Origin: Candidatus Scalindua sp.
GTDB taxonomy: Bacteria; Planctomycetota; Brocadiia; Brocadiales; Scalinduaceae
Assembly (NCBI GenBank): GCA_030748215.1
Contig: JASMMK010000012.1
Coordinates: forward strand, 62,001 to 126,000
Reading direction: 5' to 3'
DNA: 64,000 nt
Positions within the stretch are counted from its first letter, which is position 1. The number at the start of each line of letters is the position of its first letter. The translations under genes were made by a program, and so were the position numbers. This document shows positions 1 to 64,000 of this stretch, in pieces. The notes beneath the pieces were generated by a model that did no database searches, was not told the DNA's origin, and worked only from the letters and a program-made list of their open reading frames with translations.

Positions 1-10
1 TTTCCTTCGT

Positions 11-49
11 TACATCCTTTATTTATCCTGATAAATCCTGTCTGAAATT
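11..49 (+). repeat. Dispersed leader repeat, copy 1
   Basis: A stretch reading TACATCC, then ATAAATCCTGTCTGAAAT, lies directly before the start codon at 52. A close copy (TACATCC, TTAATCCTGTCTAAAAT) lies at 6953-6978, just before the start codon at 6988. The similarity is seen directly. That it is a dispersed intergenic repeat family is inference from finding the same words before unrelated genes. Confidence 0.5.
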
Positions 50-51
50 AT

Positions 52-3000
52 ATGCAAGAAAGATTTTTAGTCCTGGGAAAAGCCGGAAGCGGCAAAACGC
101 ATCTCGTACTTCAGAAGTTTTTCCGTTATGTTGAAGAACACAAAGAAGATAACGTAATCTTTATCCTGCCAACTCACAGCCAGGTTGAGCATCTCAGAGA
201 CCATATCTTAAGGGACTCAGAGTATAAAGGCTATCTTGACACGGGACTTGTCACCTTCTCCGGACTGGCAAACAGAATACTTGACCGTGTTGATAGCACA
301 CCTCTTCGGAAACCTCTCAATGAAAGTGAAAAGGACCTGGTCCTGTCAAGCATCTTGAAGGATGCTAATACCGGTTACTTCTCAGAGGTTTCAGATTTTG
401 TGGGATTTAAAAGTGCATTTCTGGATTTTATAAGAGAGATCAAGGAAAATTCACTTGATCCACCGGCATTTAAGGATGTACTCAAAACAGTTCAAACCGG
501 TAAGAGACAATCACCTCTTAACCTGAAATGTAGTGAACTGGTAACACTTTATGATCGCTATCAACAGGTACTGAAAAAACACAGGTTTCTTGACAGAGAA
601 GATCTGTTAGCGCAAGCTCAGTCGCACTTAAATAAAAATACCTTCTCTGAAGTTGAACTTCTATTAGTAGATGGTTTCCACGATTACACACAACTTGAAC
701 TCAAATTTTTAGCAAAATTGACATCTCTTGTTCCGAATGTTTACATCACACTTCCCCATCAAACTACTGATCCAGTTCCACCCGCCTTCCGGGTTTCTCA
801 CAAAACGTATGAAAGGCTTACTGGATTAGATCTCCGGGAATTGAGACTTGATGAGAACAAGAGAACGACCAGTCAGATGTTAAGGCATATTGAAGCAAAC
901 GTATTTTATCAACCTGAAGAGTCGGTTGTACCTGAATCTGATAGCCATGATACGTCATTGCAGATTACAGCTGCTGCCAATATGCAGGATGAGGTGGAAC
1001 AGATCGCCCGAAGGATAAGAAAACTTACTTATGAAGATGGATACGTTTTCAGTCAAATTGCCGTAATATTCAGAAACATTGAAAAGTACCAGGATCTCGT
1101 CGGAGACACATTCACAAGATTCAGCATCCCGTTAAGGATATATGGAAAGAACTCCTTAAAAGAGAATCCTCTGATTAATGCCATAATGAATACATTAAGT
1201 ATCTTTACAAATAAGTGGCACGATGGAACGGTATGGAAGGTTTTAAAATCTAATACCGGCATTGACATAAACCTTATCAATAAATTGGAATTTGAATACT
1301 TAAAAAGAGGTAAAACCGGTGCTTACAATAAATGGCTGAAACTTACTTCGGATCCTGAATTAAAACCTGTCAGTGATTTCCTGAAACAGTTAAAGAGGAT
1401 TTTCGGCAAACTGGAGGGCAGGCAAGTGTACAGTCATTTTTGTGACTGTGTTATTGAAATTGTGAACATATTTTACATACCGGCGTTCGTGCCATCAGGA
1501 GGAAATCATAATCTGGAAATTGCAGATTTAATGAAATCAGATGCAGGGGCATTAAAGGAATTTCGCTCAATTCTTAACAACACTACAATGGAAGAAATTG
1601 CCGGGAGCGCTGAAACTATTATGTTTGAAGAATTTCTGCGCACCCTTGAATCACAGGTGGCCTTAACGTCATATAAAAAAGCAGACAGGAGAAAAGAGGT
1701 AGTTAACGTTATCGATGTTCTGGAAGCCAGGCAGTGGGAAATACCAGTGGTCTTTGTTGGGGGTTTGTTAGAGAAAGAGTTTCCGCGACAGGTGCGCGAA
1801 AATCTTTTCCTGAAGGATTATTACAGGAGCAGGCTTAACGCAACTGAAAAGATAGTTCTCAGAGAAGCCAGTGAGAAGATGGATGAAGAGAGGTACCTGT
1901 TCTACATCGCCATCACGCGTGCCAGGGAGAAGCTTTATCTCTCCTATCCGTCAGCAAACAGTAACGGCAATTTGACACTGCCCTCATTTTTCCTCTCTGA
2001 TATACAAAAACTGTTTTCAGAAAAAATATGTAAAGAGATTACAATCCAGAGAAATCATTCAAGCATAATTCCTGAATCGGAAGAGATCATTACTTCAACC
2101 GATTCAAAGAGCTTTGTCTATTATCACCTTAATACCCCCAATGTATCTGAAAGGGAGCAATACGAAAAAGATGTTGCGTTGTGGCTCTACAATAACAGCG
2201 AAGATGAATCCTCATTTAGGGAAGAGCTTTGTAGGCTAACGGCATTGATAGATTCCTATAACAACCTGCAGCTCAAATTTTCTGACGAAAGGATAATAAA
2301 AAAGATAAGTGAAACAAGTAGAAGGTTTTCACCTACAAAGTTGAAAGACTATGCACAGTGCCCTTATAAATATTTCGGAAGTACCACTCTGAATCTCAGG
2401 CAGGCCATCCCTAAATCCCTTGATTCAAGAATGCAGGGAAGCATCATTCACAAGGTTCTTGAGGAATACTTTAGAGATACGAAAGATATCACAAAAATAT
2501 TTGATGACGTATTTAATCAAAAAACAAGGGGAATGATTATTGGTTTTGAAGAATTGAAGATCAGGAATGAGCTGCTTAAGACGCTTATGGCATTTGAATC
2601 CATGGAAAGTAATTCTGATACATCAACATTCAGGCCTTCTATGTTTGAAGTGAAATTCGGGGGCGAAGAGATCGGAACGCTGAAAATCAGTGAAGGCAAA
2701 AAAGGCGGTATTGAAATTTCCGGCAAGATTGACAGGGTTGACATTTCAGAAGTGGATGGAGAGAAAATAGGCTTAATTATTGACTATAAATATGGACAGA
2801 CAGAATTCAAGTTAACGGATCTGGAAGAGGGCCTGGATTTGCAACTGCCCATTTACCTGCTTGCCTTGAGAGAGGTGTTTAATATTATCCCTGTCTCCGC
2901 TGAATTTTACGCACTTAAGTCCTCTAAGAAGACGGGAATATATAATAAGGAATTGATTGATAATCTGAGTCTCAACATAAAACCAATGAAGAAATCACTT

Positions 3001-3180
3001 TCCGTTGATAGTAAAGAATTTAACAAAATTCTCAAAGAAGCCGAAAATCATATTCTTAAATATTCGAAGGAGATCAGCAATGGAAGGATTGAACTTGCTC
3101 CGGCAAATATTGACTTCTGCGGTGAAGGAAATTGCGATTTCGCAAACGTCTGCCGTATTGATAAATGGAGACTTAGATGA
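52..3180 (+). CDS. addB: AddB-like ATP-dependent helicase/nuclease subunit with PD-(D/E)XK nuclease domain
   Basis: Predicted subunit of an AddAB-type helicase-nuclease that processes DNA double-strand ends for recombination. The 1042-residue protein opens with a Walker A motif (GKAGSGKT, about residues 9-16). A UvrD/Rep-type helicase core follows, with a late ITRAREKLYLSY motif near residues 624-635. The last 270 residues hold a RecB-like nuclease: a Cys in the AQCPYKYF motif, an IIDYK catalytic motif, and a terminal cysteine group (CGEGNC...VC) that, with the first Cys, would bind an Fe-S cluster as in AddB. The AddA-like gene follows 160 bp downstream, which supports the pairing. No good ribosome site precedes the ATG. 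Assignment as AddB rather than a generic PD-(D/E)XK helicase rests on domain order and the neighbour. Confidence 0.85.
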   Translation: MQERFLVLGKAGSGKTHLVLQKFFRYVEEHKEDNVIFILPTHSQVEHLRDHILRDSEYKGYLDTGLVTFSGLANRILDRVDSTPLRKPLNESEKDLVLSSILKDANTGYFSEVSDFVGFKSAFLDFIREIKENSLDPPAFKDVLKTVQTGKRQSPLNLKCSELVTLYDRYQQVLKKHRFLDREDLLAQAQSHLNKNTFSEVELLLVDGFHDYTQLELKFLAKLTSLVPNVYITLPHQTTDPVPPAFRVSHKTYERLTGLDLRELRLDENKRTTSQMLRHIEANVFYQPEESVVPESDSHDTSLQITAAANMQDEVEQIARRIRKLTYEDGYVFSQIAVIFRNIEKYQDLVGDTFTRFSIPLRIYGKNSLKENPLINAIMNTLSIFTNKWHDGTVWKVLKSNTGIDINLINKLEFEYLKRGKTGAYNKWLKLTSDPELKPVSDFLKQLKRIFGKLEGRQVYSHFCDCVIEIVNIFYIPAFVPSGGNHNLEIADLMKSDAGALKEFRSILNNTTMEEIAGSAETIMFEEFLRTLESQVALTSYKKADRRKEVVNVIDVLEARQWEIPVVFVGGLLEKEFPRQVRENLFLKDYYRSRLNATEKIVLREASEKMDEERYLFYIAITRAREKLYLSYPSANSNGNLTLPSFFLSDIQKLFSEKICKEITIQRNHSSIIPESEEIITSTDSKSFVYYHLNTPNVSEREQYEKDVALWLYNNSEDESSFREELCRLTALIDSYNNLQLKFSDERIIKKISETSRRFSPTKLKDYAQCPYKYFGSTTLNLRQAIPKSLDSRMQGSIIHKVLEEYFRDTKDITKIFDDVFNQKTRGMIIGFEELKIRNELLKTLMAFESMESNSDTSTFRPSMFEVKFGGEEIGTLKISEGKKGGIEISGKIDRVDISEVDGEKIGLIIDYKYGQTEFKLTDLEEGLDLQLPIYLLALREVFNIIPVSAEFYALKSSKKTGIYNKELIDNLSLNIKPMKKSLSVDSKEFNKILKEAENHILKYSKEISNGRIELAPANIDFCGEGNCDFANVCRIDKWRLR

Positions 3181-3197
3181 TTAAGGGATTGAAATAT

Positions 3198-3320
3198 TTC
3201 ACGCAGAGGTGCAGAGGACGCAAAGGAAAGAATGGGAATTTGAAAAAACAAAAAGTAATAGTTTTTACCCTTTGCCACGCGTAACGTTGCTTTGCGCTCT
3301 TCGCGTCTTTGCGTGAGGAA
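3198..3320. repeat. Intergenic inverted repeat of the GCGTCTTTGCGTGA type
   Basis: The gap between the two helicase genes holds an inverted pair. The left arm (3198-3230) carries ACGCAGAGGTGCAGAGGACGCAAAGG and the right arm (3291-3320) carries TTTGCG...CGTCTTTGCGTGAGG. The arms are imperfect complements around an A-rich centre. Weaker look-alikes occur in other gaps (about 12914-12945 and 29840-29872). It resembles a small non-coding dispersed element. No open reading frame in it looks real. Confidence 0.55.
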
Positions 3321-3340
3321 TTACTAATAGCAAATGACCA

Positions 3341-6300
3341 ATGACTAATATACTTACGAATTCTCAAATAAAAGGTGTCACGATTACGGATAGGGACCTT
3401 TGCGTTGTTGCAGGGCCTGGTTCAGGGAAGACGCGTGTTCTCGTCGAACGATTTGCAAATCTTGTGACTACCGGTAAAGCATCGATTGACGAAATCCTTA
3501 CCCTCACGTTCACTGAGAAGGCGGCAAACGAGATGAAGATAAGAGCGGCCGCTTTGTTCGAACAGAAGGGAATGGAACAGGAACGCCAGGAGATAGAATT
3601 TGCTTATCTTTCCACCATTCACAGCTTTTGTGCCCGGATACTAAGAGAAAATGCGATAGAAGCTGGTATCGATCCTCAATTTCGCGTTACGGATGAACTC
3701 GGAGCAGGGAGGTTGAAAGAACAGGCTCTCGAACACACACTCAAAGAGCGGACAGATGAAAAAACGCTTGATACATTCTTGAACAAGATCTTCTGGAAGC
3801 AAACGGATGCAAAAAGAAGCCGGTTAAAGTCATTTAAAGAAAACCTGATACAGCTCTATGAAAAAATTAGGAGTGCATGTGTGCTGATTACAGAGACAGT
3901 AAATATTGATGATTTGTTGCCGGACATCTCAAGTTCTTGTAACAGGATTGAGGAGCTGATAAAAGAGATAGAAGGTATTTACTCAGGTAGCAAACTTACA
4001 CCTAAAACCAGAGAAAAAGTGGAATACGTTCTGGAACAATGGAATGCCTCAAAAATGCAAAAGGAGATAGAGGAACTATACGGAAAGAGAGACAAATCTC
4101 CTCAAAAAGATGAGCGGTTCCTTGCACTGTTGAACCGAGTTAAAGAGATTCAGAGTTCTGTAAATCTACAGGTGTCAAAGGATGTAAAAACCTCTCTGGC
4201 CGCTCTGCGTGATGAACTGAAAGTTCTTACAGGGTTACTTGCAGAGGACTATTCTACAAACATCAAGGTGATGATAAGAGACTTTCTCGTAAATTTTGAT
4301 AATGCATACTCAGAACGGAAGAAGGTAGAGGGTCTCATAGATTTTACTGACCTCGAAGTCAAGACGATAGAGTTACTGGAAAACAGAGAGTACATAGCCA
4401 ACGAAATAAAACGAAAGTTCAAATACGTATTAGTTGATGAATTTCAAGACATAAGCGGATTGCAAAAGAAGATAATTGATCTCGTAAGAGACAAAGATAA
4501 TCTGTTCATTGTAGGCGATGCGAAACAATCGATTTATGGTTTTAGAAATGCAGATGTTGAAATTTTTCAGGATATTCAGAATGATATAGATCCCGGGTCT
4601 TTAATAAGCCTGAATGAAAACTTCAGGAGCAGACCACAGATACTAAACTTAGTAAACCATATATTTGACGAATTGTGGCCGGAAAACTCAGCCAGCCAGG
4701 ATAGTACACAGCAGCTAAAGCCGGGAGCAGAATTCTCAAATAAATCATTCCCCTCAATTGAAATAATTGTTGCTGAGGGAAAAGATAAGACCGAGGCCCG
4801 AAAATGGGAATCGATGGAGATAGCAAAGAGGATAAAGGAGATTGTTGATAAGGGTGAGATCAAGATAACAAACAGAAGAGAACGGGAAAGGAATATGAAA
4901 TACAGAGACTTTGCTATTCTATTCCGCAGTACAACAGACATAAAACTATACGGACAGAGCCTTTCGCATCTTGATATACCATATTATGTTGTGAGCGGAA
5001 GAGGTTTTTATAATACGACGGAGATTACAGACTTGATTAACCTGTTGAAGATCATTGAGTCACCTCTTGACGAGATAAGTCTGGCAGCTGTTCTGAAGTC
5101 TCCCTTTGTCGGAATAGATGATGATGCGCTTTTCAGGCTGGTAGACCGCGCACATATTGGTAATGAAAAGAGGCTACTCTATCAGGTTCTGGACGAAGTT
5201 GGTTCTATTCAAGAGGTCGAGAAAGATTCAAGGGACAGGATTGTCCGTTTTACTCAACTCCTGAGTGAGGTACAAAAGATTAAACCCAGAATTCCATTAT
5301 GGAAACTGATCTCCCTCATTCTCAAGAAAACGGAATTTCAATCAAAGATGCTTCTTTTTTCCAATGGGAAAAAGAAATATGCAAATCTTCGGAAGCTGGT
5401 TGAGTTGTGTAAAATTCAGGAAGAGTTTGAGATCCTGGCATTGAGAGATTTTATTGAGATTGTAGAAGGTTACAAGTTCAGGGAGATCAGAGAGTCCGAG
5501 GCTCCGGTAGAATCTGAGGAAGATAATGTTGTTAAGATGATTACTACACATTCCGCGAAAGGATTGGAATTTCCGGTCGTTATTGTTGCCGGCACTGACA
5601 GAAGCAACCCAAAACACTCAGACTATTTCGTATACTCTAAGAACTATGGTATCAGCTTTAAGATACTGAACCCATCAACCAATGAAGCGGAAGTACCCCT
5701 GAGTTATGAACAAATTAACGATGAAATAACAGAAAAAGAGTTACAGGAGTCAAAACGGCTTCTCTTTGTTGCAATGACCAGGGCACAGGAGCACCTGATA
5801 CTTTCGGGGGGTATTAATAAGGGTAGGGCCAGGGGGGACAGTGACAAAGGTAATTGGCACAACTATATCTCTACATCGCTTGGTCTGAACCCCGAACCGG
5901 AAGATAACATGGAGGTTATAAAGATCGGGCAGGATCTATCACAATCAATCGAGATAAGACATTCGCGCGTAAAAGAAGAGAACAAACCATCTGCTCAAGA
6001 TGGAATTGGTAAAACGAAAGGTGGTAAAAGAATAAAACCCCTGACTCTGCATAGAAAGGAAATAGCGGCATGCAATAAAATCAAAACTACATCACCTTCA
6101 GAAAAAATTGTTGAGACAGGAAAAAATATACTATCAAGAATTACGCACAACGTAGAGATTGATAACAGTCACTATGTATACACGGCCACAGAGATACTCA
6201 AGTTCCACTTTTGTCCTCAGCTATATTATTTCAGGTTCATTCTAGGACTACAGGGTTTAGGTGAAAAATGCATGACTGGGCCATGTTCCGTTGAAGAGGA

Positions 6301-6928
6301 AGAAGAAAACAGATTGGATGAAGATGAAATACCGGGGCATGAGTTGGGAAATGTCGTACATCATGTCTTTAGCAAATATAATTTTCCTGAAGATAATCTC
6401 AATGAATATATTAAAAAAGAACTGAATGCCTTTGAACAGGATACCAATCAGAAAAATATAGACCTTGTTGCGAAATGGGTAAACTCTTTTTACAGTAGTG
6501 ACGTTGGGAAAGAAGTTCTTTCTAGTGAACGGTACAAACTGGAGACATCATTTATTTTCAACTACCGGCACAGCCTTATAAAGGGACAGATAGATCTTTT
6601 CTATTTTAACAATAAAGGCTTATTAAAAATCATTGATTATAAGTCCGATAGTATTGGTGCTGATGATATAAGCGAGAAGGGAAAATACTATAAACTGCCG
6701 ATGCAGCTTTACGCCCGGGCGCTGGAAACAATTTATGGAAAGAGGGTAGACGAAACTATACTATACTTCCTTGAACCAGATAAACCCGAAGAAATTGATA
6801 CAGCTGATGAGGCTTGCGAGGAATTAGACTCAACTCTGGACAATTTCCTCACGGCACATAAGGATGGTAACTTTAAAAAGTCTAGTGGCCATAAATGCAA
6901 GCGGTGTGAATACAAAACGATTTGTTAA
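3341..6928 (+). CDS. addA: AddA-like UvrD-family helicase/nuclease
   Basis: Motor subunit partner of the upstream AddB-like protein, expected to unwind and resect broken DNA in the cytoplasm. The 1195-residue protein shows a full superfamily 1A helicase set: Walker A GPGSGKT near residue 28, VDEFQDIS (Walker B), GDAKQSIYGFR (motif III), THSAKGLEFPVV (motif V) and FVAMTRAQEHL (motif VI). A RecB-like nuclease domain ends the protein with IIDYKSD and a CKRCEYKTIC tail whose cysteines suggest an Fe-S cluster. Length is close to typical AddA. It starts at an ATG right after a dispersed repeat, so it may be transcribed from upstream or from a promoter inside the 160 bp gap. Confidence 0.88.
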   Translation: MTNILTNSQIKGVTITDRDLCVVAGPGSGKTRVLVERFANLVTTGKASIDEILTLTFTEKAANEMKIRAAALFEQKGMEQERQEIEFAYLSTIHSFCARILRENAIEAGIDPQFRVTDELGAGRLKEQALEHTLKERTDEKTLDTFLNKIFWKQTDAKRSRLKSFKENLIQLYEKIRSACVLITETVNIDDLLPDISSSCNRIEELIKEIEGIYSGSKLTPKTREKVEYVLEQWNASKMQKEIEELYGKRDKSPQKDERFLALLNRVKEIQSSVNLQVSKDVKTSLAALRDELKVLTGLLAEDYSTNIKVMIRDFLVNFDNAYSERKKVEGLIDFTDLEVKTIELLENREYIANEIKRKFKYVLVDEFQDISGLQKKIIDLVRDKDNLFIVGDAKQSIYGFRNADVEIFQDIQNDIDPGSLISLNENFRSRPQILNLVNHIFDELWPENSASQDSTQQLKPGAEFSNKSFPSIEIIVAEGKDKTEARKWESMEIAKRIKEIVDKGEIKITNRRERERNMKYRDFAILFRSTTDIKLYGQSLSHLDIPYYVVSGRGFYNTTEITDLINLLKIIESPLDEISLAAVLKSPFVGIDDDALFRLVDRAHIGNEKRLLYQVLDEVGSIQEVEKDSRDRIVRFTQLLSEVQKIKPRIPLWKLISLILKKTEFQSKMLLFSNGKKKYANLRKLVELCKIQEEFEILALRDFIEIVEGYKFREIRESEAPVESEEDNVVKMITTHSAKGLEFPVVIVAGTDRSNPKHSDYFVYSKNYGISFKILNPSTNEAEVPLSYEQINDEITEKELQESKRLLFVAMTRAQEHLILSGGINKGRARGDSDKGNWHNYISTSLGLNPEPEDNMEVIKIGQDLSQSIEIRHSRVKEENKPSAQDGIGKTKGGKRIKPLTLHRKEIAACNKIKTTSPSEKIVETGKNILSRITHNVEIDNSHYVYTATEILKFHFCPQLYYFRFILGLQGLGEKCMTGPCSVEEEEENRLDEDEIPGHELGNVVHHVFSKYNFPEDNLNEYIKKELNAFEQDTNQKNIDLVAKWVNSFYSSDVGKEVLSSERYKLETSFIFNYRHSLIKGQIDLFYFNNKGLLKIIDYKSDSIGADDISEKGKYYKLPMQLYARALETIYGKRVDETILYFLEPDKPEEIDTADEACEELDSTLDNFLTAHKDGNFKKSSGHKCKRCEYKTIC

Positions 6929-6952
6929 AAAAAGATTATTGTGAATATCTTG

Positions 6953-6978
6953 TACATCCGGTTAATCCTGTCTAAAAT
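6953..6978 (+). repeat. Dispersed leader repeat, copy 2
   Basis: TACATCC followed by GTTAATCCTGTCTAAAATAG, closely matching the stretch at 11-49. Both copies sit immediately upstream of a start codon, so they may be transcribed as part of the leader. Function unknown. Confidence 0.5.
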
Positions 6979-6987
6979 AGAAAAACA

Positions 6988-7853
6988 ATGAACAAGTGCA
7001 ATTTGCTTCGTAAAAGATTATCTGAACCGGGCATAATATTGAGTCCGGGAGTGTATGACTGTCTATCGGCTAAGATAGCTGAAAGGACGGGCTTTGAGGT
7101 TGTATTTACTTCCGGTTTCGGCATCTCGGGGTCAGTACTCGGCTATCCCGATTATGGTCTATTAACAGCTACTGAAATGCTGAATACCTCTGGTAACATT
7201 TCTAAATCTGTAGACATACCTCTGATCGCAGATATTGACACGGTTTATGGCAACCTCTCCACGTCGTACGCACCATTAAAGACGTTATAGAGTTAGGAAT
7301 AGCAGGTGTCATTCTGGAAGATCAGGAGTGGCCGAAGAGATGTGGACATCTTGAGGGTAAACGCGTCATCGCGATGGAGGAACACGTAGAGAAAATACGT
7401 GCGGCAAGATTTGCCAGTGGAGAAAGTGGGCTGGTAATTGTTGCGAGAACTGATGTACGTGAAGTGTTGGGTTTGGAAGAAGCGATCCGACGTGGAAAAG
7501 CATATTATGAAGCGGGTGCTGATGTTATCTTTATTGAGGCACCGAAAACTAAAGAAGAACTGAAGGAGATATCATCAGCACTTCCAGATGTACCACTATT
7601 AGCAAACATGATAGAGGGTGGGAAAACTCCATGTTTAAGCGTGCAGGATTTGGAAAAGCTGGGTTTTAAGCTGGGTGTCTTTGCATTATCAGGTCTGTTC
7701 GCCGCAACCAAGGCAATTGAAGATTGCTTTCACTTTCTTAAAGAAAACGGTACGACATCGGGTTTTGAAAACACGTCATCATTTAAAGATTACAAAGAGC
7801 TCATTAACATTAAGAGATATCAGGAACTGGAAGAAAAGTTTAAAGGTTCGTGA
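6988..7853 (+). pseudogene. PEP mutase / isocitrate lyase family enzyme, interrupted by a -1 frameshift
   Basis: Reading from the ATG at 6988 gives an N-terminal TIM-barrel half with SAKIAERTGFEVVFTSGFG and ADIDTVYGN, the metal-binding motif of the PEP mutase/isocitrate lyase superfamily. The frame then runs into a stop at 7288. The second half (ILEDQ..PKRCGH, IVARTD, FIEAPK, ANMIEGG) continues one frame over to 7853. Adding one C to the CC at 7254-7255 joins them as GNPLHVVRTIKD, giving 288 residues, normal for PrpB-like or oxaloacetate-hydrolase-like members. KRCGH contains the catalytic Cys of C-C lyases. The substrate cannot be fixed; 2-methylisocitrate lyase or a carboxyphosphonoenolpyruvate mutase-like activity are options. 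The interruption may be a sequencing deletion. Confidence 0.8.
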
Positions 7854-7860
7854 AGAAATG

Positions 7861-9573
7861 TTAACTTTGCTGATTTACCTTGAGCGCTCGGAATCGGTTC
7901 AGTGTAGCGGCCAGTTCATAGCTTCTGAATTCGGCAAAGTCCCCCCTTGCTTCCCGATCACTTAGGCAGTCCAATCCTTTCTCCCTTATATCAGACAAAA
8001 CTAACCGACAAATCTCTTTTATGCTCTTTTTGCCATCAATATATTTGCCTGCATAATGAATGGCATATCCGATTGTCCTCAACTGACTGGGATGTACAAG
8101 CTGTTCCACTGCTCCTACCTGAACCTTGTGTGTGCCAAATCGCATGTACATAAGTTCTTCGATTTTGATATCCACTGCTCTTTTGCCCTTTGATGGATTG
8201 AGCACATTTGGAACGGGGATACGCTGGACCCCCGAAGGAGGTGTTGCATCAAAGTATTCCGGTAAAGGGTTTTCTTTGGCTATTTGATGTGCCTGGGAGG
8301 TTAGATCATGAGGTCGGTATTCAATCATTCCTATAACTGCGTCAGCTAAACTGAAATAGTCGCCACTCCCACCCATTACGATTACAGTTGAAATTTCCTT
8401 TTCTTCATAGAGGCTACGTACGTGTTCAACAAAAGGCGTAATTGGCTCCTTCTCTTTGGCAATAAGTTCCTTCATCCGCATGTCACGAATCATGAAGTTT
8501 GTTGCTAGTGTGTCTTCATCCAGCAAAAGCGTACTCGCTCCCACCTCAAGAGCTTCCAGAATATTGGCTGCTTGAGAAGTACTCCCACTGGCATTGGCGG
8601 TAGAGAATTCAGTGGTATCCTGATCAAACGGTAGATTAGAGATGAAGGGATCTATATTCAGATTTTGAATACTGCGTCCGTCCTCCGCCCTTATCTTGAC
8701 AGCATCGGCATTGGTTACCACAAACTCCCGGCCGTCATCGGGAATATGGTTATAGATACCATACTCCAATGCATTTAAGAGTGTTGATTTGCCGTGATAA
8801 CCTCCGCCCACAATCAATGTCACACCCTTGTGAATGCCCATCCCGGTTATCTCACCACGGTTTGGTAGTGTAACGCTTGTTTTCATCGATTGACAACTTT
8901 GAAAAGGGACCACTCCTTCTGAGCTGAGTGGCCGTGGGTCAACCCCGCTTGCTCTGGGAAGCACAGCATTATCAGCTATAAACGCAATCAGGTTCAGTTC
9001 TGACAGCTTCCCCCTGATAAATTCAGAGTCTTCAACGGTCTCAATATGACGGTACAATTTATCTGCGGGAAGTTTTTTAAAATATAGTGAATCTTCGACA
9101 ATCCGGGGAATAGTTTCTGAAAACATGTGTGAGGCGATTTTGCCGGCAATCCTGCGTCCAAATGCCGGAAGTCCTACCAGGAAGCGGACCTCAATACAGC
9201 TATCAATTATGACCATTGAAGATGTCTTTAATACTTCCTGTCCGGGTCTGTCTATTTCTATGGCACCACTCTTCCCGGAACCCTGCTTTTGTGTATTATA
9301 CTTTTTAATGGAGTGATAAAATCGCCTTGCCAGGAAATCACACAGGGCGACACTCCTGCATTCGTTACTATATGTATCATCGGGGAATTCGGCGGTACTG
9401 ATTGGGATCCTGACTCTTACTTTGCTGGGAATGGCAAACGGATCACCTTGAACGTGATCTATCAATAGTTCATAGTCATGATATTGATAACCACCCTTTA
9501 TAGACTTATAAGAAGGATATGGCTTCCCTTCCATTTTTGTTAATGTCTGGCTCAGTTCATTTTGGCTTTTCAT
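7861..9573 (-). CDS. Predicted ATPase of the ABC class (PF09818-like)
   Basis: A 570-residue soluble protein of a conserved family with an ABC-type nucleotide-binding fold and no membrane domain. Visible motifs are GGGYHGKSTLLNAL (Walker A, roughly residues 252-265), a signature-like segment near DTTEFSTANASGSTSQAA, and LLLDEDTLATNFMIRD (Walker B with a DED in place of the usual DEP). The length and motif order fit the PF09818 family, whose cellular function is unknown to me. It converges with the frameshifted lyase gene, with 7 bp between their stop codons. It stands alone on the minus strand, and the 238 bp before it hold no gene I can support. Confidence 0.8.
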   Translation of the reverse strand: MKSQNELSQTLTKMEGKPYPSYKSIKGGYQYHDYELLIDHVQGDPFAIPSKVRVRIPISTAEFPDDTYSNECRSVALCDFLARRFYHSIKKYNTQKQGSGKSGAIEIDRPGQEVLKTSSMVIIDSCIEVRFLVGLPAFGRRIAGKIASHMFSETIPRIVEDSLYFKKLPADKLYRHIETVEDSEFIRGKLSELNLIAFIADNAVLPRASGVDPRPLSSEGVVPFQSCQSMKTSVTLPNRGEITGMGIHKGVTLIVGGGYHGKSTLLNALEYGIYNHIPDDGREFVVTNADAVKIRAEDGRSIQNLNIDPFISNLPFDQDTTEFSTANASGSTSQAANILEALEVGASTLLLDEDTLATNFMIRDMRMKELIAKEKEPITPFVEHVRSLYEEKEISTVIVMGGSGDYFSLADAVIGMIEYRPHDLTSQAHQIAKENPLPEYFDATPPSGVQRIPVPNVLNPSKGKRAVDIKIEELMYMRFGTHKVQVGAVEQLVHPSQLRTIGYAIHYAGKYIDGKKSIKEICRLVLSDIREKGLDCLSDREARGDFAEFRSYELAATLNRFRALKVNQQS

Positions 9574-9811
9574 GCGCTTAATGGGAATATCCTTTCTTTA
9601 GCTTATTTATACAAAAGGACATGGGGTATTTCAATTTATAAAATCACAATTTAGCTGAGAGTACACGGATATTTTGCAAAGCAAATAGCTCAATACGACA
9701 AAAAGATCCGCCTTGTAAGGCCTCTACTTTTCTCTTGCCACTTGCCCACCGCCTGCTGTAAACTGCCTACTATTCTTATTACTGGTTTACGTATACGCAG
9801 AAGGTGGATAA

Positions 9812-10708
9812 ATGAATGACATTAGCGATGAAGATTTGCAGACAATATTGGAATTGTCCGTAAATGTGGGAACAAATTATTTGATGTGGTACGGAGCTCA
9901 TGAGGATTTGACTACTAAGCAGATTCGTGAAGAGTATGATTGTTGTGGCGAACTACATAAGGTATTGGATGATTATGATCCTGAAGGTGTCAAAGGCCTC
10001 GATTCCAAACGTCTTGCAGTAGTAGTGTACGAATACCTCAATAAAAAATATTCTAAAAATCACGGAATGCTTTATCGGGTCGGGTTTTCGATAGCACAGC
10101 AGACACTCGGCCTTTCAGCCAGACTGTCTACAAGTGATGAAGAAGATTCTGGAAAATCCGTTGGCGATATATTGCCGGAACACATGAAGCACCTTAAGAG
10201 CAGGTTGAAGGGAATACTGCCTGCCGACATAACAAAGAATGTGCTTGAGCTTGTTCGAAGTAAAATAGAAAAGGACGGGCTTGAAGTAGATATTGGTGAT
10301 TTACTGGTTCAGGTATTTAATAAAGTTGCTTTTCCTGAGGCAGGCAGGAAGTTCACGGTTACAATAGGAGAGGAACAGAAAACATATGAAACCTTTACGG
10401 AAATGATCGGGGATCTTCTTAGTTACAGCGTGCAGGTATTTACAAAGAGTTGTACGTCTCTGGATGACCTTAATAACAAAGAAAAATTTATGATGTCTAT
10501 AGGGAAGGTTTCCACTGATTTTATGAAGAATAAGCAGGTTCTGCAGGTAAATGAAAGTTACTTTCTTGAAGAATTAAAGAAGGCCAGTCAGTCTGACGCC
10601 AGTCAACCTGCTATGTCTTTAGAGGAACTGGTTTTTGGTGCGATAAGTGGAGTAGCAGAGGGCTACTGGATAAAGCACCAACAACAGAAGTATGATTCAC
10701 CAAACTGA
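9812..10708 (+). CDS. Hypothetical soluble protein, 298 residues
   Basis: I do not recognise this protein. It has no signal peptide and no membrane segment. The composition is acidic and mostly helical, with an early CC pair (YDCCGEL) and the segment GMLYRVGFSIAQQTLGLSAR near residue 90. Coding character is good over the full length and an AAGGTGG ribosome site lies shortly before the ATG. It is followed at 120 bp by the MORN-repeat gene on the same strand, which has its own ribosome site, so cotranscription is possible but unproven. Confidence 0.6.
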   Translation: MNDISDEDLQTILELSVNVGTNYLMWYGAHEDLTTKQIREEYDCCGELHKVLDDYDPEGVKGLDSKRLAVVVYEYLNKKYSKNHGMLYRVGFSIAQQTLGLSARLSTSDEEDSGKSVGDILPEHMKHLKSRLKGILPADITKNVLELVRSKIEKDGLEVDIGDLLVQVFNKVAFPEAGRKFTVTIGEEQKTYETFTEMIGDLLSYSVQVFTKSCTSLDDLNNKEKFMMSIGKVSTDFMKNKQVLQVNESYFLEELKKASQSDASQPAMSLEELVFGAISGVAEGYWIKHQQQKYDSPN

Positions 10709-10830
10709 GACTGTTATAGGGAGTCGACATATTGAATCCTTTTCGATGGAAAGGATATGCAGTTTCACCTGATATTTAGTTATTACATTTTTGTTAATGA
10801 TGAACAGATAATTATTTAAGGAGCGGTATT

Positions 10831-11568
10831 GTGAGAAGGGATTTAAAAGACATTATAAAGGAAAAATCGCTTATAATTGTATCCGCAGTTTTGATGTTAA
10901 ATATTTGTTTTAGTGCGTCAAATACATTCGGAAATGAACCGGAAGCAAAAACAGAGGAAGTGGTAACAGAGGAAAAAACAGCAGCGGCATCACCTGCGAC
11001 AGAAGAGACTGCCGTTAAAGAGAGAAAGGGCGGAGAGTGCACGGAAGGTGATTGTGAAAACGGCAGAGGTACTATGATATACCCTGACGGTACCAAATAC
11101 AAGGGAGAGTTTAAGGCCGGCAAAAGGAGCGGGCAGGGTACTTATACATATTCAGATGGGGGAAATTATACTGGCGAATGGCGGGATAATTTGAGGCATG
11201 GAAAAGGAACAGATACTTTTACTAACGGTGTAATATACGAAGGCGAATGGGCTCTTTCCAAGAGGCATGGGAAGGGAAAGTTGACTATGCCGGACCTTGG
11301 TACATACGATGGTGAATGGAAAGAGGGTAAAAAACACGGGCAGGGAACCTTTGTTTTTGAAGAAGGAGGCCAATACGAAGGTGAATGGGCTAACGGTATG
11401 TGCAATGGACACGGGACTCGTACATTCGCTAACGGTTATAGATACGAGGGCGAATGGAAGGATTTTGCAGCTACCGGTGGATGGTATTACTGGCCGAAGG
11501 GAAATAAAACATGGTCTCATATGGACGAAAATTGGGAGTGGGTACACGAAGACCTTAGACCTGAGTAA
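10831..11568 (+). CDS. Exported MORN-repeat protein
   Basis: The GTG start is favoured by AAGGAG at 10818-10823. A hydrophobic segment (about residues 14-30) looks like an uncleaved anchor or signal peptide, followed by a Glu/Ala/Thr-rich linker to residue 70 with two cysteines (GECTEGDC). Residues 78-215 are six perfect-length 23-residue MORN repeats, each of the form GxGTxxxxDGxxYxGEWxxGxxH. The tail is aromatic (WYYWPKG, NWEW). MORN arrays form beta-hairpin ladders that bind membranes or proteins, so an envelope scaffold is the likely role, but the partner is unknown. The gene lies 23 bp before another exported repeat protein with the same 23-residue period, suggesting an operon. Confidence 0.85.
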   Translation: MRRDLKDIIKEKSLIIVSAVLMLNICFSASNTFGNEPEAKTEEVVTEEKTAAASPATEETAVKERKGGECTEGDCENGRGTMIYPDGTKYKGEFKAGKRSGQGTYTYSDGGNYTGEWRDNLRHGKGTDTFTNGVIYEGEWALSKRHGKGKLTMPDLGTYDGEWKEGKKHGQGTFVFEEGGQYEGEWANGMCNGHGTRTFANGYRYEGEWKDFAATGGWYYWPKGNKTWSHMDENWEWVHEDLRPE

Positions 11569-11591
11569 TCTAAGAATAAGGAGGAGTTGAT

Positions 11592-12131
11592 ATGAAAAGC
11601 TGTAGGAGTAGGAGTGTAGTATTTTTTATCTTGGCTGCCATGTTCACTTTTTGCCAGGTCTCTTTTGCCGGTTCTCATGATATGGAGGCAAAGAACGAAG
11701 ATGATGTAGCAGTTGTTCTTGAGATTCCTCCTGACGGTTATACAAAAGAAGAGATTGATGCCAGGCTTGCACAGATCATGAATGCTATCCCGAAGATCCC
11801 TAATCGTTATTCAAATGAAGAGATTGACGATAAGATTGCAGAGGTTAAAGGCGCTATTCCTGATGTTTCTGGCAATTATACGGACGAAGAGATTGATTCC
11901 ATGATTGCAGCAGTTCAGGAATCAATCTCTGTGACTCCCGATGTTTACTCAAAGGAAGAGATTAAAGAGAGGATCAGGGCTATTAACGATGCCATAGCAT
12001 ACCTGGAAATTGCACTGGCAAATATCCGTAACAGTATTCCGGAGGAAATGAAGTGGCCGGTAAAAACGAAGCAGATATTAACCGACATTCGTAACAGTAT
12101 TCCAGCCGATATTGCCGGAGCAGGAAAGTGA
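11592..12131 (+). CDS. Exported protein with four tandem 23-residue YxxEEI repeats
   Basis: The product has 179 residues with a clear signal peptide (basic start, hydrophobic core, FAG cleavage region near residue 27). From Tyr50 (nt 11739) four consecutive units of exactly 23 residues begin YTKEEID, YSNEEID, YTDEEID and YSKEEIK, each followed by an amphipathic helix and, in units 1 and 2, an AIP turn. The C-terminus has two NIRNSIP/DIRNSIP copies. Such YTKxEIDxxL units are familiar from phage tail-fibre and trimeric shaft regions, so a fibrous or coiled-coil oligomer is plausible. A GGAGG site precedes the ATG. It follows the MORN gene closely and probably shares its transcript. Confidence 0.75.
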   Translation: MKSCRSRSVVFFILAAMFTFCQVSFAGSHDMEAKNEDDVAVVLEIPPDGYTKEEIDARLAQIMNAIPKIPNRYSNEEIDDKIAEVKGAIPDVSGNYTDEEIDSMIAAVQESISVTPDVYSKEEIKERIRAINDAIAYLEIALANIRNSIPEEMKWPVKTKQILTDIRNSIPADIAGAGK

Positions 12132-12204
12132 CAGTGAGGTAATAAGAGGTACTTCACTCTTTTGCAATTACTTCTTAATAGGCTAAAGTAACTAAGGAGG
12201 AATA

Positions 12205-12384
12205 ATGAATCGGAAAATAAAGATTATAGGCATGATCGGAATAGCAGCTTCCGGAATAAATTTGCTCATCAATGGCTGGCACATTGTCAGTATAATTGCA
12301 CTGGCGATATTTGCGCTGATATTTGAATCAACGTTCCACTTCTCAAGTAAACCTCCGGATTCTGTGAGTCAGGAAGACGAATGA
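12205..12384 (+). CDS. Small membrane peptide, 59 residues
   Basis: A short frame with an ideal ribosome site (AAGGAGG at 12194-12200, 4 bases before the ATG) and a stop at 12382. The peptide has a basic start (MNRKIK), one or two hydrophobic stretches (IIGMIGIAASGINLL and HIVSIIALAIFALIF) and an acidic tail (SVSQEDE). A hairpin terminator begins 2 bp after the stop. The ribosome site, membrane pattern and terminator together support a real gene. It lies 74 bp after the 23-residue-repeat gene and is probably the last gene of that exported-protein operon. Function unknown. Confidence 0.6.
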   Translation: MNRKIKIIGMIGIAASGINLLINGWHIVSIIALAIFALIFESTFHFSSKPPDSVSQEDE

Positions 12385-12385
12385 T

Positions 12386-12418
12386 TATTCACCGGGGCTC
12401 CTCTGCGGTGAATATTTT
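12386..12418 (+). terminator. Rho-independent terminator
   Basis: A perfect 9-bp stem TATTCACCG (12386-12394) pairs with CGGTGAATA (12406-12414) around an 11-base loop. The sequence TTTT follows at once. It ends the MORN / repeat-protein / small-peptide group. Confidence 0.7.
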
Positions 12419-12483
12419 AGTCTTCCCATCTCGCACTGAAACCTAAGGCTTGCATCTCTAACTATTAATAGTTAGAATACTCC

Positions 12484-12864
12484 ATGCAATTAAATCACGT
12501 TGGTATTATCAATAAGAGTGAAGAGCAGGCGCTGAAGTTTTATGTGGATTTTCTCGGTTTGGAAAAGACCAAAGAGAGTTTCCTGGCTCCAGAGCTTTCA
12601 GATCAACTCTTTTCTGTTTCTAAAGAACTTAAAATCTTGGTCGTTGAAAATGAAGGGCTAAAGATCGAGGTGTTCATATCGGATTTTCAACCTGAAAATC
12701 CTAATTTCACACATTTCGCTGTCATGGTAGATAGTCTATCAGAACTCACAGAAAGGGCTAAACAGTTTGACGCTGAAGTAATAATCGGGAAACATAAGGA
12801 TAAGACTGTCTATTTCCTCAAAGACTTTTCCGGTAACTTAATTGAAGTGAAACAGAAACCGTAG
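12484..12864 (+). CDS. VOC (glyoxalase/bleomycin-resistance fold) family protein
   Basis: A single-domain vicinal-oxygen-chelate protein of 126 residues with two beta-alpha-beta-beta-beta units. The typical start LNHVGIINKSEEQALKFYVDFLGL places a metal-ligand His at residue 5. Later ligands are a candidate His in NPNFTHFAV and a Glu in FSGNLIEVKQ near the C-terminus. This resembles methylmalonyl-CoA epimerase or lactoylglutathione-lyase-like members, but the sequence does not fix a substrate. The gene is flanked by short gaps and no operon partner is obvious. Confidence 0.75.
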   Translation: MQLNHVGIINKSEEQALKFYVDFLGLEKTKESFLAPELSDQLFSVSKELKILVVENEGLKIEVFISDFQPENPNFTHFAVMVDSLSELTERAKQFDAEVIIGKHKDKTVYFLKDFSGNLIEVKQKP

Positions 12865-12969
12865 AGTTAATCAATTCTTCTTTCCTCCACTCATTTCTCA
12901 ACTCTTTGTAGTAGCTTTTCCCCTTTGTGTGAGGATTAGTAATTTAATGCTCGGTACTGGAAAGAAAAA

Positions 12970-13467
12970 ATGAATGATGTTTTTGTCGCCATAGATTTTG
13001 AAACTGCTGACCGTCACAGGGATAGTGCATGCGCTCTTGCCATGGTCAGGGTCGAATCAGGAAAAATTGTTAAGACGGAACATCGGCTTATTAAACCTCC
13101 GAGAATGTATTTCGAATTTACCTACATACATGGTATCACATGGGACATGGTAGCCTCAGAACCGGATTTCCGAGAATTGTGGCCATCACTGAAAAAAATG
13201 TTAAACGGTGCAGGCTTTATTGCTGCGCATAATGCCTCCTTTGATCGCTCTGTATTAAACGCCTGTTGTGAAAAATCAGATATTGAACCACCATCGATTC
13301 CGTTTGAATGCACGATAGTATTGGCCAGGAAGAGATGGAAACTTTATCCAACAAAATTACCTGATGTATGCCGCTACTTAGATATTCCATTAAATCACCA
13401 TGAAGCTCTGTCAGATGCAATGGCATGTGCTAAAATCGTGATTGCAGCGTCTGACAATGTGGTATGA
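12970..13467 (+). CDS. DnaQ-like 3'-5' exonuclease
   Basis: A 165-residue DEDDh exonuclease domain. Exo I is VAIDFETAD (Asp9 and Glu11), Exo II is FIAAHNASFDRSVL, and Exo III is HHEALSDAMACAKI near residue 143, giving the His and Asp of the DEDDh set. It resembles the stand-alone proofreading-like exonucleases related to DNA polymerase III epsilon. No polymerase domain is attached. It is followed after 30 bp by the TIM-barrel isomerase gene on the same strand. Confidence 0.82.
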   Translation: MNDVFVAIDFETADRHRDSACALAMVRVESGKIVKTEHRLIKPPRMYFEFTYIHGITWDMVASEPDFRELWPSLKKMLNGAGFIAAHNASFDRSVLNACCEKSDIEPPSIPFECTIVLARKRWKLYPTKLPDVCRYLDIPLNHHEALSDAMACAKIVIAASDNVV

Positions 13468-13497
13468 GTACAAGCGGCCGGGCAGGGATCTTCTGAA

Positions 13498-14322
13498 ATG
13501 AAAATAAAGTACCTTTGCACAATATGGGGTATGGGTCAGACAGCACTTGAAGACAATCTTAATTTGATCAAGGATGCTGGCTTTGATGGAGTTGAAATGC
13601 CAGCCCCACGTAATAGTGCTGAACGGGACAGATTAGGTTTTCTGCTTAATGAGATTGGGCTGGATCTGGTTGTTCAGGTCAGGGCTGAAGGGTCAACGGT
13701 TGATGAGCAGATAGATTTTCTGGAAAAAGCGCTGAACAGCGCTTTGGGGTTGAACACGTTATTAACGAACGTCCACTGCGGAAAAGACTTTTGGCCTTTG
13801 TCGGAAAATATAAGAGTGATTTCAATTGCTCAGAGACTTGCCAGTGAACTTGGGATAAAAATTCTGCATGAAACTCATCGTGCCCGTGCTACCTTTTGTA
13901 CGACATCTACAATGGACATTATTGACGCTTTGTCGGAGATAAGATTTACTGCCGATTTTTCGCACTGGTGTTGCGTCCACAACTCCCTGCTTCAGGATCA
14001 GCAGGATTCTGTGAACCGCGTTATTGAACGGTCAGATTATATTCATGCCAGAGTGGGCAGTGCAACTTCTCCCCAGATTACTGATCCAAGAGCGTCTGAT
14101 TGTAAAGAGGCTGTAGAAGCACATGTAAGGTGGTGGAAAAAAATAGCGGAACATCACAAAAATAGTAAATCTGAATCCTTGCCTATCTGTTCCGAGTTTG
14201 GCCCTCCTGATTATATGGTCACCCTGCCTTCCACTGGAAAACCGATTGCTGACCAGTGGGAGATAAACTGCTATATGAAGGAGATGCTTAAAGAGCGGCT
14301 GGGGCACTTAACAGAAAATTGA
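13498..14322 (+). CDS. Sugar phosphate isomerase/epimerase-like TIM-barrel protein
   Basis: A 274-residue member of the xylose-isomerase-like TIM-barrel family (AP endonuclease 2 fold). Signs are the N-terminal LIKDAGFDGVEMPAP, an ILHETHRAR segment carrying the metal-ligand Glu and His, FTADFSHW with Asp and His ligands, and YIHARVGS followed by ICSEFGPPDY near the end, again with a Glu. These are the usual four-strand metal site. The substrate is unknown. It sits 30 bp after the exonuclease and 27 bp before the Smr gene, so the three may form a loose operon. Confidence 0.75.
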   Translation: MKIKYLCTIWGMGQTALEDNLNLIKDAGFDGVEMPAPRNSAERDRLGFLLNEIGLDLVVQVRAEGSTVDEQIDFLEKALNSALGLNTLLTNVHCGKDFWPLSENIRVISIAQRLASELGIKILHETHRARATFCTTSTMDIIDALSEIRFTADFSHWCCVHNSLLQDQQDSVNRVIERSDYIHARVGSATSPQITDPRASDCKEAVEAHVRWWKKIAEHHKNSKSESLPICSEFGPPDYMVTLPSTGKPIADQWEINCYMKEMLKERLGHLTEN

Positions 14323-14349
14323 AGCAGGGTGGTAGGTGAAAGAGAATAT

Positions 14350-14603
14350 ATGGCAAAACTAAAACTGGATTTGCATGAAATATGTAAAAATGGAAAATTG
14401 ATTGAAAAAGAGCTAAATCGTGTAATAGATCAAGCCACTGAAAAAAGGATTACTCTCGTGGAAATTATTCCAGGAAAAGGTAGCGGACAGCTAAAGAGAC
14501 CGTTTTGCGTTTCCTGGAGCGGCCTGACATAAAGAAGAGATATCATCGTATTAACAAGGACAGTAAGAACTTTGGAAGGGTATTTGTGCATTTTAAGCAT
14601 TGA
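14350..14603 (+). pseudogene. Smr-domain protein, interrupted by a -1 frameshift
   Basis: Starting at the ATG at 14350 (AGGTG upstream), the frame gives LKLDLHEI (Smr helix start with LDLH) and then VEIIPGKGSG (the GxGxG nucleic-acid-binding loop). It then runs into a stop at 14530. One added base within CTAAAGAGACC (14491-14501) restores LKKTVLRFLERPDIKKRYHR and a conserved end GRVFVHFKH with stop at 14603, giving 84 residues. That is a minimal Smr domain like the C-terminal nuclease domain of MutS2. The corrected protein looks intact, so the break may be a base-call deletion rather than decay. Confidence 0.75.
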
Positions 14604-15044
14604 AGTTTTGCACACCCGCCAAACAACTCTGTCGGGCAAGAAGCCACTAAGGCACAAAGAAAAAGAGAATTTGAACAGGGTGAAAGATGTATGGGTCAAA
14701 GACACCATATTCAGTAAAATGTTATGTAATCAGCATTTAATTCAACTGGTTAAAACATTTAGGTGGTAATTATATCAGTTTTAAGGTAGTATGCGGCCTT
14801 GAGATATGATACCTGCCATTTCCAGGATGCAGTTTTGAGTTTTCAAACATTAGTAGTAAAGAGTCAATACATACCCTGTATTCATTCATTACCAACACCA
14901 CTCACGCTATAAATTGCCTGCAATTATGATAAAAAAAGAGAGAATAATCAGGAATACTTCCCATTATCACACGTATATCAAGGAAATATTCTCAATTATT
15001 CTCTTAAAACCTTTTGTAACTTTGTAAAGAAAGATAAAAAATTT
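14604..15044. other. Non-coding gap upstream of the DEAD-box helicase gene
   Basis: I see no convincing gene in these 441 bases. A frame of about 65 codons at 14572-14769 overlaps the Smr 3' end and has no family features. The only structure is the long inverted repeat at 14939-15004, listed separately. Confidence 0.5.
14939..15004 (+). promoter_or_regulatory. Long hairpin in the leader of the DEAD-box helicase gene
   Basis: The left arm AGAGAATAATCAGGAATACTTCC (14939-14961) is nearly complementary to the right arm at 14982-15004. The ten outermost bases match perfectly, and the inner part matches apart from about four positions. The loop is 20 bases. It ends 40 bases before the ATG at 15045. 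A 5'-UTR structure of this kind could be an autoregulatory target of the helicase or a temperature-sensitive element. That role is inference. Confidence 0.45.
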
Positions 15045-16244
15045 ATGAAATTTAGTGAACTTGACCTCCCTTCAGATATTCTAGGTGCGCTTGAAAAGAT
15101 GGGATTTGAAGAGATGACTCCTGTTCAGGAGGCGGCCTACCCGATCATTGCAGAGGGGCATGATCTTTGTGCTCTTGCGGAGACAGGGTCGGGAAAGACA
15201 GCGGCCTGTGCAATCCCTCTTATTCAAAAAGTGGATTCCGAACTTAATGAGATCCAGGGGCTCGTAATTGTTCCGACACGCGAATTATGTATACAATATG
15301 TTGCAGAAATGCAGCATATCGCGAGAAGGACCAATATCGTACCCTTTGCCGTGTATGGGGGGTTTGACAAAGACATAGATATTGCCAAGCTTAAACATGG
15401 TGTGCATATTCTGGTTGCGACGCCGGGCCGGCTTCTGGATTATCTCTATAGCGGGGTGCTCTCTTTTAAGCATGTGAAATGTGTTATCCTCGATGAGGCG
15501 GATGAACTTCTGAAGGTAGGGTTCCTTGAAGATATTGAATTCATCTTGTCGTGTATCATTCGTGAACATCAGACACTTCTTTTCTCAGCGACGATGCCTG
15601 AAGATATCAAAAAACTTGCCCATGACTGCTTGCGTGATCCCCGGCATATCTCACTTATTACGGAAAGGAAGGCGCCGGAAAGTATTGATCATTATTTTGC
15701 CTATCAACACCCGAAAGACAAACAGGCAGCCCTCGTCAAGTATCTTAAGGAGGAGGATGTTAAGCAGGCTCTAATTTTCTGTAATGCCCGTCACGTGGTT
15801 GATAAGATGTACGACTCTATCCGGAAAGAGTTTGAAAATGTCGGATACATACATGCGGGTCTCAGCCAGGACAAACGATCTTCGATCTTCAGGCAGTTCA
15901 AAAAAATGAAAATCCAATACCTTCTTGCCAGTGATGTTGCAGGGAGGGGGCTTGATTTTTCGCATGTTTCGCATGTGGTTAACTGGAATATGCCGAGAGG
16001 CAAGGAGTCGTATACGCATCGTACCGGACGTACCGGACGAATGGGAAAAAGGGGGAAGGCTTTGACATTTGTGACAAAACATGAACTTTCTGATCTTCGC
16101 GAGCTTATTGCCAGGAATGAAATATCTCCATGTTGGATCGGAAAAGATCCTCTCCAGGGAAACAACACATCTCAAGAACGAAAAAAGAAAAAGAGACCTT
16201 TTCGTCCAAACCGCGGCAGGGGAAAGAAAGTGGCCAAACCCTGA
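15045..16244 (+). CDS. DEAD-box ATP-dependent RNA helicase
   Basis: A 399-residue DEAD-box helicase that unwinds RNA duplexes in the cytoplasm. Motifs appear in order: Q-motif region EMTPVQEAAYP, motif I AETGSGKT, Ia PTRELCIQ, Ib TPGRLLDY, II DEAD (Asp150), III SAT, then ASDVAGRGLDF (V) and HRTGRTGRMGKRG (VI). A short basic tail rich in Lys and Arg (KKKKRPFRPNRGRGKK) would bind RNA. It is close to the RhlE/CshA/DeaD group but lacks the extra C-terminal RNA-binding domain of DeaD. The preceding leader contains a long hairpin. Confidence 0.93.
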   Translation: MKFSELDLPSDILGALEKMGFEEMTPVQEAAYPIIAEGHDLCALAETGSGKTAACAIPLIQKVDSELNEIQGLVIVPTRELCIQYVAEMQHIARRTNIVPFAVYGGFDKDIDIAKLKHGVHILVATPGRLLDYLYSGVLSFKHVKCVILDEADELLKVGFLEDIEFILSCIIREHQTLLFSATMPEDIKKLAHDCLRDPRHISLITERKAPESIDHYFAYQHPKDKQAALVKYLKEEDVKQALIFCNARHVVDKMYDSIRKEFENVGYIHAGLSQDKRSSIFRQFKKMKIQYLLASDVAGRGLDFSHVSHVVNWNMPRGKESYTHRTGRTGRMGKRGKALTFVTKHELSDLRELIARNEISPCWIGKDPLQGNNTSQERKKKKRPFRPNRGRGKKVAKP

Positions 16245-16250
16245 TTGCTA

Positions 16251-16281
16251 AAGCAAGAGCCAGGCATCTTAACTCTTGCTT
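16251..16281 (+). terminator. Hairpin after the helicase gene, possible terminator
   Basis: AAGCAAGAG at 16251-16259 pairs perfectly with CTCTTGCTT at 16273-16281, 6 bases after the helicase stop codon. No T-run follows, so termination efficiency is uncertain. Confidence 0.4.
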
Positions 16282-16324
16282 CCTGCTTATGTATCATTTC
16301 GTAAATCTTCGTGATTAAAAATAA

Positions 16325-16615
16325 ATGAATAACTGGTTTCTCTATTTAATACGATGTAAAAATGGGAGATTGTATACAGGAATAACCACTGATGTGGAAA
16401 GAAGATTTGAAGAGCACGAGAGCGGTGATAAAAAAGGATCAAAATACTTACGAGGAAAAACACCTTTAGAATTGGTTCTGAAAAAGAAGGTGGGAGACAG
16501 GAGTATGGCTCAGAAGATTGAAGCAAGGATAAAGAAGATGCCCAAAATTAAAAAAGAGTTGTTGGTAGATGGCAAAATCAAGATCCGGGAAATAAAGAAG
16601 GAAATATGGAAGTAG
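16325..16615 (+). CDS. GIY-YIG family nuclease (YhbQ-like)
   Basis: A single GIY-YIG domain of 96 residues: YLIRCKNGRLYTGITTDVERR holds the two halves of the signature and the catalytic Arg. HESGDKKGSKYLRGKTP follows, with the LVL..KV strand and a Lys-rich C-terminus. This group is related to the UvrC N-terminal nuclease and to stand-alone YhbQ/UPF0213 proteins; its substrate is not settled. The stop overlaps the start of the radical SAM gene by 10 bases, so the two are translationally linked. Confidence 0.85.
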   Translation: MNNWFLYLIRCKNGRLYTGITTDVERRFEEHESGDKKGSKYLRGKTPLELVLKKKVGDRSMAQKIEARIKKMPKIKKELLVDGKIKIREIKKEIWK

Positions 16616-17562
16616 TTCTTAAAGAGCGAAAGTCCAGTGTTTTATCTCCATCGACACTTAAGTGCCGGAATGATATACCAACACTTAACCCTACCGCCGG
16701 CTGTGCGCATCTCTGTTCATATTGTTATGCAAGAGGATATTCAAATTATCCGGGAGACGGGACAATTGTGCTATACACCAACCTGGCAGAAAAACTCGAA
16801 AACGAATTGAGCCGTAAGAGGAAAGCACCGGCATTTGTGTACTTCAGCCCTTCCTGTGATGCGTTCCAACCGGTAAAACAGGTTTTAGATACTACGTATA
16901 GTTTAATGGCACTTTTACTGCAGAAAGGTATCGGGGTGAGTTTCCTCACCAAAGGTTGTATTCCGGATAGATTTATTGCTTTGTTTAAATCACATAGCAA
17001 GCTCGTGCAGGCACATATAGGTATAACGACTTTGGACAGGCAACTTCAAAAACAGATCGAGCCATATGCGGCAACGCCCGGTGACAGATTGAAAAATATA
17101 AGGGCCTTAACCAAAATAGGGATCCTGCCTGAAGTAAGGCTAGATCCATTAATACCCGGATTGACAGATTCTAACGGTAATATCGAACCGTTGTTAAAAA
17201 TTCTGGGTAGATCAGGTATAAAAAATGTAGGTCTTAATTATCTGTTTCTCAGACCAATCATAAATAGAAATCTTCGAGAGGATCTGGGGAACACAAGAGC
17301 CATGGGAAAAATCTCGCAGGCTTTCTGCGATAACATTGACTTGAAGCTACTGGCCAGTAAGTCCAGGGTCAAGGCCCTCAACCTGGATTTCAGGCAGAAG
17401 CAGTATGAACATATATTATTACTGGCAAAGGAGTATGGAATAGAAACATACGTATGTGGATACAAAAACCCTGATATTGCAGAAGATTTAACATGCAAGG
17501 CTATTGTTTGGGAGAAGTATTTTGATAAGAATACGCTTCAGTACCAGCTTTTTGCCAGCTAA
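16606..17562 (+). CDS. Radical SAM protein, spore photoproduct lyase-like
   Basis: A 318-residue radical SAM enzyme. The cluster motif is CAHLCSYC (CX3CX2C, about residues 26-33), followed by YARGYSNYPG. The SAM-binding barrel continues with VYFSPSCDAFQP, FLTKGCIPDRF and IGITTLD, a pattern typical of the SplB/Rv2578c-like DNA-repair-associated group. No photoproduct-lyase-specific C-terminal Cys can be assigned with confidence. It overlaps the GIY-YIG nuclease gene upstream, which hints at a shared nucleic-acid-related role. The true substrate is unknown. Confidence 0.8.
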   Translation: MEVVLKERKSSVLSPSTLKCRNDIPTLNPTAGCAHLCSYCYARGYSNYPGDGTIVLYTNLAEKLENELSRKRKAPAFVYFSPSCDAFQPVKQVLDTTYSLMALLLQKGIGVSFLTKGCIPDRFIALFKSHSKLVQAHIGITTLDRQLQKQIEPYAATPGDRLKNIRALTKIGILPEVRLDPLIPGLTDSNGNIEPLLKILGRSGIKNVGLNYLFLRPIINRNLREDLGNTRAMGKISQAFCDNIDLKLLASKSRVKALNLDFRQKQYEHILLLAKEYGIETYVCGYKNPDIAEDLTCKAIVWEKYFDKNTLQYQLFAS

Positions 17563-17622
17563 CTTTTCCTGAATACCGTGCGTAGCAGCTAAAGGGTTTG
17601 AGTAGTAAATGCAAATGTCTGT

Positions 17623-18312
17623 TCAAGCCTGTATATTCAACATACTTATTGCCAGATTAAACGGGTTCTTGTAATTCAGGATTAAGTCTTGTGGTGGAGT
17701 TGTATCTGTGGTCTCTTCTGCGTCTTCTGATTTGGTTACATCATATGACTCTTTTCTTTTTTCTATCTTTAGTTCCATGCGGACTTCACGTTCCATTTTT
17801 TCTGCTTCGGTAGAAACGGATCGGTCAAGTTTGACACTCTTGATTGCCTGAGCTTTACGGATGGATGCTTCCGGATTATTGAGTATAGGACGTGCGTCTA
17901 TCGTGATATGGCCTTCAACGGCATATTTCTTTCCGTCAGGTCCTGTTTCGTATTCATAGGAGATAACTCCTCTGGCATAATTTCCTGCAATTGCCCGGTG
18001 AGCCAATTCACGACGTTTGACTTCCCCGTTAATTCTTCTCATTTTTTCTACTTCTTTTTGCTCTTCATGGGAAAGTTTCTGATTATTGGTGGATGTTTCT
18101 GTATGGCTGTCTGACTTTATTATCCGAGCTTTCTCTTTATTTTCATATTTTCTTCTTGCAGCATGGGAAAGTTCTATTATGTCAGATTTCTGATCAGATA
18201 ATGAGGAAGATTTGGGCAATGAATACGTAGAACCGCTATTCGCATCTTTTTCCGTTCGGGAAAAAACCGTACCATGAACATTCGGTTCAATTGTAGTAAT
18301 TGCCGTAAACAT
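17623..18312 (-). CDS. SprA-related putative metalloprotease-family protein, possibly inactive
   Basis: The start at 18312 is chosen because AAGGAG lies 6 bases upstream; a frame-extending ATG at 18336 has no such site. The protein has 229 residues. The N-terminus is low complexity, then a charged helical region leads to GEVKRRELAHRAIAGNYARG and YEYETGPDGKKYAVEGHITID, the hallmark block of the SprA-related family annotated as putative metalloprotease. In that family I recall an HExxH-like motif at this place; here the first His reads Arg (RELAH), so zinc chemistry may be lost. The C-terminus is basic and helical. Single gene, minus strand. Confidence 0.65.
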   Translation of the reverse strand: MFTAITTIEPNVHGTVFSRTEKDANSGSTYSLPKSSSLSDQKSDIIELSHAARRKYENKEKARIIKSDSHTETSTNNQKLSHEEQKEVEKMRRINGEVKRRELAHRAIAGNYARGVISYEYETGPDGKKYAVEGHITIDARPILNNPEASIRKAQAIKSVKLDRSVSTEAEKMEREVRMELKIEKRKESYDVTKSEDAEETTDTTPPQDLILNYKNPFNLAISMLNIQA

Positions 18313-18336
18313 TTTAGTCTCCTTAATGTCATACAT

Positions 18337-18657
18337 GTAGTATCGGCAGAATTCATATTTTCTTTAACATTATTTAAATCAATAACCTTATATATCAATA
18401 GTTTATGCGATATAGTGTGTGGCCTTACATAGTATAAAAATGATGTACGAAAAAATATTAATTATAAATAATAATTTGTTCTGAGCATTCTATAATCAGG
18501 GTCATAACTTTAACTAATGTGGTTGATATACTGCAAAAAGATACTGATTTTTTTCTTAATTTTTAGTTTATTATTGACATTAAAAACCTTTATTGATATA
18601 TTTAACCTCTTTGCAAATTTTCAGAATTTTTAGAGATATCAGGAAGAGTTTTGTAAT
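18337..18657. other. AT-rich divergent intergenic region
   Basis: These 321 bases separate the SprA-like gene (minus) from hemL (plus). No gene is visible. The region is very AT-rich and holds a near-consensus promoter for hemL at 18574-18602. Confidence 0.5.
18574..18602 (+). promoter_or_regulatory. Sigma-70-type promoter for hemL and the atp operon
   Basis: TTGACA (18574-18579), a 17-base spacer, then TATATT (18597-18602), 55 bases before the hemL start codon. No other promoter-like pair stands out between here and atpC, and hemL and atpZ are only 16 bp apart, so this promoter may drive the whole 9 kb unit. Confidence 0.65.
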
Positions 18658-19950
18658 ATGTTAGTTGTAGACAAGTCAAGAAGCGCGTTCAGCAAGGCCC
18701 TGGAAAGCATTCCCGGCAGTGTGAACAGCCCGGTCAGGGCGTTTGGAGCAGTAGGAGGCGATCCTCTTTTTATAGAATCAGGTCACGGTTGTTATCTCAA
18801 CGACATTGATGGCAATAAATATATAGATTATGTTCTTTCCTGGGGTCCGTTAATTCTAGGACACCTTGATAAATCCGTTGTAAAGGCCTTAAAGGAAATC
18901 CTGAAAAAAGGCACAAGCTTCGGAGCTCCGACTGAATTGGAGACACGTCTGGCCGAACTCATTAAAGAAGCGATGCCTTCAATCGAGAAGATTAGGATGG
19001 TCAACTCCGGTACCGAAGCTACGATGAGCGCTATACGGCTGGCAAGGGGCTATACCAAGAGAGATATTGTAATAAAATTTGACGGTTGTTATCACGGGCA
19101 TGTGGACGGGCTTCTTGTGCAGGCCGGTTCAGGGGCTACTACATTAGGAACTCCCACTAGTCCGGGCATTCCGGAAGATTATGTAAAAAATACACTAACT
19201 ATACCTTACAACGATCTTAAAGTTGTAAAAGAAGTATGTCGTGAAAAGGGTGAAAATATTGCGTGTATAATTATAGAAGCAGTTGCAGGAAATATGGGTG
19301 TCATTCCACCTAAAAAAGGATATTTAAAGGGTTTAAGAGAAATTTGCGATAAATATGGAATTGTTCTGATTTTCGATGAAGTGATGACGGGATTCAGGGT
19401 CGCTCATGGTGGTGTACAGGCTCTGCAGAAAGTAACTCCGGATTTAACCACTCTTGGTAAAGTAATCGGAGGCGGTTTGCCGGTAGGAGCCTACGGTGGC
19501 AAGGCGGAAATAATGGACTGTATTTCACCGCTCGGCCCGGTATATCAGGCAGGAACATTGTCCGGTAATCCGATGGCAATGGCTTCCGGTATTGCTACGC
19601 TGGAGAAATTAAAAAAGAGGGGTATTTACAAAAAGCTGGAAAGAAATGCGAAAAGGCTGGCTGAAGGCTTAAAGAGATCTGCTGAAGAGGCCGGTATCCC
19701 TACTTATCATACACGGGTTGGTTCAATGCTTTGCACATTTTTCAGCGAAGAAGAAGTAACAGACTATGAGTCTGCCAAGAGATGCGATACAGAACGATAT
19801 GCATCTTACTTCCACGGTATGTTGGAAAAAGGGGTATATTTTGCACCTTCTCAGTTTGAGGCTGCTTTTATTTCCTCAGTGCATAAAGAAGAGGATATTG
19901 ATGCTACAATTGCGGCCAGTTGCGAAGTGATGAAATCTTTAAAGAAATAA
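18658..19950 (+). CDS. hemL: Glutamate-1-semialdehyde 2,1-aminomutase
   Basis: Converts glutamate-1-semialdehyde to 5-aminolevulinate in C5-pathway tetrapyrrole synthesis. The 430-residue PLP enzyme shows [18 protein letters not shown] at the start, [17 protein letters not shown] (cofactor phosphate site), [14 protein letters not shown] and the PLP-lysine motif [17 protein letters not shown]. Length and motifs are typical. Haem supply suits an organism with many multihaem cytochromes. It leads the ATP synthase genes, with 16 bp to atpZ, and has a near-consensus promoter upstream. Confidence 0.96.
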
Positions 19951-19966
19951 GCGGAGAATTCGCGTT

Positions 19967-20212
19967 TTGAATCTGGATGATTCAAGAAGTACATATCGTG
20001 CCCTGGGACTTACCAGTGGGATAGGGTTTGTAATGGCTGCCTGCCTTGCGGGTGGGTATTTTGGCGGTCGCTATCTGGATACAAAGTTTGGTACGGAGCC
20101 GTGGCTGCTGATTGCGTCTCTTCTGCTCTGTCTAACTGCCGGGGTTATTGAGATCTGTAATATGCTGAAGAAAGCGATGAAAGAGATGGAAAGAAAAGAT
20201 TTAGAGGATTGA
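19967..20212 (+). CDS. atpZ: AtpZ/AtpI-type ATP synthase accessory membrane protein
   Basis: An 81-residue membrane protein at the head of the atp genes. Two hydrophobic helices (GIGFVMAACLAGGYFGGRYLD and PWLLIASLLLCLTAGVIEI) flank the GGxYLDxKFGTEPW turn that characterises the AtpZ/F0F1-ATPase gene 1 family. These proteins are thought to help c-ring assembly or magnesium supply. The start is TTG, with GGAG at 19953-19956. It ends next to the start of atpI, with overlap if the latter's upstream TTG is used. Confidence 0.8.
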   Translation: MNLDDSRSTYRALGLTSGIGFVMAACLAGGYFGGRYLDTKFGTEPWLLIASLLLCLTAGVIEICNMLKKAMKEMERKDLED

Positions 20213-20214
20213 AG

Positions 20215-20790
20215 ATGGATTTGTATAATAATGCGCACAAGATGTTGACGGTTAAGAAGAATTTTGTAAAACAGGCCTTATACACCACGCTGTTTGTGTC
20301 GGTATTGATGATCCTGGTCTCCTTTCGTTATAAATCTTTTGATCTTACTCTGAGTCTGACAATCGGGATTGTCATCAGCTTCTGCACATCGCTTGCATTG
20401 TGGCAATTTATAAAATATATGTTCCGGGAACTTAATCCGGCAACTTTCGCTGCTGACGGGTCACGTTCAAAAAAAGGTTCTACAACAAAGTCCATGTTGT
20501 TTACTTTTATGGGTACCGGGAAGATACTGGTACTGGCCCTGGTTTTTTATCTTATCTTTGAATATATGCCAATTAACGCATTGGCCCTCTTTATAGGGGT
20601 TTCAATCGTACAGTTGGTTGTACTTTCAATGGTAGTAAGCATGGTTTTAGTGAACTTTCTCAACAAGGCTAAGGGTGATGGTGGCGAGTATTCAGAGCAC
20701 GATTCTTCCGGAAGCGATAACAATATTACTAATAAATCAGAATCTGTATCGAATATTCATTCTCATCAGATAGCTGAGAACGCTTTATAG
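20215..20790 (+). CDS. atpI: ATP synthase subunit I-like protein
   Basis: A 191-residue membrane protein with about four hydrophobic helices, at the usual position of AtpI before subunit a. The start ATG at 20215 fits the AGAGGA site at 20203-20208; an in-frame TTG at 20209 would lie too close. The C-terminal tail is Ser/Asn-rich and polar (SEHDSSGSDNN), longer than in typical AtpI. AtpI assists c-ring assembly. The family match rests on topology and position more than on strong sequence motifs. Confidence 0.7.
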   Translation: MDLYNNAHKMLTVKKNFVKQALYTTLFVSVLMILVSFRYKSFDLTLSLTIGIVISFCTSLALWQFIKYMFRELNPATFAADGSRSKKGSTTKSMLFTFMGTGKILVLALVFYLIFEYMPINALALFIGVSIVQLVVLSMVVSMVLVNFLNKAKGDGGEYSEHDSSGSDNNITNKSESVSNIHSHQIAENAL

Positions 20791-20816
20791 TTTATAACTT
20801 AAGAAGGAGTAGAGGT

Positions 20817-21578
20817 TTGACAGAAGAGACACATGGTAGTTCAAGTGGCGGGGTACCTGAGCTTCCCACGTTTTTTGATTTACTGCCTATAGACAAACAT
20901 GCTGAAATATTCGGGCTGACATTGCACCAGCTGCTTCCAATAGTTATGTCTATGTTGATTATTGGATTTCTTGGTCTGTTTTCAATGATGGCCACACGTG
21001 ATCTGAAGAAGGTGCCGGGCGGAGTGCAGTCTATTCTTGAAATCTTAGTAGAAGCTCTTGACGGTTTCGTCAAATCTATACTGGGAAGAATGTCTGACAA
21101 GTTCCTGCCTTTCATAGGTACGCTTTTCTTATATATCCTGATAATGAACCTTATAGGTCAGGTTCCGTTACTTCATTCTCCAACGACCAACTATAATACA
21201 ACACTGGCGCTTACCTTACTGGTATTTGTAGCCACACATTATTACGGACTTAAACATAACGGACCGGTTAAGTATGTTAAGCATATGATGGGAGAACCGC
21301 GATGGATGTCTCCAATGCTGTTTCCGCTACATATAATGTCGGAGTTCTTAACTCGTCCACTGTCTCTTTCAATGCGTCTTTACGGAAACTTGATGGGTGG
21401 GCACACTGTACTGTCGATCTTCATAGGGCTTTCTCCTTTACTACTGGGTTTTATTCCTATACCTATACATTTTCCGTTTGTTTTATTGGATTTACTTTTA
21501 GCATCACTCCAGGCCTTTATATTTGCGTTCTTGGCTAGCTTCTACATAGCAGGGTCAATTGGAGAGAAACATTTATAA
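20817..21578 (+). CDS. atpB: F1Fo ATP synthase subunit a
   Basis: The 253-residue stator channel subunit of the Fo sector. The diagnostic segment PLSLSMRLYGNLMGGHTVL contains the essential Arg that faces the c-ring. LIMNLIGQVPLLHSPTTNYNTTLALTL and a C-terminal LLLASLQAFIFAFLASFYI helix also match the family. The start is TTG with AAGGAG at 20804-20809, seven bases upstream. Confidence 0.95.
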   Translation: MTEETHGSSSGGVPELPTFFDLLPIDKHAEIFGLTLHQLLPIVMSMLIIGFLGLFSMMATRDLKKVPGGVQSILEILVEALDGFVKSILGRMSDKFLPFIGTLFLYILIMNLIGQVPLLHSPTTNYNTTLALTLLVFVATHYYGLKHNGPVKYVKHMMGEPRWMSPMLFPLHIMSEFLTRPLSLSMRLYGNLMGGHTVLSIFIGLSPLLLGFIPIPIHFPFVLLDLLLASLQAFIFAFLASFYIAGSIGEKHL

Positions 21579-21602
21579 TTTTTGAAGAAGGGGGTTTTTA
21601 GA

Positions 21603-21866
21603 ATGATTTATTTTGGATGTTTAGCGATTGGTATTGGTATGCTGGCTTTTGCGTCTCTTGGTTGTGGAATAGGCCAGGGAATTGCGGTTGCCGGAGCTTC
21701 ATCTGCTGTTGCAAGACAGCCTGAACTGTTTGGTAAAATTCAGATGCTTATGTTTATCGGTCTAGGATTCATCGAAGCGTTGGCAATCTATTCATTGGTT
21801 TTGTCCTTTATTTTAATGGGAAAACTGCCAGATACAGGAGCTGTTTTAAAAGTACTTGGGCACTAA
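21603..21866 (+). CDS. atpE: F1Fo ATP synthase subunit c
   Basis: An 87-residue proteolipid with two hydrophobic helices joined by the polar loop ARQPE. Helix 1 carries GCGIGQGIAVAGA; helix 2 carries the ion-binding carboxylate in GLGFIEALAIYSLV. The residues after the Glu (ALAIY) lack the Ser/Thr of sodium-specific rings, so proton use is likely. The start ATG at 21603 is preferred because a GGGGG-containing site lies about 8 bases upstream; an in-frame TTG at 21582 adds seven residues. Confidence 0.93.
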   Translation: MIYFGCLAIGIGMLAFASLGCGIGQGIAVAGASSAVARQPELFGKIQMLMFIGLGFIEALAIYSLVLSFILMGKLPDTGAVLKVLGH

Positions 21867-21976
21867 TATTGATTTAGACCTTTCGCTGTATGTTTGACGT
21901 ATTGAGTGAACATGCTTGTGTAAAGGTTTTTTAGAACTGGTGCATTAAGATAAAAGCAGTACATGGGAGAATAAAT

Positions 21977-22483
21977 GTGGGTAATTTACTAGACGCACTA
22001 GGCGTTGATTTCAAAATGGTCTTCATCCAGGCAATCGGTTTTTTGATTTTGCTTGTGATAATGAAGAAGTTTCTCTTCGGCAAGATTAAGGACGTAATAA
22101 AGTCCAGGGCCGATGAGATAAAAGATACGTACAAGAAGAGCGAAGATGATAGAGCTGAAGCTGCAAGGCTGAAAGAAGATTATCAGCAGAAAGCTGTAAA
22201 AGCTGATGAAGCAGCTGAAGCAAAAATACAGGCTGCTGTAGATAAGGCCAAGGACGTCAGTGACGAAATGCTGAAAGACGCTCAACAGGCTGTCGCAGAT
22301 GAAAAAGCCAGGGCCGCTCAGAACATCGACATGGAGAGGAAGAAAGCACTGGCAGAAGTCAGGAGTCAGGTTGTTGACCTGACAATTCTCTCTACTTCCA
22401 AATTGATTAAACAGTCGACAAAACGTGAAACAGCAGAAAAGCTGGTGGACGATGTCATTAAGGGAGTGGGGACACTGTCTTGA
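21977..22483 (+). CDS. atpF: F1Fo ATP synthase subunit b
   Basis: A 168-residue peripheral stalk subunit: one N-terminal membrane helix (FIQAIGFLILLVIMKKFLF) followed by a long charged helix rich in Lys, Glu and Ala (residues 40-140). The start is GTG with GGGAGA just upstream. Its stop overlaps the TTG start of atpH, a common coupling of these two stalk genes. Confidence 0.9.
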   Translation: MGNLLDALGVDFKMVFIQAIGFLILLVIMKKFLFGKIKDVIKSRADEIKDTYKKSEDDRAEAARLKEDYQQKAVKADEAAEAKIQAAVDKAKDVSDEMLKDAQQAVADEKARAAQNIDMERKKALAEVRSQVVDLTILSTSKLIKQSTKRETAEKLVDDVIKGVGTLS

Positions 22484-23031
22484 TACAACAGAGCTTAATA
22501 GAGGGTTATTCACTGGCGCTGTATGAAGTGGCCGTTAAACATGACGATACCGGTGATATAGAAAAAGATCTTGATGGTATTAAACAGCTGCTGAGTACAA
22601 ATAAAGAATTTCGTAGTATTCTGTACCATCCGGCAATTACAAAAGCCGAAAAGAAGGATATTGTTGGTAAGGTCGTTGCGTCTCAGTGTTCGAGTAAGTG
22701 GGTTAAAAACCTTCTCAGTGTTCTTATTGAAAAGCGAAGAGAAAGGATACTGGATTATCTACCGGACGTATATAAAGGCGTTGCAGGGAAAATAAGGGGT
22801 ATTGTGCCCGTAATAGTTCAAACGGCAATTCCGTTGACCGAAGACAGGCTTACCAAATTGACGAAAAAGCTGGAAAAATTGACGAAGAAAAAAGTCGACA
22901 TAGAGACAGAAATTAATAAAGATATCATTGGTGGAATGATAGTCAGAATAGAAAATAAAATAATAGATGGAAGTGTCACTAACCATCTGAAAAATCTAAA
23001 AAAGAGTTTGTTAAAGACAGCCTTTGCTTAA
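22480..23031 (+). CDS. atpH: F1Fo ATP synthase subunit delta
   Basis: A 183-residue OSCP/delta subunit that joins the peripheral stalk to the F1 head. Typical features are the helical N-terminal domain (YSLALYEVAVKHDD), an FRSILYHPAITKAEK segment and the C-terminal end DIIGGMIVRIENKIIDGSVTNHL. The TTG start overlaps the atpF stop codon by four bases. Confidence 0.92.
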   Translation: MIQQSLIEGYSLALYEVAVKHDDTGDIEKDLDGIKQLLSTNKEFRSILYHPAITKAEKKDIVGKVVASQCSSKWVKNLLSVLIEKRRERILDYLPDVYKGVAGKIRGIVPVIVQTAIPLTEDRLTKLTKKLEKLTKKKVDIETEINKDIIGGMIVRIENKIIDGSVTNHLKNLKKSLLKTAFA

Positions 23032-23063
23032 GGGCGTTTTCATTTTGTGGGGGTATATGAGGT

Positions 23064-24572
23064 ATGACTGTAAGACCAGATGAAGTTGCTTCGATAATAA
23101 AGCAGGAAATTGAGAAGTACGAAGACAAATTAAAGATGGAGAGCGTTGGAACCGTTCTCCAGGTAGGAGATGGTGTTGCCAGGGTTTATGGGTTGGATGA
23201 CTGTATGTCAAATGAACTGCTGGAATTTCCGGGTGGGACGTTTGGAATAGCCCTTAACCTGGAAGAAGACAATGTTGGATGCGTTTTGCTGGGGTCCGAT
23301 AAAGATATTAAAGAAGGTGATACCGTAAAGACAACAGGAAGGATTGTAGAGGTTCCTGTTGGAGAGGGAATGCTCGGAAGAGTTGTTAACGCACTCGGTC
23401 AGCCGGTAGATGGAAAGGGACCAATAGTTTCAGATCAAAATCGACCAGTCGAAGGTCCGGCGCCAAACGTTGTTGAGAGACAGCCGGTTGTACAGCCGTT
23501 ACAGACAGGTATAAAGGCTATCGACTCTATGATACCGATTGGCAGGGGCCAGAGAGAATTGATAATTGGTGACAGGCAGACCGGTAAGACAGCTATCCTT
23601 ATTGATACAATCCTTAACCAGAAGGATACAGGGGTCGTTAGTATATATGTAGCAATCGGGCAGAAACTTTCTACGGTTGCAGGTGTGATTAAAACACTCG
23701 AAGAAAAAGGTGCAATGGCAAATTCAACCGTTGTTGTCGCCTCTGCAAGTGACCCTGCACCTATGCAATATCTTGCTCCATATTCAGGTTGTGCAATGGG
23801 GGAATACTTTAGAGACAAAGGTGGGCATGCTGTTATTATGTATGACGATCTTTACAAGCATGCTGTTGCTTACAGACAGGTATCATTGCTGCTCAGAAGA
23901 CCTCCGGGTAGAGAAGCGTTCCCTGGAGACATATTTAATCTTCACTCCAGATTGTTGGAAAGAGCCGCTAAATTAAATGATGAACTTGGTGGCGGATCAC
24001 TGACCGCTCTACCGGTTGTGGAAACACAGGCCGGTGATTATGCGGCTTACATTCCTACTAACGTTATTTCGATTACAGACGGACAGATCTATCTTGAGAG
24101 TGATCTCTTTAATTCAGGTGTTCGTCCTGCTATCAGTGTTGGATTATCAGTTTCAAGAGTAGGTGGAAACGCACAGATTCCTGCAATGAAGAAGGTTGCC
24201 GGAGCACTGCGACTTAACCTGGCACAGCACAGAGAGCTGGCAGCATTTGCTCAGTTTGGTTCAGAACTGGATAAGTCAACACAGGATCAGTTGTCCAGAG
24301 GTGAAAGGCTGATTGAAATATTAAAACAGCCTCAATATACACCGGCGCCGGTCGAAGAACAGGTCATAATGATCTTTGCCGCTATTAACGGTCATCTGGA
24401 TGATGTACCAACTGAAAAAGTCAAAGATTTTGAGAGCAAGTTCCTACAGGAAATTAGAGACAAACATTCAGGAATTGCCATGGCGATAAAAGAGAAGAAG
24501 AAGATTGAAGAGGATACTGCCGGCAACCTGAACAGGGTACTCTCAGAATTTAAGACAGCATTTAACGCTTAA
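23064..24572 (+). CDS. atpA: F1Fo ATP synthase subunit alpha
   Basis: A 502-residue non-catalytic F1 subunit. Visible features are the Walker [35 protein letters not shown] before it, and the family signature [17 protein letters not shown]. The length is typical. It starts at ATG 32 bases after atpH. Confidence 0.97.
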
Positions 24573-24697
24573 GATAAACGACAGCTTTATGTCGAATATG
24601 GGAAGTGTTTTGCCGTTGGGAACGAGTTTTTCTATAGTTTTGTTTTTCCGTTATGCACGATTAGCAGCTGACGGGATAATCATATAAAGAAAGTGTT

Positions 24698-25597
24698 ATG
24701 GAAAGTACCAAAGATATAAAAAATAGAATCAAAAGTATTACAAACATTAAGCAGATTACGCGCGCAATGGAGATGGTTGCCGCTAACCGACTTAAGAAGG
24801 CGGAAGGCAGGGCACTGTCGTCACGTCCATACACTCAGAATATTACTTCGATCCTGAGTAATCTGACCGGGTCTACTCCTGAAAAGGCACATTTCGTTGA
24901 GCCGAAGGAGGATGTAAAGAAGATTATGGTCTTGTTGATTACTTCTGATAAGGGATTATGCGGTGCGTATAATACAAATGCCATACAGAATACGGTTAAG
25001 TTTCTAAAAGAGAACTCTGATAAGGAGGTAACCCTGAACTTAATGGGTAAGAAGGGAAATATATTCTTTCAGAACAGGCCATATACGATTGGGGAGTATT
25101 ATACCGAGACTGTAGAATCGATAGGGCTCTCTTCGCTAAAGGCGGGAGATCACAAGGTTTCTCAAATAGTCGCAAAGATGATTGAAGACTTTGAGGGTGG
25201 CAACTATGATGAAATCCATCTGTTTTACACGAAGTTCAAGACCGTAATGAAGTCTGATCCCGCTAATGTCAGGCTTTTACCTTTGGAAAATATTGACGCG
25301 GACGCCGGAGATGCTGAAGGTAAGAAGGCTCCGCAGGGAGACTGCATTTTAGAGCCGTCATCGGAAGCAATCTTTTCCAAGCTGCTGCCGAAATATCTTG
25401 AATGCCAGTTGCGCCAGGCAATATTTGAATCATTAACGGCAGAGTATGCGTCGCGAAGAATGGCGATGATTGCCGCATCGGAAAATGCGGAAGAGATAAT
25501 AGACGACCTCACGCAGGTATATAACAAGGCAAGGCAGGAGGCCATTACCAAGGAACTGCTGGAAGTTGTGTCCGGGGCAGAGGCAATGGCAGGCTGA
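24698..25597 (+). CDS. atpG: F1Fo ATP synthase subunit gamma
   Basis: A 299-residue central stalk subunit. It begins with the conserved RIKSITNIKQITRAMEMVAA helix, has TSDKGLCGAYNTN in the middle, and ends with RRMAMIAASENAEEII and a long helix KARQEAITKELLEVVSGAEA. The length is typical. The 125 bp before it hold no gene. Confidence 0.96.
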   Translation: MESTKDIKNRIKSITNIKQITRAMEMVAANRLKKAEGRALSSRPYTQNITSILSNLTGSTPEKAHFVEPKEDVKKIMVLLITSDKGLCGAYNTNAIQNTVKFLKENSDKEVTLNLMGKKGNIFFQNRPYTIGEYYTETVESIGLSSLKAGDHKVSQIVAKMIEDFEGGNYDEIHLFYTKFKTVMKSDPANVRLLPLENIDADAGDAEGKKAPQGDCILEPSSEAIFSKLLPKYLECQLRQAIFESLTAEYASRRMAMIAASENAEEIIDDLTQVYNKARQEAITKELLEVVSGAEAMAG

Positions 25598-25704
25598 TCG
25601 TTGGTAGGCCATTTCTTCATGCTTATGCGTTTAAATATAAGAAGTCGATTGATGGTGAAATCAAAATTGATTCTAAGTAATAACATAAAAATTAATGATA
25701 ATAG

Positions 25705-27132
<1,428 letters not shown>

Positions 27133-27214
27133 TAGATTTTCTGTCCTTCGGGCAGATAGCTTTCCACTATAATCAAATTAATTAAACACTCTGTTAACGA
27201 GGTTAATTTAAATA

Positions 27215-27481
27215 ATGGCAGAAAGTACTTATAATTTAGATGTAATCACTCCGGAGAAGGTAGTTTATAGTAAAGAAGTAACCGCTATCGTTGCCCATGG
27301 TACCAGTGGGCATCTGGGTGTTCTGGCTCATCATACGCCACTTGTAACATCACTTGAACCGGGTCCGTTTAAGATTACGGAGCCCGGTGAGAAAGTAACA
27401 ACAGTGACTCTGGGCGGAGGTTTTATGGAAGTCAGAGGGAATAAGGTCGTTGTACTGGCTGATTCTGTCGATGAACAGTAA
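27215..27481 (+). CDS. atpC: F1Fo ATP synthase subunit epsilon, short form
   Basis: Only 88 residues: the beta-sandwich domain (YNLDVITPEKVVYSKEV, HGTSGHLGVLAHHTPLVT, GGGFMEVRGNKVVVLADSV) is complete, then the protein stops at DEQ. The C-terminal two-helix domain that inhibits ATP hydrolysis in other bacteria is missing. No helical continuation is seen in any frame after the stop at 27479-27481, so this looks like a real short form rather than a frameshift. It is the last gene of the atp operon. Confidence 0.9.
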   Translation: MAESTYNLDVITPEKVVYSKEVTAIVAHGTSGHLGVLAHHTPLVTSLEPGPFKITEPGEKVTTVTLGGGFMEVRGNKVVVLADSVDEQ

Positions 27482-27501
27482 ATGCCATTTAGTTAAGCTG
27501 T

Positions 27502-27536
27502 AGCGGAAGGCTTTAGCCTTCCAAGGGTTTTCCGCT
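27502..27536. terminator. Nested hairpin between convergent atpC and tsaB
   Basis: A perfect inner hairpin GGAAGGCT-TT-AGCCTTCC (27505-27522) sits inside a second pairing, AGCGGAA (27502-27508) with TTCCGCT (27530-27536). It lies 20 bp after the atpC stop and overlaps the tsaB stop codon by two bases. It probably ends transcription from both sides, and its GGAAGGCTTTAGCCTTCC core resembles a dispersed repeat. Confidence 0.55.
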
Positions 27537-28221
27537 AACGACTCTCCTTCAACCGCTCTTCTGCTTCCGATTTTCTCAAGTATAACGGTGCCAGTGCATT
27601 AATTTCACAGCGTATACCCTGCTCATACCTTTCCATGCCTAACCTTGCAACGTCAGCCGCATCAGCAATACACAGCTTTTCATCTTCAACAATTGTGAGG
27701 TCCTTTTGTGTGAAGATCTCCCTATAGGGTGCAATTCCATCTCCGAAGATTAAGGTTGATTCCGGTAGGATGTCAATCAGGTTGTCAGGTGAAATAATCA
27801 GAAAATCTGTACTCTTCCTGCTTTCGTTACCGCTTCTCTCATAAATGCACGCATATACACTCTTCCTCTTCGCATCAAGAACAGGGCAGATAGTTTTTGC
27901 ACTATTATCCTTTACGTTATCTACTAATACGTCCAGTGTCGGAACATCAATGACAGGTTTTCCCAATCCATACGAAAGTGTTTTTGCACATGTAACACCT
28001 ACTCTAAGCCCCGTATAAGAGCCCGGTCCGGTGCTGACTGCGATCAGATCTATATCGCTCGCTTCCCATTTGATTTCGTTAAATAGCGATTCAAGAGAGG
28101 AGATAATCTCCTTGCCGTGGCTAAAGTTCTTGCCATACGATTTACTGGCGACGACTTTATTGCCATCACAGACCGCAATGTTCCCGATTAAACCTGATGT
28201 TTCAATGCCCAATACTTTCAT
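27535..28221 (-). CDS. tsaB: tRNA threonylcarbamoyladenosine biosynthesis protein TsaB
   Basis: Partner of TsaD in making the universal t6A modification of tRNAs that read ANN codons. The start at 28221 gives MKVLGIETSG, the usual beginning; a longer frame to 28302 adds 27 unlike residues. STGPGSYTGLRVGVTCAKTL is the hallmark glycine-rich segment of TsaB. The product is 228 residues long, typical for the family. It converges with the atp operon. Confidence 0.92.
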   Translation of the reverse strand: MKVLGIETSGLIGNIAVCDGNKVVASKSYGKNFSHGKEIISSLESLFNEIKWEASDIDLIAVSTGPGSYTGLRVGVTCAKTLSYGLGKPVIDVPTLDVLVDNVKDNSAKTICPVLDAKRKSVYACIYERSGNESRKSTDFLIISPDNLIDILPESTLIFGDGIAPYREIFTQKDLTIVEDEKLCIADAADVARLGMERYEQGIRCEINALAPLYLRKSEAEERLKESR

Positions 28222-28362
28222 ATTGAATGAGTATAAATATAACTTTTTTTTATGCAAGGTGAATGTCTTGCTCCCGGAAAAAATCTTGTATGAATTGAGC
28301 ACCTTATGCTCTAAGTTAAAGGGTAATTGAGATTTAGATGGCTTCTGGAATGTAGATAGAAC

Positions 28363-28391
28363 TTGACACGTATAACACCTTTGGATATATT
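28363..28391 (+). promoter_or_regulatory. Sigma-70-type promoter for argH
   Basis: TTGACA (28363-28368), a 17-base spacer, and TATATT (28386-28391), 43 bases before the argH ATG. The same hexamers and spacing occur in the hemL promoter at 18574-18602. Confidence 0.65.
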
Positions 28392-28434
28392 ACCTCAGGA
28401 TTTATTAAGATAAATTAATTGGAATTAAAGAACA

Positions 28435-29826
28435 ATGGCAACTAAAAAAGCATGGGGCGGAAGATTCAAAAAGAAGACGGCTTCATCAGTCGAGTCTTTT
28501 ACGGAATCCATATCGTTTGACAGTCGTCTGTATAAATACGACATCGAAGGGAGCATTGCGCATACTACGATGCTTGCGAAATGTAAACTGATAACGAATA
28601 AAGAGAAAGATGCGATTATCAAAGGCTTGAAAGGGATTTTGAAGGATATTGAATCCGGAAAGTTCAAGTTCAAGGCTGAGCATGAAGACATACACATGAA
28701 TATCGAATCAGCCCTGGTGAAGCGTATAGGTGATGTCGCAAAGAAACTCCATACGGCTAGAAGCAGAAATGATCAGGTCTCATTGGATCTGCGTCTCTGG
28801 GCCCGCGATCAGATTCTGGAGATAATGGATGTTATTATCTCTCTTCAGCAGGAGATTGTTAAAAAAGCCAAACCGATATGGGATGGCATACTGCCGGGGT
28901 TTACGCACCTTCAGCACGCTCAGCCAATACTGGTCGGACACTACTTCCTGGCATATGTAGAGATGTTGGAACGTGACCGCACGAGACTGGCTGATTGCAT
29001 GAAGCGTCTGAATCAATCTCCAATCGGTGCATGTGCTCTGGGGGGAACAACGCTTGATACAAAGCCTGAGATTACGAGTGCGCTCCTTGGATTTGATTCT
29101 GTTTTTAACAACAGTCTTGATGTTGTAAGTGATAGAGATTTCTGCCTGGAATATGCTTCTGCATTATCCATAATTTCAATGCATCTCTCAAGATTTTGTG
29201 AGGAGTGGATTATCTGGTCGAGCCAGGAGTTTGACTTCCTGGATATTGATGACTCCTACTGTACGGGTTCTAGTATTATGCCGCAGAAGAAAAATCCGGA
29301 CATACTTGAACTGATCAGAGGTAAATGCGGACGTGTGTATGGTAATCTGTTCTCTCTTCTTACGTTAATGAAGGGTCTGCCTCTCTCCTATAACAGAGAT
29401 ATGCAGGAGGATAAAGAGCCGATATTCGACTCTTCCGATACGGTGAAGAGCTGTTTGTCTATACTCAAAGAGTTGATAAGCAAGACAACTCTGAAACTTG
29501 ACAATATGGAGAACAGCTGCAGAAAAGGGTTCTTGGATGCAACGGTGTTGGCAGAATACCTTGTTGTGAAGGGCGTTCCATTCCGTGAGGCTCATGAGAT
29601 TGTCGGCAAACTGGTTGGCCGGTGCGGCAAAAGCGGTAAGGAGCTGAGCGACGTAAGCCTGGAGGACTTTAAGAAACATTCGTCTTTGATTGGTAAAGAT
29701 GTTTATAAGGTTCTGGGTGTGAAGAATTATATTAAACAATTTAAAAGCCACGGTTCAACATCTCCTCAATCTGTAAAGAGACAGATAAGTGCATGGGAGA
29801 AGAAGTTGAAAAAACAGATGGCTTGA
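28435..29826 (+). CDS. argH: Argininosuccinate lyase
   Basis: Last step of arginine synthesis: cleaves argininosuccinate to arginine and fumarate. The 463-residue protein starts WGGRFKK, has KLHTARSRNDQVSLDLRLW and the fumarase/lyase superfamily signature GSSIMPQKKNPD in the flexible loop carrying the catalytic Ser. The length is normal. It is followed by lysA on the same strand, about 70 bp apart, with a hairpin-like repeat remnant between them. Confidence 0.97.
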   Translation: MATKKAWGGRFKKKTASSVESFTESISFDSRLYKYDIEGSIAHTTMLAKCKLITNKEKDAIIKGLKGILKDIESGKFKFKAEHEDIHMNIESALVKRIGDVAKKLHTARSRNDQVSLDLRLWARDQILEIMDVIISLQQEIVKKAKPIWDGILPGFTHLQHAQPILVGHYFLAYVEMLERDRTRLADCMKRLNQSPIGACALGGTTLDTKPEITSALLGFDSVFNNSLDVVSDRDFCLEYASALSIISMHLSRFCEEWIIWSSQEFDFLDIDDSYCTGSSIMPQKKNPDILELIRGKCGRVYGNLFSLLTLMKGLPLSYNRDMQEDKEPIFDSSDTVKSCLSILKELISKTTLKLDNMENSCRKGFLDATVLAEYLVVKGVPFREAHEIVGKLVGRCGKSGKELSDVSLEDFKKHSSLIGKDVYKVLGVKNYIKQFKSHGSTSPQSVKRQISAWEKKLKKQMA

Positions 29827-29827
29827 T

Positions 29828-29872
29828 TACACTAATAATTTCCTCAGTGCTCTCCGTGAGCGCTGTAGTGAA
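29828..29872 (+). repeat. Degenerate repeat with hairpin between argH and lysA
   Basis: CACTA and TAGTG bracket a smaller stem, AGTGCTC (29846-29852) with GAGCGCT (29858-29864), followed by AATTTTTA. It could act as a weak terminator for argH. The wording (GTGCTCTCCGTGAGC) resembles the intergenic repeat seen at 3198-3320. Confidence 0.4.
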
Positions 29873-29895
29873 TTTTTAAATATTTGGAGAAACGA

Positions 29896-31209
29896 ATGAC
29901 TAGTTTTGATTTTTTTGAGTACCGGGACAATGAACTGTTCTGCGAAGATGTAAAGATAAAAGACATTGTTAAGGACGCGGGGTCACCGGCGTATATTTAC
30001 AGCAAAAATTTAATTCTGAAAAATTACAGGGAGATTCGGGATGCGTTTGCGGATGTGAGCCCACTTATATGTTTCTCTGTTAAGGCCAATTCTAACCTGT
30101 CAGTTATAAAGGCGTTGGCTGATGCAGGATCCGGCTTTGACGTCGTTTCCGGTGGAGAGCTATACCGGGTACTGAAGGTGGGTGTGAGTCCCGACAAGAT
30201 TGTATTTGCGGGAGTGGGAAAAACTTCTGAGGAGATTAAATATGCGTTGGAAAATGATATCTTCATGTTCAATGTCGAGTCTCCAGCGGAACTGGCCAAT
30301 ATTGACAGGATAGCAGGGTCCCTCGATAAGAGAGGGAGGATTGCCCTGAGAATCAATCCTGACATTGATGCCAAGACACATGATAAGACGACTACAGGCA
30401 AGAAGGAGAATAAATTCGGTATCGATTTCGAAAGTGCCAGCCAGTTAATAAAAAACATTGATGACTATAATAATATAGACCTTAAAGGTATACATGTTCA
30501 CCTCGGTTCACCGATCTATTCAACCGGACCTTATGTACAGGGCCTTGAGAAAGTATATAAATTTGTACAGGAAACACTCGACGAGAAAGGTAAAGAAGGT
30601 ATTGAATACGTTAATATAGGAGGAGGTTACTGCATGTCGTATACGGGTGAGGAAGTGAAAAGGCCTCGTGATTATGCGGCTGACATTGTGCCATTGATAA
30701 AGATACTCGGTTGTAAGGTTGTAATGGAGCCCGGAAGATTTATTATCGCAAATGCGGGGATACTCGTAACCAATACGACATATATAAAGATTGCTACATG
30801 GGGAAAGAAATTTGTTATCTGTGATGCGGCGATGAACGACCTTGCCCGTCCGTCCTTGTACGATGCAGTTCACAGGGCATGGCCTGTGAATACCGATGTG
30901 CCGATGCCGAAAGTAGAGCATCCCGGAGGAGAGAAGGGTGATGATAGATTGGAGCTGGTAGATATCGTAGGTCCTGTGTGTGAGAGCAGTGACGTACTGG
31001 CGGAAAAGCGATGGTTTCCTGATGTGAAAGAGGGCGATCTGATCGCGTTCTTCAGTGCCGGTGCATACGGCTTCACCATGAGCTCCAGTTACAACACAAG
31101 ACCGCGTACATGTGAGATACTGGTAGACGGTGACAGCTTCTCGACAATAAGGAGAAGGGAGACGTACGAAGATTTGATTACAGGCGAGAAAGAGTTTTTA
31201 AGCGCCTGA
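29896..31209 (+). CDS. lysA: Diaminopimelate decarboxylase
   Basis: Makes lysine from meso-diaminopimelate. The 437-residue PLP enzyme has the alanine-racemase-like barrel: CFSVKANSNLSVIKALADAGSGFDVVSGGEL with the PLP Lys, HVHLGSPI, NIGGGYC (phosphate-binding glycines), EPGRFIIANAG, and the active-site VCESSD and AYGFTMSSSYN in the second domain. The start at 29896 is preferred over an in-frame TTG at 29884 because GGAGA lies 5 bases upstream. A 51-codon Cys-rich frame follows. Confidence 0.95.
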   Translation: MTSFDFFEYRDNELFCEDVKIKDIVKDAGSPAYIYSKNLILKNYREIRDAFADVSPLICFSVKANSNLSVIKALADAGSGFDVVSGGELYRVLKVGVSPDKIVFAGVGKTSEEIKYALENDIFMFNVESPAELANIDRIAGSLDKRGRIALRINPDIDAKTHDKTTTGKKENKFGIDFESASQLIKNIDDYNNIDLKGIHVHLGSPIYSTGPYVQGLEKVYKFVQETLDEKGKEGIEYVNIGGGYCMSYTGEEVKRPRDYAADIVPLIKILGCKVVMEPGRFIIANAGILVTNTTYIKIATWGKKFVICDAAMNDLARPSLYDAVHRAWPVNTDVPMPKVEHPGGEKGDDRLELVDIVGPVCESSDVLAEKRWFPDVKEGDLIAFFSAGAYGFTMSSSYNTRPRTCEILVDGDSFSTIRRRETYEDLITGEKEFLSA

Positions 31210-31240
31210 TATAAACTAAGGAATTTTTTTGAGGCAAAAA

Positions 31241-31396
31241 ATGAGTTGGGATTGTCCTCATCTGACACGTGATTACTATTGTAATCGGCTGAGAATAAAA
31301 TGTGATCCATCATGTAAGGGTTGTGTTCTGCATGGAAAGGTAACTCCCCTTACAAAACCTCCCGCTGACACTACAAAAAAGGAGACCAATGACTAA
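31241..31396 (+). CDS. Small cysteine-rich protein, 51 residues
   Basis: A short frame 31 bp after lysA, preceded by GAGG. It contains five cysteines in the pattern CPH, YYC, KCD, SCKGC, within the first 30 residues, then a Lys/Thr/Pro-rich tail. The arrangement suggests a small metal- or Fe-S-binding protein. I recall similar short CPxL...CKGC proteins in anaerobes but cannot name a family. Probably cotranscribed with lysA. Confidence 0.55.
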   Translation: MSWDCPHLTRDYYCNRLRIKCDPSCKGCVLHGKVTPLTKPPADTTKKETND

Positions 31397-31591
31397 TGTC
31401 TTTTATCTCTTTTTCTTGCCTCTGTTTTTTCTTTGCGTTCTTTGTGGCTTCTTGTCCTCGGCGCCTTTTGTCCGGGGAGTGTGAGACCGTTTCTATTCTT
31501 GTCTCTTGTTTTTTTAATCTGTGCTATGTCCTTGGCGTTTTCCATTCCGGGGATTATCCCTTTCAATCTACAATATTAAATATTCAATCTC
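31397..31591. other. Low-complexity pyrimidine-rich gap
   Basis: A stretch dominated by T and C on the plus strand (CTCTTTTTCTTGCCTCTG and similar), with CTTTGCGTTCTTTGTGGC matching the wording of the dispersed intergenic repeat near 3291-3320. A 67-codon frame runs through it but its protein is low complexity, so I do not call a gene. Confidence 0.4.
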
Positions 31592-32143
31592 TTAATTAGC
31601 CAGCATAGCATCTGCAATTTTTTTTGACATCTCTTCTCCATAAAGTACTTCAACCAGTTTCAGGGCAAACTCCATGGCTGTTCCGGGTCCGCGGCTGGTT
31701 ATACAATTGCCATCTACTACTACTCGTGACTCGATAGATTTGTTGTTCTTAAGCTGTTCTGCAAAGCCGGGATACGCAGTTGCCTTTCGGTCATCCAGGA
31801 GTCCGTGGTGATGCAGTACTATTGCGGGAGAAGCACATATTGCGGCAAACAATTTTCCATCCTGTTTCTGACGTGTCAGCAACTCCGTTAACTCTTTGGA
31901 ATCGCGCAGACGTTCCGCTCCGGGCATTCCGCCTGGCAAGGCAATCAGATCGTACGATTCATTGACGCATTCAGAAATTAATCGGTCTGCAATTATTTTT
32001 ATACCTCTTGACGCAGTTATCTGCAAATTGCCAACTGATGCTACCGTCACATCTGTGTCAGCACGTCTCAGAACATCAATAATACAAGCTGCTTCAATCT
32101 CTTCGCAGCCATCTGATATTGGTACCAGGACATTTTTTGACAT
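31592..32143 (-). CDS. DJ-1/PfpI family protein
   Basis: A 183-residue class I glutamine amidotransferase-like fold. Signs are the N-terminal VPISDGCEEIEAA with the conserved Glu, DLIALPGGMPGAERLRDS, the nucleophile elbow AAICASPAIVL with the reactive Cys near residue 105, and TSRGPGTAMEFALKLVE near the end. This matches the DJ-1/YajL/ThiJ branch, linked to redox or carbonyl stress protection. Its exact reaction is debated. It lies 60 bp downstream of the AmiS/UreI-like gene on the same strand. Confidence 0.9.
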   Translation of the reverse strand: MSKNVLVPISDGCEEIEAACIIDVLRRADTDVTVASVGNLQITASRGIKIIADRLISECVNESYDLIALPGGMPGAERLRDSKELTELLTRQKQDGKLFAAICASPAIVLHHHGLLDDRKATAYPGFAEQLKNNKSIESRVVVDGNCITSRGPGTAMEFALKLVEVLYGEEMSKKIADAMLAN

Positions 32144-32205
32144 AATATATTCCCTTCAGAAATGTAATGATTTTCTTCTAATAAATCACAAAGCAACCGA
32201 AAAGG

Positions 32206-32705
32206 CTAAAGCCACGGCCATACTTTGATCAGGATGGTATATCCTGCCGCACCTGTTACAATTGCATTGGCAATTGTCCAGTATCCAGTAATCTTCGCTA
32301 TTTTTATTCTCAAGCTTAACAGTAGAAAGAACATGAACCACAGACTTGCCCACATCAACCAGAGTACCAGCATGCCTATATCCGGCAGGGTAGTGAATGC
32401 GGTCGGCACTGCCACTACAGTAACCAGCATACAATACCAGCCTAGTCCATCATCCTCCAGTTTCCATATTGAGTTAATGGCTACCCATAAATAGGTGAAC
32501 CCGAACAAGAGAGACTGCATAGCATAGAAATAGGGTGTGCCTCTCCATGGAACAGTACAATTCTTATCGCTCCGGCTACTATTAGCGTGCCGGTAAACAG
32601 ATTCATAGGGATAACATGGCTGGCCTTGAGTTTTCCAAGAGTCTTCAGGCCATTCATAAACAGTACAAAACCGACATAAACCAGTGCTGCGCCTAACATA
32701 CCCAT
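32206..32705 (-). pseudogene. AmiS/UreI-type urea or amide channel, interrupted by a -1 frameshift
   Basis: From the ATG at 32705 the frame gives three hydrophobic helices (MLGAALVYVGFVLFMNGL, NLFTGTLIVAGAIRIVLF) and then a wrong reading to a stop. A second frame continues with TPYFYAMQSLLFGFTYLWVAINS, the conserved core of the family, and three more helices to 32206. One added base near 32533-32558 (for example a C in GTTCCATGG) joins them into a 166-residue protein with six membrane helices. UreI proteins are proton-gated urea channels; AmiS members go with amidases. No urease or amidase genes lie in this window. Confidence 0.75.
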
Positions 32706-32906
32706 AAAAATACCTCAGTTTAATTATTAGAATATTTCATAAATGATAAAAACTCACGTTTCTTAATGCATGGTAATATGACAAAAAGGGGATGATTGCA
32801 TGCAAAATGCGCATCAATGGATAGCCCAATTGAAAAAAAACAAAATGGAATTATAGATGAAAGGTATATAAAAGGCAAGTATCAACGAAGAGGCCGGGGT
32901 AAACGG

Positions 32907-33041
32907 ATGGAAAAAGATTGGGAAGTGTATGTGTCAAACAGAATTCTTGAGTTCAGGTTTTCTATTTTGATGGTAACATTCTGCGTATCTATTGTATATT
33001 ACGCAAATAAGGTCTTTAATCCAAATGGAAAGGCCGTCTGA
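32907..33041 (+). CDS. Possible small single-helix membrane protein
   Basis: A 44-residue frame MEKDWEVYVS... with one hydrophobic helix (FSILMVTFCVSIVYYANKV), extendable upstream to 32796. No strong ribosome site is seen. Its stop codon falls inside the left arm of the hairpin at 33032-33086. I regard it as uncertain. Confidence 0.25.
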   Translation: MEKDWEVYVSNRILEFRFSILMVTFCVSIVYYANKVFNPNGKAV

Positions 33042-33086
33042 AAAGACCTGATCTTGATACTAACAGTTCAGGTCGTTCAGGCGGCC
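33032..33086. terminator. Large imperfect hairpin
   Basis: GGCCGTCTGAAAAGACCTGA (33032-33051) pairs with a TCAGGTCGTTCAGGCGGCC segment ending at 33086, with few mismatches and a loop of about 15 bases. There is no clean T-run on the plus strand; A/T-rich sequence follows on both sides. It may terminate transcripts arriving from either direction or be a repeat-derived palindrome. Confidence 0.5.
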
Positions 33087-33107
33087 TCCGTACATACTAT
33101 TTTCTTC

Positions 33108-33230
33108 TCAGTTAACACCTACACCATTCATAAAACTGCTGTACTGCTTGTCAGTTCCCACGATGTGTTTGTTGAGCCAGTCACACAGAAAATCTGATAC
33201 TTCCTGTGAGAGAGATGTTTTCCCCCTTTC
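33108..33230 (-). pseudogene. Bacteriohemerythrin C-terminal fragment
   Basis: A 40-codon open stretch bounded upstream by a stop at 33231 and with no start. It encodes SLSQEVSDFLCDWLNKHI and VGTDKQYSSFM, which is the last helix of a hemerythrin with the HxxxxD iron-ligand motif (HIVGTD). The intact hemerythrin at 34759-35160 has WLVTHIQKTDKEYSD at the same place. The first three helices are missing. It abuts the P-type ATPase remnant, so this is a decayed locus. Confidence 0.65.
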
Positions 33231-33271
33231 TTAATCCAATTATATAGCTTTATACTAACTTTACAACTGGA

Positions 33272-33717
33272 TCAGTTTTTGGGGAGTAGGTCAGTCTCTA
33301 AAAGTATTATATCTCCAAGTACCATGTCTCTTGAATCTATCTCTGCCTCTATTCCGTTCCTTATAACCTTAGCCTTCAGTGCGGTTAGCTTTTTCAATGC
33401 CTCAATAGCTTTTTCCGCCTTAAATTCCTGAACAAATCCGAAAATGCCATTGAGGATTACTATCGTTGAGATGACAATAGCATCCAGTTTTTCTCCTATC
33501 AAAAGTGAGATGACTAGTGCGGCCAGAAGGATAAAAACAATAGAGGAAGTAAACTGCCTGATTAAAATTTGAAATGGAGATATCTTCTCTTTCTGTTTCA
33601 GCTCGTTGCTGCCGAACTCTTCCAATCTCTTCCTTGCCTCTTTTTGAGACAATCTTTCTGAGGAGTACCTATCGATTTGATTGTGTCTGATACGTTTAAG
33701 TTATAAAAATTGGCCAT
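33272..33717 (-). pseudogene. P-type cation ATPase N-terminal remnant, truncated and frameshifted
   Basis: From an ATG at 33717 the frame gives MANFYNLNVSDTIKSIGT. After one missing base near 33658-33668 it continues SERLSQKEARKRLEEFGSNEL, then membrane helices 1-2 (IVFILLAALVISLLIGEKL, IVISTIVILNGIFGF) and the actuator-domain start GDIILLET. Homologues continue with GDxxPADAR; here the reading ends at a stop at 33272. About 148 of roughly 900 expected residues remain, without the phosphorylation (DKTGT) or ATP sites. It resembles the N-terminus of calcium-type (PMCA/SERCA-like) pumps and cannot be functional. Confidence 0.75.
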
Positions 33718-33847
33718 GGTAACTTAAATATACAATTTTTACCCTTTGTGGAGTTGTATTAGAAGTTGGCAATTTATAATGGTGGTATGGAGCTATAAAG
33801 GTGAGGCATTGAAATACATGGGCAGGTAGCTTAGGGTAAACAACTTC

Positions 33848-34129
33848 TCATTTTTTCTTTCTAGTTCCTTTAAGGGCAAAGGCTTTTACGTCATCCGCAT
33901 TCAGGTCTTCATCCTCAACAAAGAATTCATCCTGAAACATCCACCAATTCTTGCTGGTATCCTCTTCTGCCATTACTTTTACCGGGTCACTGCTCTGCAG
34001 TTCTAATAACTTCATATATTTAGATTTGGACAGCGAGCTTTTGCTGAATTTTTTTTCGGTGGTGAATTGATATTTCATGGAAACAATACCAATCTCAAGA
34101 AACTCAGCTTTTTTATCTCTTTTTAACAT
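33848..34129 (-). CDS. Hypothetical charged protein, 93 residues
   Basis: I do not recognise this protein. It is hydrophilic, with a Ser/Lys-rich middle (KFSKSSLSKSKYMKLLE), an aromatic-acidic segment (NWWMFQDEFFVEDEDLNADDVKAF) and a Lys-rich end. A GGAG lies 9 bases before the ATG. It is followed downstream by the decayed ATPase locus and preceded by the receiver-domain gene. Confidence 0.45.
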   Translation of the reverse strand: MLKRDKKAEFLEIGIVSMKYQFTTEKKFSKSSLSKSKYMKLLELQSSDPVKVMAEEDTSKNWWMFQDEFFVEDEDLNADDVKAFALKGTRKKK

Positions 34130-34288
34130 ATAGGTAAACTCCGGACTTCCTTATAGAAGAAATAATTAAGATGGCAACAGTACGATAAACACGATGAGAA
34201 ACATACCATTTTCATCGTAGAATTTCTAGTCGTAAATTTTTGTATGAGTTGGTAGGGGAGTAAATTATGGTGAAATGTGTATCAGGGT

Positions 34289-34693
34289 TTAACAGCATTT
34301 CTTCAGGATCTTTATCTTTTCAATAAATTCTTTATGATCGACAGGCTTAACAAAATAACCGTTAGCTCCATTCTTATACGCTTCATTAATCGTCTCCTGG
34401 TCAGATGTTGCTGAAAAGATGATCACAGGGATTTTACTATACCTTGAATTCTTTTTTAAAAACTTAAGAATATCTATTCCACCAATTTTTGCCAATTTAA
34501 GGTCTATTACAATTAGCCTGATTCTGTTTTCTATCTGATCCTCAATACTACATCCCTCGAAATAATCGATAGCTTCCATGCCGTTACTTAATAAGATGCT
34601 GTTGCTTTCAGTGTCACCGTCCCCAATGGCTTCTGCGATCAATTCTGCATGGTCCGGGTTGTCTTCAATAAGTACAATTTTTTTTTCTTTCAA
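34289..34693 (-). CDS. Stand-alone response regulator receiver domain
   Basis: A 134-residue CheY-like protein. It has the acidic pair in LIEDNPDHAELI, the phosphoacceptor Asp in RLIVIDLKLAKIGGIDILK, the Ser/Thr in VIIFSATSDQ and the conserved Lys in YFVKPVDHKEF. This subgroup (HAEL, NGMEAIDYFEG) resembles Rcp1-type receivers that work with phytochrome-like or other hybrid kinases. There is no output domain. The start is TTG, and the gene follows the hemerythrin gene on the same strand. Confidence 0.88.
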   Translation of the reverse strand: MKEKKIVLIEDNPDHAELIAEAIGDGDTESNSILLSNGMEAIDYFEGCSIEDQIENRIRLIVIDLKLAKIGGIDILKFLKKNSRYSKIPVIIFSATSDQETINEAYKNGANGYFVKPVDHKEFIEKIKILKKCC

Positions 34694-34758
34694 TGTTTGC
34701 TATGTTTTATTCAAAGAATACGTAAGCAGATTTTTATAATATAAACCTGCTTTAGATT

Positions 34759-35160
34759 TTATTTGAGTCCGTTTTTCCTGAAGCAGTCAGAATATTCTTT
34801 ATCAGTCTTTTGGATGTGGGTGACCAGCCACTTCTTCAGGTATTCAAGTATTTCGCTTGCAACATTATAATCACCGTTGATGACTCTGCTTTGATAAGAG
34901 AGCGTTCTCAAGGAGAAACCGAGGTGTTCTTCTCTGTGGTATTGATACATCGGATAATTAAACTTTACCATATACGCCTCTTCATTCTTAAAATGCTCAT
35001 GTGCGTATTTCATCATTTCATTTAATATTTCAGATATTTCTTCCGAATTGTCGCGGTGTTGCTTTGCAACAATAACCTTGTTTATAATGTCAACGAGCTT
35101 CTTGTGTTCTTCATCAATTATTGACACTCCGACACTATATTTGCCTTCCCATTCAATCAT
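34759..35160 (-). CDS. Bacteriohemerythrin
   Basis: A complete 133-residue four-helix di-iron O2-binding protein. Ligands are visible in order: W-x-x-x-Y-SVGVSIIDEEHKKL (His and acidic residue of helix 1), AHEHFKNEEAYM (HxxxE), YHREEH (HxxxH-type pair) and THIQKTD (HxxxxD). The length is typical for single-domain proteins. Such proteins store or sense O2, and possibly NO, which would fit an anaerobe exposed to O2. It is grouped with a receiver and a PAS-LuxR regulator on the same strand. Confidence 0.93.
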   Translation of the reverse strand: MIEWEGKYSVGVSIIDEEHKKLVDIINKVIVAKQHRDNSEEISEILNEMMKYAHEHFKNEEAYMVKFNYPMYQYHREEHLGFSLRTLSYQSRVINGDYNVASEILEYLKKWLVTHIQKTDKEYSDCFRKNGLK

Positions 35161-35468
35161 TTTATCAATTAAGATTTTTCACGATTTGTCAGTATAGACT
35201 TTGCCTTTGAAACACAATACATAGTAGACAGAAATAAAAAACTACCAAAACAAGCAGATAGAAAAAAATCTATTATCATTTGTTTTTAGGTTACATGCGT
35301 ACTGTTTTGAAATGATCATTTCTGATGACCACAAATACATTCTAGTCAGTAATGGCTAGAAATTATAAATCGTTTAGAATATCTAATGTTGAGCGAAAGT
35401 CAACATGGTACAAGTACGTATGATATACGTACGTATTGTACGTAGTAATATATAGTTGGGTTATTTGG
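35161..35468. other. Regulatory gap upstream of the hemerythrin gene
   Basis: These 308 bases lie upstream of the hemerythrin gene and downstream of the PAS-LuxR gene, both on the minus strand. No gene is visible. A cluster of ACGTA words at 35416-35444 is the only striking structure. Confidence 0.45.
35416..35444. promoter_or_regulatory. Cluster of four ACGTA words around a 12-bp palindrome
   Basis: ACGTA begins at 35416, 35427, 35431 and 35440, and ATACGTACGTAT (35425-35436) is a perfect palindrome. The cluster lies about 260 bp upstream of the hemerythrin start and 25 bp past the end of a LuxR-type regulator gene. It looks like an operator; binding by that regulator is a guess. Confidence 0.4.
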
Positions 35469-36748
35469 CTAAAGTGTTTTCAGGAAAGATGATAGGTTGA
35501 GATCCTTTTTGACTATACCTAATTTTTTTCTAATTTTGATGCGGTGTGTTTCTACTGTTCTGAGTGAGATATTTAAGAGACCGGCGATCTCTTTGCTTGT
35601 AAGCCCGTTTTTTATCATGTCGCAAACCTCAACCTCTCTGGAAGTTAATCTGGCTCCCTTTTCGGTCAGCTTTGTACCAAATGAGGATGTTAACTCTTGT
35701 ATGTTTTCTTGTAGCAGTCGTACATACATGCGTGATTCCCCGGTTAGTCTAAGTTTTTGTATTATAGGCAACAGCAGATTTTCTACATTGGAGATTACAT
35801 TGTCTTTTATCTGTTTCTTTTCAATCTCGATCTGTCCAAGAATTTCATTAAGGGCTATATTCTTTTGCTCTAAAGCCTCTTTCTGCTCCTGTAATATTTT
35901 CTCTGCCTTCTTCCTCTCGGTGATGTCCGTTGAAATTCCACATATCCCATAAGCAATTCCATTCGAATCAAAAAGTGGAAATTTTATTGAGATATACGTG
36001 TGTGGTTCGTCATCTTGAAGAGCGACTTCCTCTATTTCCAACGGTGCCTGGGTTCTGATTACCTTTCGATCGTTGGCCTGAAACGCATCAGCCATTTCTT
36101 TAGGAAAGATATCATAATCGGTCATGCCTATTATTTCCTCTTTAGTAATATGAAACAGGTTCAGGTACTGACGGTTCGCGAAGATGTATTTACCCTGAGT
36201 GTCTTTAAGATAAATAACAGACGTGGTATTATCAAGAATGTATTGCATCTGCTCTTTTTTTGGCTCAGCGCATCCTCTACACGTTTTCGCCCGGTGATGT
36301 CTCTGAAGATACCCTGAACCACTTTTTTGCCACCCCACTCTATAACACTTGCACTAATTTCCACAGGAATCTTCTGCCCGTCTTTACAACACACAACGAC
36401 CTCTTCCGAAATTCCATTTTCTCCTTGAACATGTTCACTAAAAATCTTGTCGTAATCTTCAGCTTCATTTTCCGGATGGAGTTGTCTCTGGTGCATACCT
36501 ACGATCTCTTCAGCAGGCATATTCATCATTTCTTCAGCCCGTCTGTTTACATCAAGTATAATTCCTGTTTCGGCATCCGCTATGAAAATAGCGTCGTTTG
36601 CAGTTTCTATTAATTTTCTGTATTTCCCCTCAGATTCAGACAGCGCATTCTCTACATGTTTAAGTTCGGAAATTTGGTTTTCCAGAGAGTCGCGAAGCTC
36701 CTTTATCTCGATTACAAGCCGTTCTTTTGTCTTTTTACTATCTTTCAT
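35469..36748 (-). pseudogene. PAS-PAS-LuxR transcriptional regulator, interrupted by a -1 frameshift
   Basis: The 5' part (36748 down to about 36262) encodes a coiled-coil start and a PAS domain (IETANDAIFIADAETGIILDVN, VVQGIFRDITGRKRVEDAL). It shifts frame at a run of seven A on the coding strand (36255-36261). With eight A it reads SQKKEQMQYILDNTTSVIYLKD and continues into a second PAS domain (GICGISTDITERKKAE), a coiled coil and a C-terminal LuxR-type helix-turn-helix (LTSREVEVCDMIKNGLTSKEIAGLLNIS, RTVETHRIKIRKKL). The joined product has 426 residues and all expected domains. It probably controls nearby genes such as the hemerythrin. The homopolymer context makes a sequencing deletion likely. 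Confidence 0.82.
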
Positions 36749-36976
36749 TTTACTCTGTATTGTGTGTGGTTTCTTTGATTAAGATTATTATAAAAGAGGG
36801 GGGTTGTTTTGCAATGCAAAAGATTACTTACAGTTGAAGCGTAGAGGACACGTAAAAGAAAATATAGACACAGATATTTTCATAGATAAAAACAGATGTT
36901 AATGTTGAGATGAGAAATGCAAGGAAGTTGTGTCTGGCAAACATCTCTTAACTTTCATTTTGGTGATGCCGATAGC

Positions 36977-37144
36977 ATGAAACTACTTAAGACGAAGGAG
37001 GCGTGCAGAATGATGCAGGTAAGTGCCGGTTTTTTAATGAAGCTCGTAAGAGAGAAAAAACTTAAGAGTTATAAACTCGGCAGGCTTCGGCGTTTCTCTT
37101 TTCAGGATGTCCTTAATTATTTAACCGAAAATATTGAAAAATAA
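36977..37144 (+). CDS. Excisionase/MerR-type helix-turn-helix protein
   Basis: A 55-residue DNA-binding domain: LLKTKEACRMMQVSAGFLMKLVREKKLKSYKLGRLRRFSFQDVLNYL, the standard excisionase-family (HTH_17) pattern with two helices and a beta wing. An in-frame ATG at 36917 would add 20 unlike residues. Neither start has a strong ribosome site. It stands 27 bp before the ExeA-like gene on the same strand. No integrase is nearby, so this is more likely a small regulator than a phage excisionase. Confidence 0.7.
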   Translation: MKLLKTKEACRMMQVSAGFLMKLVREKKLKSYKLGRLRRFSFQDVLNYLTENIEK

Positions 37145-37171
37145 GAACAATCTTTTAATGAGGAAAAAATC

Positions 37172-38607
37172 ATGTATTACGAATATTGGAATTTGAAAAA
37201 GTCGCCTTTTGATAATGTTCCCGATCCGACAATGTATGCGGCCTGTCATACTTCTATGGAGAGTGCCATTGCTGAGACACAGTTTGCCATAGAGGAGGGA
37301 GAGGACTGCCTGTCTGTGATAGTTAGAGATGTGGGATTGGGTAAGACGATGTCTATCCGCATTGTCATAGATTCACTTGGCAGTGAAAAATATAAGATTG
37401 CGTTAGTAACCAATCCCAGTACTACATTTGTACAAATATTGAGGGAGATCATAGGCCAGATAACAGGTAAGACATGTGAGGAAAGAAAAAAGGATGACCT
37501 GCTGGAGATATTTAACAGGCTTCTATTTGAGACCAGTGATGAGGGCAAGAAGGTTCTCATTTTCATAGACGAAGCGAATGTGATGTCGCCTAAAAAACTT
37601 GAAGATTTAAGGCTTTTAACAAATATGCAGGAGGACAGCAGGAATCTATTCACCATGGTGCTTGTGGGCCAGATGGAACTGGCAAAGAGGTTGGAGCATC
37701 CGAAGAAAGCCAACTTTTTCCAGAGAATCGGGACTTATTGCCGGATAGAAAAGATACCAACAGAGGAGCAGTTAAAACATATGTCGAGACTCGTCTGCAG
37801 CGTGCAGGTGGATCAGGGAAGATATTTACAGAGGATTCCTTCAGTGTAATGTGGGAATGCTCGGAACATGGAGTGCCCCGCCTGATCAATAAAATATGCA
37901 AGCTGTCTTTAAAGGCAGGAGAGACTAATGAACTGACGGAAATAGACGGTGAAATAATACGGCAGATCGGGGATCGTTTCAAGAAGATAGCACGGCCTGC
38001 CGGAGCAAAGAGAAGGCAAAGAAAACGGCATGAGAATGAAACCACTCCTGAGCCTGCAATTGAATTTCAATGGAGCTCGAAAACAGGCTCTGAGGGTCAA
38101 GGTGAGAAATCAGTTGAGCTGCTTGGTGCAAATGAGTCAGAACAGGGACCGGTATTGTGCTTGCAGAGTGATGGAGAGAATGCACAATTACATGGGGCAG
38201 AAACGTCCGAGGACAAGGAGATGTCGGAATGCACAAAAGAAGCTACAGAAAAGGAGTCTTCTATTCTTAACGGGATGGCACAGAAAATCGGAATGTTTCC
38301 GGAAGGGGTTCGTTTTGCAGATGAGCAGGCAGCCCCTGACGATACTGCTGCCGCTGATGATGGTGAGGAGGAAGAAGAACATGATGAAGTAGATATTGGA
38401 GGCCGCAGGTTTCAGTTAGATATCTCTTCCCACCTTATTGAGGAGGCAAGGGGTTCAGACCAGGATCAGTGTAACAAACTGGCCGGTACAATAGCCGCTC
38501 AGGCGCTTAGGAATAATAGCGAATTAACAAAGGTGGCCGCTTCGGCAGATCCTGTTCCTATATGGAATGAAATAAAAAAGTTTGTGCTTTGCAAGATTAG
38601 TAGATGA
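37172..38607 (+). pseudogene. ExeA/GspA-like AAA ATPase, interrupted by a -1 frameshift
   Basis: It opens with the ExeA hallmark YYEYWNLKKSPFDNVPDP. The Walker A reads RDVGLGKT (residues 52-59), with Arg where the first Gly is usual, and the Walker B is VLIFIDEAN. Reading fails after KIPTEE; one added base at 37763-37768 restores AVKTYVETRLQRAGGSGKIF and GVPRLINKICKL, the normal ExeA C-terminal lid. A low-complexity acidic region then follows (DDGEEEEEHDE) and a conserved-looking end FQLDISSHLIEEA. The joined length is 478 residues. ExeA-type ATPases help place secretins or act in transposition-like complexes. No secretion genes lie next to it. Confidence 0.8.
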
Positions 38608-38676
38608 GTACAAAGATAAGAGAGTATAGTATAGTGATAAATTCCTACTTCTTACCAATTCTTAAAGAGTTAACTG

Positions 38677-39585
38677 ATGCAGAAAAAGAACCTGGCCCGA
38701 TGGTGGTTTTTAAAAGGGTGTCGGTATGACAGTATCGGGTCAAAACGCGATAAAACGATAGCCGCCTACAGGAAAAGTATAAAATATGATGATAAGCTTA
38801 CCGATGCTTATGTGAACCTGGGATTTATCTATCTTGCAGGAAAAGATTATGAGCGTGCCGCAAAATGTTTCCAGGAAGTAGTTCAACTTGAACCAAAAAA
38901 TCCTGAAGCATTCAATAACCTGGGATATGTGTATGAGGGTATGGCGCGATTTGGATGTGCCAGGCAGGCCTACAGGCAGGCATCCGAACTTGATCCACGA
39001 AATGTTGAGACCATGCTTAATTTCGCTAAAGTTCTGGAGTTGGAAGGGAACTATCACGGTGCCGTCAAGCAGTATAACAAGGCAATCAGACAGGATCCTG
39101 ATAATATTTTACCTCGTTTCTGTCTTGCAGTACTATATGACAATTATGATATGTTTGATGAAGCGCTGGAAGAATACAAGGGTGTCCTTGACAGAGACCC
39201 CGGTCATTTAAAGGCACTATTGAATACTGGCAATCTGTATGTACAGCTCGGTGAGAATGATCAGGCCATAAAACTTTTTAAAAAAGTGATAGCACTGGAG
39301 CCCGATAATGTGGATGCATGTAATCATCTGGGTTCGGCTTATAAGAGTGTTGAGGATTATGCTGAAGCGTCAGCGGCCTTCAAAAGGGTGCTTTCGCTTA
39401 ATCCGTTTAAGGAGGAGGTGCATATGGCACTTGCAGAGACTCAATATTTACAATATTGTTCAAAGTTTAATGGAGTTAAAAAAGAGGAAGTCAGGCAGCG
39501 GCTTGATTACCTGTTGGCCATCAACCCGGATAACGAGAAGGGGAAGCAACTCCTCAAGGAGTTGATAGAAAGCGATAGAGCATAG
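38677..39585 (+). CDS. Tetratricopeptide-repeat protein
   Basis: A 302-residue protein with about six consecutive 34-residue TPR units from residue 35 to 250 (for example AYVNLGFIYLAGKDYERAAKCFQEVVQLEPKNPEAF and related units), each with the W/L-G-Y-A-P spacing. There is no signal peptide or membrane helix. TPR arrays bind proteins; the partner is unknown. It lies 69 bp after the ExeA-like gene, on the same strand, and may be cotranscribed with it. Confidence 0.88.
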   Translation: MQKKNLARWWFLKGCRYDSIGSKRDKTIAAYRKSIKYDDKLTDAYVNLGFIYLAGKDYERAAKCFQEVVQLEPKNPEAFNNLGYVYEGMARFGCARQAYRQASELDPRNVETMLNFAKVLELEGNYHGAVKQYNKAIRQDPDNILPRFCLAVLYDNYDMFDEALEEYKGVLDRDPGHLKALLNTGNLYVQLGENDQAIKLFKKVIALEPDNVDACNHLGSAYKSVEDYAEASAAFKRVLSLNPFKEEVHMALAETQYLQYCSKFNGVKKEEVRQRLDYLLAINPDNEKGKQLLKELIESDRA

Positions 39586-39600
39586 AGGGAAGAGGCGTCT

Positions 39601-40371
39601 TTATTTCAGCGGTGATAATTGAGCCGATCCTGGTGCTCTTGCCGCCAGAAGTGTACCACCAACCACTGCTATTGGAAGTATAAAACTAGACAAGAACGGA
39701 ATTGCGAAAAGAGATGTTAGTATTGCTCCAAAACCGGTACAGGCATAGATGTGACGCCACAGGAATTTGGCTCCCTGTCTAAGGCCTATACTTCTCCTGG
39801 TTTGCGGATAGCTGATGTATTGGAATGTGACAAGCAGAAAAGCGAGAATAAAGGCAAATATATTTACAACCGGTACCCAGCAAAATATTATGGCAATAAC
39901 AGCGGCAATGAATGCAATTGCTGTCTTGAACAGGTCTATTCCGATAAGTTTAACATGAGCTTTCAGCGTCTTTTTTGTAACAGGCGGTAATGGGATTTCA
40001 GTAACCCTCTCTGATCTTTCAGCCAGTATGTCATTAAATGGGGAGGCCACAATACTGCTGGTAAAAATAAATGTCAAAGCAGCAACCATCCACAATATCA
40101 TTTTCCCCGACAACATGAAAAACCTGCCTATCAGACCTGCAGGATCAAAACCAAGCCTGGCAATGTTCTCCTGGAGAAGTGAAATCGCCCAATCCTGTAA
40201 CTGGCTAATGCCATAGATAAAAAGTATAAACGTCAAGGCGAGTGGAAGTGCACTCCAGAATAGAAGAGATTTGTTGATAAATATCAACTTTAGAGCCCGG
40301 TATGGAAGGGAGAGCCCGAACCAGAGGGAGCGGGTTCTGGGGAAAAATATTTTAGGCGGTCTTGTATTCAT
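39601..40371 (-). CDS. EI24/CysZ-like membrane protein
   Basis: A 256-residue membrane protein with about five hydrophobic segments (for example LLFWSALPLALTFILFIYGI, MILWMVAALTFIFTSSIVASPFNDILAERSE and FAFILAFLLVTFQYI). The segment SPFNDILAE with flanking helices is the characteristic block of the EI24 domain (PF07264) shared with CysZ sulfate transporters. Transport of sulfate is possible and would fit the sulfur genes at 43-46 kb, but it is unproven. It converges with the TPR gene. Confidence 0.75.
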   Translation of the reverse strand: MNTRPPKIFFPRTRSLWFGLSLPYRALKLIFINKSLLFWSALPLALTFILFIYGISQLQDWAISLLQENIARLGFDPAGLIGRFFMLSGKMILWMVAALTFIFTSSIVASPFNDILAERSERVTEIPLPPVTKKTLKAHVKLIGIDLFKTAIAFIAAVIAIIFCWVPVVNIFAFILAFLLVTFQYISYPQTRRSIGLRQGAKFLWRHIYACTGFGAILTSLFAIPFLSSFILPIAVVGGTLLAARAPGSAQLSPLK

Positions 40372-40483
40372 GATGTTTTCGTAGATCTCTATAATATAAT
40401 TGGATTGTTGCTTCGATTATATACTATTAGATCATAAAATCCTCTTTTTTAAGAAAGTTCTTTGAGCTTTAATTTTTAAATGC

Positions 40484-41155
40484 TTACTGCTTAGCGCCGA
40501 TATATTCCAGTGGGTCACAGAGGGCGATAGATTTGGAATTCCAAATTGTCTCCCAATTGAGTCTCTTGTAGGAAAGTGATTTGTGTATCCATGCCGTAGT
40601 TATATGGATGTGTGGGAGGACTTTACTTTCTTCTGATATGGCAGCTACCTCTGCAATGATATCTCCTTCGTGTACTCTTGTTCCAATAACACAGTGGCTC
40701 TGTGGAACGGTATGTCCGTATATGGTATGAAGGGTATCCCCGCTTTTGTTGTTCATGCTGTGTTTTACGTATATCGATTTTCCCAGAAAGTCATCGTGGA
40801 TGTGAACTATATCACCAGTATACATTACAGGGATCTTTGTTCCGCTGTCAATGCGTCTGACCTGCCCTGTGTTATCTCGATAAAAGCAGAGGTCTATCCC
40901 CTCGTGAGGTGTGGGTCTGGCGCTACTGTCTGCCCACCATGCCTCCGTGTCATGAAATAGCATTCCGGGGTAGAAGATCCACTCCTTGAAGCTGTCAGCA
41001 TGGAGACGGCTGTTGCTCTTTGTAAAAAAAGAGTCGAATGCTGACTTGGGTGTTGTGTTTTCGTAGGGTTTCATAAAATTGATCTCAACGGCAGGGGCGG
41101 TGATCAATGAAAAGGGAAATAGCTCATTAGAAAAAAGGATTGCTGTTTTTTTCAA
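40484..41155 (-). CDS. M23-family metallopeptidase-like protein
   Basis: The product has 223 residues with the LytM zinc pattern: HEGIDL (HxxxD), HTIYGHTV and PHIHITTA (HxH). These are the ligands and catalytic His of M23 endopeptidases, which cut peptidoglycan cross-links. No signal peptide is evident, which is odd for a wall enzyme. The start is uncertain: the TTG at 41155 overlaps the metallo-beta-lactamase gene by 29 bp, while an ATG at 41074 would avoid overlap. The region between the two starts looks coding (ITAPAVEINF), so the longer form is kept. Confidence 0.7.
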   Translation of the reverse strand: MKKTAILFSNELFPFSLITAPAVEINFMKPYENTTPKSAFDSFFTKSNSRLHADSFKEWIFYPGMLFHDTEAWWADSSARPTPHEGIDLCFYRDNTGQVRRIDSGTKIPVMYTGDIVHIHDDFLGKSIYVKHSMNNKSGDTLHTIYGHTVPQSHCVIGTRVHEGDIIAEVAAISEESKVLPHIHITTAWIHKSLSYKRLNWETIWNSKSIALCDPLEYIGAKQ

Positions 41156-41693
41156 TTCCCACCGTAGTCATAGGGCCATGGGCAGGGAACACCAGCGTCT
41201 CATCCGGCAGGGTGAAGATGCGCTGGCGGACGTGGTCGATCTGGCATTGTGAATTTTTTGGAGAGACTGTTCCCCCGATTGAACCGCACATAAGAGCATC
41301 ACCGGTAAATACGCAGCCGTGTCCATAAAAAGAAATTCCGTGCGGGGTATGGCCCTGTATGGAAATGGCCTCGAATTTCAGTTTTCCAACTTCGATTATT
41401 TCGCCTCCCTGTAGTTGGTGTTTTGCACCCTTAACCTCTCCCTGTCCGGCATAGCCCTCGGTTTTATAACGGTTAACGAAATCGGGCAGGCCTTCGGTAT
41501 GGTCCCAATGGCCGTGTGTAAAGAATAGAGAATTGAGCTCTATCTTCTGCTCTTGAATAAAATCATCTATCTCGGCACTGAAACCACCCGGGTCAATAAA
41601 CACTCCGTTTCGTGTCTCCGGGTCTGCTACCAGGAACCCGTTGATTCCATAGCCTCCTATAGTAAAACGCCTGAATATGAAGTCGGTCATCAT
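41127..41693 (-). CDS. Metallo-beta-lactamase-fold hydrolase (glyoxalase II-like)
   Basis: A 188-residue MBL-fold protein. The zinc-binding motif is FFTHGHWDHTEG (HxHxDH), with later ligands in IQGHTPHGI and FTGDALMCGSIGG, and a final His in VFPAHGPMT. It is close to the small hydroxyacylglutathione-hydrolase-like group. The substrate is unknown. Its 3' end overlaps the M23-like gene, so the two are likely translated from one message. Confidence 0.9.
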   Translation of the reverse strand: MMTDFIFRRFTIGGYGINGFLVADPETRNGVFIDPGGFSAEIDDFIQEQKIELNSLFFTHGHWDHTEGLPDFVNRYKTEGYAGQGEVKGAKHQLQGGEIIEVGKLKFEAISIQGHTPHGISFYGHGCVFTGDALMCGSIGGTVSPKNSQCQIDHVRQRIFTLPDETLVFPAHGPMTTVGIEKNSNPFF

Positions 41694-41732
41694 GGTGATA
41701 GGTCTCTTAGGTATAAAGTTAAATAGAATAAT

Positions 41733-42371
41733 TTACTCATGGCGAACCTCTTCCAGATTGGCTGACTGATTAATATCGGTCTTAATCCACTTTGTATCTA
41801 TAAGTCGTGCCTTATGAAATACCGCGTCGGAAAGGTTGCAGTTCTCAAAGGTGCAGCGTATAAAGGTTGCTGCCCTGAAAATCGCCCTTTGTAAGCGGCA
41901 GTTTGCAAAGTGGGTATCAATAAAAACAGAGGATGGGAAGCGAACAAAGGTGTAATCTTCATTCTCAAACCGGCAGGCTTGCCACCATGAACCGCTGAAC
42001 GATATTTCACTGAAGCGGGACTCTTTGAACTTGCAGTCGTAAAAGGTGGATAGTCCAAAGGAGCTTAGTTCTCCTGTAGATTTCTCAAACCTGCATCCGG
42101 AGAAATGGCTTCCGTTAATAAAGGAGTTCTGGATCTGTAGATTTCTCCAGCTGCAGTCCTGGTAATATCCTTTATCGGAAAGAATCTGATCAACCGATAC
42201 ATTTTGAAAGTTAGTACTCTGAGCTCTTATAGAACGGCTACGTGCATCCTGCAGTTTTACTGACTGAACAGTGCTGTCGATCAGGCACTTGCCGGACATA
42301 TCTTCCTCTTTTAAATCCCTGCCGGGAAAGGTCTCATGAATAAACACTTTTCTTTTTGAATTTTCCTGCAT
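41733..42371 (-). CDS. Pentapeptide-repeat protein
   Basis: A 212-residue protein composed largely of degenerate pentapeptide repeats with a central Phe or Leu (SSFGL STFYD CKFKE SRFSE ISFSG and so on), interrupted near SWWQACRFENEDY. Such proteins form right-handed quadrilateral beta-helices. Cys is unusually common at the outer positions. The role is unknown; some relatives mimic DNA or act as scaffolds. It precedes the MBL-fold gene at 39 bp and may share a transcript with it. Confidence 0.82.
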   Translation of the reverse strand: MQENSKRKVFIHETFPGRDLKEEDMSGKCLIDSTVQSVKLQDARSRSIRAQSTNFQNVSVDQILSDKGYYQDCSWRNLQIQNSFINGSHFSGCRFEKSTGELSSFGLSTFYDCKFKESRFSEISFSGSWWQACRFENEDYTFVRFPSSVFIDTHFANCRLQRAIFRAATFIRCTFENCNLSDAVFHKARLIDTKWIKTDINQSANLEEVRHE

Positions 42372-42389
42372 ATTTTTTTGCTTCCTGTG

Positions 42390-43238
42390 TTATCCGGTAA
42401 TAGATTCTATCAGTTGTACATCGTCGTCTTTGAGTTCAAAGTCCACTGTCTGAAGATCCTCCTTCATATGCTGATTACTTGTTGTACCCGTAAGAGGGGT
42501 CATTCCCACCTGCATTGCAAATCGGAAAACAACTTGTTCCGGGGTTCTTCCCAATTCTCTGGCAATTGACCGGACTTCAGAGTTCTGCATAATAAAAGGG
42601 TTTGCGGTTAATAACGAAAAGCCTTCATAGACAATCTGATTTGTGTTGCAAAATTCTCTGACATCACTGTCCCATCCGCGATTCGCGAAGCATCTGTTTT
42701 GGGCAACCATAGGTTTGACTTCCGCTTTTTCAGTCAAGAGTTTTAATTGTACAATATTTACATTACTGATGCCAATGAATCTGGCTTTTCCGGCTTTGTA
42801 TAGTTCTTCAATAGCGCCCCATACCTCCCAGTCCTCATCTCCCAGGCCAGGTTGCGAATATGGGCCGTGCAGGAGATAAGAGTCCAAATGATCCGTATGG
42901 AGATTTTTCAATGTGCTCTCAAAAGATTGCCTCACCTGTGTAGTAAGATTTTCAGTAGGATCATAGGGGATTCTCTGGTCATGCCCATTAGCCGGAGTAA
43001 ATTTTGACTGAAGAAACAAGTCTTCTCGGTTGATTCCCTTATTAGCCAACTTCAATAAGGCCTCGCCCACCAGGTGCTCCTGATAGTGTCTGGGTTGGTT
43101 TGCAGTATCAATAGCGGAAAATCCTGTGGAAACTGCCGTTTCAACCAGATTGGCAGTTTCTTCTTCTTTCCAGGCAGTACCATAGATAAATGAAGGAAAT
43201 TTATTACTATTTTCAACAACCATTCTTTTGTCTTCCAT
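42390..43238 (-). CDS. Aldo/keto reductase
   Basis: A 282-residue NAD(P)H-dependent reductase of the AKR superfamily. The catalytic tetrad can be placed: Asp in FSAIDTANQPRHY, Tyr in the same segment, Lys in FLQSKFTP and His in SYLLHGPY. The C-terminal phosphate-binding part PLTGTTSNQHMKEDL is also present. The substrate is unknown. It lies 18 bp before the pentapeptide-repeat gene on the same strand. Confidence 0.92.
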   Translation of the reverse strand: MEDKRMVVENSNKFPSFIYGTAWKEEETANLVETAVSTGFSAIDTANQPRHYQEHLVGEALLKLANKGINREDLFLQSKFTPANGHDQRIPYDPTENLTTQVRQSFESTLKNLHTDHLDSYLLHGPYSQPGLGDEDWEVWGAIEELYKAGKARFIGISNVNIVQLKLLTEKAEVKPMVAQNRCFANRGWDSDVREFCNTNQIVYEGFSLLTANPFIMQNSEVRSIARELGRTPEQVVFRFAMQVGMTPLTGTTSNQHMKEDLQTVDFELKDDDVQLIESITG

Positions 43239-43324
43239 ACTTTCCGGCTATTTGTTTTGATAATTACATCTTGGTAGACAGGAATATAAGGCTTATAAGC
43301 CCATTATACTTTTTTAAAATTTGG

Positions 43325-43354
43325 TTGCGGTTCTTCTGCGCATATAGTTATATA
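43325..43354 (+). promoter_or_regulatory. Possible promoter for the sulfur gene cluster
   Basis: TTGCGG (43325-43330), an 18-base spacer and TATATA (43349-43354). It overlaps an alternative ATG at 43354, which argues that translation of the next gene begins farther down at 43405. Confidence 0.35.
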
Positions 43355-43404
43355 TGATACACAAAACAATTCAAGTAGGGATTTTTAGGATACGGGTTAT
43401 ACAT

Positions 43405-44028
43405 ATGTCTAAGTTTTATCCAATACATCTGAACGTTACAGGCAAAAGATGCGTAATTATTGGTGGTGGAAAGGTTGCATATCGTAAAGCGTGCAGTCTG
43501 AAAGAGTCTGGTGCTGACGTTGTGGTGGTCAGTCCCGAAGTCTGTCCTGAGATGGTTGATGAGGAGGGGCTTGTTTTAATAAAGGAAGTGTATGAAGAGT
43601 GCTTCCTGGATGGTGCTCTGCTGGTGATTGCTGCAACTGATGATGAGGCAATTAACAAAAGGGTGACGTTAGACGCTGAGAAGAGAAGCATAATTGTAAA
43701 TGTAGTAGATTATCCCGAACGCTGTTCCTTTATCGTTCCTTCAACAATAAACAGGGGAGATCTTTGTATAAGTATTTCAACCGGAGGTGCAAGCCCTGCT
43801 GTTGCGAAGAGAATAAGAGAAGAGTTAGAGGATGTCTTTGGCAAAGAGTATAAGGAGTATCTGGATCTGTTAACAGAAATGCGCAGTTTGGCAATGTCCA
43901 GTGTAGAAGACAGCGTAAAGCGCAGGAAGGTGCTTCAGCGTCTGGCGGAAAAAGATATTTTTGATGCAGTGAAGGATGAAGGGGTTAAGAGCGCTGAAGC
44001 AAAGATGAGGGATATCATCTTTGAGTAA
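43405..44028 (+). CDS. Precorrin-2 dehydrogenase / sirohydrochlorin ferrochelatase-type protein
   Basis: The NAD-dependent sirohaem synthase domain (Met8p/CysG N-terminal type), which oxidises precorrin-2 to sirohydrochlorin and may insert iron. The start MSKFYPIHLNVTGKRCVIIGGG gives the usual beginning, including the Rossmann GGGKVA. A longer frame from 43354 overlaps the promoter-like site. NVVDYPERCSFIVPSTINRGDL is the conserved block around the catalytic Asp. The product is 207 residues, with no methyltransferase domain. Its neighbour is a sirohaem sulfite reductase-like gene, so the product is probably used locally. Confidence 0.9.
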   Translation: MSKFYPIHLNVTGKRCVIIGGGKVAYRKACSLKESGADVVVVSPEVCPEMVDEEGLVLIKEVYEECFLDGALLVIAATDDEAINKRVTLDAEKRSIIVNVVDYPERCSFIVPSTINRGDLCISISTGGASPAVAKRIREELEDVFGKEYKEYLDLLTEMRSLAMSSVEDSVKRRKVLQRLAEKDIFDAVKDEGVKSAEAKMRDIIFE

Positions 44029-44242
44029 ATGAGGTTTTCGTAGGATATGTTTTTGTCGTTCTGTTCTGGGCGGTATTTCACCAGGACTGAAAGCAGGTTT
44101 TGCGGCCAAAAGAGTACATTTCCCACTCTGCGTACGAGAATTTTTCTGCTTGAAACAATTCTTTCTCAGTGATAACATGAAACCTCGCAATCTTGCGAAT
44201 TTTTTATAAATTATACTATTTATGAGGTTTAAGGAGCATTTG

Positions 44243-45133
44243 ATGTCTGAGAATAAGAGTGCAGAAAGAGTTGATTTTAATGAGTTGAAAACCGGTGGTT
44301 TTATTAAACAGAACCAGAAAGATCTTTTTACGGTTCGTTTGAGAGTTCCGGGAGGCAGACTTGACGTCGATAAGATGGCCAAGATTGCGGCAGTTGCTAA
44401 AAAATATAGCAAGATGGGTTATTGTCACCTTAGTTTCAGACAGTCAGTTGAGATTATTGGCGTACACATAGATGATTTTGATGCAGCGGTAAAAGAGTTG
44501 GCAGCGTTCGGGCAGTCAATAGCGTCATGTGGCCCCAGGATTCGTGTTCCGACAGCTTGCGGCGGAAATGAGTATAACCCTAACGGAGTTATGGATGCAC
44601 AGAAAAAGGCGCTGGAAGTAGATAAAGAGCTTTTTGGTATGAACTGCCCTCATAAGTTCAAGATTTCATTTTCAGCCTGTCCGATCGATTGTGCCAGGAC
44701 AAGAGGAATGGATTTAGGGTTTCAAGGCGTTGTGGATCCAAATTATGAGGACGATCCGTGCACAGGATGCACTTTGTGTGAAAAGGCGTGTCTGGAAGGT
44801 GCGATAGTTTCAGATGAAGATGGAAAGCCTGTTTTTGATAGAGAAAAGTGTGTATTTTGTGGTGACTGCATAAAGGCGTGTCCTACTGAGGCATGGACCC
44901 CAAAGCGAAAAGGCTGGGCTGTCCGTGCAGGTGGAAAACATGGAAGGCACCCGAGGAAGGCAGATAATATTATGCTGTTCCTGCCGGATGAAAAGGTGTT
45001 GGAGTACATTCGCAAGACAGTCGAGTGGTATAATGCGAATGGTAAGAGAGGGGAGAGGATAGGGACAACTTTTGACCGTGTTGGAGTGGAGAAATACAAA
45101 GAAGAGGTCGCGGGTCTTTTTGCTGACAGTTAA
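44243..45133 (+). CDS. Sirohaem nitrite/sulfite reductase-like protein with two [4Fe-4S] clusters
   Basis: Start ATG at 44243 with AAGGAG at 44231-44236. The 296-residue protein has a ferredoxin-like half domain (YCHLSFRQSVEIIGV), then the sirohaem/[4Fe-4S] region. The first cluster motif reads TACGGNEYNPNG, where the second Cys of the usual CX5C is Asn112. The second, SACPIDCART (Cys146, Cys150), is intact. An inserted ferredoxin domain follows with CTGCTLCEKAC and CVFCGDCIKACP. This matches the small AsrC/Dsr-like reductases of anaerobes, which reduce sulfite. The gene directly abuts the dsrE-like gene and sits between sirohaem and sulfur-carrier genes. Confidence 0.85.
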   Translation: MSENKSAERVDFNELKTGGFIKQNQKDLFTVRLRVPGGRLDVDKMAKIAAVAKKYSKMGYCHLSFRQSVEIIGVHIDDFDAAVKELAAFGQSIASCGPRIRVPTACGGNEYNPNGVMDAQKKALEVDKELFGMNCPHKFKISFSACPIDCARTRGMDLGFQGVVDPNYEDDPCTGCTLCEKACLEGAIVSDEDGKPVFDREKCVFCGDCIKACPTEAWTPKRKGWAVRAGGKHGRHPRKADNIMLFLPDEKVLEYIRKTVEWYNANGKRGERIGTTFDRVGVEKYKEEVAGLFADS

Positions 45134-45550
45134 ATGGAAGAGAAAAAATTTATACTATTCTTGCATAGTGGGAATTATGAAAAGCTGTATCAGGCAGTGA
45201 TGCTTGCCATAACCGCCGCATCAATGGGGAGCAAGGTTCACATTTTTCTGTTCTTCTGGGCTTTAAAGAAATTTGCGACTGATAAGCTGGATGTTATTGA
45301 GTTTCCTGAGGGGATGAGTGATGAGGACAGGAGGTTGTTGGAAGCCGTGCCGCAGGGACAACCTAATATGCTGAGGGAGCTATTAAGCGAAGTAGGCCAG
45401 ATGGGCAATCTGGAAATTTATGCATGCAGCGGTGCGGTAACACTGATGGGGCTGGACGAAGAGTTGGTAAAAAGCAAGGTCGACGACATTATAGGATTGC
45501 CTACAATGTTGAAAATGGCTGAAGGCGCTGAAACTCAGTTATTTATTTAA
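45134..45550 (+). CDS. DsrE/F-like sulfur-relay protein
   Basis: A 138-residue DsrE-fold protein (FILFLHSGNYEKLYQAVMLAITAASMGSKVHIFLFFWAL). A Cys in EIYACSGAVTLMGL lies where DsrE-like persulfide carriers have their reactive Cys. The start codon immediately follows the stop of the reductase gene. Together with TusA two genes later it suggests persulfide transfer rather than free sulfide release. Confidence 0.85.
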   Translation: MEEKKFILFLHSGNYEKLYQAVMLAITAASMGSKVHIFLFFWALKKFATDKLDVIEFPEGMSDEDRRLLEAVPQGQPNMLRELLSEVGQMGNLEIYACSGAVTLMGLDEELVKSKVDDIIGLPTMLKMAEGAETQLFI

Positions 45551-45582
45551 CGCGGTCAGTAAATTGGTTTTTAAAGATAATT

Positions 45583-46254
45583 GTGATTCATATAAATCGG
45601 CATTTAGAAAACAGGATGTTAAAAGAGGCGAAGACAGCCTACCCTCATGAATGCTGCGGTTTGCTTGTCGGTAATAGTAATGATTCCGGGAGAGTGGTAC
45701 GTGAGGTCTATCCGGTTGAAAATAAAAATAAGGTAAGGGCTGCTGACAGGTATGAAATAGACACGAAAGAGTTTGACAGGATAGATCGGGAAGCAACAAA
45801 AAAAGGGTGGAATATAATAGGTATTTATCATTCGCACCCTGACCATCCGGCGGAGCCTTCGGCATTTGATAAAGATTGTGCGTGTGTATGGACAGAGTAT
45901 TCGTACATAATCATATCCGTTAAAGATGGTGTTGATGATGACCTGAGATGTTGGCGTTTTGATGTGGAAAAGCAGGATGTTGAGGAAGAAGAAGTAAAAA
46001 TTAATAGACGCAATTTTATAATAGGCTTGTCTCTCATAGGTTTCAGCTTTAGCGTTTATCTCATCTTTCCGGTGATATTTTGCCTTCATTTAACTACTAA
46101 GGCAAAGTCTGGTTTAGCTGCTATAAGCTATATACTTAGTTGGGTGGTTATGGGTATAGGAATTTGTTTTGCGGGCAAGGAAGGTTATGAGCTTGTTAAG
46201 GAACAAATTTTTAAGGGTTTTTTTAGAAAAATGTTGGGTAGAAAAAGAAAATGA
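45583..46254 (+). CDS. JAMM/M67 metalloprotease fused to a membrane anchor
   Basis: Residues 1-130 are a Mec-type JAMM isopeptidase: the catalytic Glu in YPHECCGLLVGN, the zinc motif YHSHPDHPAEPSAFDKD (HxHx7Sx2D). Relatives cut C-terminal peptides from ThiS/MoaD-like sulfur carriers. After an acidic linker (DVEEEEVKINRR) two membrane helices follow (NFIIGLSLIGFSFSVYLIF and AISYILSWVVMGIGICFAG) and a basic tail. Bacterial Mec proteins are usually soluble and about 140 residues, so the anchor is unusual. The start is GTG. The stop overlaps the TusA start (ATGA). Confidence 0.82.
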   Translation: MIHINRHLENRMLKEAKTAYPHECCGLLVGNSNDSGRVVREVYPVENKNKVRAADRYEIDTKEFDRIDREATKKGWNIIGIYHSHPDHPAEPSAFDKDCACVWTEYSYIIISVKDGVDDDLRCWRFDVEKQDVEEEEVKINRRNFIIGLSLIGFSFSVYLIFPVIFCLHLTTKAKSGLAAISYILSWVVMGIGICFAGKEGYELVKEQIFKGFFRKMLGRKRK

Positions 46255-46487
46255 GTGAAAACGCGGCAGATGAAAAAATTGATTTAAGAGGTGTTCTTTG
46301 CCCGATTAATTTTGTTAAGACAAAGTTAAAACTGGAAATGATGGATGATGGGCAGGTTCTGGAAATAGCACTGGATGATGGCGAGCCAATGAGAAACGTT
46401 CCAAGAAGTGTTAAAGAGGAAGGGCACAAGGTTGTGGGGGTAGAAAAGATTGACGACGGATACAAGATATTTGTTAAAAAGAGCTAG
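46251..46487 (+). CDS. tusA: TusA-like sulfur carrier protein
   Basis: A 78-residue TusA/SirA-family protein: KIDLRGVLCPINFVKTKLKLE has the sulfur-carrying Cys in the CPxx motif (residue 17), and DDGEPMRNVPRSVKEEGHKV is typical of the fold. It overlaps the JAMM gene by four bases. It likely passes persulfide sulfur together with the DsrE-like protein. Confidence 0.92.
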   Translation: MSENAADEKIDLRGVLCPINFVKTKLKLEMMDDGQVLEIALDDGEPMRNVPRSVKEEGHKVVGVEKIDDGYKIFVKKS

Positions 46488-46926
46488 TATCTTTCTATTT
46501 TGTGCGGTTTCTGTCAGGATCTAGAGAAACACCTAAATTTTCTGTATGCAAATCATTTGTATTTTTAAACTATTCCTTTTTTTATGGATCAGTCAAAAGG
46601 AAGTTTGGAAATTAGTAGGCGGCTGTATGTAGTTATGATGAAAGGCTGGACACTTCAGGCTGCTGTCAATACTGCACTATCAATCCTCTCAAATGCTTAT
46701 AAGTGTGTTGATGGAATTTTAACAACTTTTTTCAAATTAAATGTTGCGTTAATTATAAATTATTGCTATTATGTCCGTTTTTGAATGTCCATCTTTTCGT
46801 TACAGAAAAAGATTTATTATACTTACTCTAGTTCCTTGCTTTGCTTAAGTAGGTCGTCAAGCAAATGAAACTGGGGAAAAAGTAAAATAGTTGATATAGT
46901 ATCTATCAATAATGGGGGTCTGAGAC
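46488..46926. other. Gap between the sulfur cluster and the Rieske/b cluster
   Basis: In these 439 bases I find no convincing gene, terminator or RNA. A 66-codon frame at 46584-46784 has no family features and no ribosome site. The promoter of the Rieske/b cluster should lie in the last 150 bases, but no clear hexamer pair stands out. Confidence 0.45.
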
Positions 46927-47439
46927 ATGTCTAGTGATGTAGAAGAAAAAAAAGCTTCCAGTGGTAATATCTGGTTAGGCAAGAGAGACTTTTTTACCTT
47001 GGCAGGCTGGGCACTATTCCTTGTGACCGGTTTGATCTATACTTTGAAATTGATGGGGCCAAAAAAGATCGGAGGATTTTTCTTCCCTACAGTTCTTTTT
47101 GAACCGTCTCCTATCTTTTCTGTTGGTTTGCCGGCAGATTACGCGCCGGGTACCGTAACAACATTAAAAGCCAGGAAGGTCTTTGTCCTTCGAGAAGGTG
47201 ACAGCTTTAAGGTGATATCAGTTATATGTCAACACCTTGGCTGTGCAGTACATTGGTCAAAGGAAAAGAACATATTTGAGTGTCCTTGTCATGGAAGTAA
47301 ATATTATAAGAACGGAGTGAACTTTGCGGGTCCTGCTCCTAAGCCATTATACCACTATGATATTAGTGTAGCTGATGATGGTAAACTGGTCGTGAATACA
47401 GAGAAGATAGTACCTATAAATACTGAGTTGGTTGTTTAA
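46927..47439 (+). CDS. Rieske [2Fe-2S] iron-sulfur protein of a bc-type complex
   Basis: A 170-residue quinol oxidase-side electron carrier. One N-terminal membrane anchor (FFTLAGWALFLVTGLIYTLKL) precedes a Rieske domain with both cluster motifs, CQHLGCAVHW (CxHxxC-like) and CPCHGSKYY. It would take electrons from quinol at the cytochrome b Qo site on the positive side of the membrane. It is the first gene of the six-gene respiratory cluster. Confidence 0.93.
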   Translation: MSSDVEEKKASSGNIWLGKRDFFTLAGWALFLVTGLIYTLKLMGPKKIGGFFFPTVLFEPSPIFSVGLPADYAPGTVTTLKARKVFVLREGDSFKVISVICQHLGCAVHWSKEKNIFECPCHGSKYYKNGVNFAGPAPKPLYHYDISVADDGKLVVNTEKIVPINTELVV

Positions 47440-47487
47440 TTGTCTTTAGTTCATGCTACTGGAAATTAAAAAGTGAAAGGCGTGTAG

Positions 47488-49401
47488 ATGAGTCAATCAG
47501 CAGTTTCCGAGCAGGGGAATCGAGTTTCCCTTGAATTGGATTGGTTAGAAAAAAATATTCGTTGTCAGCATCGTTGTCCAGCACATATGGACATACCTGG
47601 TTACATACGCCTGATAAGTCAGGGTAAGTATCTGGAATCATACAAACTGATGCTGGAAACAAACCCCTTTCCTACTGTTTGTGGATATGTTTGTCCGCGC
47701 CCATGTGAATCTAAATGTAAACGTGGTGATTTTGACAAGCCCGTGTCAATCGACAATCTCAAAAGGTTTGTTACGGATTACATATATAAGAATAGAATTA
47801 AACCCCCTGCTCCAACTATAGAAAGAAGAGAAGAAAAAGTTGCCATAATTGGCGCTGGTCCTGCCGGATTAACAGCAGCAAACGATCTCGCAGGAATGGG
47901 ATACCAGGTAACTGTTTTTGAAAAAGAATCAAGAGTTGGTGGTATGATGATGTGGGCGATACCGTCCTACAGGCTGCCGCGCGAGCAGATAATGTTTGAT
48001 GTAAGTAACATAGAAGCCCGGGGGGTTGAGATTAAGCTAAATACTCATTTTGGAGGCCCAGATGAAGCGGCTTCCAGTGGAAACACGGATGAAACAGCTT
48101 CAAGTGGAAGTTCGGATGAGCCAATTCATTATCAAATTCCAAACGACAGTTCGGGTAAACCGATAATCAGTGAAACCCCAGATCAAGCGGCTCCCAGAAA
48201 AATTCCGGAAAGTGCAATTTCCGGTCTGTTCAAAGAGGGATACAAAGCAGTGTTTGTTGCTGTTGGCGCACAGAGAGGAAGGAAACTCGAGGTTCCCGGA
48301 GAAGAGGGTACAGAAGGTGTCATGGATTGTCTGGATTTCCTTAAAAATGTGAGTGCCGGTGACCTGAAAAGCCCTGGTAAAACAGTGGCGGTGATTGGTG
48401 GTGGAAACTCAGCAGTCGATGCGGCTAGAACAGCTAAAAGAATAACACCAGATGTTTACATGATATATAGAAGAACACGAAATGAAATGCCGGCTCTCAA
48501 ACATGAAATTGAAGAGGCAGAGCTTGAGGGCATCAAATTTCACTACTTGGTTGCACCGGTGAAAGTAATTGTTGAAAATGGAAAGGCAAAGGGACTTGAA
48601 TGTGTCAAGATGGCGTTGGGTGAGCCTGACAGTAGTGGAAGACGAAGGCCTGAACCAATTCCTAACTCAGAATTTGTAATTGATACAGATTGCATAATAA
48701 CTGCTCTTAGTCAGGAAGCAGACTTGGAATTTCTCGGTGATGATAGTGGGATAGAAGCAACAAAGTGGGGAACGCTTGTTGTAGATGATGGCCTGAAAAC
48801 CAGTAAAGATGGTGTGTTTGCGGGTGGTGATGTAGCATTGGGGCCAAGTACGATTATTGAGTGTATTGCTCAGGGTCATCTGGCATCTAAATCGATCGAT
48901 TGTTACTTAAGAGGAGAAGGGCTTAAGGAGTCAAAAGATAAAACCTGGGTGACTTTGATAGAAGGAGATTATATCCAGGAGAGGGAAAGTAATTTTGATA
49001 GTACTCCACGTGAGGAGATGGCAACAATACCTAAGTCGCGAAGAGGGTCGTTTGATCTGGTTGAGCTTGGGTTTGCAGAGTCACAGGCTCGGGTAGAAGC
49101 CGATCGATGTCTAAAATGTGATCTCAGCATTCAGGTTGTGGCTGAGGATTGTATACTATGTGGCCGGTGCAGTCTTGTATGTCCGGTTGATGCACTGGAG
49201 CAAGTCGATGCGGATACTGGAGGTGACTACAAACCCCATGTCAGTAAAGACGGGGTTGTTGTGAGGCATACTGATGTGTGTATTAGATGCGGTAACTGTA
49301 AAGATTGTCCCGTGGATGCGATTAACATGAAGCGTGTATTCTGGGAACCTAATGAAGAAATTAATAAATCACCTAAAGCACAAGCAGCTGGTAGTGATTA
49401 G
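47488..49401 (+). CDS. NAD(P)-dependent oxidoreductase of the GltD family with Fe-S clusters
   Basis: A 637-residue flavoprotein related to the glutamate synthase small subunit and NfnB. The N-terminal Fe-S part has RCPAHMDIP and CGYVCPRPCESKCKRG. FAD (IIGAGPAGLTAANDLA) and NAD(P) (VIGGGNSAVDAARTAKR) Rossmann motifs follow, then a C-terminal 2[4Fe-4S] ferredoxin (CILCGRCSLVCP, CIRCGNCKDCP). Residues about 190-243 are an inserted Ser/Glu/Pro-rich low-complexity segment not expected in the family. Its place between the Rieske and cytochrome b genes suggests it joins NAD(P)H to the complex, perhaps for reverse electron transfer. Confidence 0.88.
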   Translation: MSQSAVSEQGNRVSLELDWLEKNIRCQHRCPAHMDIPGYIRLISQGKYLESYKLMLETNPFPTVCGYVCPRPCESKCKRGDFDKPVSIDNLKRFVTDYIYKNRIKPPAPTIERREEKVAIIGAGPAGLTAANDLAGMGYQVTVFEKESRVGGMMMWAIPSYRLPREQIMFDVSNIEARGVEIKLNTHFGGPDEAASSGNTDETASSGSSDEPIHYQIPNDSSGKPIISETPDQAAPRKIPESAISGLFKEGYKAVFVAVGAQRGRKLEVPGEEGTEGVMDCLDFLKNVSAGDLKSPGKTVAVIGGGNSAVDAARTAKRITPDVYMIYRRTRNEMPALKHEIEEAELEGIKFHYLVAPVKVIVENGKAKGLECVKMALGEPDSSGRRRPEPIPNSEFVIDTDCIITALSQEADLEFLGDDSGIEATKWGTLVVDDGLKTSKDGVFAGGDVALGPSTIIECIAQGHLASKSIDCYLRGEGLKESKDKTWVTLIEGDYIQERESNFDSTPREEMATIPKSRRGSFDLVELGFAESQARVEADRCLKCDLSIQVVAEDCILCGRCSLVCPVDALEQVDADTGGDYKPHVSKDGVVVRHTDVCIRCGNCKDCPVDAINMKRVFWEPNEEINKSPKAQAAGSD

Positions 49402-49460
49402 GGCGTTGGTTTAATGATGTGGATTTGTTTAATAAGTGATATTTAAAAGGGGATGCTTAA

Positions 49461-50231
49461 ATGAATTTAATCTTATTTTTTATCAGGAAGCTTACGGAGA
49501 CTGAAATGTGGAAATCCGTATTTCGTCATGGCTATACGGATACTCCCAGAAACAGGGCGCTTCAGACTATAAGCAATGTGTGGCTGCATTTGCATCCTGT
49601 AAAGGTTCCAAAGCACGCCGTTAAGATTACGTATACATGGTGTCTGGGCGGGCTAACGTTCTTTATTTTCCTTTTTTTGACTGTGACGGGTGTCCTGTTA
49701 ATGTTTTACTATGTTCCTGATGTTAATCGGGCGTATGCAGATATGATTGATCTGATGTATGTTGTGCCATTGGGGCGGCTACTAAGGACGTCACATCGAT
49801 GGGCTGGACATGCTATGGTTATCACAGTTTGCTTTCACATGTTGAGGGTATTTCTTACCGGTTCTTACAAGGCCCCACGCCAATTTAACTGGGTTCTGGG
49901 CGTACTGTTATTAGTACTGACATTCCTGCTAAGCTTTACCGGATATTTGTTGCCATGGGATCAACTTGGGTACTGGGCAATTATGGTTGGAACAAACATG
50001 GGAGCGGCAACTCCTGTTATGGGCTACCAGGGTCCATTTGCAGATCTTTTAGGTGTTAAGATTAATAACGATGTTCGTTTTGCTCTCTTGGGTGGTACGC
50101 AAATTGACGCTCCGTCTTTATTGCGAGCATACGTGTGGCATTGCATAGGGATACCTATAATTGCAGGAGCGTTGATGATTCTTCATTTTTGGCGTGTTAG
50201 AAAAGACGGTGGTATTTCAGGGCCTCTATAA
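49461..50231 (+). CDS. Cytochrome b, N-terminal (b6-like) subunit
   Basis: A 256-residue di-haem membrane protein. Haem-ligand histidines lie in LLRTSHRWAGHAMVITVCFHMLRVFLTG and near the end in AYVWHCIGIPIIAGALMILHFWRVR. LLSFTGYLLPWDQLGYWA matches the Qo-side segment of the family. The short b6-type form is paired with a separate C-terminal half encoded next, as in b6f-like complexes. Confidence 0.93.
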   Translation: MNLILFFIRKLTETEMWKSVFRHGYTDTPRNRALQTISNVWLHLHPVKVPKHAVKITYTWCLGGLTFFIFLFLTVTGVLLMFYYVPDVNRAYADMIDLMYVVPLGRLLRTSHRWAGHAMVITVCFHMLRVFLTGSYKAPRQFNWVLGVLLLVLTFLLSFTGYLLPWDQLGYWAIMVGTNMGAATPVMGYQGPFADLLGVKINNDVRFALLGGTQIDAPSLLRAYVWHCIGIPIIAGALMILHFWRVRKDGGISGPL

Positions 50232-50251
50232 ATAGTTGGGAGAATTTTTTT

Positions 50252-50974
50252 ATGTCAAATCATGCAGAAGCAGAGGTAGCAAACAATAATAAAACGGAGA
50301 AAGTCTTTTCGTGGCCAAACCTGGTAGCGAAGGAGTTTATAGCGGCAATTCTATGTACAGTTATATTGCTCGTTTATTCGTACTATGTCGATGCACCACT
50401 AAGGGAGCTTGCCAATCCGGGAGAACCTGAGAATCCTGCAAAAGCACCGTGGTATTTTTTGGGATTACAGGAAATCCTTGTCTATTTTGATCCTTGGATT
50501 GCGGGTGTTGTGGTTCCGAGTATAATAATTGTGGGTTTGATGGCAATTCCATATATAGATGTGAATCCGAAGGGAAATGGCGGTTACTGTTTCAGGGAAC
50601 GAAAATTTGCAATAACAGTTTTCTTGTTCGGATTTATTTTCTGGTATGTTCTTATAATAGTGGGTACATACATGAGGGGGCCGTTCTGGGCGTTTTTCTG
50701 GCCTTGGGAGACATGGAGTTTTGATTTTCCTACACCTCCTCCATTGATGAGCTTGCCCAACTGGCTGGGTATTTTTGCGCTTCTTATCTATTTTGGGTTA
50801 GGAATGCTAATACCTGCGGTTGCTTTCTGGAAATTTGCCAAGCAGCTCGGCTTTATCAGGTACAACATTACTATGAGCTTGCTCTTGCTAATGATGGGAG
50901 TGCTTGTGAAGATTGCTTTAAGGCTGATGTTTAACATTAAGTATATATTGCAGACGCCTTGGTTTAATATTTAG
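50252..50974 (+). CDS. Cytochrome b, C-terminal (subunit IV-like) protein
   Basis: A 240-residue membrane protein with about four helices. PANPGEPENPAKAPWYFLGLQEIL-type wording (NPAKAPWYFLGLQEIL) corresponds to the PEWY region of cytochrome b that lines the quinol site, here read as APWY. PYIDVNPKG and a C-terminal pair of helices follow. It lies 20 bp after the b6-like gene and completes the cytochrome b core. Confidence 0.9.
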   Translation: MSNHAEAEVANNNKTEKVFSWPNLVAKEFIAAILCTVILLVYSYYVDAPLRELANPGEPENPAKAPWYFLGLQEILVYFDPWIAGVVVPSIIIVGLMAIPYIDVNPKGNGGYCFRERKFAITVFLFGFIFWYVLIIVGTYMRGPFWAFFWPWETWSFDFPTPPPLMSLPNWLGIFALLIYFGLGMLIPAVAFWKFAKQLGFIRYNITMSLLLLMMGVLVKIALRLMFNIKYILQTPWFNI

Positions 50975-51032
50975 AAATTCCGAAGACGTGGATTGATTTA
51001 TTTTTTTCTATTTTTTCGAGAGAAGTAAACAA

Positions 51033-52142
51033 ATGAAAAAGAAATTATTTTTATTGTCCAGTATATTGTTGCTAGTTAGCTCTCTCTTGTGGGTTAAGGA
51101 TATGTTAGAGCCAGAGTGGAAACAATATCAGGTAGAGTATTATGAGCAGCAGCGAAAAGCAGTAGAGAAAAAGCTGCAAACCACAAGTGACGAAAAAACA
51201 GTAGCTGATTTAGAAACGAAACTCGCTAAGCTGCAAAAACCTAAGTACGAAATAAAGCAGATTCTTCTAAAGGGTGATTATGGTTGGGCTCAACAGAGTA
51301 ACGGACAGAAAACAGATAGATGTATGACCTGTCATATTGATGAAGCAAAACTGACTGCATCTCATGAGACGGTAGTTAAAGAATTTCCATTTGATATTTA
51401 TGGGTGTACGGTATGTCATGGTGGATCGGGTCGCTCACTTGACGAAGAGCACGCGCATCATGGAATTTTCAAACATAAGAGGGCGATGCGCCAAAGATTG
51501 GATCATGCTGATGACCTTTTTGATATGTGGAATGAATTTGCTACTCTTTCTCTGGAAGAGGGTGCAGAATGGGCTAGCTATAAAAATCATACCATAACGG
51601 GTGAGAAGGCGATATATATGGGCAGTGGCAAATGTATGAGATGCCACACCGGGCTGACTGCTCCGCATGTAGAAAGATGGAAGAGGGTTAAATTTGAAAG
51701 CTTTAATGTTATCAAGGAAGCACCGGATTACATTAAAGGTGATGAAGATTATAGAGAAAAATGTTATGAGTGCCACACGACAGGCTACAACAAAGAGACG
51801 GGAACTTACGAAGAAGAGGGTATTACCTGTGAGGCTTGTCATGGGCCCGGTGAGGTATATGCGTTTTTTATGGATAGGGGCCAGGCAACAGAGGGTCAGA
51901 AAATAGCTAAAATCACACCTGCCTATAACAAATGTGGAGGGACTGAAGGGTGTCATCGAAGCAGGCGGCATGAGATGCGGGTGAAGTTCTTCAGAGACAG
52001 CAAGAAGCATGACGATTACGAATGGTTCAAGCCGAAGTATAAACGAATCGTAACTGAGGCATTAGAAGAGAAGAAAAGCGGTGGTGATGAAGAAGGATAT
52101 GACCCTACAGCGCCTAAGCATAGGATAAGGTTCGTCAGGTGA
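51033..52142 (+). CDS. Membrane-anchored multihaem cytochrome c (five CxxCH plus one CX5CH)
   Basis: The 369-residue protein has an N-terminal membrane helix (LFLLSSILLLVSSLLWV), then a coiled coil (about residues 30-70). Canonical haem sites are CMTCH (97), CTVCH (125), CMRCH (201), CYECH (244) and CEACH (266). A sixth candidate is C301-GGTEG-C307-H308, with five residues between the cysteines. The C-terminus is Lys-rich. Placement suggests it accepts electrons from the Rieske/b core and passes them to the octahaem protein encoded next. This corresponds by position to the hexahaem member of the third bc1-type cluster of Kuenenia, as I recall it. Confidence 0.88.
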   Translation: MKKKLFLLSSILLLVSSLLWVKDMLEPEWKQYQVEYYEQQRKAVEKKLQTTSDEKTVADLETKLAKLQKPKYEIKQILLKGDYGWAQQSNGQKTDRCMTCHIDEAKLTASHETVVKEFPFDIYGCTVCHGGSGRSLDEEHAHHGIFKHKRAMRQRLDHADDLFDMWNEFATLSLEEGAEWASYKNHTITGEKAIYMGSGKCMRCHTGLTAPHVERWKRVKFESFNVIKEAPDYIKGDEDYREKCYECHTTGYNKETGTYEEEGITCEACHGPGEVYAFFMDRGQATEGQKIAKITPAYNKCGGTEGCHRSRRHEMRVKFFRDSKKHDDYEWFKPKYKRIVTEALEEKKSGGDEEGYDPTAPKHRIRFVR

Positions 52143-52264
52143 TGTCTGTGAGTTGTTAGTGAAATAGTAGAAAATAATGAGATTAAAATGTTGTTCTAAT
52201 ATATACTTTATGAATGTTTATGTTTCGTTGTAATTTTTGATAAAAGAAAGGGAGGATTTTCATA

Positions 52265-54100
52265 ATGGATCTTCTGAAAACGTGTGCGGTTGTAGTTTTC
52301 TTTTCAGTTTTTTGCAGCTTGCATATTGCAAATGCATCAACTGATCAGGATTATATGGGCTCAGGTACGGGCGAATTAGACTATGTGGGTGCTGAAGCTG
52401 GCAAAGGAGCCTCCGCAGACAGCGTTGAAGGTCCTGGTTTAGAGCCTATCACTAAGAAACAACATGAAAGAGCAAAGAATTTTTATCACACAGTCTATCC
52501 GAGTGCTGCTGCCAGGGCTCTGTATAGTGACAACGTTGGACTAGAAAAAGGTGCAGGACCGTGGCAGGATTTCTATAAGCCAAAGCCGATGCATATGTAC
52601 TGGTTCCCGGCACGGCATTATGTAAAGCCGGAGGGAACATACTATGATCAATTATTGGAGAAGTATAAGAAAGATCAGTGTATTGAGTGTCACGAAGAGG
52701 TTACTCCCGGCATCGTTCATGACTGGAGAGACTCAACACATGCAGATCCGAAAAAGAACAACTTTTTTGCCATAAGGACAAAGCAGATTGAAGAGCTTAT
52801 TGAGAGAGACCTGGATAAAGTTGGTTGTAACGAGTGTCACGGTGAGGATCATGACGAACTTCATATGCCAACGCCGGATATATGTGGTAATTGCCATCCG
52901 AAGCAGGTTAATGAATATCTGGATGAAATGGATTATGGTCGACCTAACCATGTGGACACCTTTACGGCTAATGTTGTGCCGCCTTGGTATCCTGAAGCAG
53001 CAAGACAGGGCTATTTAACAGCAATGTTTGGCTGTGACTACTGTCACGGTACTACTGAGAAGTGTGATATTTGCCACACAAGGCATAAGTTTACTGCGAA
53101 AGAGGGTAGAAGGCCTGAAGCATGCATGAGCTGTCACATGGGATATGACCATCCGGATGCTGAGTCCTACGGCGAGTCCAAGATGGGAATGATTTATCAT
53201 ATGGAAGGAGAGGAGTGGGACTGGGGCAAACCGCTTGGTGATATAGTAGCAGGTAAGGACTATAGAACCCCAACCTGTCAATACTGCCATATGTATCAGG
53301 CAGAAGGGAAATTTACTCATACACTTGCTGCAAAGGGTATATGGCGAATGGGTACTGTGCCACCAAAAAGTGCAGAGTTTGAATCTTCATTGCAAGCATA
53401 TCCTTATGGTGTAAAGTTGCCGCCATTAGATGCGAAGTTAGATATATATTCAGCAGCAAACAAAAAGAAAAGAGAGCAGTGGATAGAGATGTGTTCAAAC
53501 TGTCATAGCCCTCGATGGGGAAGACTCTATCTGGAGAATCTGGATGACATGATGTTTGAGATGTGGAAGATGCAGGACAGGGCGCATTTGATTATGGATG
53601 GTCTGGCGGCAGCAGATGCCTTTGATCCTCCGGTATCAGAGCGTGATCCGTTCCCGATGGGTGAGGTTCTTGCGGACGCACTTGGCCCTGGATTGCTGGG
53701 AGAGGGTATCTATAATGCATTTAAGACCACTGGAGGTAAAGTACCGGTGTATGGTCCAATACTAGGTGTGTATTCAGTCTTTATGGCAGGAAAAAACAAT
53801 CCTTCACGTATTGAGAACCTGTATACCAACATGTGGTTTGGTGATAAAGCGCATGCTTACAAAGGTACTGCCCACGTTCAGCAGGATATATCATGGTGGT
53901 ATGGTGCTTCGAAGGTATTCCAGGCTGTGAACGAAATGGAATCCGAGGCACAGCAGCTTTATCGTGCAAAAGAAGTTGATAACCTTCTTGGTAAAAAAGA
54001 TAGAAAAAGATCAGCAGGAATGGTAGGCGGTATTATTGTGTTTGCCGGTCTTTTACTTGTAGGGGTTGTAGTAGCAGTCAGGATGAGAAAGAAGGATTAA
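52265..54100 (+). CDS. Octahaem hydroxylamine oxidoreductase-like protein with C-terminal membrane anchor
   Basis: A 611-residue protein with a signal peptide (residues 1-25), then eight CxxCH sites: CIECH (139), CNECH, CGNCH, CDYCH, CDICH, CMSCH, CQYCH and CSNCH (410). The spacing fits the HAO family, including the CSNCHSPRWGRLYLE segment. A C-terminal helix (GGIIVFAGLLLVGVVVAV) anchors it. I cannot tell from the sequence whether the crosslinking Tyr of P460 haem is present, so oxidative or reductive activity is open. Its position as last gene of the Rieske/b cluster matches the known anammox arrangement (kuste4569-4574 in Kuenenia, from memory). GGGAGG precedes the ATG. Confidence 0.93.
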   Translation: MDLLKTCAVVVFFSVFCSLHIANASTDQDYMGSGTGELDYVGAEAGKGASADSVEGPGLEPITKKQHERAKNFYHTVYPSAAARALYSDNVGLEKGAGPWQDFYKPKPMHMYWFPARHYVKPEGTYYDQLLEKYKKDQCIECHEEVTPGIVHDWRDSTHADPKKNNFFAIRTKQIEELIERDLDKVGCNECHGEDHDELHMPTPDICGNCHPKQVNEYLDEMDYGRPNHVDTFTANVVPPWYPEAARQGYLTAMFGCDYCHGTTEKCDICHTRHKFTAKEGRRPEACMSCHMGYDHPDAESYGESKMGMIYHMEGEEWDWGKPLGDIVAGKDYRTPTCQYCHMYQAEGKFTHTLAAKGIWRMGTVPPKSAEFESSLQAYPYGVKLPPLDAKLDIYSAANKKKREQWIEMCSNCHSPRWGRLYLENLDDMMFEMWKMQDRAHLIMDGLAAADAFDPPVSERDPFPMGEVLADALGPGLLGEGIYNAFKTTGGKVPVYGPILGVYSVFMAGKNNPSRIENLYTNMWFGDKAHAYKGTAHVQQDISWWYGASKVFQAVNEMESEAQQLYRAKEVDNLLGKKDRKRSAGMVGGIIVFAGLLLVGVVVAVRMRKKD

Positions 54101-54150
54101 AATAATAGAGTAATTATGAAGAATTACATACTATTCAGAATAAAAAGAGA

Positions 54151-54179
54151 GGCGCTCGATTTCGAGCGCCTTTTTTTTT
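54151..54179 (+). terminator. Strong rho-independent terminator
   Basis: The perfect 9-bp GC-rich stem GGCGCTCGA / TCGAGCGCC (54151-54170) with a 2-base loop is followed by nine T (54171-54179). It ends the Rieske/b operon 50 bases after the HAO-like gene. Confidence 0.93.
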
Positions 54180-54347
54180 GCAGTAGATTTGGATTATAAA
54201 CAAAGATGTTATTGCCGCCAGTAATATAAACAGAAAATGTAGAAGCAAAAGTACTTACAAATAGCTTTATTAACCTTGATTTATCAGTTAAATGCTAATA
54301 AACTCCCAGATAGGGACTTTGTAGGATTATTAGGAAGCCATCAACAA

Positions 54348-55727
54348 ATGTATAATAAATTGTTACTCAAGAACGGTTCTAAGATTGCAATAATAGGCGG
54401 TGGGCCTGGAGGAAGTTTTTTTGCGCATTTTGCTTCACGGTATGCGAAAGAAGCGGGTATTGATGTATCTGTAAAGATATATGACAAGAAGAGCTTCCGC
54501 CAGAGAGGTCCATGTGGTTGTAATATGTGTGCAGGGGTCATTTCTGAAAATCTTTTTAATGGCCTGGAAGAAGAGGAAATAAATATTGCAGATTTCTGCG
54601 TACAAAGAAAAATAGAAGGGTATTGTTTCAAAACTCAGGATGAGAGCGTAGTTCTTCATCATCCTGTGCCGGGACACATACCAAAGATTGTTACAGTATT
54701 TAGAGGAAATGGACCTTTGCAGTCAGAACACGATGGCAATGTCAGTTTTGACGACTATCTTTTGAACCATGTAAAAGAGCAGGGAGTAGAGATAATTTCC
54801 GAAGTAGTTAAGGATTTTGAGTTGCCGGATAGAAAGGGAGATCCGGTAAAAGTAATTTGTGGTGCTGGAAATTCTAAAAGTGAATTTGAGGCTGACCTTG
54901 TAGTAGGTGCTTTTGGCGTAAATACCGGAATGATGGAAAAAGTGGGTAATATGGGTTTTGGATATAAACCACCAAGGACAGTCCGAACATGTCAGTGTGA
55001 AATAATGCTTAGCCAGGAGCATATTGAAAAAACATTTGGTAATAATGTTTTTGTTTTTGCTTTAGGCAAAAGTGAGCTTAAATTTGCATCTATTACGCCA
55101 AAGGCGGACTATGTTACTGTTAATTTAGTAGGGAGAAAAGATTTAACAAGAAACAACTTGATTGACTTTCTTAAACATCCGGCAGTAAAGAATTTAATGC
55201 CGGAAAAATGGGAAATTCCTGATAACTTTTGTATGTGTATCTCTAAGATTCCCATAACTTATGCAAAGCATCCATTTGCAGACAGGGTTGTTGTTTTAGG
55301 GGATGCAAGTATTTCAAGATCCTATAAAAGCGGGATTGAGTCTGCTTTTAACATGGCAAAGATGTCTGCTTATACGGCATTTAAAAATGGAGTATCGGCA
55401 AGTTCATTTATGAATGGTTATTTTAAACCGGCAAAAAAGCTTGTGGCCAGAGACAACTTTTACGGAATTATGATGCTCAAAATTAATGATTACATATCAT
55501 CTAACAGAGAATTAGCAAATAGACAAGTAAGACTTGTAAGATCCGCTGAAGATACAAAAACTGCAAGTCAGATTAATGAGATACTATGGAATATGCTTAC
55601 AGGAAATGTACCATATAAAGAAATATTTATTAAAGCAATGAGCTTGCGCCTAATATCTAAAACGTTGCCGTTTAGTCCTCTTTCGTGGATAAGGGATGAG
55701 AGTAGGAATTCTAGCAACGTTAAATAA
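54348..55727 (+). CDS. Geranylgeranyl-reductase-like FAD oxidoreductase, single module
   Basis: A 459-residue flavoprotein. The start at 54348 (AGGAAG at 54332-54337) gives MYNKLLLKNGSKIAIIGGGPGGSFF, aligned with the start of the next gene. The FAD motif is GGGPGGS, and the second FAD motif is VVVLGDASIS (Asp319). A CGCNMCAGVIS segment (residues about 55-65) corresponds to the Cys-containing loop of geranylgeranyl reductases. The C-terminal part is helical and basic. Family members reduce isoprenoid double bonds or hydroxylate aromatic rings; the substrate is unknown. It is cotranscribed with the tandem homologue 15 bp downstream. Confidence 0.82.
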   Translation: MYNKLLLKNGSKIAIIGGGPGGSFFAHFASRYAKEAGIDVSVKIYDKKSFRQRGPCGCNMCAGVISENLFNGLEEEEINIADFCVQRKIEGYCFKTQDESVVLHHPVPGHIPKIVTVFRGNGPLQSEHDGNVSFDDYLLNHVKEQGVEIISEVVKDFELPDRKGDPVKVICGAGNSKSEFEADLVVGAFGVNTGMMEKVGNMGFGYKPPRTVRTCQCEIMLSQEHIEKTFGNNVFVFALGKSELKFASITPKADYVTVNLVGRKDLTRNNLIDFLKHPAVKNLMPEKWEIPDNFCMCISKIPITYAKHPFADRVVVLGDASISRSYKSGIESAFNMAKMSAYTAFKNGVSASSFMNGYFKPAKKLVARDNFYGIMMLKINDYISSNRELANRQVRLVRSAEDTKTASQINEILWNMLTGNVPYKEIFIKAMSLRLISKTLPFSPLSWIRDESRNSSNVK

Positions 55728-55742
55728 GGAATAGATTATCAA

Positions 55743-58475
55743 ATGAAAGATAGGGATTACTTTCTGAAAGATGGTTCAAAAATTGCCATAGTCGGTGGTG
55801 GGCCGGCTGGAAGCTTTTTTGCACATTTTGTGTTAAAAAATGCTAAGCAAAGAGGGATAAATGTTGATATTACTATTTTCGAGGGAAAAAGCTTTTGTCA
55901 AAAGGGGCCTCGGGGATGCAATATGTGTCCGGGAGTTATATCAGAAAAGCTTTATGGAGAATTAAAGGAAAATGATATGCTTCCGCCGGATCGATGTGTG
56001 CAGAAGGAGATCAAAGGTTACTATTTCCATACTCATGATGGCTGTGTGGAAGTTAAGAATCCTAAACCGTCTGCAGACAAAAAAATATTAACTGTTTATA
56101 GAGGTGATGGACCAATGTTTTCATCACAATCTATTAGTACAAGTTTTGACAATTTTCTATTAAACCATGTAGAAGGTATGGGGGCTAACATAAGTTCTGA
56201 TATCGTAAGTAACATTATTTTGCCATCAAATAAGAAGGAACAAATAAAAGTATATTTTGGTAAGAAGGGCTCCTGGAGAGTAATGAATGCCGATTTGGTG
56301 GTAGGCGCGTTTGGGTTGAATACCGGTATGCTGGAAAAAGTAAAGAGAATGGAAATTGGCTATATACCGCCCAAAACTGTTAGAGCTTGCCAGGCAGAGA
56401 TTTATGTAGGCGGCAGGAATGGAAGTAAATATACTGATAATTGTATAGACGTTTTTTCGCTAGGAATAAAACAGATTACGTATGCCTCTTTCACACCAAG
56501 AGGAGACTATTTAACTGTTACACTGGTTGGTAATACTGATTTGAACAAGGCTCATCTGATAGAATTTCTTAACCATCCTATTGTGCGCCGCACTTTTCCA
56601 CAGGAAGGTTGGAAGTTGCCAAAGAACTTTTGTATCTGTTTTCCCAAGATAAATATTACGCAGGCCAAGAACCCGTTTGCTGATAGATTCGTTGTTGTGG
56701 GCAGCGCGGGCATTTCGAGATATTACAAGCACGGTATTGAGTCCGCATTTATTACTTCCAGGATAGCGGCAAATAGTGTGTTTGAATCCGGTGTCTCTGA
56801 AAACGCTCTCAGAACAGGTTATTATAAACCGGCAATGAAGATTTTAGGATCTGACAGCACGTATGGAAGATGGGTCTTTAGTCTTAACGATTATATTACC
56901 TCCAGAAAGAGTATTTCGGCCGGCTATTTTTCATTCCTTAAGTCAGAAAAGAAAAAACCTGTTGCCAAAATTCAGTTGGAATTTTTATGGAATATGTTTA
57001 CGGGAAGTATACCATTTAAGAAATTATTTATAAAGGTATTCGATCCCGCATTGCAGTTAAGATTATTACCTGTAACCGTGACTGTATGGACTCAGCAGAT
57101 ACTTGGATCTGCTGTTGGTGGTGGCAAATTAAGACGCGAGAGGGTATTAAAGAGTTTTGCCGATAAAGGGCTTGGCCCTCTTGAGGATGGTCAGACAGTG
57201 GTTGTTATAGGAGGAGGTCCAGGTGGGACGAGTTGTGCAATTACGCTTAGCAGATTGGCAAAAAGACGTAACATCGATTTGGATATAGTATTGTATGAAG
57301 GTAAAGATTTTGGAAAAGATGAACAGTTTAATCCATGTGTAGGTGTGCTGTCTCCACCTGTTGAAGAGATATTAGAAAAGAAATTAGAAGTTCCGTTTCC
57401 ACATGAACTTGTATTGGAGAAAATACCGGCTTATTATCTGCATTCTGATGACGAAGACATAAAGCTGGAAGGCAATGGAGAGGAATCATGTGCGGTGAAT
57501 AGAATGTTATTTGATAATTATCTTTTGCATTGTGCTAAAGATGCAGGAGTAAAAATAATACATGGCAGAATAACAAATATTGATATTGAGCCCAGCGGTG
57601 TAATGGTTTATAGCGAAAAGGATAATAGACGTGCAGATGTTGTTGTAGGCGCGTTTGGTCTGGATGAAGGGGCTTGTAAAGTTTTTGAAAAGGCAACTCG
57701 TTATCGAACAGGCCACTATATGAGTACTATTTTAACCAAGTTTTATCCGGAAAAGGAAGAAATGGAAAAATTTGGAAATGCTATACATGCATTTCTTCCC
57801 TCATTGAGGGGAATAGAGTTTGGTGCCATAACTCCCAAAATCGATCATTTTGATATTAACATTGCCGGTTCAAAAATTAATTGGCGTTGGATGGATAACT
57901 TTCTTTTAATGCCTCAGGTTACCAAGGTTTTACCATCTAATTTTGCTATGCAGAGGCACGATTTATTTTATAGCCGTTGGCAGTTTCCGACTTCTCCTGC
58001 AAAAAACCTCTTTGGGGATAGATATGTCACAGTAGGAGATGCTGCAGGTATTATTCGTGCATTTAAGGGGAAAGGCGTGAATACTGCCTGTTTGACAGGG
58101 ATAAGGGCAGCAGAGGTCATGGTGGACGATGGTATATCAAAAGAAGCTTTTAAGGATTATTATAATAGCTTTTCGTATATAACCGGTGATCTTCCGTATG
58201 GAAAAGTCATTAGAATGCTTGCCGGATTCAGCGCACATTATGGGCTCTTTACCCCCATGATTAAATTGGCAAAGGAAGATAAGGAATTTAGAACAGCTTT
58301 TTTCGAATCTGTTGCAGGCAGCAAGATGTTTAAAGAAATAATTTATGAAACTATTAGCTTGCAATTATCCTGGAAAGTGGTGAAAATTTTTATTACGTGG
58401 TTTTTTAAGCAATTTTCTTTTATATCACGGATAATAAAACCTATTAGCAAGATTGTAACTAATAAGCAAGCATGA
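55743..58475 (+). CDS. Tandem fusion of two geranylgeranyl-reductase-like flavoprotein modules
   Basis: A 910-residue protein made of two full flavoprotein modules. Module 1 (about 1-450) starts KIAIVGGGPAGSFFAHF and has RGCNMCPGVIS; its second FAD motif reads VVVGSAGIS, with Ser321 where Asp is usual. Module 2 (about 478-870) starts VVVIGGGPGGTSCAITL, has NPCVGVLS in place of CNMC and a canonical VTVGDAAG (Asp766). The C-terminus ends in an amphipathic aromatic helix pair (VVKIFITWFFKQFSFI), likely membrane-associated. Module 1 is closer to the preceding single-module protein than to module 2. The next gene, a histidine kinase, starts 10 bp downstream. Confidence 0.8.
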   Translation: MKDRDYFLKDGSKIAIVGGGPAGSFFAHFVLKNAKQRGINVDITIFEGKSFCQKGPRGCNMCPGVISEKLYGELKENDMLPPDRCVQKEIKGYYFHTHDGCVEVKNPKPSADKKILTVYRGDGPMFSSQSISTSFDNFLLNHVEGMGANISSDIVSNIILPSNKKEQIKVYFGKKGSWRVMNADLVVGAFGLNTGMLEKVKRMEIGYIPPKTVRACQAEIYVGGRNGSKYTDNCIDVFSLGIKQITYASFTPRGDYLTVTLVGNTDLNKAHLIEFLNHPIVRRTFPQEGWKLPKNFCICFPKINITQAKNPFADRFVVVGSAGISRYYKHGIESAFITSRIAANSVFESGVSENALRTGYYKPAMKILGSDSTYGRWVFSLNDYITSRKSISAGYFSFLKSEKKKPVAKIQLEFLWNMFTGSIPFKKLFIKVFDPALQLRLLPVTVTVWTQQILGSAVGGGKLRRERVLKSFADKGLGPLEDGQTVVVIGGGPGGTSCAITLSRLAKRRNIDLDIVLYEGKDFGKDEQFNPCVGVLSPPVEEILEKKLEVPFPHELVLEKIPAYYLHSDDEDIKLEGNGEESCAVNRMLFDNYLLHCAKDAGVKIIHGRITNIDIEPSGVMVYSEKDNRRADVVVGAFGLDEGACKVFEKATRYRTGHYMSTILTKFYPEKEEMEKFGNAIHAFLPSLRGIEFGAITPKIDHFDINIAGSKINWRWMDNFLLMPQVTKVLPSNFAMQRHDLFYSRWQFPTSPAKNLFGDRYVTVGDAAGIIRAFKGKGVNTACLTGIRAAEVMVDDGISKEAFKDYYNSFSYITGDLPYGKVIRMLAGFSAHYGLFTPMIKLAKEDKEFRTAFFESVAGSKMFKEIIYETISLQLSWKVVKIFITWFFKQFSFISRIIKPISKIVTNKQA

Positions 58476-58484
58476 GGGGAAAAA

Positions 58485-60968
58485 ATGGATAAAAAAGGAA
58501 TCTATATTTTAGAAGTCTTTAAGAGAAAAGGACCTTTATCTTTAATCCTTGAACAGCTGGGATCCTCGTTGAAGGCTTTAGAAATCAAATCTATAAAAAA
58601 GAAAATGATACTTGTGTTTTTGATACTGGCACTTATTCCTTTGTTGGCAATGAGGTTAGTGGTTTATCCTAAAGCGCAGGATGCATTACAAACATCTTTA
58701 ATACAAAATCTACAAAGTGTTGGCCACAAGCAGGCGGAACTCATTAAAGGTTGGACAGAAGAGAGAAAGGGTGACGTGAGGGTTATTGCGGAAAATCCTT
58801 TTACGCTTCTTGCTTCCAGAATAGACACTAATGATAAACGATTCTGGCGGCTTTTGAGGTATACTCACTATATAAGATACGAGTATGGCTATAAGGAGGT
58901 TCTTATAAGTGATACTGAAGGTACCATTCATGTCTCTACTCAAAAGGGCAGAATAGGCGCAGATGTCTCTGAGCAGGAATATTTTAAAAAGGCGATGAAC
59001 GGAGAAACCTTCGCATCACAGGTATTTCCCTCAAAGGAACTCGTTGAAAATAAATACGGCAGAATGGAAACAGGTGTTCCAACCATGGTTGTTGCAACTC
59101 CAATTACTGATCAAAATAAAATAATGGGTGTTGCATGCCTCAGGGTTGACGTTGAGAAAATAAGTGAATTAATGAGGAGTATAAAGCTAGGGGCAAGTGG
59201 AGAAACATATCTTATTAATAAGCAGGGATATATGATAACAGAGTCTCGATTCGTAACTGATTTAAGGAATGAGGGTTTGATAGAAAGTGATTCTACTCTT
59301 GAAGTTAAACTGATCAACCCTGAAGCGGGGAAATTAACAAAATCGGTTGCAGAGTGTTTGAAAGGACACACGGGTTCTGATGGAGAGGGTTATTTAGATT
59401 ATAGGGGAGTGAAGGTAATAGGTTTCTGGCAATGGATTCCGGAACTGGATTGGGGAGTAATTGCTGAGATTGATTATGACGAAGGTTATATAGAAGTTCA
59501 CAAACTACGTAAAAATGTTAATACAATTATGATTATAGTTTCTTTAGGGGTAGTGTTGCTTGCTGTTTTTATGGGTCAAAGGATGGTGGCTCCAATTCTG
59601 TATCTCACAGATGCCACAAGGAAGATGAATGCAGGTGATCTTACTCAAGAAGTGAATATTCGTACCAGGGATGAAATCGGTGAACTTGCAGTCTCTTTTA
59701 ACATGATGACCAGGACCTTAAAAAATAGAAATGAGGAACTTCAATCGTCAAATATTTTTATGGAATCAATGTTTGATGCCATAAGAGATCCTATGACCGT
59801 CCTGGATTCAGAGGGAACCATTATGCAGGTTAATCAGGTTGCAATGGATACGTACGGAGAGGACATCATTGGACAAAAATGTTTCTGTGTTTATAAAGGC
59901 AGAGACTCTATTTGTGATCATTGCCCCACAATGGAGTCAATTGAGTCATTGTTACCTGCTACGGCAGAGCACTATGTGGAAAGGGACAAAAAATATGTAT
60001 TCATTGCCTCTTATCCTATCTTGAATAAAGAAGGAAAGTTGGAATCAATAATAAAACTGGTTAGAGACATTACTGAGCAGAAAAAACTAGAAAAGGAACT
60101 CCAGGAGTATACGGCAAATCTGGAAAAGACCGTTGAAGAAAGAACAATTGATCTGAAATCAACAAATGAAGAGCTGAAGCAACGAAGCGTCGAGATAGAA
60201 CAGGCAAATGAAGAATTGCGCAGCCTTGACAAGATGAAAGACGTAATGATTCGAGATGTAACTCATGAATTAAAATCACCGGTAGCGCAGGTTCAAATGG
60301 CCTTAGATCTTTGGACTGATGAGGCAAGTAAAGAAAAAGTAGATAAGGAGAAAGGGAAAAAATTAAGTAAAATAATTGACGATAACATTCAAAGACTTAA
60401 GAAAACTATACAAAGTATATTGGATCTGTCAGTATTGGAGTCTGGCCGTGTGGCATATCAAAAGGAAAAACTGAATATGGAGGAAATCGTAATTCAAACG
60501 GCTGAAGGCTTAAAATTAATAGCTGAGAAGAAAAAGTTAATATTAACAACCAGGATTCCTGATAAGTTGCCGGAAGTGTTAGGCGACAGAACAGAGGTGA
60601 CAAGGGTTATTTCTAATTTAATAGATAATGCTATAAAATACTCTGAAACTGGAGAAATTGTTGTGTCTGCGCTGAGAAGGCGCAAGGAGATAGAAATAGC
60701 AGTTAAAGATCAAGGGATTGGCTTGATCACGCCAAAGGGAAGCTTCGATAAGCTTTTTAGTAGATTTTACCAGGAAAGGGCAAGTGCTGACGGTTCCGGT
60801 GTAGGCCTCGCTATATGTAAGAAGATTATAAATGCGCATGGTGGGAAAATATGGGTTGAAAGTGAAGGTAAGGGAAAAGGCACAACATTCAGATTTACAT
60901 TACCAGTAGCCTTTGGCATCCAAAAAGGCGCAGATTTCTCAACTCAGAAATCACAGGAGATCACGTAA
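58485..60968 (+). CDS. Sensor histidine kinase (Cache-HAMP-PAS-HisKA-HATPase)
   Basis: An 827-residue membrane kinase with one helix near residues 41-60, a periplasmic Cache-type domain (70-340, with FFKKAMNGETFASQVFPS-like PDC motifs), a second helix (MIIVSLGVVLLAVFMGQ), and HAMP (ATRKMNAGDLTQEV). A PAS domain follows with an unusual Cys cluster (CFCVYKGRDSICDHC), then a coiled coil, HisKA with DVTHELKSPVA (His594) and HATPase boxes NLIDNAIKYS, VKDQGIGL and GSGVGLAI. GAGGGG precedes the ATG. It is in operon with the flavoproteins and followed by a receiver protein. Confidence 0.93.
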   Translation: MDKKGIYILEVFKRKGPLSLILEQLGSSLKALEIKSIKKKMILVFLILALIPLLAMRLVVYPKAQDALQTSLIQNLQSVGHKQAELIKGWTEERKGDVRVIAENPFTLLASRIDTNDKRFWRLLRYTHYIRYEYGYKEVLISDTEGTIHVSTQKGRIGADVSEQEYFKKAMNGETFASQVFPSKELVENKYGRMETGVPTMVVATPITDQNKIMGVACLRVDVEKISELMRSIKLGASGETYLINKQGYMITESRFVTDLRNEGLIESDSTLEVKLINPEAGKLTKSVAECLKGHTGSDGEGYLDYRGVKVIGFWQWIPELDWGVIAEIDYDEGYIEVHKLRKNVNTIMIIVSLGVVLLAVFMGQRMVAPILYLTDATRKMNAGDLTQEVNIRTRDEIGELAVSFNMMTRTLKNRNEELQSSNIFMESMFDAIRDPMTVLDSEGTIMQVNQVAMDTYGEDIIGQKCFCVYKGRDSICDHCPTMESIESLLPATAEHYVERDKKYVFIASYPILNKEGKLESIIKLVRDITEQKKLEKELQEYTANLEKTVEERTIDLKSTNEELKQRSVEIEQANEELRSLDKMKDVMIRDVTHELKSPVAQVQMALDLWTDEASKEKVDKEKGKKLSKIIDDNIQRLKKTIQSILDLSVLESGRVAYQKEKLNMEEIVIQTAEGLKLIAEKKKLILTTRIPDKLPEVLGDRTEVTRVISNLIDNAIKYSETGEIVVSALRRRKEIEIAVKDQGIGLITPKGSFDKLFSRFYQERASADGSGVGLAICKKIINAHGGKIWVESEGKGKGTTFRFTLPVAFGIQKGADFSTQKSQEIT

Positions 60969-61095
60969 TTTTAAAGATGGAAATTTCCAGTACGATTTGT
61001 ATAGTATATCATTTGAATGTAAGGGTTTGCCCTTTCAGTGATAGAAGTGCAAGTTTTGATTGCAAACATATGAACTAATGAAAGGAGAATAGAGG

Positions 61096-61461
61096 ATGGG
61101 CAAGACGATAATGATTGTTGAGGATGAACAGGCTTTTCATGATCTCTACACGATGATGCTGGAAGATACGGATTATGAAATAGTTCGTGCATATGATGGC
61201 GATGAGGCCCTGGCTAAATTGGAGGAAAAGAAACCGGATTTAATTATACTCGATATACTCCTGGATCTGGTAACCGGAGATACATTCTTTCTTTATATAA
61301 AAGGTATGCCTGAATATTTAGATATCCCGGTTATTATATGCAGCAGTTTTTCTGAAAAAGCATATAAAAATTTGAAGGAAATGGACCCGAACCTTATGTT
61401 TCTTGAAAAGCCATTTACAAAAGAAAAAATGATAGAAGAAATCAAGGCCAAGATAGGGTAA
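61096..61461 (+). CDS. Response regulator receiver protein
   Basis: A 121-residue CheY-like receiver. Acidic pocket MIVEDEQAFHDL, phosphoacceptor in LIILDILLDLVTGD, Ser pair in VIICSSFSEK and Lys in FLEKPFTKEKM. There is no DNA-binding domain, so output is through protein contacts. AAAGGAG at 61081-61087 precedes the ATG. It lies 127 bp after the kinase and is its likely partner. Confidence 0.92.
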   Translation: MGKTIMIVEDEQAFHDLYTMMLEDTDYEIVRAYDGDEALAKLEEKKPDLIILDILLDLVTGDTFFLYIKGMPEYLDIPVIICSSFSEKAYKNLKEMDPNLMFLEKPFTKEKMIEEIKAKIG

Positions 61462-61564
61462 GAAAGTTGGAAATGTTTAAAGCTAGTAAGCGGATGCAGT
61501 TTGAATCTATTATGCCCCATTGTTTTCAGGCATTTAGATAGCAGTTGCACCGTGCCCTGTGATA

Positions 61565-62083
61565 CTATGCCGTGTTAGAAAGACGTTTGAGATAACTGAT
61601 AAGCTTAAAACAAAAGCTTGATATTCTTGCGTAAAAAGGCCAACGGGGAGTCTCCACTGTTATTTTATCACCAACATAGAGCTCTCCTCCCTTGATGATC
61701 CTGCAACGGATCCCACCCTTGTCATTCATTGCGTCCCTGGCGCCAGGACCAATCTTTGTCTCCATGTTTTTACAAGGATTACATTTATCTTCTACGCGAA
61801 CAAGTATCTGGCCTATACGTAGATTCTGTCCAATCAACTCATTCAGTTCGATACCTTTAACCATGATCTGGCGCCTACTAGCACCGGCAGGTATCTCATA
61901 ACCAAGTTTCTGAGCCACTGTACCTATGGCTTCGGCTTCTATTAAAGTGATTTGTCCAATTTGAAATTTATCCGAACGATAATCACCTGCAATTCCAAAA
62001 TTAGAACGTACAGTGACGTAGTCACAAGATTCAGCAGCATCCTTTCTATTTCTAACGACATGAATTGAAATAATTTCAGCCAT
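61565..62083 (-). CDS. MOSC-domain protein
   Basis: A 172-residue MOSC domain, found in molybdenum cofactor sulfurases and YiiM-like proteins. The start at 62083 is supported by AAAGGA 10 bases upstream; a longer frame to 62140 adds 19 unlike residues. GIAGDYRSDKFQIGQITLIEAEAI, PAGASRRQIMVKGIELNEL and the conserved Cys in EDKCNPCKNMETK match the family. It may handle sulfur on the molybdenum cofactor, useful for nitrite/nitrate oxidoreductase-type enzymes, but that link is inference. Confidence 0.88.
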   Translation of the reverse strand: MAEIISIHVVRNRKDAAESCDYVTVRSNFGIAGDYRSDKFQIGQITLIEAEAIGTVAQKLGYEIPAGASRRQIMVKGIELNELIGQNLRIGQILVRVEDKCNPCKNMETKIGPGARDAMNDKGGIRCRIIKGGELYVGDKITVETPRWPFYARISSFCFKLISYLKRLSNTA

Positions 62084-62246
62084 ATTTATTATATCCTTTC
62101 GTCCTAGTAGTAAATCAACTCGCAAAGCAGCCCATAGCACAATAAGGGATGTGTCATCGGTTCTGGTTGTTTATTAAAACTCTTTATTCCATACTATGTG
62201 ATTATTATATCGTGTGAAACATAATTATTATAAATAATTTTTCTTG

Positions 62247-62275
62247 TTGATTCATAGATAAGGTTTATTTAGAAT
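62247..62275 (+). promoter_or_regulatory. Possible promoter for the ferredoxin gene
   Basis: TTGATT (62247-62252), a 17-base spacer and TAGAAT (62270-62275), 41 bases before the ATG, within an AT-rich gap. Confidence 0.4.
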
Positions 62276-62316
62276 TAAATAAAAAATATTGATTAAAACT
62301 TTTTTATATAGATTTA

Positions 62317-62526
62317 ATGGGAAAAATCGTAGTTAAGGAAGATAGATGTAAAGGTTGTGAGCTTTGCATTGACGCATGTCCTTACGGACTTCTAAAAATG
62401 TCTGTTGAGGTAAATCATTTTGGCTACCATACTGCGCAATTTGTAAACGGTAATGGTAGAAAATGTACCGCATGTAAATTTTGTGGGCTGATGTGTCCAG
62501 ACTATGCTATTGATGTTTACGAGTAA
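62317..62526 (+). CDS. 2[4Fe-4S] ferredoxin (2-oxoacid oxidoreductase delta subunit-like)
   Basis: A 69-residue ferredoxin with two cluster motifs, CKGCELCIDACP and CTACKFCGLMCP, separated by an aromatic insert. This layout is that of the delta subunit of 2-oxoglutarate/2-oxoisovalerate ferredoxin oxidoreductases. The catalytic alpha and beta genes are not adjacent: hslV follows after about 180 bp. It may be an orphan subunit or a general low-potential carrier. Confidence 0.85.
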   Translation: MGKIVVKEDRCKGCELCIDACPYGLLKMSVEVNHFGYHTAQFVNGNGRKCTACKFCGLMCPDYAIDVYE

Positions 62527-62704
62527 CTCTGGTTACGATAATTTTTTCAATGCCGCAAAACCATTTCATTTGAACCAAAAAGTCCATTCATTATCTCCCT
62601 CTTTGTGAGTTTAGTCGAAATCTGTTTTTTTAGTAAAAGATTCTTGCCTTGCTAATATTTGTTGATATGATTAATAAGTTAATAATTTTTTATAGGTAAA
62701 ATTA

Positions 62705-63244
62705 ATGTTTAAATCTACGACCATTTTATCGGTAAGACACAAAGGAACTGTAGCCATTGGTGGTGATGGTCAGGTTACTATGAGTTCCTTTATCGTCAAA
62801 AAAGAGGCGTGCAAGATACGTAAGTTATACCATGAAAAGGTTATCGTTGGCTTTGCCGGGTCGGCTGCCGATGCATTCGCTCTAATGGAACGATTTGAAT
62901 CAAAATTAGAAAAATATCAGGGAAATATACTCAGGAGTGCGCATGAGCTTGCCAAGGACTGGCGTACGGATAAGATCCTGAGAAAGCTGGAGTCACTATT
63001 GATATCCGTAGATAAAAATTGTTCCCTCCTTGTCTCTGGTAACGGAGAGATAATAGAACCTGATGATGGGATATTGGGTATAGGCTCCGGTGGGCAGTAT
63101 GCTACCGCCGCAGCAAGAGCCCTGGTTAAACATTCTGAGCTTAGTGCAAAACAAATAGTGGAAGAAGCGTTAAAGATAACGGCAGATATATGTGTGTATA
63201 CAAATACAAATATACGTGTGGAGGGAATTGAGTGCGAGAGTTAA
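62705..63244 (+). CDS. hslV: ATP-dependent protease HslV, proteolytic subunit
   Basis: A 179-residue peptidase of the HslUV (ClpYQ) protease, a bacterial proteasome relative. The mature N-terminal Thr should be in STTILSVRH (residues 5-6) after removal of a short propeptide. [34 protein letters not shown] and [19 protein letters not shown] are canonical. It overlaps hslU by 13 bases. Confidence 0.95.
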
Positions 63245-64000
63245 CACCAAGAAAGATAGTTGAAGAATTAGATAAATATATAGTAGGCCAAAAGGAGGCA
63301 AAGAGAGCGGTTGCTATAGCAATAAGAAACCGATGGAGAAGGTTACAGCTCTCTGACGAATTGCGTGAAGAGGTTATGCCTAAAAATATTATAATGATAG
63401 GCCCTACAGGTGTGGGTAAGACTGAAATTGCACGGAGAATAGCAAATTTAGTAAAGGCTCCTTTTTTGAAGGTGGAGGCTTCTAAATATACAGAAGTTGG
63501 TTACCACGGACGTGATGTGGAGTCTATGATAAGAGATATCGTTGAGATAGCCGTTAATATGGTGCGAACAGAGCAGATGGAAAAAGTCGGTGAAAAGGCA
63601 GATATGAACACAGAGGAAAGATTATTAGATTTGCTTCTCCCGTTACCTGAAATGAAGGAAGAGCCTGAGGTAGTTAGCAGGGAAGGTGTAGACGTGGATA
63701 AAGAGACGGCAGTTGCAGTCGTAGAAAAACTGGAAACAACCCGTGAGAAATTCAGGAATAAATTGAGACAAGGTAAACTTGAAGATCGCATGGTGGAGAT
63801 CAAAACACAGGAAAGGCCTGTCGTTATGCAGGGCATTGTAGCCGGAATAGAGGAAATTGGAGTTGATTTTCAGAACGTAATTGAAAAAATGATACCACCA
63901 AAAACACAGGTTAAAAAAACTCCAATAAGTGAAGCAAGAAAAATTATTAAGCAGGAGGAAGCCGAGAAACTGATCGACAAGGAAAAGGTTACGAAGGATG
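63232..64000 (+). CDS. hslU: ATP-dependent protease HslU, ATPase subunit (cut by the window end)
   Basis: The GTG at 63232 inside the end of hslV begins [30 protein letters not shown], the standard HslU start. Walker [16 protein letters not shown] is at about residues 56-70, followed by [24 protein letters not shown]. The reading stays open to the edge of the window (256 codons), about half of a full HslU including the start of the intermediate domain. HslU unfolds substrates and feeds them to HslV. Confidence 0.95.

Follow-up and report, generated by a model that had tools for sequence, protein, structure and literature searches.

Four open reading frames on the forward strand of the window (the whole stretch of DNA analysed, 64,000 nucleotides from a Candidatus Scalindua sp.) encode a single FAD protein (M1), a fusion of two further flavoprotein modules (M2-M3), a histidine kinase (HK) and a lone receiver (Table 1). 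This agrees with the strand and positions given in a preliminary description of the same DNA, which had been made from the sequence alone. The genes are separated by 15, 9 and 127 bp; the first and last gaps are as described before, but the second had been put at 10 bp. The M1 start at 54348 is backed by homologues that begin N-LFLKNGSKIAIIGGG and by an AGGAAG sequence just upstream. A rho-independent terminator lies about 168 bp before M1, the distance reported previously. Pfam domains agree with the earlier naming of the last two genes as a Cache-HAMP-PAS kinase and a receiver protein, and the pair has the parts of a two-component system, HisKA and HATPase_c in the kinase and a predicted phospho-acceptor Asp in the receiver.

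Table 1. Features of the M1/M2-M3 locus and of its upstream context (window coordinates)
Feature	Positions	Strand	Length	Description
M1	54348..55727	+	459 aa	Single GCNMC-type FAD protein, GGR/FixC superfamily
M2-M3 fusion gene	55743..58475	+	910 aa	
M2	55743..57137	+		N-terminal GCNMC-type module of the fusion
M3	57177..58475	+		Second flavoprotein module of the fusion (C-terminal), nearest to FixC/GGR; amphipathic C-terminal helix
Histidine kinase (HK)	58485..60968	+	827 aa	dCache_1, HAMP, PAS, HisKA (VTHELKSP), HATPase_c (Pfam)
Lone receiver	61096..61461	+	121 aa	Response_reg only (Pfam), without output domain; phospho-acceptor predicted at Asp53
Intrinsic terminator of the upstream Rieske/cytochrome b cluster	54150..54178	+		GC stem 54150-54171, then T run to about 54178
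Rieske/cytochrome b cluster, R/b-3-like	46927..54103	+		Rieske, FAD oxidoreductase, cytochrome b N and C, two multihaem cytochromes; context, outside the unit
Sulphur block, further upstream	43354..46254	+		Sirohaem synthase-like, sulphite-reductase-type protein with Fer4, DsrE, JAMM; context

Flavoprotein modules and predicted structures

Sequence profiles place all of the modules in the superfamily of geranylgeranyl reductases (GGRs) and FixC. M1 and M2 are 47% identical and M3 is 28% identical to either; the earlier count of three modules was right, but they are not equal copies. Judged by sequence, the three are homologous and M3 is a distant relative of the other two. Cys58, Cys295 and Cys297 are invariant in all 95 non-redundant M1/M2-type modules compared, where the CN motif at Cys58 had served in selecting the modules and Cys295 and Cys297 had not. 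Arg119-Gly120, Arg324, Lys327 and Trp414 are likewise invariant (95 of 95), and position 61 is Cys or Ser. M1 of the window carries all four cysteines (Cys58, Cys61, Cys295 and Cys297). We infer that the cysteines of M1/M2-type modules lie close to the flavin.

The Asp of the GD motif normally contacts FAD. This residue is retained in M1 of the Scalindua-type lineage and is replaced by Ser, Asn or Gly in M2 across the whole lineage, the motif reading GSAG in M2 of the window. Loss of the Asp from M2 beside an intact duplicate, M1, has the appearance of subfunctionalization after duplication. In a phylogenetic tree M1 and M2 form two well-supported clades of the Scalindua-type lineage, with their mutual branching left without resolution. 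The gene set of M1 and the fusion is best explained as an M2-M3 pair to which a duplicated M1 has been added. The C-terminal helix of M3 is strongly amphipathic (hydrophobic moment up to 0.65), which suggests a tail that docks on the membrane, and the flavoproteins are probably membrane-bound.

Structure prediction, which the preliminary description had proposed for the three modules, gave confident AlphaFold2 models of M1 (pLDDT 89.5, pTM 0.89) and of the fusion (pLDDT 87.3, pTM 0.58). The top Foldseek match of both models was FixC (PDB code 7koe_C), with GGRs and monooxygenases close behind; since these classes score near each other, the fold alone does not settle the reaction. FixC (7koe_C) was also the best PDB profile match of M3 (E = 2.1e-12), followed by halogenases and DGGGPL reductase.

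Distribution and gene neighbourhoods

The window comes from a 2.4 Mb genome of Scalindua type, which among named records is closest to Candidatus Scalindua. Of 59 related genomes, 56 have the fusion or its modules, among them 35 of the 37 good ones; two Brocadiaceae-type genomes that are 96-99% complete gave no match to the family. Fusion genes are undetectable or split in some Brocadiaceae, so that, assembly errors aside, some anammox species can do without the unit; the family is widespread but can be dispensed with. Individual cases are genomes G024 and G044, with no match, and the Brocadiaceae fusion genes at L155 and L166, which are split open frames. A draw from the same phylum gave matches in 20 of 294 genomes, all Brocadiales bar one distant case. 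Beyond this order, the best 80 of 141 relatives kept from an all-species scan include loci from Aminicenantes, Calditrichota, Poribacteria, Zixibacteria, Armatimonadetes and Chloroflexi, and most of 12 non-Brocadiales genomes that were searched whole have M1/M2-type and M3 modules, fused or adjacent. In samples from two of these phyla, 17 of 199 and 7 of 82 genomes had a relative, some of the single-module type. Desulfobacterota, proposed earlier as a place to look, do not appear by name in the best 80 of the 141 loci, and remote members may exist there.

The order M1-fusion-HK is kept in most loci of the Scalindua-type family and likewise in the f3 genome (L046/L111). A search for the same order in other Brocadiales had been proposed, with confinement to one contig named as the outcome that would speak against the earlier reading; the order is present in other Brocadiales and is not so confined. 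It recurs in many Scalindua-type loci, with only 28 HATPase_c matches in the whole 2.4 Mb genome, and is therefore not a matter of chance.

At least four sister loci (L102, L103, L104 and L106) have a longer set, M1-fusion-HK1-RRa-HK2-RRb. The receiver of the window is the orthologue of RRb (88-94% identity, versus 64-66% to RRa) and the kinase corresponds to HK1 along its length. A domain swap between HK1 and HK2 was considered and rejected, identity to HK1 being even along the length save at the extreme N-terminus. As the window has only HK1 and RRb, and RRb follows HK2 in the sister species, its kinase and receiver may not be cognate.

Other lineages have other signalling partners. In some Brocadiaceae (L115, L122) the fusion follows genes for a dCache-HAMP-PAS kinase and for a protein with receiver and HD-GYP domains; these genes overlap each other or the fusion, so that the fusion is translationally coupled to HK and RR-HD-GYP. 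The kinase shares the architecture of the window kinase at only 24% identity. Other Brocadiaceae have no kinase at the fusion. Coupling of the fusion or of a single relative to receiver-HD-GYP at L115, L122 and L136 hints at c-di-GMP turnover in the operon. A paralogue clade, present also in the genome of the window (C61), has a hybrid receiver-GAF-PAS-kinase after the flavoprotein gene. In a separate, well-supported clade a stand-alone cNMP-binding protein of 120-150 aa follows directly in Brocadiales, in the Aminicenantes phylum and in Chloroflexi. The cNMP-binding-protein loci of the GCNMC subfamily are L064, L068, L070, L168, L170, L172, L194, L195, L203, L204 and L210. Among open reading frames at least five genes away in the same loci, the background is 21 kinases and one cNMP-binding protein in 769. 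Linkage to signal transduction is thus recurrent, and neither chance nor a single inherited operon explains it. The earlier characterization of the locus as a conserved unit of flavoproteins and a two-component system that matches no named pathway is borne out, and a literature search found no paper describing such a unit of M1, M2-M3 and a two-component system.

The cluster upstream of M1 in the window resembles the R/b-3 type, kuste4569-4574 (PMC8862662, PMC12954380). Its adjacency, pointed out before, is real but not general: it is lineage-specific within Scalindua, and other species have the sulphur block before M1. A distance of at most ten genes separates the M genes from Rieske/cytochrome b and multihaem cytochrome genes in Scalindua, Aminicenantes, Calditrichota and Armatimonadetes, and such genes are also near M3 in a second Brocadiales family; they are absent at many loci, in Brocadiaceae, Poribacteria, Zixibacteria and Chloroflexi. 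The sulphur block (sirohaem synthase-like protein, sulphite-reductase-type protein with Fer4, DsrE, JAMM, TusA and CysK) directly precedes M1 in Scalindua-type species that have no R/b insertion and, rearranged, adjoins an M gene in the second Brocadiales family. Neither association is universal across the M loci. CysK occurs near the M2-M3 pair at L152 (Aminicenantes). At L152 and at L175 (Armatimonadetes), genes read by eye as haem biosynthesis genes of the sirohaem-dependent type (HemB, HemL, Ahb-like, CysG/HemC) adjoin M2-M3. The second Brocadiales family also has a neighbour of about 450 aa, apparently a RarA-type ATPase, which is uninformative.

Functional interpretation

We tentatively propose that M1 and M2-M3 form a peripheral-membrane redox unit of two flavoproteins that acts on the quinone pool or on a thiol partner under signal control, a reading that we hold to be plausible rather than probable. 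It draws on the recurrent pairing of M2 and M3, fused or adjacent, in several phyla, on the invariant cysteines and Arg, Lys and Trp residues, on FixC as the leading match of both models and of the M3 profile, on the amphipathic tail of M3, and on the closeness of Rieske/cytochrome b genes in several phyla together with the signalling linkage. Against it stand the lack of a match to ETF alpha, the many loci without Rieske/cytochrome b genes and the two nearly complete genomes in which the search did not find the family.

In such a unit, M3 would use its amphipathic C-terminal helix to dock on the membrane and could exchange electrons with menaquinone or another hydrophobic carrier. An M1/M2-type module would relay electrons via its flavin and Cys58, Cys295 and Cys297, with a thiol or a metal as the acceptor. 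M1 would have kept the full FAD site after the duplication, and the Scalindua-type M2, having lost the GD Asp, may have turned mainly structural. The Cache kinase would sense a periplasmic or external cue and, through the receiver, might set the level or activity of the flavoprotein unit, the outcome being an adjusted electron flow near the quinone pool. The unit may act on quinone, and it may either be controlled by signal transduction or report to it.

The modules might instead hydrogenate the isoprenoid tails of menaquinone or membrane lipids, with the two-component system tuning membrane saturation, which we consider rather unlikely. The fusion matches the TIGR02032 superfamily profile with an E value of 8e-34, the best stretch lying in M3, and there are matches to BchP/ChlP and DGGGPL reductase profiles, as well as GGR structures among the top fold matches. 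However, the scores (52.1 bits for M1 and 117.7 bits for the fusion) miss the curated TIGR02032 cut-off of 158.8 bits. The motifs that mark GGRs are an active-site Cys behind the flavin (Cys47 in SaGGR), YxWxFP-X7-8-GxG, and GGG or a charged GEG/REG version (PMC6309074). When the modules are aligned to CGGG-type motifs, the Cys has a counterpart in all three (Cys61 in M1, Cys62 in M2 and the Cys of NPCVGVLS in M3), but it is replaced by Ser in 26 of the 95 M1/M2-type modules. YxWxFP is absent from all 95, which have no Trp at 248 and no Phe at 250, and from M3, the equivalent stretches being FASITP in M1 and FGAITP in M3. In the GGG region M1 has KSG and M3 has KGKG, whose GKG sits where bacterial GGRs have the charged version. 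No prenyl, lipid or ferredoxin gene recurs beside the M genes, and the same genome encodes a more GGR-like protein elsewhere. That protein, the most GGR-like of the genome (G000:C1:4196-5107, L176; 352 aa), scores 121 bits against TIGR02032 and has YAWFS and GEG motifs.

The likeness to geranylgeranyl reductases is thus at the level of the superfamily only; as the name of an enzyme activity, the first naming of the modules is not supported, given the absent YxWxFP and the missed cut-off. The suggested tie to ladderanes or other anammox lipids falls away: the M2-M3 pair is present in the six further phyla listed above, which excludes a role confined to ladderanes or anammox, and a 2009 paper on ladderane candidates mentions no gene of the geranylgeranyl type. 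A literature search found nothing linking Kuenenia with geranylgeranyl reductase; one review of archaeal lipids mentions anammox once. Gene lengths had also hinted at a neighbourhood of fatty-acid genes in Brocadiaceae; this idea was rejected, the genes reading by eye as peptidase U32, TsaD, NnrD, transketolase and an HAD-VTE5-like kinase. Lipid modification by M1 and M2-M3 is neither favoured nor excluded, and the unit looks like a regulated redox device more than a lipid pathway.

We think it unlikely that the flavoprotein is a redox sensor that signals the redox state of quinones or thiols to the kinase, receiver or cNMP-binding protein next to it, as an input to signalling and not its target. 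Partners of different kinds (HK/RR, hybrid HK and cNMP-binding protein) at phylogenetically separate subfamilies would fit such a sensor, as would the overlapping HK, RR and fusion genes of Brocadiaceae. The kinases, however, have Cache, PAS or GAF sensors of their own, outside Brocadiales the majority of M2-M3 pairs lack a signalling gene within two genes, and cNMP-binding proteins could as well regulate an enzyme.

A part in sulphur assimilation, in which the unit would be an electron donor or a persulphide-handling oxidoreductase for the sulphite-reductase-type protein, DsrE/TusA and JAMM/CysK, seems to us improbable. The position of the sulphur block next to M genes in two Brocadiales families and in different arrangements, the CysK gene near the pair at L152 and invariant cysteines compatible with thiol chemistry speak for it. 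Yet this neighbourhood is missing from Brocadiaceae and from most other phyla, and common ancestry within one order leaves few independent cases. That the flavoproteins merely happen to lie beside an unrelated two-component system is highly improbable, the low identity between Scalindua-type and Brocadiaceae kinases and the 127 bp gap before the receiver being outweighed by an order kept across the genus and its family, by overlapping genes in another family and by paralogue loci with kinases.

The proposed redox unit could also be an instance of something wider. GCNMC flavoproteins might be an unrecognized family, spread across phyla, of membrane-docked flavin/thiol redox devices that couple the quinone pool to signalling via interchangeable HKs or cNMP-binding proteins, and a metal site with cysteine ligands (Cys58, Cys61, Cys295 and Cys297) might lie next to the FAD; this is speculative and quite doubtful. 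The family occurs in most Brocadiales genomes and in several uncultivated phyla and has no assigned function. In view of its coupling to kinases or cNMP-binding proteins and of the Rieske/cytochrome b and sulphur genes close by, the family is a concrete candidate for the redox control of electron transport in anammox bacteria. To our knowledge, the regulation of this electron transport has been little explored. The invariant cysteines and the M2-M3 pairing offer a direct handle for biochemistry.

Comparison with known systems

FixC, the subunit of FixABCX that is of the ETF:quinone oxidoreductase (ETF-QO) type (PDB code 7koe_C), shares the FAD Rossmann fold with the M modules but only 17-18% identity. 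It differs from them in lacking the extra invariant cysteines of M1/M2 and the M2-M3 pairing, while the M proteins differ from FixC/ETF-QO in having no ferredoxin domain: Pfam searches of the M proteins found no 4Fe-4S domain of the ETF-QO kind (no Fer4 or ETF_QO). ETF alpha (PF00766) has no match in the genome of the window (94.9% complete); in the control search, 10 of 14 genomes gave a match. A function as classical FixC or ETF-QO is therefore unlikely. The GGR and DGGGPL reductases (TIGR02032, SaGGR, TaGGR) belong to the same superfamily and share the active-site Cys counterpart, but the M modules differ in lacking YxWxFP, in scoring below the cut-off and in having no ferredoxin partner nearby; their GGG motif seems altered. 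Flavin halogenases and monooxygenases (CmlS, PltA, KMO, squalene epoxidase, QhpG) have the same FAD fold and similar structural scores. The halogenase motif WxWxIP was absent when the sequences of P0001 and P0004 were read by eye, and the M genes differ from this class in having an anaerobic host and respiratory, sulphur or signalling genes as neighbours.

The kinase and receiver of the window have the full set of domains and catalytic motifs of Cache-HAMP-PAS kinases with stand-alone receivers. Compared with typical systems of this kind, the kinase is linked to flavoprotein genes, the receiver has no output domain and the sister species have a set of four signalling genes. The locus represents an unusual wiring inside the known GGR/FixC superfamily, and one that is better conserved than could be recognized when it was first described.
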